Shown: positions 1 to 64,000 of the stretch, piece by piece
Position numbering within the stretch: position 1 is the first letter of the stretch
Layout of the letters: each line of letters starts with the position of its first letter
NCBI RefSeq assembly: GCF_000026045.1
Contig: NC_007426.1
Location: forward strand, 1,860,001-1,924,000
Origin: Natronomonas pharaonis DSM 2160
GTDB lineage: Archaea; Halobacteriota; Halobacteria; Halobacteriales; Haloarculaceae
Reading direction: 5' to 3'
DNA length: 64,000 nucleotides
The notes under the pieces: model-generated
Told to the model about the DNA's origin: nothing
The model's database searches: none
What the model saw: only the letters and a program-made list of their open reading frames with translations
Made by a program: the position numbers and the translations under genes

Positions 1-2644
1 GTGCAACCAACGAGTTTTCTCGGTGATCTGCTGGAAAGCCGTACATTCCCGAGACGACGTTCAACACGATCAACTGCTCTGCTTCACGTCCCTTTGCCTG
101 GTGAACCGAGTAAACGGCAACCCCCGCATCAGGGTCGAAATCGGGATCGTATTCATCGGGCATATCCTCGGGCCGATAGTGATCGTCTTTCCCGTCGTAA
201 GGGATGTTCCGTCGCTCGAGTTCCGCTTTCACCCGGTCGGTGAACGGTGCGCCGGCATCGTATCGACAGAGAACCATCGCGTCGCTTGGTTCGGTGCCTA
301 TACCCTTTTCAAGGCGCTGTTCGACGAGGTTGGCTGCGTACTCTCCAACCCTGCGCTCGTAGGCGTTCTCGGTGTAACCGTCGAGGACGTGTAGCGTCGG
401 CTGGCAGTCGTGACCTGCCGCCGCTCGAACGGTCTTCGCGATCTGGTGGTCGTTGTTGGCGATCAGGTCGTTACCTGCCTCAAGGACTGTCACCGGGTTC
501 CGATAGTTTTCCGTCAGGCGGGTCTCCGCTGTCGGTCCAAAATTCTCCTCGAATGCAATGAACTGGTCGACATCTGCTCCCTGGAACGAGTAAATGCTCT
601 GCCAGTCGTCGCCGACACAGAACAGCCGCGGGGTCTCCTGCAGGTCCTCACCACCAGTAAATGCTCGAATGAGTTCCAGCTGGTGTCTCGAGACGTCCTG
701 AAATTCGTCAACCAGCAGGTGATCGAACTGTGCCCAGTAGGATTCGGGGTCGGCCTGGATGGCGGCGATTGCCTCGTTGATCATGTCGTCGAAGTCGACT
801 AATCCTGCCCGGTCCAGATACGCATTGTACGCTTCAAGCACGAACGCACCGCAATGGCCGAAGTGATATTTCCGGGCATTGGTTGGGGTCAACCGTGATC
901 GGGCGTCGTCCGCATCAATCCGGAACGTCTTGGCGTTGTGGACGAACGACGCCAGCGATTCCTTGATATCCCGCTCTTTTTTGTTGTATTCGAAGGCTTG
1001 ATTGACGAACTCTTCGAAGTCGAGTCGGCGAAGTTCCACGCCGGCGTGTTCGAGCCGATGCTGAAGCGCTGCTTTGAGCCGTCCCGCTTCGTACTCAAAC
1101 TCATAGGTTTCGATGAGACTCCTGTCGTTGTTGACGAACTCCTCCCGGGCCCAGAACAGCTTCTCGTGGTACTGGTCGGTACTCCAGGAGAACCATGGCG
1201 AGACCTCTCCGTTCCTGTCGAGTCCCCAATGTTCGATGTAGAGATCATACTCCGGGAGATAGAAGTCTGGACGGTATTCGCCCTTGTCGTCGGCACTGTC
1301 CGCCCAGGTTGCAACGGCCTCGTACTGGTAGGTCACGTCGTGGGTGAACAGGAAGTCGGCGATAACCCGTTCAGCACGGGAGGCGACGGTTTCGCCGGCA
1401 AGCGTCTCGTAGGATTCCTCGCTGCGTTTGGCGACGTAGTTGGTCCGCGAGTCGAAATCAGCTTCCTCAAGATGTGTGTGATCATAATGAAATAGGAACT
1501 GTGTGTAGTGTTCGAAGAACCGCTCACGCTGTCCATTTCTGGCCTCACGGATGACCTCGTCGATGAGGTTGTAGAGATCTTGGCTATCCGCGACGTCCAG
1601 ATATCCGTCGGCGGTTTCTTGGGCGATTTCGTAGGCAAACGAGTGGATCGTCCGGACATCGGCTTGCTCGATCCCGAATTGCTCTTCGAGGCGAAGTTCC
1701 ATCTCCCTCGCTGCTTGGCGGGTATACGTGAGGGCGGCAATCCGAGCCGGATCGACACCTTCGGCGACGAGGTAGGCAACCCGATAGGTTAGCGCGAGGG
1801 TTTTACCCGTGCCTGCGGCGGCGACGACGAGATTCCGGAGATCGTTGGTGACGACCGCCTCGCGCTGCGCACGGTTGAGATCGTTACCCTCCTCATCGAT
1901 ATCCGAAAAGAGGTCATCGTACTCGGCACAGCGGCGATCGACAAACTCGTTGTTGTAATCTTGGAGGTGTTCGATTATCGCGTCGAGTGTGGTTTCGACG
2001 TCGCTTAACCTGTGACGATCAGTATCTGCGAGCAGGTCGAGATTGAGTTCGTTCCTGAGTCTATCAAGTTGATCCCTGATCTGTCGACAACGCTCGTTGA
2101 TCTCGGTTTGCTCCGGTCGCGTGAGATACTGGTCGTACGAGCGGTAGCACTCTGTCCGTTCGTAAAGTCGTTCCACTGTGCGTTCCATGGCTGGCATCCG
2201 GTCGTCAAATTCGACCTTTGCTTTGAGGAACGATTCAAGTTGGTCGTGTTGGCGCTTCCAGTCTTCAAGTGTCTGCTGCTCTTCAGAGCGAAGGAAAGCT
2301 TCTGGGGGACGGTCCACAGAAAGCTGTTCATCGAGGTCGACATGGAATGAGTCGAGGTCGTCACGGAGGTGTTGAAGCGTCTTCTCGTACTTGGGACTGG
2401 CGTCAATCGACTGCCCGTCTTCAATTGCAGGCGAGAGATCTGTGTGTAGCCGCTGGAGATTGTCATCTATGGTCGAATGTAGTTCATCGTAGCGCGTTTT
2501 GACTTGTTCGCGGGCGACCTCGTATCGGCGTCGCTGCTGTTCGGGATCGCCAAATAGCCGGATGTGTACAGCTTGAGGGAGAAATCTGCGTCCCCACCGA
2601 CGTTCGTCACGCTTGAGTTCGTGTTGCAATTCCTCCCATGTCAT
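1..2644 (-). CDS. UvrD/helicase-IV-type superfamily 1 helicase with embedded nuclease-like domain (partial, 3' end outside window)
   Basis: About 881 residues are visible from the ATG at 2644; the reading frame runs off the left edge. It is an ATP-dependent 3'-5' DNA helicase by family. The order is a roughly 260-residue charged, coiled-coil-like N-terminus, then Walker A (AAAGTGKT, near residue 272), then between the first helicase motifs an insert with a PD-(D/E)XK-like pattern (YRPDFYLP...YIEHWG, near 460-475), then motif II (VDEFQD, near 643), motif III (GDDWQSIYSF) and later motifs. The insert is typical of helicase-IV-like proteins and suggests a nuclease or DNA-end-recognition role. 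A TATA-like TTTTATGA (read on this strand as TCATAAAA) lies about 45-55 bp upstream of the start, so it may have its own promoter. It shares orientation with the AddAB-like pair. Confidence 0.88.
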   Translation of the reverse strand, partial: MTWEELQHELKRDERRWGRRFLPQAVHIRLFGDPEQQRRRYEVAREQVKTRYDELHSTIDDNLQRLHTDLSPAIEDGQSIDASPKYEKTLQHLRDDLDSFHVDLDEQLSVDRPPEAFLRSEEQQTLEDWKRQHDQLESFLKAKVEFDDRMPAMERTVERLYERTECYRSYDQYLTRPEQTEINERCRQIRDQLDRLRNELNLDLLADTDRHRLSDVETTLDAIIEHLQDYNNEFVDRRCAEYDDLFSDIDEEGNDLNRAQREAVVTNDLRNLVVAAAGTGKTLALTYRVAYLVAEGVDPARIAALTYTRQAAREMELRLEEQFGIEQADVRTIHSFAYEIAQETADGYLDVADSQDLYNLIDEVIREARNGQRERFFEHYTQFLFHYDHTHLEEADFDSRTNYVAKRSEESYETLAGETVASRAERVIADFLFTHDVTYQYEAVATWADSADDKGEYRPDFYLPEYDLYIEHWGLDRNGEVSPWFSWSTDQYHEKLFWAREEFVNNDRSLIETYEFEYEAGRLKAALQHRLEHAGVELRRLDFEEFVNQAFEYNKKERDIKESLASFVHNAKTFRIDADDARSRLTPTNARKYHFGHCGAFVLEAYNAYLDRAGLVDFDDMINEAIAAIQADPESYWAQFDHLLVDEFQDVSRHQLELIRAFTGGEDLQETPRLFCVGDDWQSIYSFQGADVDQFIAFEENFGPTAETRLTENYRNPVTVLEAGNDLIANNDHQIAKTVRAAAGHDCQPTLHVLDGYTENAYERRVGEYAANLVEQRLEKGIGTEPSDAMVLCRYDAGAPFTDRVKAELERRNIPYDGKDDHYRPEDMPDEYDPDFDPDAGVAVYSVHQAKGREAEQLIVLNVVSGMYGFPADHRENSLVA

Positions 2645-2711
2645 AGACTGCTCCTACTGATGTTCCTGTACCCTGTCTCTCGAAGGCACTGTTTTATGAA
2701 GCGTTCCCCAG

Positions 2712-2933
2712 TCACAGCCTTTCGTAGAGTACGTCGAGGATCTTCCGCTCTAGCGACAACAGGATTCCGAGGCTCTCGACATCATTATCGTCGTATGAGG
2801 CTTGTACGGCCTTCGACACCCGGTCGTGCATTGCCACCAGTTGCTCTGTATCGATCTCACGAAGATTGATTGGTGTATCTTCTCCCCACACGTTGGTTGC
2901 AACTTCGTGTTCCCTGTCAGTAAGCTCAGTCAT
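2712..2933 (-). CDS. Small hypothetical protein, last gene of the AddAB-like operon
   Basis: This 73-residue acidic protein (MTELTDREHEVATNVWGE...) has predicted helices and no motif that I recognise. Its ATG overlaps the TAA of the upstream helicase-nuclease gene by one base (TAATG on the minus strand). That tight coupling argues that it is real and co-translated. It may be a small subunit or regulator of the helicase-nuclease; that is inference from position only. Confidence 0.6.
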   Translation of the reverse strand: MTELTDREHEVATNVWGEDTPINLREIDTEQLVAMHDRVSKAVQASYDDNDVESLGILLSLERKILDVLYERL

Positions 2934-5815
2934 TATATTTCAGTACTATGCCGTCGGATAACATCATGCAGTTCGTCGAGTGACAGGGGATCGATCCGTT
3001 CTCGAACACCGTCGCTCGTGTAGAACAGACTCGCTGTAATCGTTTTCTCTCGAAACCACTCGGAGAGAACGTGATAGTACACGCTAACCTGCTTCCGATA
3101 TTCCGGCTGTGCCCGTCGTGTACTGTCGGTCTTGTAATCGATGATTTCGATCGTGTCGTCGGTTTCGTGCACGAGATCGACGATCCCAGAAATCGTAACT
3201 CGATAGCCATCGACTTCCAACGGGAGCGTTACTGGCTCTTCGACGTACAATCGTCCTGATAACCCATCAATGAGTTCTGCGGCACGTCGTTCGTGTTCGT
3301 TTGATGCCGTCACGTCCTCACCCAGTGCGTACGCCTCCGCAAAGTCGTGGACGCGAGCGCCGAAATCCATCCCTCGTGTCTCCGGTTCTTCGTCGGGGCC
3401 TAGTTCCATCTGTTCGCCCGTCTCCTCGAAGACGGTTTCGTCCATCAACGAGTGGGGGCTATGACCGATCGGACTCTCGGGCGCTGCCACCGCAAACGGG
3501 AGTTCCGCTTCTACGTGTTTCTCGTGATCAACGGGATCAATCGACACGTCGGGTTCGTTAATCTCGACTGGAAGTTCCTCGAGGAACGTATTGAGGTCTT
3601 CACCGCCCGCGAAGAGGACATGCTGTTCGGCTCGCGTGATTGCGACGTACAGCAGCCGTCGCTCCTCATCATACTCTCGTGGCAGGCATCGTCGAAGTAC
3701 ATCTGAGCGCCAGTTGTCGTAGACGTGGGGATACGTTCGTTCCTCGGAGTAGACCTTCCGCTGCCGGAGTCCGATTGGATCCTGATACTGAATTATGCCG
3801 GAGCCACCCGATCGAGGTGGGAAGCTCCCGCTGTTCATGTTTGCCATAATAACGATCGGATACTCCAGCCCCTTGGCAGCGTGAATCGTCTGGACTGTCA
3901 CCGAGTTATCGCTCGCGCTGGCATGGATATCGACGCTGGTTCCGTTCTCGATCCCGCGCTCGATAAACTGGATTACTTCCCCACGGGTCAGCGTCGTCGA
4001 ATCATAGACTGACTGGATCGTGTGGAGGAGCGCATCCGCCGTATCGCCATGGAAGCCATAGCGATCAAAGATGCGACGAGCGACTGCGCCAACCGATTCG
4101 AGACCGCGAAGCTCGTCCCGGAACGTGGCCAGTTCCGTTGGATAAGTCTCTGTCTCAAGGATGTGGTCGATCTCGTCGAGTGTGTAGCCTGCCCGCTCTA
4201 GCACCACTGCCCAGCCTCGGTCGGCATCCGATTCGAGAATCCGAAGCCACGCCAGCAGAAGTTTGGCCGGATCAGTCCGGAAGAGTTCGCTGCCACCATC
4301 GTAGGCCATCGGGAAGTCGTACTCGTCGGCGATATCGAGCAATTCCCGGCCATAGTCTCGCGTCCGCGTGAATACTGCAACGTCCCGATACTCCGGTACC
4401 CGCGGCTCACCATCTTCGTCTTCGACGGCATAGTCGTCATTCCCAACGATGTCCTGAATTTTCGAGAGGAGCGCCTCATGTTCGTCCTCGTGTTGGATCC
4501 CCTCTATGACGGTATTGTCGAAGGCAGCGTTCGATGAGAGTTCGACAACATCGTCGAGCGTCGTGTCGACATCTTCGCCGCTTGTAGCCGGTGTCACGAT
4601 CGCATCCTCGGAAAGATCGATAACCGTCTCCGTCGATCGATAGTTCTCCTCTAGTTCGATTCGGGTGAGATCATCCGTCTCGAAGGATACCCGCTGGGAG
4701 TCGCTGTTGAGGTCTGCGCTGAACGTGTCGAGGCGATCTTCGAACTCGAGAATGTTCTGAACGTCCGCGTACTGGAAGGCGTAGATGCTCTGTTTCCAGT
4801 CACCGACGACACAGAAGTTGTTCGTTCCCGAAAGCAGCAGCGCGAGCTTGAATTGGATCTCGCTCGTGTCCTGGAATTCGTCGACCATGACGTACTCAAA
4901 GCGAGCCTGTTCCCGAATCCGCGGGTTCTCACAGAGGAGGACGAACGCGAACAACTGGAGGAAGCCGAAATTGAGGTAGTTCCGATCCAGCGCGAACTGC
5001 AGATACTCGAAGTATACGTCGTGGACAAACGCCTTGAGCCGGTCACGATCCTCGTGAAACACGTTAGTTGCGACCGTCTCGTCCAACTGTTTCGTCCCGC
5101 GACCTCCACGCAGCTCTGACTTTGAGGGCGCATCGGAGAGATAGGTCTTGTTCCGCCCGAAGCGACTCAGATCGTCGCGCAGTTGTGATTGCTTCCGTCC
5201 GTCGTTACGTGGCTCATTTACCGCATCGAACTGCTGTTTGAACGCCCCGAAGTCGCCGTCGAGGTGCGATTCGCCGTCCCGATACCAGCCGTCGGCAGTT
5301 GGGAAGATTCCCTTCGACGCGAGTTCCCCGATTAAATCGAGTAGCCCACCGGGATTCGATAGGACCCGGTAGAAGTCGGTATACTCGGAGTGATTACTTC
5401 GGAACTGGCTGAAGAACTCTCGGAACAGTTCGCCCTCGATAAGTTCGTTGTCGACGACTCGAGTCGATCCGGTAATTTGTCCGTCGAGACCGAGATGTCT
5501 CGGGGTCGCATAGCCATGTTCGGAGAGGATATCGTGGCAATGAGAATGGAACGTCTGAATCGGGGCGTCGGCCAGCTCTCGGAGGCCGTACGTACTGTGC
5601 TCGACAATCCGCTCTTTCATCTCCGCAGCGGCGCTTCGGGTAAAGGTCACGAGTAGAACGTCCTCTGGTTCGACATCGGGCTGGTCGATGATGTTCCCGT
5701 AACGGCGGGTGATCGCGAAGGTCTTCCCAGTCCCGGGGCCGGCGTCGACGAGGTAGAGTCCCTCCGTGCTCTCGATGAGTTCCTTCTGTTCGTCGTTGGG
5801 CGTCGGTTCAGTCAT
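2933..5815 (-). CDS. AddA/RecB-like UvrD-family helicase with C-terminal PD-(D/E)XK nuclease
   Basis: I read about 960 residues from the ATG at 5815; an in-frame ATG at 5824 adds three residues. By family it unwinds DNA from ends and cuts it. Visible parts: Walker A (AGPGTGKT, residues ~23-30), motif II VDEFQDTS (~310), motif III VGDWKQSIYAF, motif V-like TIHAAKGLEYP, and motif VI YVAITRAE (~728). A RecB-type nuclease domain follows, with GARVHDFAEA, GIVDLV and IIDYKTD (~815-930). The start overlaps the end of the AddB-like gene, so the two are translationally coupled, as in bacterial addB-addA. I see no Fe-S cysteine cluster. In this context it probably processes DNA ends in defence; it could also be a general recombination nuclease. 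Confidence 0.88.
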   Translation of the reverse strand: MTEPTPNDEQKELIESTEGLYLVDAGPGTGKTFAITRRYGNIIDQPDVEPEDVLLVTFTRSAAAEMKERIVEHSTYGLRELADAPIQTFHSHCHDILSEHGYATPRHLGLDGQITGSTRVVDNELIEGELFREFFSQFRSNHSEYTDFYRVLSNPGGLLDLIGELASKGIFPTADGWYRDGESHLDGDFGAFKQQFDAVNEPRNDGRKQSQLRDDLSRFGRNKTYLSDAPSKSELRGGRGTKQLDETVATNVFHEDRDRLKAFVHDVYFEYLQFALDRNYLNFGFLQLFAFVLLCENPRIREQARFEYVMVDEFQDTSEIQFKLALLLSGTNNFCVVGDWKQSIYAFQYADVQNILEFEDRLDTFSADLNSDSQRVSFETDDLTRIELEENYRSTETVIDLSEDAIVTPATSGEDVDTTLDDVVELSSNAAFDNTVIEGIQHEDEHEALLSKIQDIVGNDDYAVEDEDGEPRVPEYRDVAVFTRTRDYGRELLDIADEYDFPMAYDGGSELFRTDPAKLLLAWLRILESDADRGWAVVLERAGYTLDEIDHILETETYPTELATFRDELRGLESVGAVARRIFDRYGFHGDTADALLHTIQSVYDSTTLTRGEVIQFIERGIENGTSVDIHASASDNSVTVQTIHAAKGLEYPIVIMANMNSGSFPPRSGGSGIIQYQDPIGLRQRKVYSEERTYPHVYDNWRSDVLRRCLPREYDEERRLLYVAITRAEQHVLFAGGEDLNTFLEELPVEINEPDVSIDPVDHEKHVEAELPFAVAAPESPIGHSPHSLMDETVFEETGEQMELGPDEEPETRGMDFGARVHDFAEAYALGEDVTASNEHERRAAELIDGLSGRLYVEEPVTLPLEVDGYRVTISGIVDLVHETDDTIEIIDYKTDSTRRAQPEYRKQVSVYYHVLSEWFREKTITASLFYTSDGVRERIDPLSLDELHDVIRRHSTEI

Positions 5816-8396
5816 CGCTCTCACCCTCTAGGAGGAGATCTCGATTGTTTATCCGCCGGTAGTTCGGCTCGCCGGCCAGTCCATCGACGGGGAACCGCTC
5901 TTCACCGGCCCGTCGACGGTTGAGTTCCTCAAGACGCTCATCGACGAAAGATTCGAACGCATCTAGGTCGTCTCGGAAGAACGTCCTCTTGCGAACGCCG
6001 TTAAGTTCGCGAATCGCCTGATCGGCACCCTTCTCGGCGTCTACGTCTTCTGCTGTCCCCACGTCGACAGCGGTTGTAAACTCCTCAGCGAATTCCGATG
6101 CCCGCAGCTCTCCTTTGTCCGTCGTTTTTGGGAAGGCCAACTGATCCATGATATCGCTATAGGCCGGATAGCCGAGGTCCTCGAAGGTTTCCTCACAGTC
6201 GTTGTAGCCGTCGAGCAGTACGTCGTAGGCGTCGCGGGAGCCGACGTACTCATCGAAGGTGAACGGGTAGTACGAGACGGTCGTGAGGGCATCCTCCATG
6301 TTTGCCTCGCCTGTGATGACGTCGTCCATCGGCTCGAGGAAGTGGAAGAAGGTAAACTCAAGCGACTCGTCGGGATGGATCGTTCGATAGTAGGTGAGAT
6401 ACAGCGCCGCTTGGAAATTCGGCGTATCTGCCGGTGGATCGACCGCAGCACGTTTGACGATCTGCGAGGTTCGCTTCTTGCTGCCGCTTTTGTAATCGAG
6501 GAGGTGATCCGGCGCTTTGACGAGGTCGATCTTTCCCTTCACGCCGAGTGAACTGTCTTCGAACCACCGTTCAGTGAGCGGCGAATCGACCGGTTCATCA
6601 AAGTACTCCGCAAAGAAGTTCGTTCCCCACCCGGATGCCGGCGTGAGGAAGTCATCCGACTCGGGACCGTGCTCATCGAGATACTCCACGATCATCTCCA
6701 GGCCGATGCGGTACGTCCGCCGACGCAACGTCTCATCTGCACTCGAAAAGAAGGGCTCAGCTTCCCCAAGCATGACGTCAACGAGTTCTTCGAGGTCCGT
6801 CGTCGCGATAATGTCGGGATAGTTCACGTAGAACTCCGCGAAGTCGTGAAAGAGGTTCCCTTCGACGAAGTGTTCCTGATCTGGCGATTCAACGAGCCGG
6901 CTGAAAAAGTAATCCCGCGGACTGTTGACGTAGCTGTTGAGACTCGACTGGCTGATCGTCTCGATGGTCTCCGGTTCGACGCCAATCGGTTCGCGGTCGA
7001 AGCCGCCATCGTTCGAACGAGGTCGTCTGCTGTGTTCGACCGAATCCAGATCGCTGAATCGCTCGAACTCCTCATCAAGGAGATCACCGAGGTAGAGACA
7101 TGGAGTGACCGGTTCTCCACCAGCAGCATCCTGGACAAGATAGTACTGCTGGTTGCCGCTCTGGAGCAGTCGCTGGAAGCTCCCGATGTAGCGTCCGAAC
7201 TGCTGTTCAGTATCAACCCACGGACGCTGTGGAGCCGAGTGCGTCCAATCTTGGCTCATTCCGAGATGGAAGACGACGGGACGATCAACGTATGCGGAGG
7301 ACTTCGCATCTGCCAGGAGGACGCCCTCGTTGTCTCTGTCGACGGGTACCTCGTAGGTCTGCAGGTAGTAGGCAAGGCGATCGACACCATCGTTGGTCAC
7401 GGAGTCGTCAGCAAGCCCGAGGTTCTGCAACTCTTCATCGAAGAGGGGGAGTTCGATCCCAGTTTGATTCGTATATGTACTGAGCACCTCCGCGAACGTC
7501 CGTTCCTCGATAGACGCACAAAATTCCTGTAGCCACTCGATTCCTGGTGTGTCGACCGTCTCCAGTCGTTTTTCGTGATCGTCGATCGGGACGTCGACGC
7601 CCATCTGGGTGAGTACTGGCTGGACGTCGCCGACGGTTGTTTCGGAGCCCCGGAAGGCGATCCGAAGGAGGCGGACGAATGCACGGTGGTGTGGATCGTC
7701 GATGAATCCCGGTCCACCGTAGAAGGGAATGTCGGCTGCTTCCAGAGCGGACTCGACGAGCGAGGAGTACTGACTGCTCCCCTCGAGGACGACCGCGACG
7801 TGTTCGGCGTTGTGTGCCGTGATCGTATCCAGGAGTGCGGTGACGATATCGGTCGCCGACTCGAAGACGTGAAACTCCGGATAGTCGAACGACTCGTCTG
7901 TGAACAGATCGATACGGTCGAAATCGTCGGGGAGAATGCTACGCTCTAGGTTGGTCAGCTGGTCGTACCCGACGACAGCAACCGACTGGTCGTCGTCGAT
8001 CGTGTACCCGGTGAGCTGTTTCGAGGTCGTCCGAAGGGTTCGCATGATATCGACGACCTCGTGGGTCGTCTCGTCGACGTAGGCGTCGTACTTGAGGATT
8101 GCATCGAGACTGCCCTGGTGTTCCCAGCACTGGAGGACGTTCCCGATGGCGTAGGCAACTGCTTTCCAGTCGTGGTCAGTCTGCTCGATCACTTCGAGGA
8201 AGGCGAGGCGGTCCTCTGCCTGTTCGCGTCGGCCAGCGGCGAGACGCCGCGGAGGGATGGCAAAGTGTCCGAACTGTGGTCGGTCGAGACGGCGGTTGAG
8301 AGCACTCGCGAACGGGGCGTCGGGGACGAGAACGAGGTCGTAGTCTTCGACTTCTTCGTAGAGTGATTCTGCAGGTTTCGCTCTGCGGATAGGCAC
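5808..8396 (-). CDS. AddB-like protein with C-terminal PD-(D/E)XK nuclease, partner of the AddA-like helicase
   Basis: This 862-residue protein has a helicase-like but motif-poor N-terminal two thirds without a recognisable Walker A, as expected for an AddB/RexB-type inactive helicase scaffold. A RecB-family nuclease domain follows: SSLNSYVNSPRDYFF (start of the domain), GNLFHDFAEFY, GKIDLV (~620), LLDYKSGSK (~632) and QAALYLTYY. The D...DYK pattern is intact. Unlike typical AddB, no four-cysteine Fe-S motif is present around the nuclease. It is the first gene of a leftward operon and is divergent from the DrmD-like gene across the 155-bp region 8397-8551. The assignment to AddB is by architecture and partnership, not by strong sequence recognition. 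Confidence 0.78.
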   Translation of the reverse strand: MPIRRAKPAESLYEEVEDYDLVLVPDAPFASALNRRLDRPQFGHFAIPPRRLAAGRREQAEDRLAFLEVIEQTDHDWKAVAYAIGNVLQCWEHQGSLDAILKYDAYVDETTHEVVDIMRTLRTTSKQLTGYTIDDDQSVAVVGYDQLTNLERSILPDDFDRIDLFTDESFDYPEFHVFESATDIVTALLDTITAHNAEHVAVVLEGSSQYSSLVESALEAADIPFYGGPGFIDDPHHRAFVRLLRIAFRGSETTVGDVQPVLTQMGVDVPIDDHEKRLETVDTPGIEWLQEFCASIEERTFAEVLSTYTNQTGIELPLFDEELQNLGLADDSVTNDGVDRLAYYLQTYEVPVDRDNEGVLLADAKSSAYVDRPVVFHLGMSQDWTHSAPQRPWVDTEQQFGRYIGSFQRLLQSGNQQYYLVQDAAGGEPVTPCLYLGDLLDEEFERFSDLDSVEHSRRPRSNDGGFDREPIGVEPETIETISQSSLNSYVNSPRDYFFSRLVESPDQEHFVEGNLFHDFAEFYVNYPDIIATTDLEELVDVMLGEAEPFFSSADETLRRRTYRIGLEMIVEYLDEHGPESDDFLTPASGWGTNFFAEYFDEPVDSPLTERWFEDSSLGVKGKIDLVKAPDHLLDYKSGSKKRTSQIVKRAAVDPPADTPNFQAALYLTYYRTIHPDESLEFTFFHFLEPMDDVITGEANMEDALTTVSYYPFTFDEYVGSRDAYDVLLDGYNDCEETFEDLGYPAYSDIMDQLAFPKTTDKGELRASEFAEEFTTAVDVGTAEDVDAEKGADQAIRELNGVRKRTFFRDDLDAFESFVDERLEELNRRRAGEERFPVDGLAGEPNYRRINNRDLLLEGESDD

Positions 8397-8551
8397 GAAT
8401 ATATGAATTACATACCAGTCACAAAAAGATAGTGACGCATTCTAATGTCAGAAACTAGGTATCAAACCATCCCCGGTAGACATAAGTGCATTCTCTTTGG
8501 AGGTTAGAAGTATCCTCACGATCAACAGATACCTATCCTAACCTCCAACAA
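8397..8551. promoter_or_regulatory. Divergent intergenic control region with long inverted repeat
   Basis: This AT-rich region separates the leftward AddB-like gene from the rightward SNF2 helicase. It holds a perfect 11-bp inverted repeat, TTGGAGGTTAG at 8497-8507 and CTAACCTCCAA at 8538-8548, that ends three bases before the helicase ATG at 8552. Nested inside is a second pair, GTATC (8509-8513) and GATAC (8529-8533). A smaller pair, GTCAC (8418-8422) and GTGAC (8432-8436), lies near the leftward start. The large repeat could be an operator or a 5' RNA hairpin that hides the start codon. Confidence 0.6.
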
Positions 8552-11428
8552 ATGAGTTCACAACTTCCATCAAATATCCAGCCCGGTTCTGTAGTAGAAA
8601 ACCGCAATCGACTGTGGAGAGTTGACGCTGTTGACGGAAATGTAGTCACCGCAACTCCTCTCGATGGGAACACGGCTGACAGACACCGATTCTATACGCC
8701 TGTCGAAAATATCGAAGAAGGAAGTCTCGAACCACCAGACCCGAAGAAGCTCGGCAACCCAGAGTTTCAGCGCTTGTTGAATCGGGCCTATCGGCTTTCG
8801 ATGCTACACGGGACGGCCCCACTCGTGAGCCTCCAGCGATCACGAGTCATCCCAACTGAGTACCAGCTTACACCGGTCGTGATGGCACTCGATATGCCTC
8901 GTGTCCGGATGCTGCTGGCGGACGACGTGGGACTCGGGAAAACAATCGAGGCGGGTCTCATCACGAGCGAGCTTATGGCTCGCAACAAGGCTGATCGAAT
9001 CCTCATCATCACTCCCGCGAATCTCCGAGAACAATGGCGTGAAGCGTTCAACTACTTCTTCCACATCGATGCTGACATCATCAGCCGTCGCCACCGGAAG
9101 GCGATGGAAAAGGAGATCCCACCGGGGACCAGTCCATGGGAGCACTTCTCGAAGCTGATCGTCAGCATCGACTATGCCAAGCAGAACAGCGTTCGGCACG
9201 AGATTCTGGATCAGGACTGGGATCTCGTGATTATCGACGAGGCACACCAAGCGGCGAAGCCTCACGAATCCGGGGCGAATGAAACGGTCGATATGCAGCG
9301 CTGGGACTTTGCGACCGAAATCACCGACCACGCCGAGCACTGTCTCCTCCTGACGGCGACGCCTCATAACGGTTACACGGATTCATTTGCCAGCTTGATC
9401 CGGATGCTTGATGTCGACGCTGTCTCCGGTCCTCGACACGATCCTACCATCCACCGTGACATCGCCCAGAGACACGTCGTACAACGACGACGAGACGATG
9501 TCAAACAATGGTTCTCCGATAGCGATGGGCAGAGTCCCTTCCCAGAACGTGATCAAGATGAGGTTCGGGTCACACCCACGGAGTACGAACAGGAAACGTA
9601 CGACGCCGTCCGAGAGTACGGTGAACTGCTGATGTCCTCCGCTCAGCGTTCCAGTTCCAAGAGCCAGACGCTGGCCCGGTGGTCGGTCATCCATTTCCTC
9701 AAGCGAGCGCTGAGCAGTCCCGAAGCCCTCCGACAGTCCCTGAAGAACCGCCAAGACAAGCTCGAAGACCGGTTAGAGGACCTAGACGAGGAAGACACGC
9801 AAACCGTGATCGAGGAGACAGCCGGGATCTCTGAGTCGATGGCGCAGGCGAATGCACTCGACGACGATCCCGGCGAAGAGTACAGTGAAGAGGAAGTCGG
9901 GGAACGAGTCGAACGAGTCGTCACCGGCGATAAGGCGGCTATCGAACGAGAGCTGGACGTTCTCGAAAACGTCGCAGAGAAGGCAGAACGAGTCACGAAA
10001 ACCCGAGACGCAAAGCTACAACGACTCCTCGATGAAACACTCCCCAACCGGTTCCAGTATCCCCGTGTCATCATCTTCACGAAATACGTGGACACGCTGG
10101 AATACCTCGAAGAGCAAATCAAGGACTCTCAGAGCGACGAGACTGAGGTCTTCACGCTCCACGGTTCTTTGAACGAAGCCCAGCGGAAGGAGCGATTCAA
10201 GGAGTTCGAGGACTCCACACGGGGCGTCCTCATCGCCACCGACGTCATCAGCGAGGGGATGAACCTCCAGCACGCCGCAAACCAGATCATCCACTACGAG
10301 CTGCCGTGGAACCCGAACCGGTTGGAACAGCGGAACGGTCGAATCGACCGGTACGGGCAGAAGAACGACGAAGTTGTCATCCGGACGATGGTCGTCGAGG
10401 ATCAGATGGACGTCGCAATCCTCGAAAAGTTGGTCCAGAAAGCGAACAACATCAGGCAGGAGTATGGGTTTTCACCGCCGTACTTCGGCGACGACGAGGG
10501 AATCCTCGAACTCCTCAAAGACGAGGGGATCGACGCCGGCGTTCCACAGGCGACCCTCGAAGAGTTCGGAGGCGGTTCCGCACCAGCAGAGCGTGAGAGT
10601 GCGAGCGTCTTCGACGACCAGACGCTCGACCGGATCAAGTCCGAGTCCTTCTACGGACACACCGAAGTCGGACTGCAAGAGGTTCAGAAGCGACAAGAAG
10701 AGACGCACCAGCGGATCGGCGGTCAGGGAACCTTGGAACAGTTCGTGAAGAGTGCTCTGGACCTGTTCAGTTGCTCGTACGAGATGAACGTCCAAGGTCA
10801 TCTCGACATCAAAATCACCGCTGATCGGCTTCAGGGGCCAGACATCAAGCGTGAGTACGAGGACGTGACGTTCGATCCGAACGAGGCGTCCCAGTCCTCG
10901 GATACGGAGATGCTCGACATCGCCCACCCGCTAGTACAGCGGCTCATTGAAGCCGTCAAGGAAACTGCGTTGACCGACGAGGATCGCTACGGGCGGACAG
11001 CCATACGGGGAACCAACGAAGTGAGCGAGCCAACAGCAGTGTATACAGCACTGGTTCGGTACGTGGCAGACACCAAGCCCGATCCAACGATTATGGAGGA
11101 GTTGGTACAGGTCGGGTTGCCGATCTACGGAGACGAACCGCTCGAACAGGACATCGTCGAGGCGCTGGAGGAAAGCGAAGCCAAACCAGTTCAGCGTACT
11201 TCGATGGAGAAGGAAGACGATCTCAAAGACGCTCTCGGACATGGGGCGTTCGAACAGACGCTACAACGGCGAGCAGAACAGCGGCGGGACAAGATCGTCG
11301 AACAGCGAACGGAGATGCGAGCGGAGCTTGAGAAGTCCGGAAGTGGAAGCTGGCTATCCGGCATTGACGACGTTGAGATTGCGAGTAAAGATCTGCTGAC
11401 AGTCACCGTCTACTACGGGAGCAACTAA
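8552..11428 (+). CDS. SNF2-family helicase, DISARM DrmD-like
   Basis: I choose the ATG at 8552 (MSSQLPSNIQPGSVV), giving 958 residues; the longer frame from 8486 would read through the inverted repeat. It is an SNF2/RapA-type ATPase that by family translocates on double-stranded DNA. Visible motifs: ADDVGLGKTIEAG (Walker A, ~124), IIDEAHQ (II, ~228), LLTATPHNG (III), a coiled charged middle around residues 410-510, and QRNGRIDRYGQ (VI, ~592). The length and the gene directly downstream match class 1 DISARM, in which drmD precedes the methyltransferase gene. Two bases separate its stop from the next ATG. The DISARM assignment is inference from gene order and domains. Confidence 0.87.
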   Translation: MSSQLPSNIQPGSVVENRNRLWRVDAVDGNVVTATPLDGNTADRHRFYTPVENIEEGSLEPPDPKKLGNPEFQRLLNRAYRLSMLHGTAPLVSLQRSRVIPTEYQLTPVVMALDMPRVRMLLADDVGLGKTIEAGLITSELMARNKADRILIITPANLREQWREAFNYFFHIDADIISRRHRKAMEKEIPPGTSPWEHFSKLIVSIDYAKQNSVRHEILDQDWDLVIIDEAHQAAKPHESGANETVDMQRWDFATEITDHAEHCLLLTATPHNGYTDSFASLIRMLDVDAVSGPRHDPTIHRDIAQRHVVQRRRDDVKQWFSDSDGQSPFPERDQDEVRVTPTEYEQETYDAVREYGELLMSSAQRSSSKSQTLARWSVIHFLKRALSSPEALRQSLKNRQDKLEDRLEDLDEEDTQTVIEETAGISESMAQANALDDDPGEEYSEEEVGERVERVVTGDKAAIERELDVLENVAEKAERVTKTRDAKLQRLLDETLPNRFQYPRVIIFTKYVDTLEYLEEQIKDSQSDETEVFTLHGSLNEAQRKERFKEFEDSTRGVLIATDVISEGMNLQHAANQIIHYELPWNPNRLEQRNGRIDRYGQKNDEVVIRTMVVEDQMDVAILEKLVQKANNIRQEYGFSPPYFGDDEGILELLKDEGIDAGVPQATLEEFGGGSAPAERESASVFDDQTLDRIKSESFYGHTEVGLQEVQKRQEETHQRIGGQGTLEQFVKSALDLFSCSYEMNVQGHLDIKITADRLQGPDIKREYEDVTFDPNEASQSSDTEMLDIAHPLVQRLIEAVKETALTDEDRYGRTAIRGTNEVSEPTAVYTALVRYVADTKPDPTIMEELVQVGLPIYGDEPLEQDIVEALEESEAKPVQRTSMEKEDDLKDALGHGAFEQTLQRRAEQRRDKIVEQRTEMRAELEKSGSGSWLSGIDDVEIASKDLLTVTVYYGSN

Positions 11429-11430
11429 CG

Positions 11431-14400
11431 ATGAGTATCGATACATCCTCTACCGACGCCGAAGCCGAATCGAGTTCCAGTACGCCACGAACCGGATCGA
11501 CGACGTTCATCAACACCAGCGGCGGTTTACTCACGGACGAACTGGTGAGCAAGCTCCGCCAGCGTCATTGCGGGGAGTCCGCCGTCCGTCCGGAGACCTT
11601 TGCGTTACCGAACACAGAGCCGCCCGAAGAGGCCGACATCGAAGCGGAGATTGGGGATACGTGGGACATGCTTCGAGAGCGGTGGGACGAGCTCACGATG
11701 GACGAGACGCTGTTCCATATGGACGTCTCGGACGCTCGTACGAAGTGGATCCTCAAGCTGTTCCAGAATCTCGGGTTCGAGCCGGTCTTCCAGCGTGAGA
11801 ATCTCGAAGCAGGCGGCATCGAGGCGAACCTCTCACACAAGGGGTGGCCCGACGGGGAGATCGAAAGCTACGGTGAGATGGAGGGGCGGACGGCTCCGAT
11901 CATTCATACCGTCGAACCAGAACAGAAGCTGGACGAGAAACCGGAGGATGCTCCCCGTGGAGCCAAGAGTCCACACGACACGCTCCAGGAGTTCCTGAAT
12001 GCCAGCGATGAACACGACTGGGCCGTCGTAACCAACGGGCTGACGCTCCGGGTTCTTCGAGATTTCTATCACACATACACCCGTGGGTACGTGGAGTTCG
12101 ATCTGGAGAATATGTTCACAAGCCGGAACTACGGGGACTTCCGGGCACTCTACCGGCTCTGTCACGCCACACGGTTCATCGAGCCGGTCGTCGCCGAGGA
12201 TGAAGACGATGACGTCGAAACCCCGCTGGAGCAGCTGTATCAGGTCGCTCTATCGACCGGGGTCAAGGTCGGCCAAGACCTCCAGTCCAACGTCGTAAGC
12301 GCTATCGAGACGCTGGGAACTGGTCTGCTCAACCAAGAGATTCGAGAATACCTCAAAGAAGGCGGCGAAAAGGAAGCTAAGGAGTACTATCAGGAAGTTC
12401 TCCTCTTAGTGTACCGCCTACTCTTCCTGATGTATGCAGAGCAGCGGGGAATGATGGCTTCCCGTGATAGCCTGTACACCGACGAGTACAGTATCACGAA
12501 CCTTCGGGACAAAGCCGAAACACGCCGAAGCGGAAGTGACCGGAACACCGATCTCTGGCACGGCTTGCAATCCACGTTCCGCCTCGTCGAGAAGGGTGAC
12601 GACGAACTCGGTGTTCCCTGTTACAACGGGATGCTCTTCGACTCAGATCGGCTCGACTGGGTGTCGGAAAGCGAGTGTTCCAACGACGACCTCTTGGACA
12701 CAATCGAAGATCTAACTCTCATCGAACATGAAGGAACTCGACAGCGCATCTCGTACGCTGACCTCGGCGTTGAAGAGATCGGTTCCGTCTACGAAAGCCT
12801 TCTCGAATTCACTCCGAAGCTTGCTACCGAGGTTATTGAACTAGAAGACCGAACGGTCTCGCATGGTGAATTCTATCTTGATGACCGAGGAACCGAGCGG
12901 AAAGAGACGGGGAGCTACTATACAGACCCCGGACTGGTACAGGAACTCGTTCAGAGTTCGCTCAAACCCGTCGTTGAAGATCGCCTCGAAGACGCTACCA
13001 CGACTGACGAGCAGGAAGATGCTCTCCTCGACATCACGGTCTGTGATCCGGCAAGCGGAAGCGGTGCGTTCCTGATCGCCGCCAACAACTTCCTCGCACA
13101 GCGACTCGCACGCATTCGATCTGACAGCAACTATCCACCTGAAGACCAGATACGTAGGGCACGCCGAGACGTCCTACAGCATTGCATCTACGCTGTCGAC
13201 CTCAACCCAATGGCCGTCGAACTGGCCAAGGTCAGCCTGTGGATCAATTCTGCCGTGGAAGACAAACCGCTGAATTTCCTCGATCATCACATCAAGTGCG
13301 GAAACTCCTTGATCGGGACTAACTCGGAACTTCTTGAAGGTGAGTTCCCTGTGGACGCTTACGAAACGTCCGGGGGACGTGACTGGCACGTCGGAAACGA
13401 AATTCGCAAACAAGTCAGAAATGAAAACAAGGAGCGGTCTAAGGGTTCCTCCGAATCGTCGCTGCAACAATGGGGTGCGAGCAAAGAAGAGTATGTAGAT
13501 ATCGCTGAACAACTCGATGAGATTGAAGAAGAAGACACTGAAGATATAAAGAAGAAAAGGCAGCTGTACGACGAACTCCAGCAGTCAGAGGCGTACCAGC
13601 AAGAGAAGTTGGCGCATGATGTCTGGACAGCGGCATTTTATTGGCCAATGGATGGCTCTACGAAGGAATATCCATCTCCGTCCACTATCGAAAAGATTCG
13701 ACGTAACTCAAATCCCGATGACGAAGCGCTTCAGGAGTTGGTAACACAGACTATAGAGATAGCAGAGCAACAACGGTTCTTCCACTGGGAATTAGAGTTC
13801 CCTGAAATATTTAGCGGACACTCATCTGGCTTCGATTGCATTCTTGGAAACCCACCGTGGGAGACATTTGAATTAAAAGATAAGGAGTTCTTTGCCGTGG
13901 AAAAACCCCAAATAGTCGAAGCGGGAACCCCCGCAAAAAGGGAAAAACTAATTGAGCAATTGGAACAGACGGATCCCGATTTGTATGAGAGGTATGAGCG
14001 TGAAAAAAGGTCTCTTGAGTCAGCCTCAAAATTCATCAAGGAGAGCGGGAGGTATATTAGGACAAATAGTGGGAAGACTAGCACACATGGTCCCTTTGCG
14101 GAGCTAGCACTAGATAATATTAGTCCAAATGGGTACTCTGGGATTATTGTACCAACTTCTTTGGTAATGTCATCATCTTCAAAAGACTTTTTCAAAGAAC
14201 TAGTTGAAGATAATAGGCTTATTAAGATATTCGACTTTATAAATACAGGAATCTTTCCAGAGATACATCGAGAATACAAATTCAGCCTTTTGGCGATCTC
14301 AGGCAGTGCAATTGTAAGTGAACAATTTGAGATGGGATTCCATCTGGATGAAATTGAGGGCCTTAGAGATGATGAAAGAATATTTGAAATAACGCCGGAA

Positions 14401-15459
14401 GAGATAGAACTGTTAAATCCGAATACAAAGACATGTCCCACTTTTCGCACAAGGTCTGACGCAGAGCTCACGCTTTCTATCTTCGAGAATGCTGGGGTTT
14501 TCCAGAATGAATCACGTGGAGAGAACCCATGGGGCGTCAATCTAAGAACTCTGTTCCAACGCTCTGGCGATTCAGATCTATTTTCCACTAGTGAAGAACT
14601 GGTAGACGATGGATGTCATCTTGAGAGAAACCGGTTTGTCTGTAATAATGGACAAACATTTCTCCCACTTTATGAGCCAAAATACATTCACCAGTATGAT
14701 AGTACATTTGCGACATATGAGGGGGTTTCGGGAGACCATGAGGATAAGAACCCGAAAGAATTCGCATTGGAACGAAAAGATGATCCAGAGCGTTATATCC
14801 TGCCTCGGTATTGGGTATCAGAAAAGGAATACACGTCAAAGAGCGGCGACGGTTGGCATTTAGCAGTTCGGAATATTACCAAATCTACTAATCGGCGGAC
14901 TGTTATATCTACCATACTTCCAGGAGTTCCAGCTGATCACAATTTCTACATTTTTGAGGATATCGATGCAGATAACTCACTTTTGCTATTAGCTATATTG
15001 AATTCTTATGTCTTGGATTTTGCTGCACGCCAGAAAGTAGACGTCTATATTAGTGCATATACGATCAAGCAATTCCCTATTCCAAGTCCAAATCAGTTTG
15101 AAGAGATACTCTTTAGAGGAGAACCTCTCAAACAAACAATTAGAGATATAAGTTTTAAATTGATGTACAATACCCATTCCCTAGATTCTTTAGCTGAGGA
15201 TCTGGGACACCAAGGTAATCCATATTCGCACTCAGCGCCCGCTGGGGTATCAAGAGAAGAATTACGGTTCAAGCTGGAAGCGCTTATGTTCTATTTGTAT
15301 GGGCTAGATGAAGATCAAATAGACGATATCTTTGGGTCATTTGAACAACTCAAAAAGGAAGAAAAATCCGACCACGGGTACTACCGAACCCGAGAAAAAG
15401 TCAAAAATAAATTCTTGGAACTTCAACCTGACATTGAATATAAACGGGGGCAAATATAA
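11431..15459 (+). CDS. Eco57I/DrmMI-type N6-adenine DNA methyltransferase
   Basis: This 1342-residue protein is expected to transfer a methyl group from SAM to adenine in host DNA. Motif I is DPASGSGAFLI (~538) and motif IV is the adenine-specific NPPW (GNPPWE, ~806). The ~500-residue N-terminal region resembles the extension seen in large Eco57I/DISARM enzymes. The C-terminal part, from about 13.8 kb to 15.4 kb, should contain the target recognition domain. It is strikingly AT-rich, with codons such as ATA, AAA and TTA that are rare in neighbouring genes, which suggests exchange of the specificity region. The stop overlaps the next ATG (TAATG). It sits between the DrmD-like and DrmAB-like genes, as in class 1 DISARM. 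Whether it also restricts DNA is not visible. Confidence 0.88.
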   Translation: MSIDTSSTDAEAESSSSTPRTGSTTFINTSGGLLTDELVSKLRQRHCGESAVRPETFALPNTEPPEEADIEAEIGDTWDMLRERWDELTMDETLFHMDVSDARTKWILKLFQNLGFEPVFQRENLEAGGIEANLSHKGWPDGEIESYGEMEGRTAPIIHTVEPEQKLDEKPEDAPRGAKSPHDTLQEFLNASDEHDWAVVTNGLTLRVLRDFYHTYTRGYVEFDLENMFTSRNYGDFRALYRLCHATRFIEPVVAEDEDDDVETPLEQLYQVALSTGVKVGQDLQSNVVSAIETLGTGLLNQEIREYLKEGGEKEAKEYYQEVLLLVYRLLFLMYAEQRGMMASRDSLYTDEYSITNLRDKAETRRSGSDRNTDLWHGLQSTFRLVEKGDDELGVPCYNGMLFDSDRLDWVSESECSNDDLLDTIEDLTLIEHEGTRQRISYADLGVEEIGSVYESLLEFTPKLATEVIELEDRTVSHGEFYLDDRGTERKETGSYYTDPGLVQELVQSSLKPVVEDRLEDATTTDEQEDALLDITVCDPASGSGAFLIAANNFLAQRLARIRSDSNYPPEDQIRRARRDVLQHCIYAVDLNPMAVELAKVSLWINSAVEDKPLNFLDHHIKCGNSLIGTNSELLEGEFPVDAYETSGGRDWHVGNEIRKQVRNENKERSKGSSESSLQQWGASKEEYVDIAEQLDEIEEEDTEDIKKKRQLYDELQQSEAYQQEKLAHDVWTAAFYWPMDGSTKEYPSPSTIEKIRRNSNPDDEALQELVTQTIEIAEQQRFFHWELEFPEIFSGHSSGFDCILGNPPWETFELKDKEFFAVEKPQIVEAGTPAKREKLIEQLEQTDPDLYERYEREKRSLESASKFIKESGRYIRTNSGKTSTHGPFAELALDNISPNGYSGIIVPTSLVMSSSSKDFFKELVEDNRLIKIFDFINTGIFPEIHREYKFSLLAISGSAIVSEQFEMGFHLDEIEGLRDDERIFEITPEEIELLNPNTKTCPTFRTRSDAELTLSIFENAGVFQNESRGENPWGVNLRTLFQRSGDSDLFSTSEELVDDGCHLERNRFVCNNGQTFLPLYEPKYIHQYDSTFATYEGVSGDHEDKNPKEFALERKDDPERYILPRYWVSEKEYTSKSGDGWHLAVRNITKSTNRRTVISTILPGVPADHNFYIFEDIDADNSLLLLAILNSYVLDFAARQKVDVYISAYTIKQFPIPSPNQFEEILFRGEPLKQTIRDISFKLMYNTHSLDSLAEDLGHQGNPYSHSAPAGVSREELRFKLEALMFYLYGLDEDQIDDIFGSFEQLKKEEKSDHGYYRTREKVKNKFLELQPDIEYKRGQI

Positions 15460-18400
15460 TGAGTTCCCGTCTCAACCCCTTCGACGCCCTCGATAACGTC
15501 CAATCCTCCTATCGGTCCTACGTCGAGACGTTCCAGAACGTCGACGACGAGACAATCAACGCTTGGATTGAGAACCGCATCGAGACGGGAAAGGTACTGT
15601 GGAAGGAACCGTTCGTCCAACTGAATCAACGCTTCAAGTACGGCGACACCCTCGAAGAGTTCGTTGCGGACGATAAACTCCACGAGGGTATTCTGGACGT
15701 CTTCACCGGTGCTAGCGGCGATCCTATTGAGCCGTACAAACACCAGACTGAGGCGATTCAGTCGATCCAAGCTGGGAACAACACAATCGTCTCCACGGGC
15801 ACGGGGTCAGGGAAGAGCTTCGCTTTCGGCATTCCCATCGTCAGCCACTGTCTCGAAGCCAAAGAGCGGGGTGAGGATGGGATCAAGGCGGTCATCATCT
15901 ATCCGATGAACGCTCTGGCGAACTCCCAGTACGAAGACTTCGCAGAGCGACTTGATGGAACAGGCCTCCGGTTGGGACTCTACACGGGTGACACGCCATA
16001 CAACCCTGACGAAGCACCTGAGTTCCTCCGGCAGTTTGGTCGTGAGGAGGCGTTCGACTCCGAAGTCGTCTCTCGGGAGGAGATGCAGAACGACCCGCCG
16101 GACATCCTGATGACGAACTACGTCATGCTCGACCTCATTCTTACCAGGCATGACGACAAGAAGCTCTTCCCAGAGATGCACGAGGGAGTCCTACAGTATC
16201 TGGTCCTTGACGAGATTCACACCTACACCGGCCATCAGGGAGCCGACGTCGCCGCACTCGTCCGCCGGCTGAAGCAGAATACCGACGCCGGAGAGGAACT
16301 CGTCTGTGTCGGTACCTCTGCGACGGTCCAGAGCGACGAAGGAATCAACGCCAACGACGAGATCGCCGAATTCACCGGGAAGATCTTCGGCGAAGAGGTT
16401 GACGCCGACAACGTCGTTCGGGAGTCTCACTATCCGCTGCCCCTCTCCGACGACGAACCGCTCCCTGAGGACATCGAAGTCACCGAGGAAGACATCGCAA
16501 CCTTCGACGGGAGTCTCGAAGCCGCACAGGATCTCACCGAGAAACTCCTCGACCGGGATCTGATGCCAGCCGAGACGACCGATGCGTCGGCACTCGGGAA
16601 TGCGCTGGAGGATCACCCCACGATCAAGTTCCTCGACGAAGAGCTTAGCTCCCAGAGCCAGCAGATCTTCGCTGGCGAGGACGACGAAAGCGAAGACGGG
16701 AAGGATCTCGTCAGTAGCTATCAGGAACAGTACCGACCCGATGCATCTCGGTACGACATCGAGCAAGAACTCCAAGCCGCTCTGCTCGTCGGAACGGTTG
16801 GAACGACCGAGATACAGGGCGAGGAACAGCCGATTTTTATCCCGAAGCTCCACACCTTCTTCAGTCAGGGCAGTGGTCTCGTCTCCTGTCTTACCGAGGA
16901 GTCCTTCGAGGACGACGATCCCCACCTGAGTGACGCCGGCGACATCGAGTGTCGTACGTGCGCCCAAGAACACGACCGTACTCGGACTGCCTACCCACTC
17001 TCGTTCTGTCGGGGATGTGGTCAGGAGTATTACACCACCGTCGTCGATCAAGAGAAAAACGTCACACAGGGTGCGCTGAGTACCTTTGTGGACACCGAAG
17101 AGGACGAAGAGGAGGCGTACCTGATGCGGGGCGATTGGGACCGAGAAACCGCTCCCCTCCCCGATGAGTGGCTGAACGACAACGGGCAGCTTCGAGACAC
17201 CTACGTCGAGGCTGAACCCCGACCAGCTACCTATTGCCCGGAGTGCGACCAGCTTACCCCCGGACGAGTGGAACAGGGGCAGCTCGAATGTGGATGCTTC
17301 GCTGCGCAGGGCGTCGAGGTGATGCGAGTCAACCAGCCGTTCCTGTTCTGCCCAAACTGCGGGGTTCACTACACTCGTCGGGTCAAGAACGAGTTCAACA
17401 AGCTGTTCACGTTCGGGACGGTCGGTCGTTCGACGGCGACGGACGTTCTCATCGGGAACACGATGCGGAACCTCCCTGACGACCAGCAGAAGACTATCGC
17501 CTTCTCTGACAATCGACAGGATACTGCATTACAGGCGGCTCACCTCAACAACCTCTACCAGCGGGTTCGATTCCGACGCTCGCTGTACCATACCCTCGCA
17601 GAGGGCGACGACGTTAGCCTCACTACGCTCGGGAACGACGTCTTCGACCTCCTCGATGACGAGGAAGCCCTTCCGCCAGCCATAGACACGGGAATGTTCG
17701 GGCCGTCGGCGGAGGACCGTCAGAACTACAGCGACTATCTGCTGTTCAACACCATTCTCGAACTCGGTCGTGAACAGCAACGCACCCAGCAGAGTCTCGA
17801 AGACGTCGGGCTGATCGACGTCGAATACGAGAACCTCGATAAGCTGGCGGACGTCGATGATGTCTGGGACTCGATCCCCGTGCTTTCGAATGCAGATCCA
17901 ACGGTGCGGGAAGAGTATGTCCACGGCTTCTTGGACATCTTCCGCCGGAGTATTGCGATAGACCACGAGAGCACCACCAACTTCACCGATTTCAAGCGGA
18001 ACGTCATCAACCAACTCGACGAAGAGGTCCATTTCCACGGCCAGGAGTTCTTCAACTTCCCAGTCGGATACAGTGATACGGCAAGTACTAGTGGGAGACA
18101 CCGTGTCCGTCGCCTCACACATCCTCGCTCTCGACACGTCCGTTGGACAGCCCGTGCGTTAGACGTTGACACCGATACTGCGAAAGCGATCATCAACAGC
18201 GTCATCGACCTCATCAGCGACGACGAGGTACTCAAGCTGTTGACGCAGGAATCGCTGAAGTACACCGGGAAGGTGTATATGCTCAACCACAGTGCGATTC
18301 GGGTCACGCACGCCGATCCCGAGGACGTGCGAGTCTGCCCGAAGTGTGGAACACCGACGACTCGGGATGAACTCGACGTCTGTCTGAACTACAGCTGCGA

Positions 18401-20762
18401 CTCGATCACGCCCGAGGAGACGGATCTCGAATCGTCCTACTTCTACGATCTCTATACCGAATCGTTCGACGACGCCGTCGACATCATCGCCGGCGAACAC
18501 AGCGGTCAGGTTGAGAACGAGAAGCGGAAGCAACTGGAGTCGGACTTCCGAGAGGGCGAGAAGGTGAACACCATCGTCTCGACGCCGACGATGGAACTCG
18601 GGATCGACATCGGTGACCTCTCAAACGTTTATATGCGAAACGTCCCGCCGAACCCGAGTAACTACGCTCAGCGTTCCGGGCGAGCCGGGCGACAAAACCA
18701 GCCGTCACTCGTCACGACGTTCTGTGGCCGTGGGTTCGGACGTGGCTCCCACGACCAGTACTTCTACCGAAACCCGGAACGAATCATTGCTGGGGAGATC
18801 AGCCCGCCGACGTTCCTGCTCAACAATCAGGATCTGGTTGAGGCGCACATCAACGCTCTCGTTCTCGAACAGATCGAACTGAAATTCCAGAGCAAGCCCC
18901 GCCAGATGCTGGTCATCGAGGAGGGGAGCGACTACGAGATTATGCCCGATTATCGGGCAGATCTGGAGGACGCCGTCAAGAACAACCGACAGAAGATCAT
19001 TCAAGCGGTGAAGCAAGCGTTCGCCCGTGAGCGTGAACAGGATACCGTCGGAGAGTGGTTCACGGATGCCTTCATCGAGCGCCAGGTGGACAACTTCGTC
19101 GAGAATCTCGATGAGGCATTCGAGCCATGGCGGCGTGAGTACACTCGCCTGAGTCGTGAACTGCGGCGCTTGAACCAACTCCTCGCCACAGAAGGAGGAT
19201 CGTATCAGGATCGGATCGAGCGCAACGCCATCGAGGACCGTCTTGAGGATATGCGTTCGGGGAAGAAACGCTTCTACACGTATCAGTACCTCCGCTCACA
19301 GGGATTCTTGCCGAACTACGGATTCCCCAGACAGAGTACGACGCTAACGTTCACTTCCCGGGAAGACGACATTCAGCGGGATCAAACACGGGCTATCAGC
19401 GAATTCGCACCCGGAAACCACGTTTATTACGCTGGGGAACGGTTCGCTGTTCGGTATGCTCGACCTCGCACGGAGGATGCGGAGCCGGTTACCCGTCATC
19501 TTCGTGTCTGCCCGGAGTGTGAAACCATCCTGATGGGAGAAGACGCACAGGAGGCCGCAGCGTGCCCCTCTTGTGAGATGTCCTTCGATGGGACCCATCC
19601 GAATCCGAATGCGATGGAACTCCCGAATCAACACGCTCGGCCGGAGGAGTACATCACCAGTGACGAGGAGGAACGTCGTCGGCAGGGGTACGAGATCAAC
19701 AGCTACTACGAACGATCCGATCCCCAAGCATACGACCTAGAAGGAAACGGAATCGAGGCCCGAGTGACATACGAAGGGAGTGCGAATATTGTCTTGGTCA
19801 ATAGCGGGCTTCGAGATGCTGACGAAGACGATCTCAACGGATTCGCTCTCTGTATGGAGTGTAACCGCTGGCTAACTAGCGAGGACCAAATCGAGAGTCA
19901 CGTCGACGAAGACGATCCGGATTGCTATGCTAATGCGTCAGAGGAAGCGATCAAGCGTGAGATAGAGTTGTTCTCTGAGGGACAGCACGACACGGTGACA
20001 CTGACAACGCCACTCCCCAGCGATCTTGAGCCTGAGCAGACTGAAGAATTCTATCGAACCCTCAAGGAGACCGTCTATCAGGGAATTCTGGTTGCGTTCG
20101 ATCTGGACGAGGAAGAGATCGACACGTTCGTGAAACCAGCGACAGGGGAACACGGACAGGTCACCATCGTAATCTACGAAACCAGTGAGGGCGGCGCAGG
20201 TGTGCTTCACTCGCTGATGGACGAAGCACGCTTCAGAAAAGCAGTTCGGGAGGCACAGACCGTCCTCCACGGGGATCCCGATGACGATGGTTGCGAGCGA
20301 GCGTGCTATGAATGTCTCCTATCCTTCTACAACCAGCCGGAACACGAGTTCCTCGATAGAACACTCGTTGATTCGTGGTTAGGGAACATGGAAACTGCGA
20401 CCCTGACAGAAGTCGCTGGAACGAGTAAAGATAGAGATTACGAGAACTTCGACGAGCTACTGGAAGCTTGCGACTCCAGCTTCGAGCGTGAAGTCCTTCA
20501 CGCTATTCGAGGTCAAGGCTTCGAGCTTCCCGATGAGGCACAGAAAATTATTTATGACGGTGACGAGCCAGTCGCAAAGCCAGATTTCTTCTACGAACGA
20601 CCAGGTAGATCGATCGCAGTATTCGTCGATGGGCCCGCCCACGAGAAAGATTACGTTAAAGAAGATGACAAACGCAAGCGAGCTAGACTCAAACAGATGG
20701 GATATCGAGTTGTTCCGGTGTCAGATATTAACCAAGTTCCTGAGTTATTAGAAAGTATATAA
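15459..20762 (+). CDS. Giant DEAD/DEAH helicase fused to zinc modules, DUF1998 and VSR-like nuclease (DrmA-DrmB-like fusion)
   Basis: The protein has 1767 residues. A superfamily 2 helicase core shows Walker A STGTGSGKS (~113), LVLDEIHTYTG (~250) and QRSGRAGR (~1070). Several Cys4 clusters interrupt or follow it: CRTCAQ...CRGCGQ, CPECDQ...CPNCG, CPKCG...C and CPECE...CPSC. A DUF1998 region follows (~1570-1630) with YETSEGGAGVLHSL and C-x3-C-x2-C (CERACYEC). The C-terminus (~1669-1754) resembles a VSR/DUF559 nuclease: SSFEREVLHAI, KPDFFY, VFVDGPAHE. In DISARM, the DrmA helicase and DrmB (DUF1998) are separate proteins and DrmC is a PLD nuclease; here one chain carries helicase, DUF1998 and a different nuclease. 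A 100-bp gap follows, so the operon may break here. Confidence 0.88.
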   Translation: MSSRLNPFDALDNVQSSYRSYVETFQNVDDETINAWIENRIETGKVLWKEPFVQLNQRFKYGDTLEEFVADDKLHEGILDVFTGASGDPIEPYKHQTEAIQSIQAGNNTIVSTGTGSGKSFAFGIPIVSHCLEAKERGEDGIKAVIIYPMNALANSQYEDFAERLDGTGLRLGLYTGDTPYNPDEAPEFLRQFGREEAFDSEVVSREEMQNDPPDILMTNYVMLDLILTRHDDKKLFPEMHEGVLQYLVLDEIHTYTGHQGADVAALVRRLKQNTDAGEELVCVGTSATVQSDEGINANDEIAEFTGKIFGEEVDADNVVRESHYPLPLSDDEPLPEDIEVTEEDIATFDGSLEAAQDLTEKLLDRDLMPAETTDASALGNALEDHPTIKFLDEELSSQSQQIFAGEDDESEDGKDLVSSYQEQYRPDASRYDIEQELQAALLVGTVGTTEIQGEEQPIFIPKLHTFFSQGSGLVSCLTEESFEDDDPHLSDAGDIECRTCAQEHDRTRTAYPLSFCRGCGQEYYTTVVDQEKNVTQGALSTFVDTEEDEEEAYLMRGDWDRETAPLPDEWLNDNGQLRDTYVEAEPRPATYCPECDQLTPGRVEQGQLECGCFAAQGVEVMRVNQPFLFCPNCGVHYTRRVKNEFNKLFTFGTVGRSTATDVLIGNTMRNLPDDQQKTIAFSDNRQDTALQAAHLNNLYQRVRFRRSLYHTLAEGDDVSLTTLGNDVFDLLDDEEALPPAIDTGMFGPSAEDRQNYSDYLLFNTILELGREQQRTQQSLEDVGLIDVEYENLDKLADVDDVWDSIPVLSNADPTVREEYVHGFLDIFRRSIAIDHESTTNFTDFKRNVINQLDEEVHFHGQEFFNFPVGYSDTASTSGRHRVRRLTHPRSRHVRWTARALDVDTDTAKAIINSVIDLISDDEVLKLLTQESLKYTGKVYMLNHSAIRVTHADPEDVRVCPKCGTPTTRDELDVCLNYSCDSITPEETDLESSYFYDLYTESFDDAVDIIAGEHSGQVENEKRKQLESDFREGEKVNTIVSTPTMELGIDIGDLSNVYMRNVPPNPSNYAQRSGRAGRQNQPSLVTTFCGRGFGRGSHDQYFYRNPERIIAGEISPPTFLLNNQDLVEAHINALVLEQIELKFQSKPRQMLVIEEGSDYEIMPDYRADLEDAVKNNRQKIIQAVKQAFAREREQDTVGEWFTDAFIERQVDNFVENLDEAFEPWRREYTRLSRELRRLNQLLATEGGSYQDRIERNAIEDRLEDMRSGKKRFYTYQYLRSQGFLPNYGFPRQSTTLTFTSREDDIQRDQTRAISEFAPGNHVYYAGERFAVRYARPRTEDAEPVTRHLRVCPECETILMGEDAQEAAACPSCEMSFDGTHPNPNAMELPNQHARPEEYITSDEEERRRQGYEINSYYERSDPQAYDLEGNGIEARVTYEGSANIVLVNSGLRDADEDDLNGFALCMECNRWLTSEDQIESHVDEDDPDCYANASEEAIKREIELFSEGQHDTVTLTTPLPSDLEPEQTEEFYRTLKETVYQGILVAFDLDEEEIDTFVKPATGEHGQVTIVIYETSEGGAGVLHSLMDEARFRKAVREAQTVLHGDPDDDGCERACYECLLSFYNQPEHEFLDRTLVDSWLGNMETATLTEVAGTSKDRDYENFDELLEACDSSFEREVLHAIRGQGFELPDEAQKIIYDGDEPVAKPDFFYERPGRSIAVFVDGPAHEKDYVKEDDKRKRARLKQMGYRVVPVSDINQVPELLESI

Positions 20763-20862
20763 ATTCAATCATTCGATCTCCCAGATGGTTTAAAACGATG
20801 ACTGCGTTCCGTTTATCGATATCCCCCGATGTTTTTCGTATCGGTCGTTTCTACGGCTTTGT

Positions 20863-21780
20863 ATGTCAACAGTTGATCGTGCCCCAGGCATACTGTTGGG
20901 ATTAGCGTGTGGTGACGCACTTGGCCGTCCAGTCGAGTTCCGCTCTGCAACCCAGATCAAACGAGAGTTCGGCCAGTTGGACGAGATGATCGGAAACGGA
21001 ACGCACAAGCAACCAGCCGGTACGATCACCGACGATACAGAGCTCGCGTTACGGATTGCGCGCAGCTTGGTCGAACAGAAAGAATTCGACGGAGCCGACG
21101 TTGCCGAACGATTCGTCGAGTGGTACCGGAGTGGTCCGTTCGACATCGGACTGATGACAGCTGATGCCCTCCAGCGGATTGAAAACGGGATGCTGTGGGA
21201 CGAGGCTGGTCAAGAAGTCTGGGAGGAGCGACCCGAAGGTCAGAATGCAGGCAACGGCAGCGTCATGCGCTGTGCTCCCTATTCCATCGCCTTCTCCGAA
21301 GATCCAGACCAACTCCTCTCTGTGAGTAAAGCATCGTCCCGAATCACCCATGCGGATCCACGCTGTACCTACGGCTGTGCGGTCCTGAACCTCACGCTGG
21401 CTGGACTACTCCACGGGGAAGACGAACCGCTCAGGAGGGCACTGAATCGCGTTCGATCTGAAGCACCGGAGGAACTCGTCGAAGCACTTGATCCAGTAGC
21501 GAAGGGAGCATCGATCGATACACTCCGGAACTCGGGCTACGTAATTCACTCGCTACAAACCGCGCTTCACGATGCTTTCGCAGCTGACAGCGCAGAAGAG
21601 GCGATCGTGACGGCTGTCAATCGAGGCGGTGATACGGATACGATCGGGGCGATCACGGGCGCAGTTGCCGGCGCTCGATTTGGAGCTGGTGGTCTCCCCG
21701 ATCGATGGCTTGAGACGATAGACGAGCGCGAAGAGCTGATCGATCTGGCGTTGGAACTTCACGAGATCTCCACCTCATAA
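20863..21780 (+). CDS. ADP-ribosylglycohydrolase family protein
   Basis: This 305-residue protein belongs to the DraG/ARH fold, whose members remove ADP-ribose from proteins or small molecules using two Mg2+ ions. The metal-binding signatures are visible: GLACGDALG near the N-terminus, TITDDTEL (~55), NAGNGSVMRC (~128) and NRGGDTDTIG near residue 254. The length is normal for the family. It lies inside the defence array, 100 bp after the giant helicase and about 95 bp before the phosphoesterase gene. I find no ADP-ribosyltransferase in the window. It could reverse a modification made by a virus or host enzyme, or cleave a nucleotide signal; the substrate is unknown. A TATA-like TTTAAAA lies at about 20790. 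Confidence 0.9.
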   Translation: MSTVDRAPGILLGLACGDALGRPVEFRSATQIKREFGQLDEMIGNGTHKQPAGTITDDTELALRIARSLVEQKEFDGADVAERFVEWYRSGPFDIGLMTADALQRIENGMLWDEAGQEVWEERPEGQNAGNGSVMRCAPYSIAFSEDPDQLLSVSKASSRITHADPRCTYGCAVLNLTLAGLLHGEDEPLRRALNRVRSEAPEELVEALDPVAKGASIDTLRNSGYVIHSLQTALHDAFAADSAEEAIVTAVNRGGDTDTIGAITGAVAGARFGAGGLPDRWLETIDEREELIDLALELHEISTS

Positions 21781-21875
21781 GAGATACATTCGCAGTCGGG
21801 CGTCATCCTTCAACAGAGGCGGATGAACGTATACCAAATGATTCATCACACTCTCGGTAAGTGACTTGTAAACGA

Positions 21876-23201
21876 ATGACTGTCCGGTTCCTCCATACAG
21901 CGGACCTGCATCTGGGAAGCCAACTCAAAACTCAGCATCGGCAAGCGACCGGAACGATTGAAACGCTTGATTCTGCCATCTACACCGCGGTTGAACGGCT
22001 CTTCGATACGGCGATTGAGGAAGACGTCGATTTCGTCGTAATCGCCGGTGACCTCTATGATGAGGACTCTCGGAGCGTCAAGGCGAACACGTTTCTGAAA
22101 GAGCAGTTCGACCGGCTTGCGGATCAAAACATCCCAGCCTACGTCTCCTACGGCAACCACGATCCTGTCGGGAGCGCAACGACCTACGTTGATCTCCCTG
22201 ACAACGTCTACGAATTCGATCACGAGGATCCGCAGGAATTTTACTATCCTGATGAGGATACGCCAGAGGCTCGAATCTGGGGCCAATCCTATCGCGACCG
22301 CCACGAAAGCCGCTCGATGTACCACCGATTCACGCCGGCTGACGAGCGGGTCCCGAACATCGGCGTTCTTCATACAGGATTGAATCCCGATGGCCGGCGG
22401 TACGTCCCGGTCGCACGCAGTGACCTCGAAAGCAAAGACGAGATCCACTACTGGGCGCTCGGGCATATCCACGATCCACGTATCTACGAGAACGAACAGC
22501 CAATCGCGTATTCAGGTGTCCCGCAAGGTCGCCAGATCACGGAACCCGGATTCGGTGGAGCGTATCTCGTTGAACTCGACGCTGAAGGCGACTACGAAAT
22601 CGAGTTTGTCCCGACGAGCCCGGTCATCTGGCAGACCGTCGAAGTCGACATTGGGGACGACGACATTTCCTCAATTCCAGATATTGAGCGTCGAATCGAG
22701 CAGACCCTCGACGAGTTCTCCGCGCCGACTGAGCTGTTCGATGGTACCAGCGTCGCCGTTCGCGATGCCGAGTGGGGAATCGATGGCTACGTTTGCCGAT
22801 GGAAACTGACCGGGAACGGGCCAGTTCACGAGACGCTGTCGAGTGACGACGAAGCTATCCACGAACTCACTCGACGGCTCCGAGACGGACTGACCTCGCG
22901 ACGGCCATTCGTCTGGACCGAGGCCGTTCGGGACGAAACCGGACCACCGATTCCATCTATCGACGAGCTCCGTGGTAACGATCGGGTGATTGACGAGTAT
23001 ATCGCTTTCATCGACGAACTCGACGAAGTAGACGCCCGAGAACGCTACCGTGAGGAAGTCGGCATGGTCTGGGAATCCGTCGAGGACCACGAAGAAGGAC
23101 GGCCAGACGAGCTGTCTCTTACTGACGAACAGCTTGACAATCTCATCGAGCGCGCACAGGAGCGTGTACTCGAGGAATTGGCACGACGGAGGGCGACATA
23201 A
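21876..23201 (+). CDS. Mre11/SbcD-family metallophosphoesterase, YhaO-like
   Basis: Read from the ATG at 21876 (MTVRFLHTADLHLG), 441 residues; a GTG at 21861 is an alternative. Calcineurin-like phosphoesterase motifs are complete: TADLHLG (DxH), AGDLYDED (GDxxD), YGNHDP (GNHD) and LGHIHDP (GxH). It should be a Mn2+-dependent exo/endonuclease. The next gene starts one base after its stop and encodes a Rad50-like ATPase with a membrane hairpin. That makes the pair most like Bacillus YhaO/YhaN rather than the archaeal Mre11/Rad50 repair pair. Residues after ~270 would bind the ATPase partner. Its location in the array suggests a role against invading DNA. Confidence 0.88.
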   Translation: MTVRFLHTADLHLGSQLKTQHRQATGTIETLDSAIYTAVERLFDTAIEEDVDFVVIAGDLYDEDSRSVKANTFLKEQFDRLADQNIPAYVSYGNHDPVGSATTYVDLPDNVYEFDHEDPQEFYYPDEDTPEARIWGQSYRDRHESRSMYHRFTPADERVPNIGVLHTGLNPDGRRYVPVARSDLESKDEIHYWALGHIHDPRIYENEQPIAYSGVPQGRQITEPGFGGAYLVELDAEGDYEIEFVPTSPVIWQTVEVDIGDDDISSIPDIERRIEQTLDEFSAPTELFDGTSVAVRDAEWGIDGYVCRWKLTGNGPVHETLSSDDEAIHELTRRLRDGLTSRRPFVWTEAVRDETGPPIPSIDELRGNDRVIDEYIAFIDELDEVDARERYREEVGMVWESVEDHEEGRPDELSLTDEQLDNLIERAQERVLEELARRRAT

Positions 23202-23202
23202 C

Positions 23203-26082
23203 ATGTATCTCAACGAACTACGAATTGACGATTTCGGGTGCTTCCGAAACGCACGGCTCGACAACCTCGATGACCGCCTCATCGTCATTGGCGGCCCACA
23301 GCGGGCCGGCAAGACAACATTCATGCAGGCGCTCCGGCAGTTCCCGAACGGCGTCAGTCGGGGCGGCGATCTCCCACCTGCGACCGACGAGTATCGGATT
23401 GATGCTGAACTCACACACGAGGGGGAGCGCTACCGATACGTACTAAATGGGCACGCAAGTCCCTCTATCTCTCCGATCGGTGACGGGCAAAATATCGATG
23501 CTGGGGATATCTTTGGGCCCGTCACGGAACGGCAGTACAGAAATCTCTATACAATCAGTCTCGACGAGCTTCGACGACTGCCGCCAGGGATTGATGACTC
23601 GGAAGATCTGGCCCGCGTATTACTCGGTGGCGCATACGGTGATATCGCCGAAATCCCGGAAATCGAGGAATCATTCAACGATCGAGCGTACGACATCGGG
23701 TTGTCGAGAGGGGATCCAAGTACCACATCCTCCGAACTCAACGATCCATATCGAACGATTCGCGAGGGGATCGAAGCCAGAAAAGAGGCAAGCCAGCAGG
23801 TCGACGAATACAGGTCAGTAACTCAGAAACTCGAAGACAAGCGATCGGAGCAATCCGATCTTGAAGATGAAATCGCCCGCAGACAGCAGATTCGGGACCG
23901 GCTGAATATTCTCAAGGAGTTGTTCGATCCACTCCAACAACTTGAGACGTTGAACGCCCAACTCGAAGATGTCGACCTGGATGCAATCGACGACTTCCCA
24001 ACACATCTGGCGGATCGATTGGATCATTTCGAAGAGCAGTTCCAGACGGCCACGACAGATCTCGCTGAAGCACGACGGGAGTTCGACCAGAATGCAACAT
24101 TCGATACGACAGACGAGTACTACGAGTGGCTCCTTGAGCACGAGACGGAGATCGATTCCCTCACCGAGGATCAAAAGCTGTGGGCCAGAACTGCCGAAGA
24201 ACTCGTCGAGAGTGAGGAGTCTCTCGAAGAGAACCGGCGAGACATCGAACGTGAGATAGCGTCTCTGCATTCGGAGTGGGGCGAATCATTCACGCATATT
24301 GACGAGATAGAAACGAGCGCCGTCGACACAGCCCGAGTTGCCGACGTAGCCTCCACGATCGAGGATCTGCGGACGGAACGGAGTGATTTGAAGGCCTCTA
24401 TTGATTCAGCACAGACACGGAAGCAGGAACTTGAGTCACAGCTGGAGGGGATGGAAGAAGAACACGAAGAAACCAGGGAGATCACCGTTCCGAAGCAAAA
24501 ACCGGCGATCGTAGCTGGTGTTGCAATCGTAGTCGGAACGGGCGTTGGATTTGCGGCCACGCCTCTCGTTGGCGGGGTTGTTGGGCTCGTCGTCCTCGCA
24601 GTTGGCCTATACGCGACTGATTCAACGGTTACCGTCGAAACGACCGTTGATGCTGATCCGTATCGCGAACTCAAAGGCCAGGTGGCGACACTCGATGGCG
24701 ATCTTCAGGCCGATTCAGAGCGACTTACAGAACTCGACGATCAGATCGAGGAAAAGCAGTCGGAACTCACTGAACTCGTCACCGAGTTGGGCCTTCCGGA
24801 AGCGCTTCCGGCAAGCGAGGTTCCTGAGTTCTACAAACAAGTCGTCGAACTCGATGACGAAATCGCAGCCTATCGCGAGAAGCAAACGGAGTGGGAAGAA
24901 GACAAAGAGAATTTTGCCTCCGATATCGAAGATGTCGCGACACTACTCGACGACGTGGCTGACTTTTCATGGGCGGCTGAAGAGCCCCTAGAAGACGCCG
25001 ACAAGGTGCTGGCCATGCTCGAAGCGGTCGCTGCCGATCTCGAACTAGCACGGGATGTCCGACGTGCCGAACGGGATCGAACCGAGTGTATCGAGGACAT
25101 TGATGACGTCCTGACGGAGTGGGACGAAGATCAGTCGATCGATCAAGAGACTGACGACGAAGACATCCTCGAATATATCCAGGCGTTCAACGACGAGGCC
25201 GAACGGATCAGCGAACTTCAGGAAACAGTCGAGGAACGTGATCGGATTGAAACCCAGGTCACCAGTCGGCTAGAGAATGAGTCAGCTCGAGAGGCGTTCG
25301 AGCCGCTTCAGGAGGACGACGAACCGTGGATCGATGTCGTTCGCAATGTCGCTACCGAGTACGCCGACACAGATGCGATTGCAGACGAGATTCGCAACGA
25401 AAAGAGACAGATCGAGGAGTTGGAAGCCAAGCGTGACGAGTTGCACGAGGATTGTATCGAACTTGAACAGCGACAGGAAGATCTCGCCTCGGAAGAAGAT
25501 CTCCGGGAAGCACGAGGGAAGATCGAGGAAGGACGGGTCGAATTCGAGAGACTCGGGGAGGCCTATGCGGTTAATCGAATCGCCGAAACGATGGTCAAAC
25601 AGCTCCACGAGCGACTGATGGAAGATATCGTTCATTCCCTTGTCGACGATGCGAGCGATATTTTCAGAGAGATAACCCAAGAGTACGAGGGTATCGAACT
25701 CGATGGTGATGTCCAGAGCCTCGATTTCCGAGCGCTTCGCGAGGATAACCATGACCATGGCGTCGGCGAGTTGAGTCGCGCAACCGCTGAACAACTCTTC
25801 CTTGCCGTCCGGCTGGCACGGATCCAGCAAACGGACGTGTCACTTCCCGTCGTGCTGGACGACGCCGCGACGAACTTTGATCCAAATCATATGAGTCGTG
25901 TCTTCGAGGTCATCGACCAGCTAACGGCGTCGAATCAGGTGTTCTTCCTCACGTGTCATCCGCAATGTGTCCGAATAACTGCGTCGAACGATCTTTCTGC
26001 ACAGTACTGGTCACTCAACAGTGGGCGATTCACTCGCCGTGAAACTGCCGATACATTAGAACAGCAGCTTTCGGCGGATTGA
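23203..26082 (+). CDS. Rad50/SbcC-like AAA ATPase with central membrane hairpin, YhaN-like
   Basis: I take the ATG at 23203 (MYLNELRIDDFGCFRN), 959 residues; upstream codons in the same frame belong to the preceding gene read in another frame. The N-terminus has a P-loop variant (GPQRAGKTT, ~31-39). Two long coiled-coil arms flank a hydrophobic pair of segments (~434-473, KPAIVAGVAIVVG... and VVGLVVLAVGLYA), where Rad50 would have its zinc hook. The C-terminus has a signature-like GVGELSRATAEQL and Walker B LPVVLDDAATNFD. Membrane segments between the coils are the hallmark of YhaN-type proteins. It is coupled to the YhaO-like nuclease. Whether the complex is membrane-anchored cannot be shown from sequence alone. 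Confidence 0.87.
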   Translation: MYLNELRIDDFGCFRNARLDNLDDRLIVIGGPQRAGKTTFMQALRQFPNGVSRGGDLPPATDEYRIDAELTHEGERYRYVLNGHASPSISPIGDGQNIDAGDIFGPVTERQYRNLYTISLDELRRLPPGIDDSEDLARVLLGGAYGDIAEIPEIEESFNDRAYDIGLSRGDPSTTSSELNDPYRTIREGIEARKEASQQVDEYRSVTQKLEDKRSEQSDLEDEIARRQQIRDRLNILKELFDPLQQLETLNAQLEDVDLDAIDDFPTHLADRLDHFEEQFQTATTDLAEARREFDQNATFDTTDEYYEWLLEHETEIDSLTEDQKLWARTAEELVESEESLEENRRDIEREIASLHSEWGESFTHIDEIETSAVDTARVADVASTIEDLRTERSDLKASIDSAQTRKQELESQLEGMEEEHEETREITVPKQKPAIVAGVAIVVGTGVGFAATPLVGGVVGLVVLAVGLYATDSTVTVETTVDADPYRELKGQVATLDGDLQADSERLTELDDQIEEKQSELTELVTELGLPEALPASEVPEFYKQVVELDDEIAAYREKQTEWEEDKENFASDIEDVATLLDDVADFSWAAEEPLEDADKVLAMLEAVAADLELARDVRRAERDRTECIEDIDDVLTEWDEDQSIDQETDDEDILEYIQAFNDEAERISELQETVEERDRIETQVTSRLENESAREAFEPLQEDDEPWIDVVRNVATEYADTDAIADEIRNEKRQIEELEAKRDELHEDCIELEQRQEDLASEEDLREARGKIEEGRVEFERLGEAYAVNRIAETMVKQLHERLMEDIVHSLVDDASDIFREITQEYEGIELDGDVQSLDFRALREDNHDHGVGELSRATAEQLFLAVRLARIQQTDVSLPVVLDDAATNFDPNHMSRVFEVIDQLTASNQVFFLTCHPQCVRITASNDLSAQYWSLNSGRFTRRETADTLEQQLSAD

Positions 26083-26093
26083 GTAGTAAACCG

Positions 26094-27134
26094 TTATTCG
26101 TCCTTGGCGAGGTATTCGTCGACTTTCTCGGCGAGTTGTTCGGCGTCGATATCCCTATCTCCACCAAGGGTAACGAGGATACCTGACCGACCGCCTCTAA
26201 GATCATCGGCATAGGCACGGACATCGTCCTTCGCCACGCCGACTGAATCTGCTAACTCTTCTACGTCGATGTCGTCAGCAGGTATATCGTAAATTTCGAC
26301 TTTGAAGACCTCCGTTCGAGTTCGGGCGATAACGCGATTCTTCCGATTTTGTTTAAACGACACGTATTGCTTTTGGCCCCAGTGAGGCCCATCTAATGAT
26401 TCAACGTTGCCAAGTGCCTCTACAACCTCTCTCAGGCGGTCTGCTGTATTGTCGTTTAGCTTTTTGTCCAGATGCCAGCTCTTCCCGTCCACTTTCCACG
26501 GTTCCTTGGAGGTCTGTGGACTGATCTCTGAGACAGTATCCTCGGGAATAGGAATCGTCTGCTCAGTATCGAGATAGAGCTGGTTACCATCCTGGAGCAT
26601 GTCTACTTCCAACACCGATATTTCTACATCTCTCTCGCTGAGCCACCTCACGACCAGATCTAATCGCTCACGAATTGACTCACCGACGAGCAAGATCCGC
26701 TGATTCTGGTTCAGTTCGTACTCGTCGTTGCAAAAGCTCTCCAACTTTTCGTTGAAGTCGACTTCTCCGTTGTACAGTTTCTGTCCCCATTTTGAGTCAG
26801 TGAACTTGTCAAACTGGGCACTGAGATGATCCCAATCCCAATACGAGGTATAGGCCGCATATTTCAGTGACTGAAAATCGACATTTCCTCTCAACGACCC
26901 CGTCTTTAGTTCGATGACTACGACGTTACCATCCCTGTCGATTCCGAGAAGGTCTATTGCGTCACCAATATACTGGACCTTGACTTCTCTACCAATGATT
27001 AAGATATCCTCGCCAAGAATTGAATGTGGATTATCGAGGATCCACTCCCGAAGATCTTCCTCTTTGTACCCCTGATCCGATAGTGATGTCGGCTCTAATG
27101 AAGTTGTTTTCTCGTCTTCACTAATCCTAAGCAT
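26094..27134 (-). CDS. NucS/EndoMS-like PD-(D/E)XK nuclease-domain protein
   Basis: I prefer the ATG at 27134 (MLRISEDEKTTS), 346 residues; the frame is open to an ATG at 27170. The N-terminal ~120 residues contain GDAIDLLGIDRDG and VVVIELKTG (~56-78), a D...ExK arrangement typical of the NucS/DUF91 nuclease domain. The middle and C-terminus are unfamiliar; a repeated DIDVEELADSVG / DIDAEQLAEKVD pattern near the end looks like a small duplicated helical unit. It is convergent with the YhaN-like gene, with 11 bp between the stops, and divergent from the GHKL gene. NucS enzymes cut mismatched or branched DNA. Here the role may be sensing or cleaving foreign DNA; this is inference. Confidence 0.75.
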   Translation of the reverse strand: MLRISEDEKTTSLEPTSLSDQGYKEEDLREWILDNPHSILGEDILIIGREVKVQYIGDAIDLLGIDRDGNVVVIELKTGSLRGNVDFQSLKYAAYTSYWDWDHLSAQFDKFTDSKWGQKLYNGEVDFNEKLESFCNDEYELNQNQRILLVGESIRERLDLVVRWLSERDVEISVLEVDMLQDGNQLYLDTEQTIPIPEDTVSEISPQTSKEPWKVDGKSWHLDKKLNDNTADRLREVVEALGNVESLDGPHWGQKQYVSFKQNRKNRVIARTRTEVFKVEIYDIPADDIDVEELADSVGVAKDDVRAYADDLRGGRSGILVTLGGDRDIDAEQLAEKVDEYLAKDE

Positions 27135-27149
27135 ACTTGAAAAGTAGTA

Positions 27150-27185
27150 TCGACTATGCAATAGTTGCAACGACGTCGACTATGC
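27150..27185. repeat. 10-bp direct repeat in the divergent promoter region
   Basis: TCGACTATGC occurs at 27150-27159 and again at 27176-27185, 26 bp start to start, about two and a half helical turns. It lies between the NucS-like and GHKL genes and could bind a regulator of both. No known motif is recognised. Confidence 0.45.
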
Positions 27186-27228
27186 CGGACAACTTTGATA
27201 AGAGTCCTCTTTGTTGCTTCCTGTATTA

Positions 27229-30200
27229 ATGTCGGTCTTATCCGAACAGGAACTTCGAAGCAGATGGCGGGAGCGGTGGGGAAACTTCCTGTCTCACGTT
27301 CAAGAAGCTAGCACACCAGAAGCTGCTCGGAACGCACTCCGGGACAAGGTTATCATCGGCAACGCCGAACGGAAAATCGCTGGAGGCCACGAAGGCAGAG
27401 AGATTCTAGAACTACTCCAGAACGCTCGAGACGCGATCCGACAAGGGGATGCAGAACAGGGTCGTGTCTACGTCGGCGTTTACGACGAGGGAGTGTTAGT
27501 CGCCAATACTGGGAGCCGATTCGACCTCTTCGACGAACAGGTCGAAGACGCAGTAACGATGATCGGCGAGACTGGAAAGGGAGACGACGACCAGTCCATC
27601 GGTCACAAGGGCGTCGGGTTGAAGTCGATCCTGGCGACCGGGGATTCCTTCGAAATATTCACTCGCCCGGATGAATCCGCCGATGACATCCTTGCTGTCC
27701 GGTTGAGCCGGGCATACCTAGTCGCTGCGATTCTGAATCGACTGGGACAGGACGGGAACGTATCTACCCTCACGGATGATCTTGACGACGCTGCTCTCCA
27801 TGACCTCCTCGAAGATGGAACTCCTAACGAGACTGTCTCACTCCCGGAGGATCTTCGCGACTCAATCTCGAAGCTCCCGCTGTTCAATTTCCCAGTTCCG
27901 TTGGCTATGGACGAGTCAGAAGTGGCGACTGATCCGATTCGATCCCGTGCTCGCGACCTTCTCACTGACTCGCCAGCGACCGGCGGGGAGAACCAGTTCC
28001 GTACCGCCGTATTCATTCGCTACGAAGATGACGACTGGCGTTCTCAGCTCGCAGATATCGGTATCTCTGTCCCAGAAGAAGAAAATACTGGCTCGATCGA
28101 AGATCGGCCTCAACGGATTTGGGACTATCTTTCGGCGACAGCGAGTGAAGACGGCCTCCAGCCGGAAACACTCGTTCAGCTCGGCGGCATCGAGGAATTC
28201 ATACTCGAGCGGGCGACTGACGGCGGACGCAAAACCGTAAACAAGGAGCGGTGGGAGATCGTTCGCGATCCGAGTCCACACGTCGTGACGTCGGATCTCT
28301 CGCACCAAGAAGTTCGCGTGCGGATCCACGCTGATGACGATGAATCACTCCACCGATTCGATCAATTCCAGTTCGAAACCCCTCGCCAGCATCATACCGC
28401 AGTACTCGTGAACAAGGCAGCCGACGGCGAGAGAGTCCCAACCGCTTCGTACCCACTCTATCTGTTCTATCCTATAGAGGGTACCAGTACAGCTGGGCTT
28501 CCGTTTTGTTTCCATGGCCGATTCCGGGTCGAAACGAACCGCAAGGACCTCAGTTCGAATAACCTCGCGACGAACCGGAGCGTGCTTGAAGAGGGACTGG
28601 ATCTCATCGAGTTGATTGGCCAAGAAGTCGCTATCGCGGCAACCGACACTGATTCGCCGACGTACAGCACCCACCTCCCATGGTGTCTTCTACCTCCTGT
28701 TCCAGATGCTGATGGGCTATCGGAGCCGACGTCGAACGACGAACTGCTCAACTGGTTCCGTCTCGAGGTCTTCGAACGCCTCGGTGCGACCGACTGTCTT
28801 CCGAGTGTTGACGGCCCGCGCCAACCGGAGGCAACGCTACTTCACTGGGATGAAACTGTTCTCGAGGGACAACTCGCCTATCGGACTCTCGTCGATCATC
28901 TCGGTAGAACAACCGAAACTGCGACCGACTCGACACCACTGTTGACTCAGGAGGCACTGGATGCCCTTCTTGGAGTACCTGCAGCCTGGCGCGAGCGTCT
29001 TCAGAAGCTTCTGGCGGTCGAAGACGAGCAGGCCGCATCGAGAGCCCTCCTCGAAGAATGGGTAGCCCAGCTCGATGCAACGCTTGCGATGGACGACGAC
29101 GATTCCCCCGCCCATATCGTCCCAGCAACGGCTGCCAGAACGCTCCTCCAGGGGACCGTAACGCTGCTAACGGCTGCCACCGAGGGTGACGAATCACTCG
29201 ACGAGGCGCTTACCGACCTTGCTGATCGCTTCGACGGGATCTACCTCTTGCCATGTCGGATCCGCGATGTTGATCCAGAGGAAGAACTCGCGCTCGTCAC
29301 GATCGAACGCCGGCAGACGCCGACCGGAGGACAGCGAACACAGCGCCGGATCCGGTCAGTGATCTGGGATATCGAATCGGCTACCCGCGATATTGAACGC
29401 CCACCGACCCCACCGCAGTCCTCCAACATGACCGTCTACTTCCTTGACGAGGCGGTCCAGGAAGACGCTGCCGTCCATCACGTGTTGAACACGGCTGGGC
29501 GGGTTTGGGGCCTTCGTGCCTACGAGGGAATTCCGAGTTTCGTCCGTTCGCTACTGGATACGTTCGCTGATGGACGCCACGACGTGGTCGAACCGATCGA
29601 CTTTGCGTTTTTGACGGCTCTCGTCGACCGCATCGGCGACGAATCGGACGACTTGCAGACGGGAGAGGGCGAGTTCTTCCCGTTAGGGTATCTCAAAACC
29701 GCGGTCACACAACAAGAAGGCGACCAGCGGGCTAATCTGCGTCGTCGTGTGCAGCTTCGGACCTGTGATCTTCAGCTCCATCGAACGGAAGCGCAACCAA
29801 TTTCGGATACCGTTCTACCTGACGAATGGCAATCCGTTCGCGAGCGTGCCCTTGCCTCTGAAGACGAGCGACAAGAACAGGACAGCGAAATCACAGAGGA
29901 TTGGACTGGCGTGACGCCAGGGGAGTACCCTGCACCAGCCTGGCCGACGCCTGACACCGACACTTGGTCAGTATATCGCGAGCAAATCAAGCGTGACGTT
30001 ACGGATGTCGACTTCGTCCGGGCGTTATCACTCCTCGGCGCGGGTTCGTTGCCGGGTGTCAACGTTCTCTGGATGTATGGCGACGATCACCCGTCGATGC
30101 GGCGCGACCACCACTGGGATCCGATGGAATGGACAGAGGACGACTTCACGGGTACGACTCCCGATACCGTGCGAGAGTTGCAGTCGACCCTGTCGGACGT

Positions 30201-33200
30201 TCCGGACTACCGCTCGCTTATTACCGGGCTGGAGTATCACCCGCGCTTCAGTGCGGATCACTCCTCGAAATGTAACGTCAAAACGGATGGCGACCTCAAC
30301 CAAGTGAACTTGGCGTCGTGGGTCTGGATCGACGACACCGAGCGGCTCGTCGAACACGATCATGCTGTCCGGGAAGTCCTTCGTCGGCACGGGGAGTCAC
30401 TTGTCTCGACGCTGCTCCAGACCGGCTGGTCGTGTAATAATGGTCACAAGCGACGATCGTGGACAGAGCCAGTTCCGAGCCTGTTGAACTGGCAGCTTCG
30501 CGACCTCGAGATCTGGGAGCCCGTCGTTGAGGTAGATGAGGAACTCGAAGAACAGTGGACCGACTACGCGGCTCAGCTTCGGTTTGCCGTTCGAAAAGAG
30601 AGTAGCCGCGGGGCACAGGCTGCTCGGATGTTCCCACACGTCGACGATGAGACTGGGTTTTCTGAGGAGGTTCTTGCCACGCTTGGGGTTCGTCCTATCG
30701 GTGATCTCGGTCCAACCGGTGCGACGAAACGATTGCAGCAGCTCCAGGCAGTTCTAACCGATGGGCCCTTACCGGAAGACGGACCGGCTAGCCTCTGGAT
30801 TCCCGGTGAGCGCATCAACGACTGGAACCAGGCGTATACCCAGCTCCTGCAACCGCTGGTACGGCAGTTCCCGGACGATCCAGCGAAGCAACGAGATGAG
30901 TTGAACTGGGGATCGCTGACACATCTTCCACTGCGAGACGGTGACCAGTGGCTGACTGCGCCGGTCGAGTGGATACAGGCCAATTCGGATCAGATCCGTT
31001 ACTATCAGGACCAGTCCCCGAAGCCGTGGGAACTGCAGACCGCTGAAGAAAACGACTACTACATCCTTCCTCGACCACGGAGTGGACCCTTCGTGCAGCT
31101 AGCGACTGCGCTTGGAGTTGACCAACTACAGGCGTCAAAGCTTGTGCTCGATCTGGAAAACGACGATTTGGACGTCGTGACCGACCAGTATAGCGATCGC
31201 ATCGCCGAGTTCCAGCGGGCACTGACGGAACGACAGGATCTTTTCGTCGCCTCGACTGAGCGGTCCGACGAGGAAGAGATTGTAGACACAGCTGAAAATC
31301 TCTCGACTGCTGCAGCGAACATTGCTGTCGTCGAATCGTTCCCTGACGACGTCCTTCGACAGCTTTCGGATCCCGCATCCGCCCTCTATGAGACCGACGA
31401 TGGCGAGGAAGCCTTACTCCTGAACGCCGCCGAAGCCGGTGATTCACTCTCGTTGCAAGGCCTTTCTATGGGGATTGCTCTGCTTGTCGAACGCCCGACG
31501 AAGGTCGCCACTTTTCGGGAGGCACTACGGAGCGATGTCGAAGTCGACGAACTCGAATCACGCTGGAAGAAGCGAACGTTCCCGATCGACACAGTCAAGC
31601 GAGTGCTCGGATCGAATGCACTCCAGTCGATCGAACGAGACGTCACAGCCGTCAACGACCTACTGGATCGGCTCGACCGGTCCCCAATCGATGCTGACCC
31701 ACTTCTCGATGCACTCGAGGATGCGGACCCTGAAACGATAGACCTCGTCCGCGAGTGGTGTGCCACGGGCGAACGACCGGATGTTGGAACGGATGCCGAT
31801 CTGGATCTGACTGATCTTGATCCAGCTATCGAAGAGTGGATCACTGAGTTCCATGCAGCGCTTCCAGACGAGCTGGAGTTCGTCGCTGCTGGCATCTTCT
31901 CCGAGACGGTTACTCACTGGATTCGCGAACTTGAAGGACAGGATGTCGATGAGATGACGGCAGTCATCGTCATTGATTGGCTCGACGAGCAGCGTGCTGC
32001 GCTCGAACGCCCACCGTTCGATAACGCTGCCAGGCAAGCCTACGTACGTCTCGAGACTGTCGCCGAACTCTGGGAGCAGACGGATCCTGCAGAACTCACT
32101 GAACTCGACACGTGGAGCGATCGACTTCGAGAACTTCATTCGTCTGCAGTCCCCGACTGGTCGGATCCAATTCCCGAGTCGTATGCGGAGGCACTCGATT
32201 GTCCTGCACTCGTGGCGCACGTCAGCATCAACGACCGTGTTCACGTCCTCGTCGAGACTATCTGTGAGGAGATCGACGCCGAGCTCCCGGACGTCGAATT
32301 TGACTGGCATGGTCTGGTCACCACCTACGTTGAAGAAGGGACGATTCCCGAGCCAGAGACCGATCGAGGAGCCAAAGATCACCAGGAGCGAGCGTTCGCC
32401 GACCTGGCGACAGCGATCGACACCAATGGCGAGTTGGCAGGCGGTAGCTCGGATGGCCCACTTATGCCAGAAACCGTCGACATCTCTGACGGTAGCGGAT
32501 CTCTCTCCGTCTCGGAAGGTGGCGGAAGCGGCGGCGGGAGCACGCAATACCGCGGACGCGGGCAGCAGGCAGAAGCATATGTTATGGCCGGTGTCCTCGA
32601 CCGGATTGCCACGTGGCTCGATGAACATCCTGCTGGCGATATTCGCCAGTTCCGCTCTCGGTTCAAGCGATTACACTCTGATCAGCAGGAACAGTCGTAC
32701 AAGTGGCACGTCGAAAATGTCTGGTCATCGGATCTCCTCCCGCTATTGCGAGACTCAGACGCACTTAACAGCGTTACCGTGAGCGACTGGCGAACAGAAG
32801 TTGATGCGGAGTCGTTCGCCGAGTTCCCGCTCGTTCGGCTCGTAAACGTCACGATGGAACGGGGACCAGGGTTCGATGTCATCGATCCACTTGGGCCGCT
32901 TTCTGACGACGAAGAGACCGATGACTTCGGGCTCCAGTTCGTTCCCGTCGAGGTCAAAGCCGTAAATGGGACGACACCGCCGTTCAATTTCCGGCTCACA
33001 ACAAACGAGTATCGTCAAGCCAAGGCATTCGTTCGAGACGGGAATATTCCGTATGTCATCCGCCTCGTCTCTGTTCCCGAGGCTGGAACACCCGATTGGC
33101 CGTCACAAACAGAAATTGCAGCTGAACAGATTCTGAGCACTGAAGCGGAACTCGAAGCGGTCGTAGAGTCCCAACGGTTCGAGGAAGTGGTGAAGGGCGG

Positions 33201-33228
33201 ATACATGAACATGAAGATTGAGGAGTGA
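27229..33228 (+). CDS. Giant GHKL-type ATPase with C-terminal DUF3883 domain (sacsin / NO VEIN-like)
   Basis: Read from the ATG at 27229 (MSVLSEQELRSRW), 1999 residues; an upstream ATG at 27211 adds six. The N-terminus is a Hsp90/histidine-kinase-type ATPase: LLQNARDA (N box, ~61) and GHKGVGLKSIL (~124). A long middle of about 1700 residues has no motif that I recognise. A low-complexity Ser/Gly linker (near 32,440-32,545) precedes the C-terminal DUF3883 domain (FVPVEVKAVNG, then NEYRQAKAF...PYVIRL; ~1895-1985), which is related to PD-(D/E)XK nucleases. Similar proteins recur in prokaryotic defence islands, often beside helicase-methyltransferase arrays. Role inferred: ATP-driven sensor or chaperone-like effector. 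It closes the defence array on the right. Confidence 0.85.
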   Translation: MSVLSEQELRSRWRERWGNFLSHVQEASTPEAARNALRDKVIIGNAERKIAGGHEGREILELLQNARDAIRQGDAEQGRVYVGVYDEGVLVANTGSRFDLFDEQVEDAVTMIGETGKGDDDQSIGHKGVGLKSILATGDSFEIFTRPDESADDILAVRLSRAYLVAAILNRLGQDGNVSTLTDDLDDAALHDLLEDGTPNETVSLPEDLRDSISKLPLFNFPVPLAMDESEVATDPIRSRARDLLTDSPATGGENQFRTAVFIRYEDDDWRSQLADIGISVPEEENTGSIEDRPQRIWDYLSATASEDGLQPETLVQLGGIEEFILERATDGGRKTVNKERWEIVRDPSPHVVTSDLSHQEVRVRIHADDDESLHRFDQFQFETPRQHHTAVLVNKAADGERVPTASYPLYLFYPIEGTSTAGLPFCFHGRFRVETNRKDLSSNNLATNRSVLEEGLDLIELIGQEVAIAATDTDSPTYSTHLPWCLLPPVPDADGLSEPTSNDELLNWFRLEVFERLGATDCLPSVDGPRQPEATLLHWDETVLEGQLAYRTLVDHLGRTTETATDSTPLLTQEALDALLGVPAAWRERLQKLLAVEDEQAASRALLEEWVAQLDATLAMDDDDSPAHIVPATAARTLLQGTVTLLTAATEGDESLDEALTDLADRFDGIYLLPCRIRDVDPEEELALVTIERRQTPTGGQRTQRRIRSVIWDIESATRDIERPPTPPQSSNMTVYFLDEAVQEDAAVHHVLNTAGRVWGLRAYEGIPSFVRSLLDTFADGRHDVVEPIDFAFLTALVDRIGDESDDLQTGEGEFFPLGYLKTAVTQQEGDQRANLRRRVQLRTCDLQLHRTEAQPISDTVLPDEWQSVRERALASEDERQEQDSEITEDWTGVTPGEYPAPAWPTPDTDTWSVYREQIKRDVTDVDFVRALSLLGAGSLPGVNVLWMYGDDHPSMRRDHHWDPMEWTEDDFTGTTPDTVRELQSTLSDVPDYRSLITGLEYHPRFSADHSSKCNVKTDGDLNQVNLASWVWIDDTERLVEHDHAVREVLRRHGESLVSTLLQTGWSCNNGHKRRSWTEPVPSLLNWQLRDLEIWEPVVEVDEELEEQWTDYAAQLRFAVRKESSRGAQAARMFPHVDDETGFSEEVLATLGVRPIGDLGPTGATKRLQQLQAVLTDGPLPEDGPASLWIPGERINDWNQAYTQLLQPLVRQFPDDPAKQRDELNWGSLTHLPLRDGDQWLTAPVEWIQANSDQIRYYQDQSPKPWELQTAEENDYYILPRPRSGPFVQLATALGVDQLQASKLVLDLENDDLDVVTDQYSDRIAEFQRALTERQDLFVASTERSDEEEIVDTAENLSTAAANIAVVESFPDDVLRQLSDPASALYETDDGEEALLLNAAEAGDSLSLQGLSMGIALLVERPTKVATFREALRSDVEVDELESRWKKRTFPIDTVKRVLGSNALQSIERDVTAVNDLLDRLDRSPIDADPLLDALEDADPETIDLVREWCATGERPDVGTDADLDLTDLDPAIEEWITEFHAALPDELEFVAAGIFSETVTHWIRELEGQDVDEMTAVIVIDWLDEQRAALERPPFDNAARQAYVRLETVAELWEQTDPAELTELDTWSDRLRELHSSAVPDWSDPIPESYAEALDCPALVAHVSINDRVHVLVETICEEIDAELPDVEFDWHGLVTTYVEEGTIPEPETDRGAKDHQERAFADLATAIDTNGELAGGSSDGPLMPETVDISDGSGSLSVSEGGGSGGGSTQYRGRGQQAEAYVMAGVLDRIATWLDEHPAGDIRQFRSRFKRLHSDQQEQSYKWHVENVWSSDLLPLLRDSDALNSVTVSDWRTEVDAESFAEFPLVRLVNVTMERGPGFDVIDPLGPLSDDEETDDFGLQFVPVEVKAVNGTTPPFNFRLTTNEYRQAKAFVRDGNIPYVIRLVSVPEAGTPDWPSQTEIAAEQILSTEAELEAVVESQRFEEVVKGGYMNMKIEE

Positions 33229-33375
33229 AGACTCGAAATCAAAAAAGATGCTCAGTGAAGTATGGACAAAGCATATTGAGTTGATTAAGAGGTGAAAGAA
33301 ACTCTTCTAAATCAAGTTAGGTGGTGGAAATATGAATAATATTTGAAATTCAGCCGACGCCATCCGCACTCGGCG

Positions 33376-35406
33376 TTACGTAGGCCGTACCTCGCCATCG
33401 AGTTCGTACACTTGACCACGATTTTTCAGAGACTGAACGTCGTTTCTGACTCGCTTTTCTGTTTCGTCTATGATCTCCGCGACCTCCTCTACCGTGGTTC
33501 CTTGCTTGTCTTCGATAATCGCAAGAACTCGCTTCCGGCGTGTCCGTTGGCTCTTCGACTGGCTCGTCTCAACAACATCCGCATCAAATTCTCCTGTTTC
33601 AGGGTCGATACCGACCTGTTCCATCGACTTTCTCACGAGGCCTAACGCCCGATCGACATCGCCTTTGGTAACTTCATCATCGAGACGAACTCGTGCGGAA
33701 GCCTCAGCAAGCCGCTCGATCGCTTCCTCCTGCCGAAACGTTACTGGAACAGGACTGCTCTCATCGTCCTCGTTCGCGAGTCGCAACTTTAGAAATTCCT
33801 GCTGGAGGTAGTCCCGCGCTTCACTATTTCCCTGAGGCAGATACGGTGTAACTTCATTTTTCGCGTACGCAATGTACGCTCGAAGAATCCTTTTCGGGAT
33901 TGCCGGTTCAATACTCCGTTGTTCTTTTTCCGTGAGTTCTTCCCCAAGTTCCTGCTTTGCTGCCGCTCGTCGCGAGCGGATCATATGTTCGACCACTTCT
34001 CGATCACTGTCTACATCGGGCGAGTCGGAGACCATGAACATCAGATCGAACCGGCTCATTAGCGTTGGACCTAGGTCGATCTGTTGAGCACGTGGTTGAT
34101 ACGGATCGAACCGACCCTCAGATGGATTCCCTGCGGCAAGCAGAGCAGTTCGAGAATTCAGGGTAGCATTGATTCCGGCTTTGTTCACCCGAACTCTTTG
34201 GCTCTCAAGCGCATCGTGCATCGACGAGACGGCCTTCTTCGGGACTTTGTCAATCTCATCGAGACAGGCGATCCCACCATCTGCGAGGACGAGCGCTCCA
34301 GCCTCAAGTCCCCATTCTGATTCGCCGAAGTCGTCGGCTACCGCAGCAGCCGTAATTCCAGCTGCTGTGGCTCCCTTGCCGGAGGCATACGTAGAACGGG
34401 GGGCGAGATCGTCTACCGCCTGGAGGAAAGTCGACTTACCGCAGCCAGGATCTCCTAACAAGAGAATATGGGAGTCTCCACGTACCCGGCCACCGCGTGA
34501 CCATCCACCGAACATTTGCAGGGCAATCGCGAGTTTGATATCTTCGTCTCCTTTGTGTTCCGGGTTAATCGAGTCGATGAGCAGTTCATACGGGTCTCCT
34601 TCTTCGCCGGAAGCGATGGCGGTAATCTCATCGCGATAGGTCTTGACGTCGATATCCTCGTAGTCGCTTTCTTCACGAATGACGGCTTGGGCATCTACCG
34701 TAGTATCGAACGCCCGAGACTGATTTCGATCCGGAGTTTCGATATCAAGCATTCCAGTAAGCGTGATCCGATCGCCGGCTTCGAATTCCCGGATCAGATC
34801 GTCTTCGAGATGAACGTCGATCGTTTCACCTTCGCCCCCTTTCGTTCGCTCTGGCGGTTGCTGGATCCGCGCATACTGGTGGTCAACCCAGTCGCTCGAT
34901 TTCTCAGCCAAGACGAACGGCCCCTGCCGTTCACAACCTGAACACTCGTGAGGTTCCTGTAGCTGTTCACCCGTTTGCGGAATTTCGGTTCGGGTAGAGC
35001 AGCGCTGGCATTCGAAGACGGCAGTCTGGATTCGTGGCTTAACCGCACTGACTTTCTGTACCTGACCGCGGATATCGAGGAGCGTTCCGATATTGCTGTG
35101 TCGCGAGACTTGCTCAACATCGAGGGTCGTCGGCAAATTGTAGATGCGAACGTGTGCACCCCCTATATCAACGTCGACAGGAAGATCATAGTGAGAAAGC
35201 GCCTCCTCGAAGGCCTCTAACATCCGTTCTGGTTGCTCACGCAGGTCATCCGCAAGATCTGGATCAAATCGATATACGTCATCGAAGTCTACGTATAGCG
35301 ACTTCTGATCCCGCGGGAACCGCATCGCAAGCTGTCCGATTTCATCCGGGTAGTAATCCCGGAAGAACTGTACCAGTTCCTCGATGGTTTCTTGCATGAT
35401 GGACAT
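33376..35406 (-). CDS. mcm: MCM family replicative helicase encoded in a mobile region
   Basis: I take the ATG at 35406 (MSIMQETIEELVQFF), 676 residues; ATGs at 35430 and 35397 also exist. It has the archaeal MCM layout: N-terminal domain with a Cys4 zinc motif (CQRCS...CSGC, ~132-165), Walker A GDPGCGKST (~315), Walker B LADGGIACLDEIDK (~375), arginine finger SRFDLM (~450) and a C-terminal winged helix. It lacks inteins. By family it forms a ring that unwinds DNA at origins. Its neighbours are recombinases and small element-type proteins rather than chromosomal replication genes, so it is probably an element-encoded copy used for element replication. It is the last gene of a leftward cluster, after a 215-bp gap (35,407-35,621) in which I find only a short GGGG/CCCC hairpin near 35,590. 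Confidence 0.9.
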   Translation of the reverse strand: MSIMQETIEELVQFFRDYYPDEIGQLAMRFPRDQKSLYVDFDDVYRFDPDLADDLREQPERMLEAFEEALSHYDLPVDVDIGGAHVRIYNLPTTLDVEQVSRHSNIGTLLDIRGQVQKVSAVKPRIQTAVFECQRCSTRTEIPQTGEQLQEPHECSGCERQGPFVLAEKSSDWVDHQYARIQQPPERTKGGEGETIDVHLEDDLIREFEAGDRITLTGMLDIETPDRNQSRAFDTTVDAQAVIREESDYEDIDVKTYRDEITAIASGEEGDPYELLIDSINPEHKGDEDIKLAIALQMFGGWSRGGRVRGDSHILLLGDPGCGKSTFLQAVDDLAPRSTYASGKGATAAGITAAAVADDFGESEWGLEAGALVLADGGIACLDEIDKVPKKAVSSMHDALESQRVRVNKAGINATLNSRTALLAAGNPSEGRFDPYQPRAQQIDLGPTLMSRFDLMFMVSDSPDVDSDREVVEHMIRSRRAAAKQELGEELTEKEQRSIEPAIPKRILRAYIAYAKNEVTPYLPQGNSEARDYLQQEFLKLRLANEDDESSPVPVTFRQEEAIERLAEASARVRLDDEVTKGDVDRALGLVRKSMEQVGIDPETGEFDADVVETSQSKSQRTRRKRVLAIIEDKQGTTVEEVAEIIDETEKRVRNDVQSLKNRGQVYELDGEVRPT

Positions 35407-35621
35407 CAGCTTGATTTGTGGATACTCCACAACACTCTTCCCGGCGTGTGAATTCCGAGACGGAGCGAGCGGAGCGAGCTGTCTTTGACATACTAACGAC
35501 TAACCGACACTTCTTTCAGGTCCCTTCTATCCCGCATATACTGCAGATAGAGGGGATTACTGGTATCGAAGTAATGGAGGAGGGGGCTTCCCCTTTGACA
35601 GTTGTTGTGGAGCCGCCACAG

Positions 35622-36149
35622 TCACCGGCCTCCGTGTTCCTGGGTGAGTTTTGTAGGAAGTTCGCCGACCTCAAGATTCAGCTTCAGACGGCTATCTCCA
35701 CCAGAACCGCTCTCGTACCAGAGTATTTCTTTATCACCGACGAGACGCTCTGCACGGTCCATATCAGTGTAAATCGTCGTCCGATCGACATCTGGATACT
35801 GAAGGGCACGTTCGGCTTCCTCGCGGTTGATCGATACCTTCGCTGCTCGCCCGCGCTCGCGCTCACGCATCGCCGCTCGTCGCAGATGTTGAATCAACGC
35901 GACTGACCGCTGCTTCCCGCTCATCTCGTCGCTATTCTCTACGAGACGAAGAAGATCGGTTCGCGAATCGATATGGTCAACCGCATCGTGAAGGTCGTCT
36001 TGATCTTCCTGAAGCCGACGTTGTTCGGTTCGTACCTCCTGCAGTTCATCCTGCAGATCTTCAATCGCATCCCATGCGTTGTCGTGCCCTTGTTGAAGAG
36101 CATTCAGCTGTCCTTCGAGTTCGTCGAGCCTTTTGGAGTCGTTGCTCAT
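35622..36149 (-). CDS. Coiled-coil protein with C-terminal helix-turn-helix-like region, element-encoded
   Basis: This 175-residue protein has an N-terminal coiled coil of about 80 residues (heptads rich in Leu, Gln and Glu). A basic/acidic region with helix-turn-helix character follows (INREEAERAL...TTIYTDMDRAERL). Its ATG overlaps the stop of the upstream recombinase-like gene by four bases, so the two are probably translated together. I recognise the general type from haloarchaeal plasmids and proviruses but cannot name a function; a DNA-binding accessory factor for the recombinases is possible. Confidence 0.7.
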   Translation of the reverse strand: MSNDSKRLDELEGQLNALQQGHDNAWDAIEDLQDELQEVRTEQRRLQEDQDDLHDAVDHIDSRTDLLRLVENSDEMSGKQRSVALIQHLRRAAMRERERGRAAKVSINREEAERALQYPDVDRTTIYTDMDRAERLVGDKEILWYESGSGGDSRLKLNLEVGELPTKLTQEHGGR

Positions 36150-37048
36150 TGTTCAAGCCTCGCTTTGTAGTAGCGCTCAGCGATTTCGTGGTATCCTTCG
36201 TCTTTCAGTACCGAAGGATCGATACCGTACGTTGTCCCGTGTACGTGCCCCTCATGCCGCTCTCCGACTTTCTTTAGGATACCCCGATCGATGAGATCGT
36301 TCGCTCGTTTTCGTCCTGCAGTAACGCTGAAGCCCACAAGATCTCCGACGTCGGATTTTATCACCGGCTCATTTTCGGCGATGGCAGCCAAAATAGTCGC
36401 ATCAGATACTACTTCAGGCCAGTCAACGGGCTCATCCGCTGCTTCGAAGAACTCGCGAGTGGATATATGATGGAATAAGCCCATCAGTTTTGCAATCTCC
36501 TCCGAGGAGAAGCCCATCCGAACGAGATTGGTACCGTAGGTCGCTCGAACGTCTCGTGATGTGACATCACGACCGATATCAGCCCGATCCGCTAACTTTG
36601 ATAGTCGTCTTTCCAGACTATTCACACTGATCGGCGTCGAATCGTATCTCGCAAACCACCAGTAGAGGGTTCTTGCCGTCGTCTCATCTGGTATAGGTAT
36701 ACTTCGAACACGACAATCACTGTCGGGTTGGCCAGGATGCCAAACTTCGTAGCCAAGATCGTTACAATATCCACAGCGACCCGTTCGTTGATGAATCTCC
36801 AGGTTCGTCCCGAGCTTGATCCCCCGACAGTCTGCTTCTGTGGGGATCCGAATTATTGGGGTATCACCTTGGTAGGCCTCAACTGACTCAGGAAGCGGCT
36901 CGAGCCAGTTATCGTGCATATGCGTGAACTCAGTCGCAGTCAAGCCTGTATGAAGCAACACCATCAGCAATCGGTCAACGAAGTCGCCTTGATCAGCTGC
37001 TTGCCGGAATGCAGCCGTTTGCTCCCGCGTGAGTGGATCGCCGTTCAT
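36146..37048 (-). CDS. Degenerate tyrosine-recombinase paralogue with C-terminal winged helix
   Basis: This 300-residue protein aligns by eye with the recombinase encoded directly upstream: LLHTGLTATEF against LLHTGMRNGEF, SRDVRATYG against AHDLRHTHG, and STREFFEA against MPRKYITY. The first catalytic Arg is replaced, the first and second His of the HxxR region are lost, and the nucleophilic Tyr appears to be Phe. It therefore should not cut DNA. After the recombinase-like part, residues ~210-300 look like a winged helix (VGDLVGFSVTAGRKRANDLIDRG, shown here in part: LVGFSVTAGRKRAND). It is probably a DNA-binding partner or directionality factor. Its start overlaps the active gene's stop by four bases. 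Confidence 0.75.
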   Translation of the reverse strand: MNGDPLTREQTAAFRQAADQGDFVDRLLMVLLHTGLTATEFTHMHDNWLEPLPESVEAYQGDTPIIRIPTEADCRGIKLGTNLEIHQRTGRCGYCNDLGYEVWHPGQPDSDCRVRSIPIPDETTARTLYWWFARYDSTPISVNSLERRLSKLADRADIGRDVTSRDVRATYGTNLVRMGFSSEEIAKLMGLFHHISTREFFEAADEPVDWPEVVSDATILAAIAENEPVIKSDVGDLVGFSVTAGRKRANDLIDRGILKKVGERHEGHVHGTTYGIDPSVLKDEGYHEIAERYYKARLEQ

Positions 37049-37725
37049 AGATTATCCATGTCGTATTTTTCTTCGACCAGGTCACGAGATGCCTGGGCAG
37101 TATACGTGATGTACTTCCGAGGCATCTGGATCGATCCATGACCAAGACGGTCCATTATCTGAACCGCTGTCCAGTCCATTCGTGCCAGCATCGTTCCGTG
37201 CGTATGACGGAGATCGTGTGCTGTCACTTTCCGATTGAGGCCGGCTTCCTCAGCAAGTTGCTTGAGGTGATAATTCACTGATCGATGAGAAAGTGGTAAG
37301 TAGTCGTATCCTTCTTTCCACCACTTGAGGAGGTCGATTAGGTCTTCCTGCTCGCTATTGATCGGGATTGTCCTATCGGAGGATCGCGTCTTGCACGTCC
37401 ACCGATTATCTTCGCGGTGGGGCCTATTTCGACATTTTGAGCAGGGTTTGCCCCTGTCGCTCAGGTCGAACTGATTCTGATTCCCGAAACCGGCTTCACC
37501 AGCACCGCCGACACATTCCTCTCGCCGCGGAATGTCGATCCGGTAGTTTCCATTCTTTTCGAGTACCCACCACGGGCGCATGTGGTTGAACTCGCCATTG
37601 CGCATTCCAGTGTGTAGGAGTAGACGGCCCGTTAGCGTCCGAATCGGATTATCTGCGTCTTTCGCCGCTTCTTCGAAGACCTGAATCTGGTCAAGCTTGA
37701 GTGGTTTGAATCCTCTTCCCGTCAT
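37045..37725 (-). CDS. Tyrosine recombinase (integrase), catalytic domain only
   Basis: The 226-residue protein carries the complete tyrosine recombinase set: Arg in HTGMRNGEF (~40), HDLRHTHG (~168), a second His in LGHGS, and a Tyr in RKYITY. There is no N-terminal core-binding domain. A Cys-rich insert (CSKCRNRPH...TC) lies between the first Arg and the HxxR motif and may bind zinc. By family it cuts and rejoins DNA at attachment sites through a covalent 3'-phosphotyrosine. It overlaps the inactive paralogue by four bases, so the pair may act as a heteromer. Confidence 0.85.
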   Translation of the reverse strand: MTGRGFKPLKLDQIQVFEEAAKDADNPIRTLTGRLLLHTGMRNGEFNHMRPWWVLEKNGNYRIDIPRREECVGGAGEAGFGNQNQFDLSDRGKPCSKCRNRPHREDNRWTCKTRSSDRTIPINSEQEDLIDLLKWWKEGYDYLPLSHRSVNYHLKQLAEEAGLNRKVTAHDLRHTHGTMLARMDWTAVQIMDRLGHGSIQMPRKYITYTAQASRDLVEEKYDMDNL

Positions 37726-37856
37726 TATCCACTCACATCCGTTCTGGCACGGTTACTGATCTCGCTGGCTTCTGGGCCGGTCTCTATGTCGTTTTCTTGA
37801 CCGAGGGCCGACTTCGTTCGATGTTCGTCTGCCGGGTTTGACCTGATTTTAGTCAT
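37725..37856 (-). CDS. Possible small protein preceding the recombinase
   Basis: A 43-residue frame (MTKIRSNPADEHRTKS...) starts at 37856 and overlaps the recombinase ATG by one base; the frame is open upstream to 37985 without convincing coding character. The close coupling is the only support. No function can be proposed. Confidence 0.35.
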   Translation of the reverse strand: MTKIRSNPADEHRTKSALGQENDIETGPEASEISNRARTDVSG

Positions 37857-38244
37857 TTTTCTTTTATTGTATCTTATCTGTTTTTTCTGCCCTTCCGTTG
37901 CTGAAATCCATCCAGAGTCTTTCGCCGGATCCGTTCTCGTACACAAGACTTCTCCGGCTGAAATGCCTGATTTTGGACGCTTCAAGTCAGGGGAGGTGGC
38001 TTATTGTAGAAGGAGTGCAAATCGTCTACAATTCCCCTTTTATATATGAATCCGTTGCTGTCCCTCGATATTTGGTTGAATAATGGGTTGGATATAATTG
38101 AGATCTCCATGAACGGGGGGACTTGCCGAATAGAGAAATAAATATAATTATTTTTATAAATTCTACGAATGTAGTGATTAACGATATTTCTGTCTCTGGT
38201 TTTGCTTTTGATCACCCCCTCAGTACCTATATCTGTCATAATAA
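37857..38244. other. AT-rich stretch without a supported gene
   Basis: The region is much more AT-rich than its surroundings, with runs such as TAAATATAATTATTTTTATAAA near 38,140 (quoted in part: AATATAATTATTTTTATAA). Short frames exist on both strands but none shows haloarchaeal amino acid composition. It may hold promoters for the flanking leftward genes or be remnant DNA. Confidence 0.5.
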
Positions 38245-38442
38245 CTATATTCCTTCTACGTCCCGCAGTTGAGCAAGCTCTTTTTCAATCTGATCTTTCC
38301 CGACTTTTTCTCCTCCGTATTTGACTAAAGCAGCCAAACACAACCCCCGGATAAACCGATCGTTACTGTGTTTTATAATGTATACCAGCTGATCAGAGTT
38401 CTTCTCGACGTACGTCTCTGGATCAATCTCATTTTCGTTCAT
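38245..38442 (-). CDS. Small acidic protein of haloarchaeal mobile elements
   Basis: The 65-residue protein (MNENEIDPETYVEKNSDQLV...) is helical and acidic, which fits a haloarchaeal cytosolic protein although the DNA is AT-rich. It faces away from the repressor gene, with 147 bp between the starts, an arrangement common in element control regions. No known domain is recognised. Confidence 0.55.
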   Translation of the reverse strand: MNENEIDPETYVEKNSDQLVYIIKHSNDRFIRGLCLAALVKYGGEKVGKDQIEKELAQLRDVEGI

Positions 38443-38575
38443 CTTCTTCTGCCTACTCCCGTTTTGTACACGCAGAAACTTATAGTTTACTTCGTATTGT
38501 ATAGAGCTTCCAAACGTTCTACAGATAGTCTAAAGTCGCTATTAGGATTCAAGAGAAACTCGTATTAGTCCGACC

Positions 38576-38594
38576 CTCATAGGGAAACTATGAG
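38576..38594. promoter_or_regulatory. Perfect palindrome over the repressor start codon
   Basis: CTCATAG (38576-38582), a five-base spacer GGAAA, and CTATGAG (38588-38594) form a perfect 7-bp inverted repeat. The right arm contains the ATG of the winged-helix gene at 38590. Binding of the gene's own product here would block transcription or translation; a short RNA hairpin is the alternative. Confidence 0.6.
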
Positions 38595-38946
38595 AAAACA
38601 AGGCGACTGGATGGCTAATTGGGATGATCGATTTCTCGAGTTTGCTTACGATCACGGCGGGGCAACTCCCAAACGAATTGCCGATAATGAGCATGTTCAT
38701 GTCTCACGACAATACGTTGCAAAACGGCTCCGTGAATTATCGGATCACGGGTTATTAAACAAAATCGGCAGAGGATCATATACGATTACTAAGAAGGGTA
38801 AATACTATTTAGCGGGCGCATACGATGCAGAAAAGGACGAATTTCTAGAGTATGAGTTGAGGAATTATGAGTGGTTGATTCTTGAATCCGAAGACAAAAT
38901 CGAGGACTTTCGATCTTGGTTCAATGATCGTTCCAGTGCCCCATAA
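38590..38946 (+). CDS. PhiH-repressor-like winged-helix transcriptional regulator
   Basis: This 118-residue protein (MRKQGDWMANWDDRFLEFA) has the opening and winged-helix layout (TPKRIADNEHVHVSRQYVAK followed by a GSYTITKKG wing) common to repressor-like proteins of haloarchaeal viruses and plasmids. The C-terminal ~45 residues are helical and acidic and may mediate dimerisation. The palindrome over its start codon suggests autoregulation. It lies inside the recombinase region and probably controls element genes. Confidence 0.78.
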   Translation: MRKQGDWMANWDDRFLEFAYDHGGATPKRIADNEHVHVSRQYVAKRLRELSDHGLLNKIGRGSYTITKKGKYYLAGAYDAEKDEFLEYELRNYEWLILESEDKIEDFRSWFNDRSSAP

Positions 38947-38967
38947 TGTACCATCCTTCGTCTTTCA

Positions 38968-39203
38968 CTAGTCCTACTTCCACGGTTGGGTCCGGACGAG
39001 TATCACGATGTTTTCAGAGTGGATGCAGCCTGTCTATTTTGATTGATGAGTCGTGACATTCCGCCAAGTGAGTACGCTTTACCGTGGAGCCAATCTGGAA
39101 CCCATTCCCGCTGAAATGGCACAGACGCAACAGAGATACGACCCTGTAACACGCGAAAACGACCGCACGACGGCTATTTGCTGAATCGCGGAAGTAGGAT
39201 TAG
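38968..39203. mobile_element. Candidate 236-bp MITE or solo insertion remnant
   Basis: CTAGTCCTACTTCC (38968-38981) and GGAAGTAGGATTAG (39190-39203) are inverted repeats matching at 13 of 14 positions. They bracket 208 bp with no coding potential that I can support. Size and structure fit a miniature inverted-repeat transposable element. I see no clear target-site duplication, so the true ends may differ by a few bases. Confidence 0.45.
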
Positions 39204-39774
39204 GAGGTACCAGGCGGCGGCAGCTTATCGAGCCACTTTTTGAGAAGGAGATAAGTCTACACACTCCTCTCGACGTGTTGCAAAATGGAAGAATAATGGA
39301 GAGATTCGATGGTGATCACTCACCAGACTGCGTGCTCTCGCGTGCCCCTGCTCACGAATGAATTACCCTTCTTCAGAGCGGCGAAAAAATTGATCATCGT
39401 GAATCTACTCCGTAGACTGCAGCTTTGTCTCTACCTCTCCAATTTTGTCTGTGATATCAGCCGTCGTGAATACAAGGTAGACGAATCTCGTAACTCGAGA
39501 TGCCAGTACTGAAGCAGAGGTTCACGTATTTGGACTTTTTTTCGATGTCGCAAACCGCGGCATCCGGGCTGTAACGCCCAAATCGGCTTCCGCCGCGTAT
39601 GAAAATCAGGTACCACGTGCTTGATAGCACGGAATACAACTCAGTTTCTTGCATCCCATGCTTATACTTCCCATTCTCCTTGGATAGTAGCGTCTCCGTC
39701 GAACCAATAGAGCTACTGAAAAATCTATAACCCTGTGTGGATTTCAACAAGACTCGGGTGATTTTGGTTCAGTA
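39204..39774. other. Non-coding stretch, no feature identified
   Basis: I find no gene with haloarchaeal composition in this 571-bp stretch. A short perfect hairpin, CGTGCT-TGAT-AGCACG, lies near 39,620. The base composition is mixed and resembles decayed coding DNA, but no family can be recognised in any frame. Confidence 0.4.
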
Positions 39775-41067
39775 TTATTCAACCGCTTCGGTGAAGCTTG
39801 CTGCAGTATCAATCAATTCTGCATCGCCGCCAAGTGCCTCAATGAGTGGTTCCATCTCTTCGAGTGTTTCGAGGAGCTCGGGGTTGTCTTGGGCGATTCT
39901 GAGCAGCTTTCGTCGCTGTTCATCCTCTTGTTCTTCCAGTTCCTGGACTGCTTCAGGCTCCATTGCCTGATGGCACCAGACGCAGAAGGGCTCATCCCGG
40001 GGCGTCTCCTTGTCACATCGAGGACAAGTCAGGGGAGTCCTGTCCTTCGTCTTCTCAGTCTCAACCTCAAGTCCTTGGAGTTCAGCATACTGTTTGTTCT
40101 CGTTTTCGGGGCCGAACTCAGCCAGGTACCGACGCGCGTGATCGGACGTCTTGGTACGTCCCTGACGGGCGTTGATCAGCGACTCGTTAGCCCCCTGTTT
40201 GGCCAGCCAATAGGTGTTCGACTTTCTGAAATTGGTCGGCGTCACGGGTTTGTCGATCCCCGCCCGCTCGGCTGCCTTCTTGAATCGTTCGAGGAAAGTC
40301 TGGTATGAGGCGTTGTCGTAGGGATCGTCCAGATTACACCAGAGGTAGGCTTCGTCATCATCTGGCGCAGGATGATCGGCGAGCCACTGTTGGAGATACG
40401 GGCCGCAGTTGATCAGGGTGACCGAGTGTTCGCCCTGCTTCCCGTCAAGAACGATTTGTAGACCGTTATCCGCATCCTGCACTTGGCCCATTCGAACTTC
40501 GTGCATCTCCTCACCACGTGGCCCGAGTTCGTATGAGACAGTGATGAGAGCCGCATCTCGTTTATTATTCGTTCCTTCGTCCGCCATATTCTTCGCCTCT
40601 TCCCACTCCAGCATATCTGACCGACGTGGGGTCGGATCATGGCTATTACTCGTCCCTGTTGGTATCCACGCCAGTGGCTCGGGAACTTCGTCGCGCTTCA
40701 GCGTCCGTTTACCGAAGATTCGGATTGCGACGCGGTAGTCGTGGTTCGTCTCCTCGGCGTAGTCCTCGGTACTTCGCTCCGTGTTGATCCAGCGGACGAT
40801 GTCTTCTGCAGTGTCCCGATCTTCGAGGGATTCAGCGAGTCCACCGACCTGTTCGGCCATGATGACGCAGTGCCGTAGCAGCTTCTCGTGGCGGTAGTCG
40901 CTATACTCGGAGCTGAGGAGGTCTAACTGCTTACTGAACTCAAGGAGTGCCTCTGCGTCCTCATCGCTGATTTGAGGATAGTCGTCCGTTTCTGGAGTCT
41001 CCTCGGAGAGCCCAGACCGGAGTTTGATTCTCTCTTGGAGGTTCTCGATTCGACTTCTGGTACCCAT
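39775..41067 (-). CDS. Tyrosine-recombinase integrase with C-terminal zinc ribbon (SNJ2-type-like)
   Basis: The protein has 430 residues. A helical N-terminal core-binding domain precedes a catalytic domain with YELGPRGEEMHEVR (first Arg), NFRKSNTYWLA (the HxxR box, with Asn in place of the first His), and HARRYLAEFG (nucleophilic Tyr). The variant HxxR box is what I recall from haloarchaeal pleolipovirus and plasmid integrases. A zinc ribbon (CPRCDK...CVWC, ~350-370) and an acidic helical tail follow. It is transcribed leftward from a TATA-rich start region (near 41,080) and sits at the right edge of the accessory DNA, so it probably drove integration of at least part of it. Confidence 0.86.
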   Translation of the reverse strand: MGTRSRIENLQERIKLRSGLSEETPETDDYPQISDEDAEALLEFSKQLDLLSSEYSDYRHEKLLRHCVIMAEQVGGLAESLEDRDTAEDIVRWINTERSTEDYAEETNHDYRVAIRIFGKRTLKRDEVPEPLAWIPTGTSNSHDPTPRRSDMLEWEEAKNMADEGTNNKRDAALITVSYELGPRGEEMHEVRMGQVQDADNGLQIVLDGKQGEHSVTLINCGPYLQQWLADHPAPDDDEAYLWCNLDDPYDNASYQTFLERFKKAAERAGIDKPVTPTNFRKSNTYWLAKQGANESLINARQGRTKTSDHARRYLAEFGPENENKQYAELQGLEVETEKTKDRTPLTCPRCDKETPRDEPFCVWCHQAMEPEAVQELEEQEDEQRRKLLRIAQDNPELLETLEEMEPLIEALGGDAELIDTAASFTEAVE

Positions 41068-41191
41068 CTGTGATTTATATATTTTATACGCAGGGATTTA
41101 GGGTTTAGCCTTAAAGCCCGGCCTAGGCTTTCCAATTCGCTCGGCTTTCGGAATACACTCGAATAGTTGCTTTTCTCCAGTATCGCCAGTA

Positions 41192-41264
41192 CTACCGCAA
41201 TGCGCGGATGAGAAACAAAGCTACGCAAAACGCACCGAATCGTCAGTTTACGCCACTGCGGTAG
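41192..41264. repeat. Inverted repeat beside the integrase, possible attachment or arm site
   Basis: CTACCGCAATG (41192-41202) and CACTGCGGTAG (41254-41264) are inverted repeats matching at 10 of 11 positions, separated by 51 bp. They lie in the 255-bp gap between the integrase start and the first core-type gene. They could be integrase binding sites or flank the crossover. I found no copy near the left side of the recombinase region. Confidence 0.35.
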
Positions 41265-41322
41265 AGCCGTCCAATACCAACCCACACCAACGCTTAACAC
41301 CCCGCTGGCAGAACTCGGAGAC

Positions 41323-41616
41323 ATGGCCTCGGTTCCGTTCGTGATGCGACGGATGCTCAAAACCTGCCGGTCGGAGGAGCGGCTCCCGTCCGACGAGGAG
41401 TTCAAGGCGAACAAGCCGGCGTACAAGGCAGCGCTGAAAGCGGCCCGGGACCTCGCCGGTGAGGAGCCATTGGACGACATCGGCGAATGGGCAGTCGAGT
41501 GGACCAAAGAGACGGGAGAACTACCAACACCGGAGCGGTTCCGGAAACAGACCCGGCAGTTTCTGACCCAGCGCGGTATTGAAATCCCGGAAGACTCTGT
41601 GCTCGCTACGCCCTGA
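41323..41616 (+). CDS. Conserved haloarchaeal small hypothetical protein
   Basis: This 97-residue protein (MASVPFVMRRMLKTCRSEER...) is helical and charged, with a repeated L/T-P-x-x-E-x-F pattern (LPSDEEFKANK and LPTPERFRKQT). GC content and codon use match the core genes to the right, so it marks the start of chromosomal backbone. No function is known to me. Confidence 0.75.
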   Translation: MASVPFVMRRMLKTCRSEERLPSDEEFKANKPAYKAALKAARDLAGEEPLDDIGEWAVEWTKETGELPTPERFRKQTRQFLTQRGIEIPEDSVLATP

Positions 41617-41640
41617 CCGACGCCCCGGTTTGCGTGCTGG

Positions 41641-42330
41641 TCATTTGTCGTCGCCGTCAATCATCTCGCTGATATCCTCGCCTTTGCTCTCGCCGGGGAG
41701 AATGTCCGCCAACACAGCGCCGAGTGCGGCGGCGGCCCATATCACCGTGACACGTCCGAATTGCTCGATTGTCGCCGGGTCCTCCTCGTGGAGCCGACCC
41801 CACATGAACATGGACCCCACTGCGACGATAAGAGAGATAGCGAGTACGCCCACAAGTCGCCGGGGGATGAACCCGAATATCGGCTTCGTAATCGTGATTT
41901 CACGGACATCGATGGCGTACAGGAGCCCCGTTACCAGAACGCCAATAAATAACACGTTCAGAACGAGGAATATCGGAACCTGGGCGATAGTGTGCTCGGC
42001 GAACCACTCCGCGATCTCGAAGACGCCATCTTCGACGAGCAGCGGCAGCGAGAAGACGACGCCACCGACAAACGACTCACCCATGTCCCGGGTGGTGTAC
42101 TTGTTAATATGGTCGCTCCCGGGAACGCGTTTCAACATTTTCCGGGCGCGTCTGACCTCCTCGCGTTCCGCGTCGCTCGTGACTGTTTCTTCAATCAGCT
42201 GTAGCTGTTTGTACACGTCGTCAATATCGTACTCTGCCGTCGACCCGTCCAGACCGTTCGGCAGGGACTCCTGTGATTCTGGTTGGCCATCCACAGGGGG
42301 GTCCGTTGTGTTATCTTCGTCACGTGACAT
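41641..42330 (-). CDS. Multi-pass membrane protein, DUF2391-like
   Basis: The 229-residue protein has an acidic cytosolic N-terminus of about 95 residues with a predicted coiled coil. About four hydrophobic segments follow (GESFVGGVVFSLPLLVEDG, VPIFLVLNVLFIGVLVTGLL, RLVGVLAISLIVAVGSMFM, VIWAAAALGAVLADIL). The assignment to DUF2391 is from the motif style and is tentative. It is divergent from the SLC13 transporter gene, with about 150 bp between them. No enzyme motif is visible. Confidence 0.7.
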   Translation of the reverse strand: MSRDEDNTTDPPVDGQPESQESLPNGLDGSTAEYDIDDVYKQLQLIEETVTSDAEREEVRRARKMLKRVPGSDHINKYTTRDMGESFVGGVVFSLPLLVEDGVFEIAEWFAEHTIAQVPIFLVLNVLFIGVLVTGLLYAIDVREITITKPIFGFIPRRLVGVLAISLIVAVGSMFMWGRLHEEDPATIEQFGRVTVIWAAAALGAVLADILPGESKGEDISEMIDGDDK

Positions 42331-42427
42331 CTATACCACGGCCTGCGGGCGCGAGTATAAAAACAGGTGTGTTTCAATGCACGTTGTGCAAACTGAAATT
42401 GAATGGGGTTCTCACGAACTACCCACC

Positions 42428-42460
42428 ATATCTTACAGAAGTGATAGGTAAGATATATTA
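42428..42460 (+). promoter_or_regulatory. Promoter of the SLC13 gene with overlapping 9-bp inverted repeat
   Basis: ATATCTTAC (42428-42436) and GTAAGATAT (42448-42456) form a perfect inverted repeat with an 11-base spacer. The right arm overlaps the TATA-like GATATATTA (42452-42460), which is about 28 bp from the ATG at 42484 and therefore fits a leaderless transcript. A regulator bound here would occlude the TATA box. Confidence 0.6.
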
Positions 42461-42483
42461 CGACACAACGAATGCACGTTGGC

Positions 42484-44334
42484 ATGGTCGTTTTGGGGCT
42501 CTCAGACGGGACGTTTGTCGTCTTTGCGTTGATTGCCGTCGCGCTCGTGTTGTTCGTGACCGAGGTGATTCCCAACGACATGACAGCGGTCGGGATAATT
42601 GTCTCGCTTGCGCTGTTGGAGCCCCTGACTGGCGTCACGCCACGCAATGCGATCTCAGGGTTTGCTAACACCGCGACGATTACCATCGTGGCGATGTACA
42701 TGCTGAGCGCGGCCATCCAAGGAACAGGCATCGTTCAGCGGCTTGGTGTCTATCTCGCCGACTTCACACAGGGAAACGAAAAGCGCGCACTCGCCGCTAC
42801 CGTCGTCACGACCGGCCCTATCGCCGGGTTTATCAATAACACGCCGGTCGTCGCGGTGTTCATCCCGATGATCTCGGATTTGGCTAAAAAGAGCGGGATG
42901 TCTCCCTCAAAGCTACTGCTGCCGCTGTCCTATGCGGCCATTCTCGGCGGGACGCTCACGCTAATCGGTACCTCAACGAACCTGTTGGCGAGCGAGTTCG
43001 CAAGCACGCTCATCGAGGATCGCGGTCCGATTGGGATGTTCGAGTTCACCGCGCTTGGACTGGTGATTCTGGTGATTGGTATTATATACCTTATGACAAT
43101 TGGCTGGCGACTGACACCCGCACGGATCCCAGCTGAGGCCGATCTCGTTGAGAAGTTCGATCTTGAAGACCACCTCACGAAGCTCCAAGTCAGACCCGGC
43201 TCCGCACCCGAGGGGCTGACCATCTCCGAGCTCGAAGAACGGACAGAGGCAACCGTCAGAGTACTTCAAATACGTCGCGAGGACGGTACTGTGTACGTCG
43301 CAACGGACACCGACCAGCGGATCCAGGACGGGGACGTGTTGACAGTCCATGGAAGTCTGCAGGCGGTCAATCAGTTCCGCGAGAACCAAGGGCTGCGACA
43401 ACTCGTCCACGAGGATGTGACTGAAGAAACATTTACCCAGGCCGAAACCGATGGCGTGCTGGAAAAAGCAGTCGTGCCTGAAGCGTCACAGTTCGTCGGG
43501 GAGACACTAGCCGAAGCACGGCTCAAGGAGTTTCACCGGACGACGGTGCTTGCCATCCGGCGAGAGGGCGAGCTGATTCGGAGTGGACTAAACGAAATCC
43601 GACTCAAGCCAGGGGACCTGTTGCTCGTCCAAACAACGCCCAACTCGACCCAGTACTTCATCGAGTCCGGTGATTTGGTCGTCATTGACGAGGATGCCTT
43701 CGACCGGATGGCCGAAGCGGACATCGACGACATCGCGCCACTGTCACCGAAGACCCCCATCGCTGTCGCAATCATGATAGGGGTCGTCGCCACGGCGGCA
43801 TTGGGGGTTACGCCGATCGTCATCGCCGCGCTTGGGGGTGTCTTCATGATGGTGCTTACCGGCTGTCTCTCGACGGCCGACGCCTACGACGCAGTCTCGT
43901 GGAACATCATTTTCCTGCTTGCAGGTGTGATACCGTTGGGTATTGCGCTCGATGAAACCGGCGGGTCGGAGGTCATCGCCGAGGTCCTCGTCGCCAGCGA
44001 TGCGTTCTTGCCGCTTCTCGGGGTCCTGCTGCTGTTTTATCTCGTCACGGGACTGCTCGCGAACGTCATCACGCCGGTCGCGACAGTAGTGCTGATGATT
44101 CCAGTAGCAGTCGAAGCGGCGGCCGAGCTCGGGGCCAACGAGTTCTCATTCCTGCTGGCGGTGATGTTCGCCTCCGCGACCTCCTTTATGACGCCCGTGG
44201 GGTATCAGACGAACCTGATGGTTTACGGGCCTGGCGGCTACGAGTTTACCGACTTTCTGAAAGTTGGTGGACCGCTACAGTTCCTACTCGCCGTCGTCAC
44301 GACGTTCGGCATCTTCCAAATTTGGGGGTTGTAG
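42484..44334 (+). CDS. SLC13/DASS-type anion permease with two RCK_C (TrkA-C) domains
   Basis: I favour the ATG at 42484 (MVVLGLSDGTFVV), placed correctly after the TATA box; an ATG at 42472 adds four residues. The product has 616 residues and about 11-12 membrane segments. It has two inverted-topology halves with the conserved NNT-P pattern (GFINNTPVVAVFIP) and TLIGTSTNLL in the first half and LANVITPVATVVLM in the second. The soluble loop between the halves (~200-390) holds two RCK_C domains, each with the EGL/LGET-type pattern. Family members move sulfate, dicarboxylates or other anions with Na+; the substrate cannot be read from sequence. It is a core gene upstream of the tRNA-like locus. 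Confidence 0.85.
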   Translation: MVVLGLSDGTFVVFALIAVALVLFVTEVIPNDMTAVGIIVSLALLEPLTGVTPRNAISGFANTATITIVAMYMLSAAIQGTGIVQRLGVYLADFTQGNEKRALAATVVTTGPIAGFINNTPVVAVFIPMISDLAKKSGMSPSKLLLPLSYAAILGGTLTLIGTSTNLLASEFASTLIEDRGPIGMFEFTALGLVILVIGIIYLMTIGWRLTPARIPAEADLVEKFDLEDHLTKLQVRPGSAPEGLTISELEERTEATVRVLQIRREDGTVYVATDTDQRIQDGDVLTVHGSLQAVNQFRENQGLRQLVHEDVTEETFTQAETDGVLEKAVVPEASQFVGETLAEARLKEFHRTTVLAIRREGELIRSGLNEIRLKPGDLLLVQTTPNSTQYFIESGDLVVIDEDAFDRMAEADIDDIAPLSPKTPIAVAIMIGVVATAALGVTPIVIAALGGVFMMVLTGCLSTADAYDAVSWNIIFLLAGVIPLGIALDETGGSEVIAEVLVASDAFLPLLGVLLLFYLVTGLLANVITPVATVVLMIPVAVEAAAELGANEFSFLLAVMFASATSFMTPVGYQTNLMVYGPGGYEFTDFLKVGGPLQFLLAVVTTFGIFQIWGL

Positions 44335-44428
44335 CCCACTGCAGCGTTCAGGTTACCTAGGCTGCCACTCTCGGCTGCCGGGAGCCGGCCATCACTTTTT
44401 CGAGTGGGTCACGTGAACACGCAGCAAC

Positions 44429-44564
44429 GGGCACGTAGTTCAGTCCGGCAGAGCGCTCGGGCAGGCCGGCCCGCAAGGGTGTGAGTCCGCGCGGCACGCC
44501 CCGCGGCCTTTGGGCAGCGGGCCGACCTCTTGGGAGGCCCTGGGTTCAAATCCCAGCGTGCCCA
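44429..44564 (+). tRNA. tRNA-like gene with intron or insertion; anticodon not identifiable
   Basis: A 7-bp acceptor stem (GGGCACG with CGTGCCC), discriminator A, D arm (GTTC/GAGC) and T arm (CTGGG-TTCAAAT-CCCAG) are all intact. The variable region AGGCC is normal. Positions 27-31 (CTCGG) can pair with TTGGG using G-U pairs. Between them lies about 71 nt, mostly a GC-rich helix (GGCCGGCCCGC with GCGGGCCGACC, one mismatch). I see neither U33 nor a recognisable anticodon, nor the CAU or CCA of the usual intron-bearing haloarchaeal tRNAs. It is either an intron-containing tRNA with unusual exon borders or a disrupted pseudo-tRNA. Confidence 0.5.
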
Positions 44565-44589
44565 TCCCCAGTCAGTTGGCAGTTCACGT

Positions 44590-44760
44590 CCGGCAGGATT
44601 CAAACAGTAGTAAACAACCTCGGGCACGGTGGCCCGAGGCTTTTGTAGTTCCCTCAGCCGTGCGCTAGCACTCCCTGCTCGGCAAGCGAGCGGGATGAGG
44701 TTGGGCGGCTTACACGCCCCGACCCGGACAGACGCACCAACCGAACCTGTGGCTGGGTTT
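44590..44760 (-). ncRNA. Predicted omega RNA overlapping the 3' end of tnpB
   Basis: TnpB nucleases use a guide RNA transcribed from the 3' end of tnpB through the element end into flanking DNA. The hairpin at 44618-44639 on the minus strand would be the last scaffold stem. The guide would then come from about 44,580-44,615 or a little beyond, just downstream of the tRNA-like gene. Both borders are approximate and inferred from family knowledge; no separate sequence motif proves the RNA. Confidence 0.4.
44618..44639. repeat. Subterminal hairpin at the tnpB-side end of the IS200/IS605 element
   Basis: CCTCGGGC and GCCCGAGG form a perfect 8-bp stem with a six-base loop, 15 bp beyond the tnpB stop. 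Its stem length and loop size match the hairpin at the other end, as expected for ends recognised as single strands by a Y1 transposase. Confidence 0.7.
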
Positions 44761-45970
44761 TGTGAGTCCGGTAATTCGTTGTGTTCCCATCGAGTTTCGC
44801 CTTCTCACGCCATGCGATGGTCACCGACGCATTGCGGTCAGCGTGGTCTTGCACCACGTCACACTCGTCGTTCGTACATCGGAACCGCCGTCCCTGCCGA
44901 TACCCACGCTCACCGCAGCACGAACACGTCTGGGAGTTGTAGTAGGCATCTACTGTGTCCGTCGGAATCTCTCGCCACGTCGCCTTGTACGAGACGAATG
45001 TCTCGAACTTGTGGAACGGCAGTTTGTGCAACCGGCGGTTCATATACGTCCCGTACTTGATTTCGTCACGGATACCGCTCATATCCTCGAACACGATAAC
45101 CGGGTTCGAGAATTGCTCTGCGAACTCCACGACAGCGCGGGAAAGACGATGCAACACCCACTCGGTGAATCGCTCTTCTTCGTCACCGAGTCTGTGGTGG
45201 ATGCTCGTTTTGCCGTGTTCCTGACAGCGTTTCGTAATCGTGTGGTAGCGTTGGCGTTCCTGTTTGACTCGTCCGTAATCGAGGACGAGCGTCCCCTTCG
45301 TCCGCATCGTTTCGCGGTCGAGGGCAGTGAGTGCGACGTTTCGCTCGTTGATGTCCACGCCGACCAGCGTATCGGCGGTGTCGGGTTCGGGCACGTCGAA
45401 CTCGCGTGTGACCGTGACGTGTAGGTAGTACACGCCATCGCGGTACAGGAGTTCGGCCTGCCCAACATCCAGCTCGTCCGACGTGAGGGCATCTCGAAGT
45501 TCTTCCATCACGTCCGGCTCGCCGCGCAGATGACCCTTCACCTTCTTATAGGGTTTCGGGCTGATGCGGAACTGGATGCGGTTCGTGTCGTCGTCAACGG
45601 TGAGGCGGTAGCCTTCCGTGTGCGCCATCACAAGCGGGTATGCACCAGATTTGTCCGTACTCGGTGGCGTCGGCTCCCCGCCGTCAGGGTCGTCTTGGTT
45701 CTCCCACCACTCCTTGAGCGACTGGTAGGAGTCCCACGTTTGGAGGGCTTTACCGACGACCGCGCACTTGTTGTTCCGCAAGAAGTCGTCGCGGTCAACC
45801 TCCTTCTGTATCTCGGTGCGCGTGTATCCCCGTTGTGTGAGGCGGATAGTGTCGTTGAAAATCTCGCGTGATGCGAGGCGGGCGTCGTGAAGCCACGACC
45901 GTTCGCCAGACGCTATGTGAAGGCGCGTCTGAATCGTCTTCGTGGCTTCTTCACCCATGCTTTTTGACAA
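44654..45970 (-). CDS. tnpB: TnpB family RNA-guided endonuclease (IS605 OrfB)
   Basis: Of 438 residues from the ATG at 45970 (a second ATG at 45958 gives MGEEATKT), the C-terminal half is a complete split RuvC nuclease. It has VGVDINERN (first Asp), IVFEDMSGIRDE (Glu) and DHADRNAS (last Asp). A four-cysteine zinc motif (CSCCGE...CTNDEC) lies between the last two. The N-terminal region (~1-190) matches the RNA-binding half of TnpB. It should cut DNA complementary to the guide next to a short target-adjacent motif and so promote element retention. No frameshift or missing catalytic residue is visible. Confidence 0.92.
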   Translation of the reverse strand: MSKSMGEEATKTIQTRLHIASGERSWLHDARLASREIFNDTIRLTQRGYTRTEIQKEVDRDDFLRNNKCAVVGKALQTWDSYQSLKEWWENQDDPDGGEPTPPSTDKSGAYPLVMAHTEGYRLTVDDDTNRIQFRISPKPYKKVKGHLRGEPDVMEELRDALTSDELDVGQAELLYRDGVYYLHVTVTREFDVPEPDTADTLVGVDINERNVALTALDRETMRTKGTLVLDYGRVKQERQRYHTITKRCQEHGKTSIHHRLGDEEERFTEWVLHRLSRAVVEFAEQFSNPVIVFEDMSGIRDEIKYGTYMNRRLHKLPFHKFETFVSYKATWREIPTDTVDAYYNSQTCSCCGERGYRQGRRFRCTNDECDVVQDHADRNASVTIAWREKAKLDGNTTNYRTHKTQPQVRLVRLSGSGRVSRPTSSRSLAEQGVLAHG

Positions 45971-46004
45971 TCGTTCCAGACTATCATAAATGTAAGGATT
46001 AGGG

Positions 46005-46412
46005 ATGGAAGAATACCGTAGTCATGCACATTCAGTTAGTTCCTGCAAGTATCACTTCGTCTGGTGTCGCAAGTATCGCCATCAAATTCTCAACGCAGTT
46101 GAAGACGATGTTCGAGAATTGTTTGATGAGACTGCTGACCACTTCGGACACGAAATTCTGGCGTTGGAGATTGCGGACGACCACGTACACCTGTTCGTGC
46201 AAACAGACTCAAAGTACAGCCCTGCGAACATCGCTCGGCAGTTCAAGTCGTACTCTGGAAAGCACTTGCTGGAACGGTATCCCGAAATTCGAGAGTCGTA
46301 TTTTTGGGGTGGCGGATTTTGGAAGGTCGGATACTACGTGGGAACGACGGGAGCAGTGTCGGAGGAAGTGGTTGAACGGTATATCGAAGAAACGGAACAC
46401 GCGCCGGAGTGA
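46005..46412 (+). CDS. tnpA: IS200-type Y1 HUH transposase
   Basis: This 135-residue protein is full length for the family. It shows the HUH metal-binding motif (DDHVHLFVQ, ~58-66) and the helix with the catalytic Tyr (GYYVGTTGAVSEEVV, ~108-122). It works as a dimer that cuts and rejoins single-stranded DNA at the element's hairpin ends during peel-and-paste transposition. It starts 34 bp from, and divergent to, tnpB. The IS200-like protein appears intact. Confidence 0.92.
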   Translation: MEEYRSHAHSVSSCKYHFVWCRKYRHQILNAVEDDVRELFDETADHFGHEILALEIADDHVHLFVQTDSKYSPANIARQFKSYSGKHLLERYPEIRESYFWGGGFWKVGYYVGTTGAVSEEVVERYIEETEHAPE

Positions 46413-46422
46413 CGCGCTTCAC

Positions 46423-46444
46423 CCCCGCCCACAGTGGGGCGGGG
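46423..46444. repeat. Subterminal hairpin at the tnpA-side end of the IS200/IS605 element
   Basis: CCCCGCCC (46423-46430) and GGGCGGGG (46437-46444) form an 8-bp stem with a six-base loop, ACAGTG. It starts 11 bp after the tnpA stop and ends 20 bp before the ccdA-like stop codon. Confidence 0.7.
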
Positions 46445-46463
46445 AACTCGCGCTGCTTTTCGT

Positions 46464-47135
46464 TTAGAACCCGCCGTAGTCCGAGGCTGCCAACAGCAGC
46501 TGACCGATGCCGGCGGCGACGAGCAGGACGCCGGCGATCTGTTTGCTGTGTCGCATGAGCCAGCCTGTCCGGTCTTCCCACGTGTCGACGCCGACAGCGA
46601 TAGCGACTGTCGCCAGCGTCAACAGTCCGGCCGTTGCGCCGCCGTATGCGCCGACGACAAGCGTCGCCTCGGGAGCGGGCAACGCCAGTCCCTGCACGAG
46701 CACCGAAAGGAACACCGGGGCCAGACAGGCAACCGCTGCGAGCCCGTAGCCCGCCCCGAACACCCAAAAGCCGAGCACGCTCGCGCGGCGTTTCGGCAGC
46801 GGAACCGAGACGGGCGAGGAGACGCCCGAAAGCACCGCAACACCGGCGAGCAGGAAGACCACGCCGACAAGCGGCTCAAAGACGCTGATGTACTCCAACT
46901 GCGAGCCGTCGACGAAGACGGCAGCCGCTGAAATGACGGCAACGACCGAGAAGACGCCAAGCCCGGCCGCCGCGCCGCGAGCGGCGACGCCGGCAAGCGG
47001 CGCGTCCGTCTCCTGCTGGGCGACGTAGAACCCGACGTAGCCGGGCAACAGCGGGTACGAACACGGGGCGAAAAACGTCATGACACCGGCCGCGAACGCC
47101 CAGCCGACCGTCCCGCCGAGCGCCCAGTCAAGCAT
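46464..47135 (-). CDS. ccdA: CcdA/DsbD-type membrane thiol-reductant transporter
   Basis: Read from the ATG at 47135 (MLDWALGGTVGWAF), 223 residues with six membrane segments. The first segment carries the family's Cys-Pro motif region (FFAPCSYPLLPGYVG), and a second redox Cys lies in AAVACLAPVF, the pair that passes electrons across the membrane. Its start overlaps the stop of the thioredoxin-like gene by eight bases, so the two form a unit. The pair would keep an extracytoplasmic Cys protein reduced, probably for copper-centre or cytochrome assembly, given the adjacent nos genes. The IS element sits directly against its 3' end. Confidence 0.87.
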   Translation of the reverse strand: MLDWALGGTVGWAFAAGVMTFFAPCSYPLLPGYVGFYVAQQETDAPLAGVAARGAAAGLGVFSVVAVISAAAVFVDGSQLEYISVFEPLVGVVFLLAGVAVLSGVSSPVSVPLPKRRASVLGFWVFGAGYGLAAVACLAPVFLSVLVQGLALPAPEATLVVGAYGGATAGLLTLATVAIAVGVDTWEDRTGWLMRHSKQIAGVLLVAAGIGQLLLAASDYGGF

Positions 47136-47694
47136 TGTCGGCGACGGTAGCGGCTTCAGCAACGAGGGCGTCCGTATCGACGTGGCCGGAATCGGACCAC
47201 ACCACCTCGCCATCAGCGTCGACGAGGACGACGGACGGAATACCGATGACGCTGAACTGGTTCATCACCTGACTGTCAGGGTCGAGGCCGAGCGACCATG
47301 CACCGTCGTGTTCTCGCCACCAGTCGGCGACTTCCGCACGGGAAACCGACCGGCCGACGACCTCGCCGGTCAGCGAGAGGAACGGTACTTGGTCGCCAAC
47401 TTCGGCGTGGGCGGCCGTGAGGTCGCTCATTTCTCGGCTACAGGAGCTACACCACGTCGCGAAGAACGTCACGACGAGGGGGTACTCCTCTTCAAGCACG
47501 AGGGACCCGGCTTCGCTCCCGGGGGCGTCGATAGTCTCGATTTGTGCCGGTACACCACCGCTCCCGTCGCCGTCTTCATCACCCGCAGCGTTACCGACGG
47601 AGTCACCCGCTGTGGGTCCACGACGGGCCGCCCAGCCGCCGACGGCGAGGGTAGCTGCGCCAGCGAGTCCGCCGAGCACCGTCCGGCGTTGCAT
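47128..47694 (-). CDS. TlpA/ResA-like extracytoplasmic thioredoxin with Tat signal
   Basis: I choose the ATG at 47694 (MQRRTVLGGLAGAATLAVGG), 188 residues, because it places an RR signal at the N-terminus; ATGs at 47721 and 47847 are upstream. After the signal and a Gly/Asp-rich linker comes a thioredoxin fold with TFFATWCSSCSREM (CxxC) and the cis-Pro segment IGIPSVVLVDADG. It should be exported folded and then anchored or released outside. It is translationally coupled to the CcdA-like gene and divergent from nosD, which suggests a thiol-redox role in nitrous oxide reductase maturation. Confidence 0.85.
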   Translation of the reverse strand: MQRRTVLGGLAGAATLAVGGWAARRGPTAGDSVGNAAGDEDGDGSGGVPAQIETIDAPGSEAGSLVLEEEYPLVVTFFATWCSSCSREMSDLTAAHAEVGDQVPFLSLTGEVVGRSVSRAEVADWWREHDGAWSLGLDPDSQVMNQFSVIGIPSVVLVDADGEVVWSDSGHVDTDALVAEAATVADNA

Positions 47695-47785
47695 ACCCTC
47701 CGCTAGCGGCCCCGGCATCATAGGTGCCGTGGTACGCCGTTCGAAAGCGGCAAGGAATTCGGCAGACGGCAGCCCGTCAGCGCGG

Positions 47786-47806
47786 CTGGTTCGAGGCACG
47801 AACCAG
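47786..47806. promoter_or_regulatory. Perfect palindrome upstream of the first nosD
   Basis: CTGGTTCG (47786-47793), spacer AGGCA, CGAACCAG (47799-47806) form a perfect 8-bp inverted repeat. A TATA-like CATATT follows at 47810-47815, about 27 bp before the nosD ATG at 47840. A site just upstream of the TATA box fits an activator. The core GTTCG/CGAAC half-sites resemble, in reverse order, those I recall for haloarchaeal NarO/DmsR regulators. Confidence 0.55.
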
Positions 47807-47839
47807 ACAGCATATTGCCGGACACCCTGTAGCCCGATT

Positions 47840-49720
47840 ATGAACATCCGCGTCGCGGTCGCGGTCGTGTGCTGTCTGCTGGCGCTCGGCGGTGGCGCCT
47901 CGTTTTTTGTCTCACCGGCCGACTCAGCGCCCGGTCCGACGGAGTTCGACCGGACTGTCGCTATCGGGCTGACACTGGAAGAACAGCGCGGCGTCGCCGA
48001 CGAGCAGTTCCTTCCGCGAGCGCAGGTCGCCTACTCGCAGTACCCATACATCGTCGGGTATCGCGGCCTCGGAACGGCTGCCAACGATGTCGATGATTCG
48101 CTCGTCCGGCAGCAGTTCGGATATCCGCAGGCGGTCCACATCGAGACGGTGCCGGACGATGTCGATATCGACGACGACGGCGCGCTCGTCGCCGCCGGAT
48201 TCGGCCGATGGACGCCGGCCGACGAGACGTTCTTCGCGGTCAATACCGGCGCGGAAACGCCATCAGGACCGACCCCGGTTCCCTTCGCCGACCGTGCCGA
48301 CGCCGAGGCGTTTGTCACCGAACACGGCGGCGAGATACGCACGTGGGACGACCGGGCAACCTTCGCCGCGTCGGACCCCGGCGGCGAGGCGGCTAAAGAG
48401 CGCGTCGACAGACAGCAACGGCTGGCCGACGAGAACGTCTCCGCTGCGATGGAGCTACTCGACCGGCCGGTCGAGATAGTCGTCGGCGACGACGAGCCGA
48501 CGTTGCAGGACGCCATCGACGCCGCACCCGCCGGGACGGCCATCGAGTTGCCGCCCGGAACGTACGACGGCCCCGTCGAAATCGACCGGCCGGTCACGCT
48601 CGTCGGCGAGAACGCGACCGTCGTCGGCGACGACAACAGCACTGTCATCACTATCGAGGCCGACGAGGTCGCCGTCTCCGGCCTCTCGATAGCCGGTATC
48701 GGCGACTCACTGCGGGCCGACGAGGTCGATGCCGAGGGCTGGGACCGACGAACGGAGGAGGCCTACGGCTACTCCGACGCCGGCATCACTGTCGCCGAAG
48801 CCGACCGCATCCTCGTCGAGGGTGTCGACATGGAGACGCCGGCCTCGGGCGTTGTCTTCCGCGACTCGGCCGAAAGCGTCGTCGCCAACAGCAGCGTCGA
48901 CGGGGCCGAAGAGTGGGCTGACGGATTCATGGGTGTCGTCGCAATGCGGTCGCCGCTCGTCGTGCAGGATTCGACGTTCACCGAAGGACGGGATGGTGTC
49001 TACACTCACCGCGCTGAGGGGGTCACTGTCCGCGATAATCACTTCGTCGAGGGGCGGTTCGGTGTCCATCTGATGTACACCTCCGACGCGCTCGTCGACA
49101 ACAACTGCGCGGTCAGCCAAGAGCTCTCCGGCGTGGTCGTGATGACGAGCCCCGCGGGGACTGCAATCACGAACAACGTCGTTGTCGATACGGCACAGGG
49201 GGTTCCGACCAGCGGCTCCGACGCATACATCGGCGGCAACGTCATCGCCGACACCGAACAGGCGCTCAGCACCAGCGCCCGGAACTCGCTGTACACCGAG
49301 AACACGATTGTCGGCAACGAGGTCGGAATGCGTGCCTCGTCAGTGTTCCCGACGAGTACTGTCGTCAGAAACGACTTCGCCGACAACGACCGGCATGTCA
49401 GAGCGACAACCGGCCCGCTGCGGGTCTGGAGCGACGGCGACGAAGGGAACTACTGGGAGGGCGCTGCGGGGCTCGACCGCCGGTACACGCCGACAGACCC
49501 CGTCGACGAGCGGCTCCACCGGACTGACGCCGCGCGGACGCTCTCCGATGCCCCGGTCGTGCGGGGGCTCAGAACGCTTCGCGGCTCGGTGCCCGGAATG
49601 CGCGGCGAGAGCGTCGTCGACGCCGCGCCACGGAGCCACCCGGTCAACGAGACGCGAATCGAGACTGCGCGCGCACTTGCGGATGGCACGGCGACGGCGG
49701 AGGAGGTGTGCGGCGTATGA
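47840..49720 (+). CDS. nosD: NosD-like beta-helix protein with N-terminal NosL-like domain (copy 1)
   Basis: Read from the ATG at 47840 (MNIRVAVAVVCCLLALGGG), 626 residues with a signal peptide. Residues ~30-200 end in PFADRADAEAFVTEHGGEI, which closely matches the adjacent NosL (GFSDPDDAEAFQSEHGGEL); this part lacks the NosL Cys. The rest starts with EPTLQDAIDAAPAGT and forms PbH1/CASH parallel beta-helix repeats (AEADRILVEGVDMETP, HFVEGRFGVHLMYTSDALV, shown in part). NosD proteins act outside the membrane with the NosFY transporter to assemble the copper-sulfur centre of nitrous oxide reductase. The stop overlaps nosF (ATGA). A palindrome and TATA box lie just upstream. Confidence 0.88.
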   Translation: MNIRVAVAVVCCLLALGGGASFFVSPADSAPGPTEFDRTVAIGLTLEEQRGVADEQFLPRAQVAYSQYPYIVGYRGLGTAANDVDDSLVRQQFGYPQAVHIETVPDDVDIDDDGALVAAGFGRWTPADETFFAVNTGAETPSGPTPVPFADRADAEAFVTEHGGEIRTWDDRATFAASDPGGEAAKERVDRQQRLADENVSAAMELLDRPVEIVVGDDEPTLQDAIDAAPAGTAIELPPGTYDGPVEIDRPVTLVGENATVVGDDNSTVITIEADEVAVSGLSIAGIGDSLRADEVDAEGWDRRTEEAYGYSDAGITVAEADRILVEGVDMETPASGVVFRDSAESVVANSSVDGAEEWADGFMGVVAMRSPLVVQDSTFTEGRDGVYTHRAEGVTVRDNHFVEGRFGVHLMYTSDALVDNNCAVSQELSGVVVMTSPAGTAITNNVVVDTAQGVPTSGSDAYIGGNVIADTEQALSTSARNSLYTENTIVGNEVGMRASSVFPTSTVVRNDFADNDRHVRATTGPLRVWSDGDEGNYWEGAAGLDRRYTPTDPVDERLHRTDAARTLSDAPVVRGLRTLRGSVPGMRGESVVDAAPRSHPVNETRIETARALADGTATAEEVCGV

Positions 49721-50463
49721 GCGACGGCCCCGAAACGCCGACCGACGGCCCCGTGCTGACCGCCGATGGCGTCTCGAAGTCGTTCGGCCCGGTCGACGTA
49801 CTCTCGGACATCTCCTGTGTCATCCCTGCTGAGGAGGTTGTCGCCATCATCGGCCCGAACGGCAGCGGCAAGACGACGCTGTTGCGGACGCTCGTCGGCG
49901 ACCTCCGACCGACCGCCGGCGAGGTCACCTACCACGGCCCGTCAGTCGACCGGCCCATCGGCTATCTGCCGCAACGAGCCACATTCCGGTCCGGCTTCAG
50001 CTGTGCGGAGACGCTTTCGTTCTACGGGTCGTTCGTCGATGGCCCCGACCCGGCGACGCTGCTGGAACGCGTCGGCCTCGAAGGGGCAGCCGACCGGAAC
50101 GTCGAAGCCCTCTCCGGCGGGATGCGACGGCTGCTCGGCATCGCACAGGCGATGGTTGGCGACCCGCCGCTCGTCGTCCTCGACGAGCCGGCCAGCGGCC
50201 TCGACCCGAACATGAGTGCCAGCGTCTTCGAGACCGCCGGCGAGATGGCCGGCGGCGGAACGACCGTACTGCTCAGCTCACACGACATGTCGCTGGTCGA
50301 GGCGGTCGCCGACACCGTGCTGGTTGTCTCACAGGGCGATGTCGTCGCCAGCGGCGCGGTCGCGGAGCTGTACGACCGATTTGAGGTGTCGTCGCTGCGC
50401 GGTGTCATCGGGTCGGTCGTCGATGACAGCGACCGCGTCGCGGTGCTGGGGGGTGACGCATGA
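49717..50463 (+). CDS. nosF: NosF-like ABC transporter ATPase (copy 1)
   Basis: From the ATG at 49717, overlapping the nosD stop by four bases, the protein has 248 residues. It shows a complete ABC ATPase: IIGPNGSGKTT (Walker A), Q-loop YLPQRATF, signature LSGGMRRLLG, Walker B LVVLDEPASG and the switch His in SSHDMSLVE. It would power the NosY membrane partner encoded next, with which it overlaps by four bases. Substrate is thought to be a sulfur species or partner-protein remodelling in nos systems; this is family knowledge, not visible here. Confidence 0.9.
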   Translation: MSDGPETPTDGPVLTADGVSKSFGPVDVLSDISCVIPAEEVVAIIGPNGSGKTTLLRTLVGDLRPTAGEVTYHGPSVDRPIGYLPQRATFRSGFSCAETLSFYGSFVDGPDPATLLERVGLEGAADRNVEALSGGMRRLLGIAQAMVGDPPLVVLDEPASGLDPNMSASVFETAGEMAGGGTTVLLSSHDMSLVEAVADTVLVVSQGDVVASGAVAELYDRFEVSSLRGVIGSVVDDSDRVAVLGGDA

Positions 50464-51335
50464 GCCGCCACCGTGCTTTCGGGGCGGTCGCCTGGCGAGA
50501 GCTCCAAACGGTCGTCCGGACCCGGACCTACGCCCTGCTGTCGGTCGGGCTTGCGGTCGTCTTCGTGCAACTGCTCCGGTCAGGCGGTGGGGTCGAGATG
50601 GGCTATGTGCCAGCCGCTGTCGACCTGCTCTTGGCACTGGAACTGCTAGTTCCGCTCGTGGCCGTCGCGCTCGGCTATCGGGCGTTCACCGGCGACAACG
50701 ACGACCTCTCGGTGCTACGGACGTACCCGGTCTCCCGGTCGTCGCTCGTTGCTGGTGTCTTCGTCGGCCGGTTCCTCGGCCTCGCCGCCATCGTCGGTGC
50801 GCCGCTTTTGCTCGTCGCCGGGATGGTCGCCCGTGCCGGGGGGCCGACCTCGCGGGTGTTCGCGACACACCGCGGCGTCGACTCGCCGGTGCTTTTCATC
50901 CGCTTCATCGCGCTCACGCTGCTTTTCGGCGCGGTCGTGCTGGCGATGGCGATGGCCGTGTCGGTCATCGTTCGCTCCGGCCGGGCGGCGCTGGTGTTGG
51001 CGCTTGCGGTGCTCGTCGTCGTCGTTGCCGGCGGGGACCTGCTAGCACTGGCGGGGCTTTCCGCCGGCATCATCGGCGACGACATGCTAGCCTCGGTGCT
51101 GGGCGCAAGCCCCAACAGCGCCTACCGGGGGCTCGTTCTGGACCTCGTTGTTGGCGTAGCAACCGACCAAGCGGGGGCGATAGCGGTACCGGCTGCCGTC
51201 GCCGGGCTGGCGACGTGGCTCGGTGGGAGCCTCCTCATCGTCGCCGCCGGGCTGCACCGCCAGCCGGCCTCGCGCCTCCGAAACGCTATCCGGTCAGCTA
51301 TCGAGCGGGCCCGGACCACCATCGTCGGGCGCTGA
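50460..51335 (+). CDS. nosY: NosY-like ABC transporter permease (copy 1)
   Basis: The 291-residue protein has six or seven membrane segments, with the ABC-2/NosY layout: short cytosolic N-terminus with WRELQTVVRTRTY, then a first segment, then VPLVAVALGYRAFTGDNDD and LSVLRTYPVSRSSLVAGVF, the coupling-helix region. It overlaps nosF by four bases and pairs with it. A paralogue occurs at 54160-55035 with the same segment order, for example ALGYRAILSDERRGELDVL. About 96 bp separate it from the second nosD. Confidence 0.88.
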   Translation: MSRHRAFGAVAWRELQTVVRTRTYALLSVGLAVVFVQLLRSGGGVEMGYVPAAVDLLLALELLVPLVAVALGYRAFTGDNDDLSVLRTYPVSRSSLVAGVFVGRFLGLAAIVGAPLLLVAGMVARAGGPTSRVFATHRGVDSPVLFIRFIALTLLFGAVVLAMAMAVSVIVRSGRAALVLALAVLVVVVAGGDLLALAGLSAGIIGDDMLASVLGASPNSAYRGLVLDLVVGVATDQAGAIAVPAAVAGLATWLGGSLLIVAAGLHRQPASRLRNAIRSAIERARTTIVGR

Positions 51336-51378
51336 TTCGGGGAGCGGGGACATCGGTACCACGGTGGGTTCTGACAAT

Positions 51379-51388
51379 CGTTCGAACG
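51379..51388. promoter_or_regulatory. 10-bp perfect palindrome upstream of the second nosD
   Basis: CGTTCGAACG lies 43 bp before the GTG start at 51432. It contains the same GTTCG and CGAAC halves as the palindrome before the first nosD, but without a spacer. The pair of sites suggests a shared regulator for both sets. Confidence 0.4.
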
Positions 51389-51431
51389 CCGCACCAGATT
51401 ACCCAAGACGGTCGCACACGAACGTTTGCCC

Positions 51432-53432
51432 GTGAGGCAGACGTACGCGGTCGGTGTGGCTCTCGCTGTTGCCGTGGTCGCAGTGGCGCTTGGTGGCCTC
51501 TTTGTCGCCGACTTCGGCTCTGCGACCCCGGAGCCAGCCGACTTCGATGAGACGGTGACGGTCGGGCTGGCACTCGAAGACGAGTTCAGACTGGAAGACA
51601 AAGAAGACATCAACGTCGCACTCCCGCGCGTACAGGTCTTCTACTCGCAGTATCCGTACGCAGTCGGCTACTACGGCGTCGGCACGTTCGTCGAGACCCA
51701 GCGGCAACCCGCCCACGAACAGCGGTTCGGCTATCCGACGGTGACATACGTTACCGACTACGCCGGCCACGACATCGAGTTGACCGAACGCGGCGAGCCG
51801 GTCATCGAAGACCGGCTGGTGACCGGTTGGGTGCCCGCCGACTCGGCCGTCTACGTCGTCGGAAGCGAGGCGGAGACGCCGGGCGGCGAGGCGGTACTGC
51901 CATTCAGCGACCGCGACGACGCCGCAGCCTACGCCGACGAGCACGGCGGCGAAGTCGTCGACTGGGAGACGATACTGGACCGGTCGTTCGACATCGACGA
52001 TGCGGCCACAGTCAGAGACCGTGTCGACGACCAAGCACGGGCTGCCGATGCGACAGTCACAAACCGGACGGCGCTGCTCGACCGGCCGGTCGAAACGGTC
52101 GTTGGCGAGGACGAGCCGACACTACAGGCCGCTATCGACGCTGCACCGCCCGAAACGACGGTGCACGTGCCGCCAGGAACGTACGACGGCCCCGTCGAAG
52201 TCGACGCGCCGATAACCGTCCGAGGGGAAGCGGCGTCCGTTCACGGCGACGGCAACGGGACCGTCGTGACGGTTAGTGCCTCCGACGCCGCCGTGTCCGG
52301 ATTGAATATCTCCGGTGTCGGCACGGGGACGCCAGGGCCGACCGTCACCGGGGCACACGCCCACGGCGTCTCAGAGGGCGGCGGCCACGACCACGGCGCT
52401 GACGACGAGGACAGCACGTGGGATGCTGGCATCGAAGACGACTACGCCGTCGGCGACGCTGGCATCGCCGTCAACGTCTCCGAGGATGCCCTCATTGCAG
52501 ATACGGAAATCCGAACGCCCGCTGCGGGTATCATTCTCCGTAACGCGCCGGGAACCGTCGTTCGGAACGTGAGCGTCGTCGGCAACGAAAGCTTCCAGCA
52601 GGGTCACATGGGCCTTGTCGCGATGCGGTCGCCGGGCGTCTTCGAGAACTCGACGTTTGCTCGGGGGCTCGATGGCGTCTACACCCACCGAGCCGACGGC
52701 GCGGTCATCCGCGACAACGAGATGACCGGAAACCGGATGGGTGTCCACACGATGTTCTCCTCTGGTGTGCTCCTCGCTGACAACACCATCACCGACCAGC
52801 AAAGCGCTGGCATCTACGTGATGACCGGTCCCCAACGGAACGGTATCGTCGGCAACGAGATATCCGACACGCCGATGGGTATCAACATCGGCGGCACCGA
52901 CACCTACGTCGCCGACAACGTCCTCGTCGAAAACGACCTCGGGTTCCGGCTCGAAGCGACGGCGTCGATAATCGAACGGAACGTCGTCGCCGACAACCGC
53001 GACGGCGCGGAGGCGTGGTCGCTGCTACCGACGAACCGCGTTACGCACAACGACTTCGTCGGCAACGAACGCCACATCACAGTCAGCAGCGGCCCGCTGC
53101 GGGTCTGGACCCACGACGGACGCGGGAACTACTGGGAGGGGGCAGTCGGCCCGACCGACGGGACGGTCATCGAACGGCCCTACACGCCCACCGGCGAGGT
53201 CGACAGCCTCCTGCATCAGTCAGACGGCGCACCGGCGTTAGCTCAGGCCCCCGCGACCGACGCCTTGGCCGGCTTCGAGGGCTCGATGCCCGGCATGCGA
53301 GCAAACGAAATCGTCGATACCGCGCCGCTTTGTTCGCCGGCCAACGAGGCGTGGTTCGAACAGAACGACCGGACGAACCTGCAGCCGGTCTGCCGCGCCG
53401 ACAGCGAGACCGGAACACATCCGAATCCATGA
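51432..53432 (+). CDS. nosD: NosD-like beta-helix protein with N-terminal NosL-like domain (copy 2)
   Basis: I choose the GTG at 51432 (MRQTYAVGVALAVAVVAV), 666 residues; a TTG at 51426 is in frame. The layout repeats copy 1: signal anchor, NosL-like part ending in PFSDRDDAAAYADEHGGEV, then EPTLQAAIDAAPPETTVHVP and the beta-helix. A copy-2 insertion near residue 305-325 is His-rich (HAHGVSEGGGHDHGADDE) and could bind copper or zinc. The shared N-terminal phrase YSQYPYxVGYxGxGT shows that the two copies are paralogues. The stop overlaps the next gene (ATGA). Confidence 0.88.
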   Translation: MRQTYAVGVALAVAVVAVALGGLFVADFGSATPEPADFDETVTVGLALEDEFRLEDKEDINVALPRVQVFYSQYPYAVGYYGVGTFVETQRQPAHEQRFGYPTVTYVTDYAGHDIELTERGEPVIEDRLVTGWVPADSAVYVVGSEAETPGGEAVLPFSDRDDAAAYADEHGGEVVDWETILDRSFDIDDAATVRDRVDDQARAADATVTNRTALLDRPVETVVGEDEPTLQAAIDAAPPETTVHVPPGTYDGPVEVDAPITVRGEAASVHGDGNGTVVTVSASDAAVSGLNISGVGTGTPGPTVTGAHAHGVSEGGGHDHGADDEDSTWDAGIEDDYAVGDAGIAVNVSEDALIADTEIRTPAAGIILRNAPGTVVRNVSVVGNESFQQGHMGLVAMRSPGVFENSTFARGLDGVYTHRADGAVIRDNEMTGNRMGVHTMFSSGVLLADNTITDQQSAGIYVMTGPQRNGIVGNEISDTPMGINIGGTDTYVADNVLVENDLGFRLEATASIIERNVVADNRDGAEAWSLLPTNRVTHNDFVGNERHITVSSGPLRVWTHDGRGNYWEGAVGPTDGTVIERPYTPTGEVDSLLHQSDGAPALAQAPATDALAGFEGSMPGMRANEIVDTAPLCSPANEAWFEQNDRTNLQPVCRADSETGTHPNP

Positions 53433-54163
53433 CCGACGAGACACCGATACTACGCATCTCCGACCTCGAACACGCATACGGTAGCATCGACGTACTCGAC
53501 GGCGTCTCTCTCGATATCGACGCCGGCGAAGTGACCGCCATCATCGGCCCGAACGGCTCGGGCAAGACGACGCTCATTCGAGGCATAGTCGGCCTTCACG
53601 AGCCGACCAGCGGTACCGTCGAGTACACCGGTCCCGAGACGACCCGCCCCATCGGCTACCTTCAGCAGCGGCCGGCGTTCCGGCCGGGCGAGACGGTCGA
53701 ACAGACGCTTTCGTTTTATGCGTCGCTGGTCGGCGAGACAGATGCCGACGTCGCCGACCGACTCGAACAGGTCGGCCTCTCGGCGGCCAGCGACCGCGAC
53801 GTCGACGCACTTTCCGGCGGGATGACGCGGCTCGTCGGTATTGCGCAGGCGACAATCGGTTCGCCGCCGGTGGTCGTCCTCGACGAGCCGGCCAGCGGCC
53901 TCGACCCGGGGATGAGCGTCCGCATCTTCGAGGTCGCCGCCGAACTCGCTGATGCGGGAACGGCCGTGTTGCTGACCTCACACGACCTCTCGCTCGTTGA
54001 ACGGACAGCCGACCACGTCGCACTGCTCGATGCGGGCGAGATAGCCGAGTCGGGGCCGCCGGAGGCGATTCGAGAGACGGTTGGAGCCGACTCGCTGCTG
54101 TCGGCCTTCGAGGACGCGATTACCGGCGACGCAGGCACCGTCACAGTACGGGGGGAGCCATGA
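53429..54163 (+). CDS. nosF: NosF-like ABC transporter ATPase (copy 2)
   Basis: From the ATG at 53429, overlapping the nosD stop, 244 residues (MTDETPILRISDLEHAYG). Walker A IIGPNGSGKTT, Q-loop YLQQRPAF, signature LSGGMTRLVGIAQ, Walker B VVVLDEPASG and the H-loop TSHDLSLVE are intact. The longer open frame extending upstream to 53015 is a shadow of the nosD gene. It overlaps nosY copy 2 by four bases. Copy 1 and copy 2 share the same motifs but differ clearly elsewhere, so the duplication is not recent. Confidence 0.9.
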   Translation: MTDETPILRISDLEHAYGSIDVLDGVSLDIDAGEVTAIIGPNGSGKTTLIRGIVGLHEPTSGTVEYTGPETTRPIGYLQQRPAFRPGETVEQTLSFYASLVGETDADVADRLEQVGLSAASDRDVDALSGGMTRLVGIAQATIGSPPVVVLDEPASGLDPGMSVRIFEVAAELADAGTAVLLTSHDLSLVERTADHVALLDAGEIAESGPPEAIRETVGADSLLSAFEDAITGDAGTVTVRGEP

Positions 54164-55035
54164 GCACGCCGACAGACACTGCCAACACAGCTGTCTCGGA
54201 GGCCGAAACGCGCCCGGAGACACCGACAACGGCAGCGATACTGCGGGCGCTCGTCAGCCGTGAACTCTCGACAGCCGTATTGCGGCGGTCGACGCTGCTG
54301 CTTTGGGTCGGCTTTCTCGGCGTCCTGCTGGGCATCGCGTGGTTCGGCGGCGGCATGCAGGTCGGCTATATCGCGACGGTTATCGACCTCTTGACGCCGC
54401 TGGAACTGCTCGTGCCGGTTATCGCGATGGCGCTCGGCTACCGGGCCATCCTCAGCGACGAACGGCGCGGTGAACTCGATGTGCTCAAGACGTACCCGGT
54501 TGCCTCGTGGCAGGTCGTCGCCGGTGTCTACGTCGGCCGTGCGGTCGGCCTCGTCGCCCTCGTGGGGTCGTCGCTACTGTTTTTGCTATATCCGATTTTC
54601 CTCACCGATGCTCACCAGTCGCTGTTTTATGCGACACACACCGGCGCGGACTCCGTCTGGCTGTATCTCCGGTTCGTCGTACTCACCGTCGGCTTTGCGC
54701 TGGTGCTTTTGGCGGTTGCAATCGCCATCTCGTCGCTTGTCGGCTCGACACGGAGTGCCGTCACCGCCGCCGGTCTCGGACTCTTCGTGTTGCTCTTCGG
54801 GGCGGACCTCGCGCTCGTCTACGGCCTCTCCCGCGGCTTTGTCGACCCGTCGTCGCTTGCGAGCTCGCTGGCGATAAGTCCGCTCAGCGCGTACCGCAGC
54901 CTCGTTATCGAGACGACAGTCACCGTGACAGCCGGGACGGGTCCGCAGACGGCGTCGCCGGTCGCCGCAGCGATTGGTCTCCTCGCGTGGGGTGTGGGGT
55001 CGCTTGCGGTCGCCGCTGCGGCGATTCGCCGCTGA
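54160..55035 (+). CDS. nosY: NosY-like ABC transporter permease (copy 2)
   Basis: The 291-residue membrane protein matches copy 1 in length and layout: cytosolic N-terminus (RALVSRELSTAVLRRSTLLL), first segment, LVPVIAMALGYRAIL, coupling region DVLKTYPVASWQVVAGVYVG and four further segments. It is the last gene of the second nosDFY set. The wtpA gene starts about 70 bp later behind its own palindrome. Confidence 0.87.
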   Translation: MSTPTDTANTAVSEAETRPETPTTAAILRALVSRELSTAVLRRSTLLLWVGFLGVLLGIAWFGGGMQVGYIATVIDLLTPLELLVPVIAMALGYRAILSDERRGELDVLKTYPVASWQVVAGVYVGRAVGLVALVGSSLLFLLYPIFLTDAHQSLFYATHTGADSVWLYLRFVVLTVGFALVLLAVAIAISSLVGSTRSAVTAAGLGLFVLLFGADLALVYGLSRGFVDPSSLASSLAISPLSAYRSLVIETTVTVTAGTGPQTASPVAAAIGLLAWGVGSLAVAAAAIRR

Positions 55036-55061
55036 GGACGTAACTTCCCACAGTTACGGAT

Positions 55062-55075
55062 TTACCGAAAGGTAA
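55062..55075. promoter_or_regulatory. Palindrome before the molybdate/tungstate transporter operon
   Basis: TTACC, spacer GAAA, GGTAA form a perfect 5-bp inverted repeat 29 bp upstream of the wtpA ATG. It overlaps the expected promoter zone. It may be an operator for an oxyanion-responsive or anaerobic regulator; no match to a known ModE site is claimed. Confidence 0.4.
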
Positions 55076-55104
55076 TCGTTTTACCCAATCGTACGCACAC
55101 GCTG

Positions 55105-56040
55105 ATGGTTTCGAACGGGACGGAAGCGTCGTGTTCGCGCCGGTCGGTGTTGGCTGCGGTTGGCACCGGCATCGCCGGCGGAGTGGCGGGCTGTCTCGAC
55201 TCGTCGGCGTCCGTCTCCGTGCTCGCGGCCGGCAGCCTCGCACAGACCGTCGAACACCACGTCGGCCCGGCCTTCGAGTCGGAGACCGACACCGCCGTTC
55301 ACGGCGAGTACTACGGCTCGAACGCGCTGTTGCGGATGGTCGAAGACCGCATGAAAACGCCCGATGTCGTCGTCAGCGCTGATGCGACGCTGCTCCGCGA
55401 CCGGCTCTACGACGAGTATGTCTCCGGCGATGTCGAGTTCGCGACGAACGTCCTCGGCATCTGCTATGCGCCATCGACGGAACTCGGCGAGCGGCTCGAT
55501 GCCGGCGAGCCGTGGTACGAGCCGGTCCGGGACGCCGACGACGGCGCGGTCGCCATCACAGAACCAGACCTCGACCCGCTCGGCTACCGGGCACTTCTGG
55601 CGTTCGAACTCGCCGAACGGAAACACGGGCTCGATGGATTCCGTGACACCGTCGGCGAGGCCGTCTACCGTGAGCCGGAGGAACCGCAGTTGCTGGCCGG
55701 CGTCGCGGCCGGCAACCGTGCGGCGGCAATCTCATACCGGAACATGGCGGTCGACCACGACCTTCCGTTCCGGTCGTTCCCGCCGGCGTACAACTTCGCC
55801 GACCCGGCCTACGCCGACGACTACGCGACTGTTTCATTTGTCACCGACGACGGGTACGAGGTCGTCGGTCGGCCGATAGTCTACAACGCTGCCATCCCGG
55901 ACGATGCTGATAACCCCGATGCGGCCGAGTCGCTCGTCTCGTTTCTCGCAACGTCGCCGTCGCTGCTTGAGACAGCCGGGCTGTCGGTTCCGGAACCGTA
56001 TCCACAGACGGCTGGCGCGGAACCGGGTGTCGACCTATGA
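55105..56040 (+). CDS. wtpA: WtpA/ModA-like extracellular molybdate/tungstate-binding lipoprotein
   Basis: The 311-residue protein begins with a Tat lipoprotein signal (SRRSVLAAVGTGIAGG...AGC, lipobox Cys near residue 31). The mature part has the oxyanion-binding family pattern: LAAGSLAQTVEHHVGPAFE, DVVVSADATLLRD, YRNMAVDHDLPF. Family members capture MoO4 or WO4 and pass them to the permease. It is followed by wtpB and wtpC with four-base overlaps, forming one operon. Molybdenum would supply nitrate reductase or related anaerobic enzymes, which fits the neighbouring nos genes. Molybdate versus tungstate cannot be decided. Confidence 0.86.
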   Translation: MVSNGTEASCSRRSVLAAVGTGIAGGVAGCLDSSASVSVLAAGSLAQTVEHHVGPAFESETDTAVHGEYYGSNALLRMVEDRMKTPDVVVSADATLLRDRLYDEYVSGDVEFATNVLGICYAPSTELGERLDAGEPWYEPVRDADDGAVAITEPDLDPLGYRALLAFELAERKHGLDGFRDTVGEAVYREPEEPQLLAGVAAGNRAAAISYRNMAVDHDLPFRSFPPAYNFADPAYADDYATVSFVTDDGYEVVGRPIVYNAAIPDDADNPDAAESLVSFLATSPSLLETAGLSVPEPYPQTAGAEPGVDL

Positions 56041-56846
56041 ACGACGACGACCGCTCACCGGGGATGCTGTCGGGGGGGCTGGTCGTGCCCGGGCTGCTCG
56101 GCGGGCTGCTCGTCGTGTACTTTCTTTTGCCGTTTGTCGCGTTTCTGTCCCGTGCCGGCAGTGTCGATGTCGTCGCACACCTCTCGTCGCCGGCCGCCAG
56201 AAGGGCCGTTCGGAACTCGCTTCTGACAGCTCCGGTGGCGACAGCCATCGCGACTGGCCTCGGCGTTCCACTAGCATATCTGCTCGCCCGCGGCTCGTTC
56301 CGCGGCAAGCGGCTGCTTGAAGCCGCCGTCGTACTTCCGCTCGTAGCTCCGCCGGTCGTCGGTGGCGTGATGCTCCTGACGGCCGTCGGGCAGTTCACAC
56401 CGCTGGGACGCGTCGCCGCCAGCCTCGGCGTCCCGCTGACTGACAGCTTGCTCGGCGTCGTGCTCGCACAGCTGTTTGTCGCCGCACCGTTTGTCATCCT
56501 CACTGCCCGTGCCGGATTTGCGGCCATCGACGAACGGCTCGAACAGGCGTCCCGGTCGCTCGGCTACGGGCCGATAGCGACCTTCTGGCGCGTTTCGCTG
56601 CCGCTGGCCAGTGGTGCCATCGTCGTCGGCGTTACGCTGACGTTCGTCCGGGCGGTCGGCGAGTTCGGCGCGACCATGATGGTCGCGAACAACCCGCGGA
56701 CGATGCCGACACAGATATGGGTCGATTTCGTCGCCGGAAACATCGACGGCATCGTCCCGCTGACGCTTGCGCTGCTTGCGGTCACGCTCGCTGTCGTCTT
56801 CATTGTCCAGCGACTCGGCCGTACGCCGGCGGTGGTTGATGCATGA
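56037..56846 (+). CDS. wtpB: WtpB/ModB-like ABC permease
   Basis: The 269-residue protein has six membrane segments and the binding-protein-dependent permease loop (EQASRSLGYGPIATFWRVSLP, given in part: ASRSLGYGPIATFWRVSLP) that docks on the ATPase. SLLTAPVATAIATGLGVPLA and FVRAVGEFGATMMV are typical of molybdate/sulfate permeases. The start overlaps wtpA and the stop overlaps wtpC by four bases each. It is the membrane channel of the oxyanion importer. Confidence 0.88.
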   Translation: MNDDDRSPGMLSGGLVVPGLLGGLLVVYFLLPFVAFLSRAGSVDVVAHLSSPAARRAVRNSLLTAPVATAIATGLGVPLAYLLARGSFRGKRLLEAAVVLPLVAPPVVGGVMLLTAVGQFTPLGRVAASLGVPLTDSLLGVVLAQLFVAAPFVILTARAGFAAIDERLEQASRSLGYGPIATFWRVSLPLASGAIVVGVTLTFVRAVGEFGATMMVANNPRTMPTQIWVDFVAGNIDGIVPLTLALLAVTLAVVFIVQRLGRTPAVVDA

Positions 56847-57946
56847 CACTGGAACTTGACGGCGTCTCCTACCGGTACGGAGACACCGACGTGCTGGCGT
56901 CTGTCGACCTTCGGCTCGACGACGGCGAGTCAGCCGCAGTGCTCGGACCAAGCGGCTGCGGGAAGACGACGCTCGTCCAGCTTGTCGCCGGCCACCTCCG
57001 GCCGACAGCGGGGCGTATCCGCCTCGACGGCGACGATGTGACTGCCGACCCACCGGAAGAGCGGGATGTCGGCGTCGTGTTTCAGGAGTCGACGCTGTTT
57101 CCGCATCTGACGGTCGCCGAAAACGTCGGCTACGGACTCACAGCCGCGGACGTTCCCGACGACCGGCGGCAGCGCCGCGTCGACGAGTTGCTCGAACTCG
57201 TCGGGCTCGATGACAGACGCGACGCCGCCCCATCGTCGCTCAGCGGCGGCGAAAAGCGGCGCATCGAACTCGCACGGGCGCTTGCACCTCGTCCCGACGT
57301 GCTCGTCCTCGACGAGCCGCTGTCGGCACTGGACAGACAGCTCAAAGGCAGGCTCCGTCGGGATGTCGACCGGCTGCGGCGGGAGACCGATGTCACGATG
57401 CTCGTCGTGACACACGACCAGCCGACCGCGACGGCGCTTTCCGACCGGCTCGCGGTCCTCCACGAGGGGCAGTTTACGGGCGTCGGGACGCCAACAGCCC
57501 TCCGGGAAGACCCGCCGTCGGCGTTTGTCGCCTCCTTTGTCGGCCGCGAAAACGTCGTCGAGGCGACGGTTCGCAGTCGCCAGCCGCCGGAACTGTCGGT
57601 CTGTGGCCGCCGGCTCCGGCTTGCGGAGCTACCCGACGAATGCGGGTCGGAGGAGGAGGAGGAGGAGGTGGCCTGCTGTATTCCGCCGGATGCGATTGAG
57701 CTGACCGTCGACGGAGATGAACCGGCCGAGGAGCGGCCGACGGCGCTTCGGCTACAGGGCGCCGTCGACCACGTCGCAGAACTCGGCCGTGAATACAGTG
57801 TCTTCGTGCGGCTACAGAACGATGAAACGCTCCGCGTCGAGCAGCGGCAGTCGCCGCCGGTCGGTGCGTCGGTGCGGCTTGCGGTTGAACGCTCTGCCAT
57901 CCGGCTGTTTGCCGACCTTCCTACATCCCCATGCCAAGGCCGGTAA
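56843..57946 (+). CDS. wtpC: WtpC/ModC-like ABC ATPase with C-terminal TOBE-type domain
   Basis: The 367-residue ATPase has LGPSGCGKTT (Walker A), VVFQESTLFPHL (Q-loop), SLSGGEKRRIELARAL (signature), LVLDEPLSALD (Walker B) and VTHDQ (H-loop). After residue ~235 comes a regulatory TOBE/MOP-like domain. A run of GAG codons (near 57,650-57,668) encodes six or seven Glu in a row and could be prone to slippage. The 3' end overlaps the convergent nosL gene by 26 bp. It powers oxyanion import with wtpB. Confidence 0.88.
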   Translation: MTLELDGVSYRYGDTDVLASVDLRLDDGESAAVLGPSGCGKTTLVQLVAGHLRPTAGRIRLDGDDVTADPPEERDVGVVFQESTLFPHLTVAENVGYGLTAADVPDDRRQRRVDELLELVGLDDRRDAAPSSLSGGEKRRIELARALAPRPDVLVLDEPLSALDRQLKGRLRRDVDRLRRETDVTMLVVTHDQPTATALSDRLAVLHEGQFTGVGTPTALREDPPSAFVASFVGRENVVEATVRSRQPPELSVCGRRLRLAELPDECGSEEEEEEVACCIPPDAIELTVDGDEPAEERPTALRLQGAVDHVAELGREYSVFVRLQNDETLRVEQRQSPPVGASVRLAVERSAIRLFADLPTSPCQGR

Positions 57947-58520
57947 GCACTTCCCGAGTGACCTCGTCGTGGGCCAGCAGTTCCCCGCCGTGCTCGCTCT
58001 GAAACGCCTCGGCGTCGTCGGGGTCGCTGAACCCGATAAGCGAGCCGCCCATCGCACCTTCGGCGTCGCTGTCTGCGACGAACGTCAGGTCGTGGAGGTC
58101 GGCGAATGCGTCGGCTTCGAGATGTGCACTGATGACCGTCACGCCGTTGTCATCTCGGAGGGTATAATCGACAGTTGAGTAGTCGGTCCCGTAGGAGATA
58201 GCCGGCTCGTGGCCGCGTTCTTCTTCTTCGAGGATGAACTGATAGGCACACGTCGAGCTACAGAACCATGCAGCGCCGTCGTCTCTGTCGTCCGGCAACG
58301 ACCGCGGCGCGTCGTCGCCGTAGAACGCCTGCCCGACGGGGCCGGGGTGCATCTCGATTAGCATATCACAGGTATCACACGCCTGCCCATCGTCGAGCGA
58401 CACTGGGTCCGGGCCGTCCCGGTCGCCATCGAGGCAGCCAGCAACGGCACCGATGCCGCCGGCAACGGCCGACACGAGTACCGTTCGACGCGAGAGACTA
58501 CCGCTCTGGTCAGGTGACAT
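57921..58520 (-). CDS. nosL: NosL copper-binding lipoprotein
   Basis: The 199-residue protein has a Tat lipoprotein signal (SRRTVLVSAVAGGIGAVAGC). The mature part has the NosL-type Cys region CDTCDMLIEMHPGP, then WFCSSTCAY, then GGSLIGFSDPDDAEAFQSEHGG, the family's C-terminal signature. NosL delivers Cu(I) to nitrous oxide reductase. It is transcribed toward wtpC, with overlapping 3' ends, and follows the regulator gene in the same direction after 60 bp, so the two may be co-transcribed. It ends in GLGMGM, with two Met that might bind copper. Confidence 0.88.
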   Translation of the reverse strand: MSPDQSGSLSRRTVLVSAVAGGIGAVAGCLDGDRDGPDPVSLDDGQACDTCDMLIEMHPGPVGQAFYGDDAPRSLPDDRDDGAAWFCSSTCAYQFILEEEERGHEPAISYGTDYSTVDYTLRDDNGVTVISAHLEADAFADLHDLTFVADSDAEGAMGGSLIGFSDPDDAEAFQSEHGGELLAHDEVTREVLTGLGMGM

Positions 58521-58580
58521 GCGTTTCCCTACGTGGACGATACCGATAGAACGTCTGGTGTAGCCGTCGAAACGGGGCGA

Positions 58581-59090
58581 CTACGGTTCCAAGAGCGAGT
58601 CGACAAGCCGGGAGAACCGGTCGACGAGGCGGTCCGGAAGCGTCGGGTCGATTTCGACCAACAGTTCCCGGAGTAGCTCCGGTTCGGTCACGTGGACGCG
58701 CACCGAGCGACCTTCGTACTGCTTTTCGGCGAGTTCACAGTCGACGAGATTCGAGAGATGCCATTCGACGGTGCTCCGAGCGATGTCGGCCTCGGTGGCG
58801 AGGTCGTCGGGAGCCATCGGCCCCTCATCGAGCAGCAACACGACGAGCTCGCGGGTGGTTTCTCGGCGAAGCAACGCGAAGCCGGCCTGTTCGTGCTCGG
58901 AGTAGCCCAGCGGGAAGTAGTGGGTCCGACCACAGAGCTCCATGCTCGTCAGCCGGTTTTCACGAAGCAGCTTTCTGATATGGTATTGGGTCTGCCCCGT
59001 CGCGATGTCGAGTTCCCGGCTGATGGCGTTGAAGTGGACACCGGGGTTCGACTCGACGTGGGATTTCACCCTGGCTCTCGTGTCGCTCAT
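58581..59090 (-). CDS. Two-domain winged-helix transcriptional regulator
   Basis: This 169-residue protein has two winged-helix units in a row: residues ~1-65 (HFNAISRELDIATGQTQYHI, then the wing RLTSMELCGRTHYFP) and ~78-140 (APDDLATEADIARSTVEWHL, then EGRSVRVHV). This layout is common in haloarchaeal regulators of the ArsR/MarR-like group. It has one visible Cys and no obvious ligand domain. It lies between nosL and a divergent membrane protein gene and could regulate either; copper or anaerobic control is a guess. Confidence 0.8.
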   Translation of the reverse strand: MSDTRARVKSHVESNPGVHFNAISRELDIATGQTQYHIRKLLRENRLTSMELCGRTHYFPLGYSEHEQAGFALLRRETTRELVVLLLDEGPMAPDDLATEADIARSTVEWHLSNLVDCELAEKQYEGRSVRVHVTEPELLRELLVEIDPTLPDRLVDRFSRLVDSLLEP

Positions 59091-59190
59091 CTTGTTCTAT
59101 GCCGGAGCTTTCGATTCCCTTCGTATAAGTAGTCGGCCGTTTCTCAGCAGTTGGGACACGGGCGGAAGTGTAGGTTCTTTTCGGGGCTTC

Positions 59191-59201
59191 GGTATAATAC
59201 C
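59191..59201. promoter_or_regulatory. Near-palindromic AT-rich element before the small membrane protein gene
   Basis: GGTATAATACC is palindromic except for its central base and ends seven bases before the ATG at 59208. It is too close to the start to be a normal haloarchaeal TATA box. It could be an operator for the divergent winged-helix regulator, or an RNA hairpin. Confidence 0.35.
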
Positions 59202-59207
59202 TACACG

Positions 59208-59552
59208 ATGCTTACGTCCCAACTGTCCGTTGCCGACCCGTGGTGGGGTGTCGAGGGGTCGATGCTGATTCTCGGCGTCATCCTGCTGGCGGCGCTCGGG
59301 ACCGCAGTGTTGTTTCTCATCAGCCTCGCCGCCTACCTCCAGCGGCGGACGCTTCAGTACGGCCTCATCACAGTCGCCATCGGACTGTTGCTGTTGCGGT
59401 CCGTTGTCGGAGCCGGGACTGCGCTCGGCCGCGTGCCGATGCCGGTGCATCACCTCGTCGAGCACGGCCTCGATTTCGCTATCGCCGGACTGCTTCTGTT
59501 TGCCATCTATATAAGCTACTCCTCGACGGGCAGCGACCCGGAGCAGCTCTAG
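59208..59552 (+). CDS. Small membrane protein, haloarchaeal
   Basis: I take the ATG at 59208 (MLTSQLSVADPWWGVEG), 114 residues; an ATG upstream at 59151 is in frame but precedes the palindrome. There are three hydrophobic segments (LILGVILLAALGTAVLFLI, YGLITVAIGLLLLRSVVG, FAIAGLLLFAIYISY). HHLVEHGLDF contains His residues near the membrane. Divergent from the winged-helix regulator, so perhaps its target. No function is recognised. Confidence 0.72.
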   Translation: MLTSQLSVADPWWGVEGSMLILGVILLAALGTAVLFLISLAAYLQRRTLQYGLITVAIGLLLLRSVVGAGTALGRVPMPVHHLVEHGLDFAIAGLLLFAIYISYSSTGSDPEQL

Positions 59553-59603
59553 GCCGCGCCACCAACCGACGCGTTTTTGCTCCGCTCGGCCACCGGTTCG
59601 AAC

Positions 59604-60587
59604 ATGACCGAAGACGACTCCGAGGCGGAGGGGCTCACGTACGCTGAGACGGGCGTCGACATCGAAGCCAGCGAGGCCGCGACCGCGGCACTGCTCGGCG
59701 CTGTCGAGGACTTCGAGGGCGACTACGCCGGGCTCGTGGACATCGGCGACCGGTACTTGGCGCTCGCGACCGACGGCGTCGGGACGAAACTGCTTGTCGC
59801 GGAGGCGCTCGATGACTACTCAACCATCGGCATCGACTGTATCGCGATGAACGCCAACGACCTCATCGCGACCGGAGTGACGCCCGTCGCGTTCGTCGAC
59901 TACCTGGCTGTCGAAACACCCGACGACGAGACGGCAGAACAGGTTGGGGAGGGGCTCTCGGAGGGGGCCGAGCGGGCCGAAATCGCGCTCCTCGGTGGCG
60001 AAACGGCCGTCATGCCCGATGTAATCCGCGGGCTCGACCTCGCTGGAGCCTGTGTGGGACTGGCGACAGAAGACGAGCTGTTCGACGGTGAGGCTGCCGC
60101 CGGGGATTATCTTGTCGGGCTGCCCTCCTCCGGTATCCATTCCAACGGACTCACGCTCGCACGCGAGGCGGTAACGCAGCGACACGACTACACCGACCCG
60201 TTCCCGTACGACGACGACCGAACCATCGGGGAGGTGCTGCTGGAGCCGACACGCATCTACCGGGAGGTACTCGGACCGCTCCATGCGGCAGAGACACACG
60301 CCGCAGCCCACGTCACCGGCGGTGGCTGGACGAACCTCTCACGGATGGGCGAGTACCGGTACGTCATCGAAGACCCATTCGAGCCGCAGCCGGTCTTCGA
60401 GTTCGTCCAAGAGGAAGGCTCGGTCGACGACGAGGAGATGCACCGAACGTTCAACATGGGAACCGGGTTCGTCGCGGCGCTGCCGGCAGACGACGCCGAG
60501 GCGGTCGTCGAGGAGCTTTCGGACGCCCGAATCATCGGCCGGGTCGAGGACGGCGATGCCGTCGAGATACGGGGCCTCGAACTGTAG
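59604..60587 (+). CDS. purM: Phosphoribosylformylglycinamidine cyclo-ligase
   Basis: From the ATG at 59604, 327 residues, normal for PurM. The enzyme closes the imidazole ring to make aminoimidazole ribotide, using ATP, in the cytosol. Typical family segments are seen: YAETGVDIEASEA, DGVGTKLLVAEAL, MNANDLIATGVTP, LLGGETAVMPDV, GLPSSGIHSNGLTLAR, HVTGGGWTNLSRM and FNMGTGFVAALP. It appears to be a single gene with no other purine genes nearby. It marks ordinary core chromosome. The following 132 bp (60,588-60,719) show no gene. Confidence 0.95.
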   Translation: MTEDDSEAEGLTYAETGVDIEASEAATAALLGAVEDFEGDYAGLVDIGDRYLALATDGVGTKLLVAEALDDYSTIGIDCIAMNANDLIATGVTPVAFVDYLAVETPDDETAEQVGEGLSEGAERAEIALLGGETAVMPDVIRGLDLAGACVGLATEDELFDGEAAAGDYLVGLPSSGIHSNGLTLAREAVTQRHDYTDPFPYDDDRTIGEVLLEPTRIYREVLGPLHAAETHAAAHVTGGGWTNLSRMGEYRYVIEDPFEPQPVFEFVQEEGSVDDEEMHRTFNMGTGFVAALPADDAEAVVEELSDARIIGRVEDGDAVEIRGLEL

Positions 60588-60719
60588 CGAACAGGCGGCG
60601 CTGCTGTCGGCCGACCCTCGCCCCGCGCTCCCGCCTTGGGGGCCGGCCGTTATCGGTTAGGTCACACCGCGGTTGGTCCCGTCCCGGTATTTAAACCCGA
60701 GGTGGAAGAGCGGTCGGAG

Positions 60720-61304
60720 CTACTCGCCGAGCTTATCCCTTGCGCGTTCGACAGTGTCGGCGACGGTAATCCGGTCTTCGTATCCGCCCCGTTCGAGCCA
60801 CTCGTCGGCGTCGTACCCACGCAGGTCGATGGCGTAGTAGGTCCAGGCTTCATCGGCGGTGAGCCCGTCGGCCCACAGCGCGTTCACCACCGCCTCGACG
60901 AGCCGCTGCCCGGCCAGCGCCGACTGCGGCTTCCGGACGACAAGCGGGTCGGTGCCGTCGAAATCGCGGTCGGTCAACCGCTTTGCGGCCTGATGGTGGA
61001 TGACGCGCAGTATCGTCCGTTCGACCTGGTTGTACAACTGAACGGCATCGAGTAGCTGCGTCCATCTGGTCCGTTCGGGGTCCTCAAAGACGACCAGCGA
61101 GCCGGTATCGCGGGCGACAGACAAAGTGTCCTCCCGGATTGCGGTCGTGTACTCGTCCCACTCGTCTTCGAGTGTTTCCTGCAGCGTCGCCAGCAGTTCG
61201 CGGGCGTCGGAGATTGTCAGCGCGTCCGGGTGTTCCGGGTCATCGTAGTGGTTGATGACGGCCTGTATTTCCTCGTCGGTAAAGTGTGCGGCCGGTGTCG
61301 TCAT
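60720..61304 (-). CDS. Conserved haloarchaeal hypothetical protein
   Basis: This 194-residue, acidic, helical protein (MTTPAAHFTDEEIQAVINHY) has no motif that I can assign. Its start overlaps the stop of the MBL hydrolase gene by four bases (ATGA), so the two are probably co-expressed along with the MoaD-like gene further upstream. No membrane segments and no metal-binding Cys are visible. Confidence 0.78.
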   Translation of the reverse strand: MTTPAAHFTDEEIQAVINHYDDPEHPDALTISDARELLATLQETLEDEWDEYTTAIREDTLSVARDTGSLVVFEDPERTRWTQLLDAVQLYNQVERTILRVIHHQAAKRLTDRDFDGTDPLVVRKPQSALAGQRLVEAVVNALWADGLTADEAWTYYAIDLRGYDADEWLERGGYEDRITVADTVERARDKLGE

Positions 61305-62335
61305 GACATCTCCTCCGTTCGTGTGCCCGCCACGTCCGGGAACAGGGGGTCGAGTTCCGGGTCCGACACAACGAGCTCGAACGTTCCGTCCGACTCGGTG
61401 ACGACGCGTGCCTCCGAGAGATGGTCTAGATGGGCGAAGGCTTCGCCGGGGCCGTGGAGCACGTGAATCCCTGAAAGCGAGCCGAACAGCTCAGCGCTTA
61501 CCTCCCACGGCGTCGCCGGCCCCGACCGAAGGACCGACACCACCCGCTCGGTGCGCTCACGGTGGTGGGCGACGATGTCGGCGGCACGTCCCGTCGGGTC
61601 GATTATCGGACCGCGGTGGCCGGGCCACGCGCGGCTGTACTCGCGCTCGATGATACCGGCGAGGGTATCGAGATATGCCGCGAGCGCGCCGTCGACGCGC
61701 AGGTCCGCGCCGCCGACGTTGGGCGTGTAGTACGGCAGGAGTGCGTCCCCGCTGAAAAGCTCCGTCCCGTCCCGCCCCTCAAAGGCATAGCCTGCGAGTC
61801 CGGCAGCGTGGCCGGGCATGTGGACAGCCTCCAGCGTGACGCTTCCGAGGTCGAATCGCTCACCGCCGTCGAATGTCGTCACTGTCGGCGGCCGGCCGCC
61901 GATACCGTCCGTTGCGTCGAGAAACCGCAACAGTTCGGTCTGCTTTGCGTCCGGCATCCCCCAGCGGTCGATGGTCACCCGAAGCCGCTCCGACTGGGCG
62001 GCCATCGCCGCCGAATCCTGCTCGACAAGTGGCGCGTCGGCCTCGTGGACATAAACCGTACAGCCGCTTTCGGCCTGTATCTCGCCGGCCAGCCCCGCGT
62101 GGTCGGAGTGGTGATGGGTGAGGAACACCCGCTCGATGTCGGCGACAGAGAGGCCCTGCCGGTCGAGGCCGTCCCGGAGCTGCTGTTCCGTTGTCGGCTC
62201 GGCAACGCCCGTGTCGATGAGCGTTGTCGTCGCCTCCGGCTCGGTGCCGAGTACGTAGCTGCTGTTGTTGCCCTCGAAGGCGGTGTTACCGAGCGAGAGA
62301 ACGCCCAGTTCGAACGGCAGCGCCGGGTCGGTCAT
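61301..62335 (-). CDS. Metallo-beta-lactamase-fold hydrolase
   Basis: The 344-residue protein has the MBL signature FLTHHHSDHAGLAGE (~75) with further metal ligands in VHMPGHAAGLAGY and FSGDALLPY, and a final His in WPGHRGPI. The C-terminal ~90 residues look like the winged-helix extension found in LACTB2-like MBL proteins. It probably hydrolyses a thioester, phosphodiester or RNA; the substrate is not evident. Its start overlaps the stop of the MoaD-like gene, and its stop overlaps the next gene, giving a three-gene operon. Confidence 0.88.
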   Translation of the reverse strand: MTDPALPFELGVLSLGNTAFEGNNSSYVLGTEPEATTTLIDTGVAEPTTEQQLRDGLDRQGLSVADIERVFLTHHHSDHAGLAGEIQAESGCTVYVHEADAPLVEQDSAAMAAQSERLRVTIDRWGMPDAKQTELLRFLDATDGIGGRPPTVTTFDGGERFDLGSVTLEAVHMPGHAAGLAGYAFEGRDGTELFSGDALLPYYTPNVGGADLRVDGALAAYLDTLAGIIEREYSRAWPGHRGPIIDPTGRAADIVAHHRERTERVVSVLRSGPATPWEVSAELFGSLSGIHVLHGPGEAFAHLDHLSEARVVTESDGTFELVVSDPELDPLFPDVAGTRTEEMS

Positions 62336-62625
62336 CGGTTCCCCCCGCCGCCGGCGAGCCCCGGCGCAAGCATGAGCCGGTCACCGTCCGAAAGCTGCCG
62401 GTCCCGTCGTGGCTCTCCGGTGACGGGGTCGCCGTTGACGGCCACCGCGACGTTCGACCGGATGCGGCCGTCGCTGCCGAAGACCAGCGGACCGAGCGAC
62501 TCGTAGTCGTCGGCGAGCGCCTCAAGAACCGCTCCGAGCGTCTGGTCGTCGCCGAACTGCCTGGTGACAGACGACCCGTCGGCGGCATCCCGGAGCGTCC
62601 CGTGGAACTCGACGGTCAGTTGCAT
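62332..62625 (-). CDS. MoaD/ThiS/SAMP-like ubiquitin-fold protein with extended C-terminus
   Basis: From the ATG at 62625 (MQLTVEFHGTLRDAADG), 97 residues. The beta-grasp pattern of sulfur carriers and archaeal SAMPs is clear (SNVAVAVNGDPVTGEP, LSDGDRLMLAPGLAGG). Active members end in Gly-Gly; here the chain ends GGGGNR, so two residues would need to be removed before activation, or it is not a conjugated form. Its stop overlaps the start of the MBL hydrolase gene. Confidence 0.8.
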   Translation of the reverse strand: MQLTVEFHGTLRDAADGSSVTRQFGDDQTLGAVLEALADDYESLGPLVFGSDGRIRSNVAVAVNGDPVTGEPRRDRQLSDGDRLMLAPGLAGGGGNR

Positions 62626-62705
62626 ACCCGTGGTGGTTGCTCCGGCGGCCAAAACGTTTCGCCTGCCGGCAGCCGGTCCGGGCAGATGGCTGTCGCCGTT
62701 GCTGG

Positions 62706-63317
62706 CTATTCGACCCCCGCGCCGGTCGGAGCCGACCCTTCAAACCGGGGCTCGGAATCGAGTCCGAGTTCCGAAAGCGCCGCCTGCATGTGCTCGTCGT
62801 CGACGTAGCCAGCGCCGGCCTCGACCCGCTTTTCGTGGGCCAAGGCGAGTACCTCGCCCCGCCGCTCCGGTGGGAAGTCGTACTTCTCGACGACCAACTC
62901 GACGACGAGGCCGCTCGGGTCCTGTGTGTACAGCGAGTGGAATGCTCCGCGGTCGAACTCGTTGAATCCGTAGCCGGCGTCATCAAGCGCCGTCTTCGTT
63001 TCCTCGAAGGAGTCGGGAGCGATACTGAACGCCAAGTGGTGGACGTTGCCGGCCCCGCGGTACGGCCGTGGTGAACGGCCCTCGCCGACGAAGAACGTGA
63101 GAATCCGGCCGTCACCCGTGTCGAAAAACAGGTGGGTAAGCTCCGGCGCATCGAGGTTCGGCTGTTCGAGCACCAGCGGCATTCCGAGCAGGTCTCGATA
63201 GAAGGCGATTGTGCTCGCCGCGTCGCCGCCCATAACCGTCATGTGGTCCGTGCCGATGGTGTGAACCGGGCTTTCGGGCGGCGCAGCCGTAACGTCGTGC
63301 TCTGGGGTGTGTTCCAT
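62706..63317 (-). CDS. VOC/glyoxalase-family metalloprotein
   Basis: The 203-residue protein has two betaalphabetabetabeta units: TDHMTVMGGDAASTIAFYRD with LTHLFFDTGDG, then VHHLAFSIAPDSFEETKTAL with DPSGLVVELVVE. Metal ligands of the family (His in the first strand, the later His and Glu) are present. Such proteins are lyases, dioxygenases or resistance proteins. Residues ~150-203 form an extra acidic helical tail of unknown role. It stands alone with its own TATA-like upstream region. Confidence 0.82.
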   Translation of the reverse strand: MEHTPEHDVTAAPPESPVHTIGTDHMTVMGGDAASTIAFYRDLLGMPLVLEQPNLDAPELTHLFFDTGDGRILTFFVGEGRSPRPYRGAGNVHHLAFSIAPDSFEETKTALDDAGYGFNEFDRGAFHSLYTQDPSGLVVELVVEKYDFPPERRGEVLALAHEKRVEAGAGYVDDEHMQAALSELGLDSEPRFEGSAPTGAGVE

Positions 63318-63397
63318 ACCGGCTATAGAATCCGCTGGCGGAAATACCCCAGTCGTCGCCGGTGTTACCCGGTGACAGAAGGGTTACCGCGTCGACG

Positions 63398-63529
63398 TCA
63401 CGGAGCAGTGGCGGTGAAACTGTACCAGACGAGAGCGGCCGACAGCATGACGACAAGCAGCCACGCGATGCCGACGAGTACCCACTTGCTCGTGAGACCG
63501 TTCCGGCGGGCGCGCGGTGTTGCTGCCAT
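63398..63529 (-). CDS. Very small single-span membrane protein
   Basis: From the ATG at 63529, 43 residues (MAATPRARRNGLTSKWVLVG) with a basic N-terminus and one long hydrophobic segment (WVLVGIAWLLVVMLSAALVW). Small proteins of this form are common in haloarchaea, sometimes next to respiratory genes. An in-frame ATG at 63589 exists but would overlap the neighbouring gene's stop. Confidence 0.55.
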   Translation of the reverse strand: MAATPRARRNGLTSKWVLVGIAWLLVVMLSAALVWYSFTATAP

Positions 63530-63585
63530 GGGAACCACCTCAGCGGAGATACGAGCGGAGAAATAAAAACTCCAGTGTCGGCCGC

Positions 63586-64000
63586 TCACCCAACAGTCGT
63601 TGCGACGCCTTTCGTCTGCCTGTAGTCGCTGTTCAGCAGCGCTGTCAACCGCTCGACGAGCGCGGCTTCCTCGGCGTCAGTCCACGTTGCCGGGTCGGCG
63701 ACGGGGACGACCAGAAACCCTCGGCCGCGAATTTCCTCGGCGTGTAGCTTGGCGGCGTCAGCCGGAAGCTTGCGGGCCTGTGTCGTGTACGCTTCGAGGA
63801 CGTACTCCAGCGGGTCGTCGCCGACAGGGAGTAAAATATGTGCGTTCAGCGCCCGGAGCTCGGCGTCAGCATACCGTTCAAGCTCCGCCGCCGGGCCGGG
63901 AGAAAGGCAGAGATACGAGAGATAGCAGTTGGTCAGTGTCGGTGCGTCGCTGTAGGCGGCGGCGGCGAAACCAGTCGCATGGAGGACGCGCTGAAGCCGG
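63586..64000 (-). CDS. Uracil-DNA-glycosylase superfamily protein (partial, 5' end outside window)
   Basis: The last 138 codons of a leftward gene are visible, ending with the TGA at 63588-63586. The segment NCYLSYLCLSPGPAAELERY and ALNAHILLPVGDDPLEYVL resemble the middle of family 4/5-like uracil-DNA glycosylases (the region after the active-site motif, with NC...C.P and P..I..LG). The N-terminal active site lies outside the window. The assignment is from this pattern only. Confidence 0.55.
   Translation of the reverse strand, partial: RLQRVLHATGFAAAAYSDAPTLTNCYLSYLCLSPGPAAELERYADAELRALNAHILLPVGDDPLEYVLEAYTTQARKLPADAAKLHAEEIRGRGFLVVPVADPATWTDAEEAALVERLTALLNSDYRQTKGVATTVG

Follow-up and report, generated by a model that had tools for sequence, protein, structure and literature searches.

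Three genes on the forward strand of Natronomonas pharaonis DSM 2160, armA, armB and armC, form a real, intact and well-conserved operon that is almost certainly an ARMADA type I system, and the target-recognition half of its armB gene has been replaced as a block. They lie at positions 8552-20762 of the 64,000-nucleotide stretch analysed here, which we call the window. The explanation that we judge best overall, and likely to be right, is that of a haloarchaeal ARMADA type I anti-virus operon in which ArmB would mark DNA and ArmC would cut it.

Three adjoining genes with intact catalytic motifs

Over this span the window contains three long open reading frames arranged head to tail on the + strand. 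The first, armA (8552..11428, +), encodes a BrxHII/DrmD-like SNF2 helicase of 958 aa counted from the ATG at 8552 (Pfam, PADLOC). Its frame is open from 8486 (8486-11428); since the homologue alignments begin at the conserved ATG at 8552, this codon is most likely the start. It is followed by armB (11431..15459, +), coding for a gamma-class N6-adenine methyltransferase of the PglX/DrmMI/MmeI type (1342 aa), and by armC (15459..20762, +), coding for a YprA-family helicase-nuclease of 1767 aa. A 2-base gap separates armA from armB, and armB overlaps armC by 1 base. Because full-length homologues are found in bacteria down to 29-33% identity, the conservation goes far beyond chance.

The Pfam calls confirmed the domains originally predicted, namely a SNF2 helicase, an Eco57I-type methyltransferase, and a helicase with DUF1998 on one chain. 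ArmA matched SNF2 (5e-14) and Helicase_C (7e-23), ArmB, an Eco57I/MmeI methyltransferase, matched Eco57I (3.5e-23), and ArmC matched DEAD (1e-24), Helicase_C (5e-14) and MZB/DUF1998 (5e-10). The proposed kinship of the first two genes with DrmD and DrmMI was also borne out, these being the best PADLOC matches of ArmA (4e-133) and ArmB (3e-101), respectively. The catalytic motifs of ArmA are visible in the sequence, and those of ArmB (a SAM motif, DPASGSGAF, at residue 539 and NPPW at 807) and of ArmC are intact. A single-sequence PDB search with ArmB gave no match at 1e-3.

An ArmC match at 1e-40 was present in 16 of the 391 Halobacteria genomes sampled. A complete armC with armA and armB adjoining on the same strand was found in 13 of the 391; of the other three matches, one is truncated where its contig ends, one is a remnant and one is a distant relative. 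A search of the same 391 genomes with ArmA recovered exactly these 13, at 63-100% identity (62-98% for the homologues at the complete armC loci), the next match being at 35% or less, and no close ArmA occurred without ArmC. The three genes thus travel together, and the claim that they are one unit holds by their co-occurrence across haloarchaeal genomes as well as by their junctions. Such co-occurrence had been expected of a DISARM set devoid of separate drmA, drmB and drmC genes; the three genes do co-occur, but the system that they form is ARMADA and not DISARM. Homologues are found on many plasmids, and a close copy of the operon lies on plasmid PL100 of the cultured strain Haloquadratum walsbyi C23. 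ARMADA also occurs on contigs classed as viral; a scan of IMG/VR contigs gave 11 loci (L091-L101) with type I-like and type II-like ArmC helicases.

Architecture of ArmC

The RecA1 domain of ArmC (15636..16433, +) carries the Walker A motif TGTGSGKS and a DEIH box, and MrfA was the best Foldseek match of the N-terminal model. The RecA2 core (18411..18788, +) carries motif VI, QRSGRAGR, and the MZB/DUF1998 zinc domain (20073..20318, +) forms the end of an MrfA/DrmB-like canopy. In the N-terminal model, which is of low confidence (pLDDT 62.5), residues 343-469 are helical; ARMADA I is reported to have a helical BrxA-like insert behind RecA1. The best relatives by sequence in the PDB were two helicases of about 2000 residues (9tu7, 9wae) and MrfA, the top match being a DEAD helicase of 2108 aa, a DruE-like length. 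A DrmB-like region was sought structurally and was present, the model of residues 1086-1767 (pLDDT 69) matching MrfA at 8.5e-9 and DrmB of DrmAB at 4.4e-5 (Foldseek). This DrmB-like canopy is real, yet it is ordinary YprA-family architecture; members of that family are normally one chain, DISARM being the exception that is split (PMC12458937). The count of five Cys4 zinc clusters was approximately right: four full sets exist (498/501/517/520, 593/596/611/613, 960/963/975/980 and 1351/1354/1369/1372), and the remainder are CxxC pairs (631/634, 1465/1468) and DUF1998 cysteines (1612/1616/1619). Most of the zinc-cluster cysteines are kept in distant homologues.

The last 110 or so residues of ArmC, within which the Vsr-like nuclease domain falls (20421..20759, +), are moderately conserved. 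An alignment of ArmC from haloarchaea, Deinococcota, Cyanobacteria and Actinomycetota (six proteins) showed S1673, E1676, D1709-F1710, D1724-G1725, H1728 and D1737 to be invariant throughout. The Pfam families MTES_1575 and DUF559 match the domain of the window weakly, below their curated cut-offs; DUF559 exceeds its own in the homologues from cyanobacteria and actinomycetes. A canopy-nuclease profile weakly matched 3r3p (E 0.014), which we take to be the catalytic domain of I-Bth0305I, a Vsr-related homing endonuclease. The invariant E-D-DG-H-D residues and these weak matches uphold the prediction of a C-terminal VSR/DUF559-like nuclease. Its presentation as a new replacement for DrmC has to be dropped, as a predicted active Vsr nuclease is already described as the C-terminal domain of ARMADA ArmC (PMC12458937). 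The C-terminus of the window ArmC is a predicted Vsr-type nuclease of the same kind as in ARMADA type I.

Assignment to ARMADA type I

ARMADA, described in 2025, is defined by a BrxHII-like helicase, a PglX-like methyltransferase and a YprA-like helicase; type I was reported in archaea, and the BrxHII-PglX-YprA order in many archaea and cyanobacteria (PMC12458937). The window has this gene set in this order, with ArmA and ArmB before ArmC, just as archaeal ARMADA I is described. In a RecA-core tree, the window ArmC grouped with the bacterial ARMADA I ArmC proteins of Nocardioides, whose operon has armC first, and Chroococcidiopsis (96/94); E. coli ArmC lay in a separate type II clade (97/100), and DruE3 and DrmA also stood apart. 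The full-length tree agreed (99/100); the ArmC trees have a small reference set and some long branches. Altogether, membership of ARMADA type I is shown by the domains, by the genes present and their order, by the phylogeny and by strict co-occurrence. We found no essential difference between the operon and ARMADA type I, with which it shares a BrxHII-like ArmA, a PglX-like ArmB, and a YprA-like ArmC bearing an OB-CON-DUF1998 canopy, zinc modules and a C-terminal Vsr nuclease. ARMADA type II (E. coli ATCC 8739, NCTC 12900) has the same gene order and the same three gene families, but it also has ArmD, a GajB-like UvrD with a RelE domain, and its ArmC of about 2100 aa carries extra C-terminal domains and falls in a separate clade; no ArmD counterpart is present at the locus, which fits type I. 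BREX PglX/BrxX resembles ArmB as a gamma-class N6 methyltransferase with a C-terminal recognition region, but its partners are others, and neither BrxC nor PglZ nor BrxL was seen among the flanking genes scanned.

The original prediction had been a class 1 DISARM variant with DrmA and DrmB fused and DrmC replaced by another nuclease. The gene order does fit class 1 (drmD-drmMI-drmA-drmB), the first two genes match DrmD and DrmMI best, and the ArmC canopy fold resembles DrmB. The long protein is nevertheless far nearer DruE and ArmC than DrmA: its best PADLOC models were DruE3, DruE1 and DruE2 (9e-129 and weaker), far above DrmA (2e-14), and by BLAST at 1e-3 it matched E. coli DruE3 and ARMADA-II ArmC, the DrmA and DrmB pair of Nocardioides JS614 giving no match at this threshold. 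A single plasmid of this strain bears both DISARM drmA-drmB and, separately, an ARMADA I operon, so that DISARM and ARMADA I are distinct systems. ArmA scored 474 against the NCBIfam DrmD model, under the cut-off of 610, and the genome of N. pharaonis has no DrmA besides helicase-core matches. Class 1 DISARM also differs in having helicase and canopy as two proteins, a distant helicase lineage and a separate PLD nuclease, DrmC; no PLD nuclease gene adjoins the operon. Profile ranks, BLAST and trees thus contradict a DrmA-DrmB fusion, which moreover runs the wrong way, and we give the DISARM variant next to no credence.

That the system is Druantia, with the long protein as DruE, is barely more credible. 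DruE is the nearest PADLOC profile, the top PDB match is of its length, and type III DruE is likewise a single-chain YprA-lineage helicase with a DUF1998 canopy. The PADLOC 2023 matches, however, include no ARMADA model, so that DruE is simply the nearest one available; E. coli DruE3 falls outside the clade, and the nuclease motif is missing from its aligned region. Type III DruE differs in its PLD-type nuclease, its partner DruH and the lack of a methyltransferase, and the partners in the window are ArmA and ArmB instead of DruH, DruM-F-G or DruA-D. We rejected Druantia as the nearest profile only, since its type-specific partners do not fit. BRIGADE, a hybrid Dpd/ARMADA-like system reported from halophilic archaea only (PMC12458937), is as improbable as the DISARM variant despite the same helicase clade and host group. 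It needs 7-deazaguanine synthesis genes, none of which was found among the flanking ORFs scanned; the flanks hold UvrD, PD-(D/E)XK, ADP-ribosylglycohydrolase, metallophosphatase and SMC-like genes instead, and on this ground BRIGADE was rejected. It usually has a second YprA helicase (the N. pharaonis genome contains only two further helicase matches, both smaller, in frames of 861 and 964 aa), and its nuclease is separate, whereas that of the window is fused to ArmC.

The recognition half of armB is exchanged

The operon was compared with those of four close relatives, G291, Halorussus marinus, Halorientalis regularis and Haloquadratum walsbyi C23. ArmC is 92-97% and ArmA 92-98% identical to theirs, and residues 1-720 of ArmB are 85-94% identical, compared with only 32-41% for residues 840-1342. 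At the nucleotide level (blastn), an identity of 82-94% ends at 13706-13905 and returns at 15453-15468; between these edges, two relatives each show a lone match of 41 bp, and there is nothing else. The exchanged segment (13905..15467, +; blastn, AU test), which is the target-recognition half of armB (residues ~825-1342), has a GC content of 0.35-0.47 as compared with 0.55-0.60. The two armB halves give conflicting trees: a recognition-half tree constrained to unite the four closest relatives was rejected (p-AU 4.5e-5), as was one with Haloquadratum added to the constraint (p-AU 2.7e-101). The AU test thereby rejects a history common to the recognition half and the remaining operon; the half has been replaced, with sharp edges. 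In BREX PglX the corresponding C-terminal half reads the DNA motif for methylation and defence, and we regard the exchange as the strongest sequence evidence here that ArmB may set sequence specificity.

A second complete armB (1339 aa) lies in tandem between armA and armB at one locus (L065, G390:C28). Both genes are intact and their recognition halves differ (about 48% identical). No spare recognition halves stored in the armB-armC gap were found, and the complete second armB of G390 is the only one.

Genes between armB and armC

The armB-armC interval measures 0 to 5.4 kb across the haloarchaeal loci. Genes for a TATA-binding protein (TBP; PF00352, 1e-15 to 1e-34) occur in it, one to three per locus, in G291 (3 copies; L047/L048), Halorussus marinus (L049), Halorientalis regularis (2; L051) and G166 (L057). 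At G194 (L070), a distant ARMADA-like locus, a TBP gene stands directly before armC, and a decayed one is present on Haloquadratum C23 PL100 (record 94591-94830); the armB-armC junction of the window has none. Because the sampled genomes hold few TBP genes each, we judge this recurrence in so small an interval to be well above chance, although four of the loci are close kin. The TBP genes mostly accompany one class of armB recognition half. At another locus (L055, G050, 9260-14612), armB and armC are set apart by an insertion of 5.4 kb that contains three long ORFs (348, 584 and 761 aa), among which an OLD-like and a GHKL-type ATPase were recognised by eye.

The passages of PMC12458937 consulted report TBP with TALON only, and relative to them two things are new: the replaced recognition half of armB and the TBP genes at the sister loci. 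We tentatively propose, at a little under even confidence, that haloarchaeal ARMADA I keeps its helicase/nuclease machine nearly constant and swaps a specificity cassette, made of the 3' half of armB with or without TBP or other genes before armC, which would give each lineage its own self-mark. TBP would then be an archaeal accessory linking ARMADA to the TBP-containing systems TALON and TOTE.

Genomic setting

Divergent from armA, the segment 2933-8396 (-) encodes an AddAB-like pair made up of a UvrD helicase with PD-(D/E)XK and another PD-(D/E)XK protein. This pair recurs 3 kb after armC in G050 (53% and 46% identity) and at no other haloarchaeal locus, and was rejected as an operon component. 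An ADP-ribosylglycohydrolase gene (20863-21780) follows armC; it was rejected as a fourth component, being absent beside all other haloarchaeal armC loci, from which the SMC, metallophosphatase and other flanking genes are missing as well. Right after it come a metallophosphatase gene and an SMC-like ATPase gene that overlap and make up an SbcCD-like pair (21861-26082, +). The next gene (26094-27170, -; 358 aa) matches the PADLOC candidate family PDC-S11 (8.5e-35) and, weakly, NucS_C. The protein of 2005 aa encoded at 27211-33228 (+) has no Pfam match and a full-length PADLOC match to TmtA (1.5e-204), and is a candidate for a second defence gene of the island. An MCM helicase gene and a tyrosine integrase-like gene lie at 33376-37725 (-). 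The GC content of the window is 0.44-0.59 until about 46 kb and 0.63-0.68 thereafter; the low-GC region with its integrase-like gene looks like an integrated element or island.

Discussion

The operon probably recognises and destroys foreign DNA. The most likely function is a restriction-like defence in which ArmB would supply the recognition sequence and ArmC would act as a helicase-nuclease. As to the mechanism, we favour with some reserve a methyl-mark scheme in which ArmB has the double role of marking and reading a motif, ArmA serves as translocase or remodeller, and DNA that lacks the mark is unwound and cut by ArmC. ArmB would methylate adenine at a short host motif picked by its C-terminal recognition half, so that host sites are marked. 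ArmA, a SNF2 translocase, would survey DNA with ArmB, and unmarked sites on incoming DNA would activate ArmC; the latter would translocate on single-stranded DNA by means of its RecA core and zinc-rich canopy, and its C-terminal Vsr-like nuclease would cut. DruE, which is related to ArmC, is an ATP-dependent helicase-nuclease on ssDNA-containing DNA. In E. coli ARMADA II, non-abortive defence depends on all four genes, on the Walker motifs of ArmA and ArmC, and on the NPPW of ArmB; no nuclease-domain mutant is among those in the experimental section of PMC12458937. The anti-phage activity in the literature is that of type II in E. coli; for archaeal ARMADA and for type I, neither phage nor methylation data were found, and self-recognition by methylation is never stated in PMC12458937 (no occurrence of "methylat").

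The same operon could obey another logic, in which ArmB is a sequence-reading sensor or loading platform with no self-marking and ArmA and ArmC respond to DNA ends or replication intermediates. The partial activity kept by the SAM-motif mutant of E. coli ARMADA II ArmB (PMC12458937) is in its favour, as is the action of DruE on long ssDNA-containing DNA without strong sequence preference. Loss of the NPPW motif, however, abolished ARMADA II defence (PMC12458937), and if ArmB marks self, an exchange confined to its recognition half is just what one would expect. We therefore consider the sensor logic unlikely, though worth keeping in mind, and retain methyl-marking by ArmB. With the recognition half swapped from lineage to lineage, the motif protected and attacked should differ even where the machines are otherwise almost identical.

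These results remove a claimed new form of DISARM and place the operon in ARMADA, of which only type II, in E. coli, has been tested to date. The system itself is already described; the exchangeable recognition half and the TBP genes are parts of specialist interest. Nature provides near-isogenic machines with scarcely any difference outside the recognition half of armB, and these offer a handle on how ARMADA may tell self from non-self.
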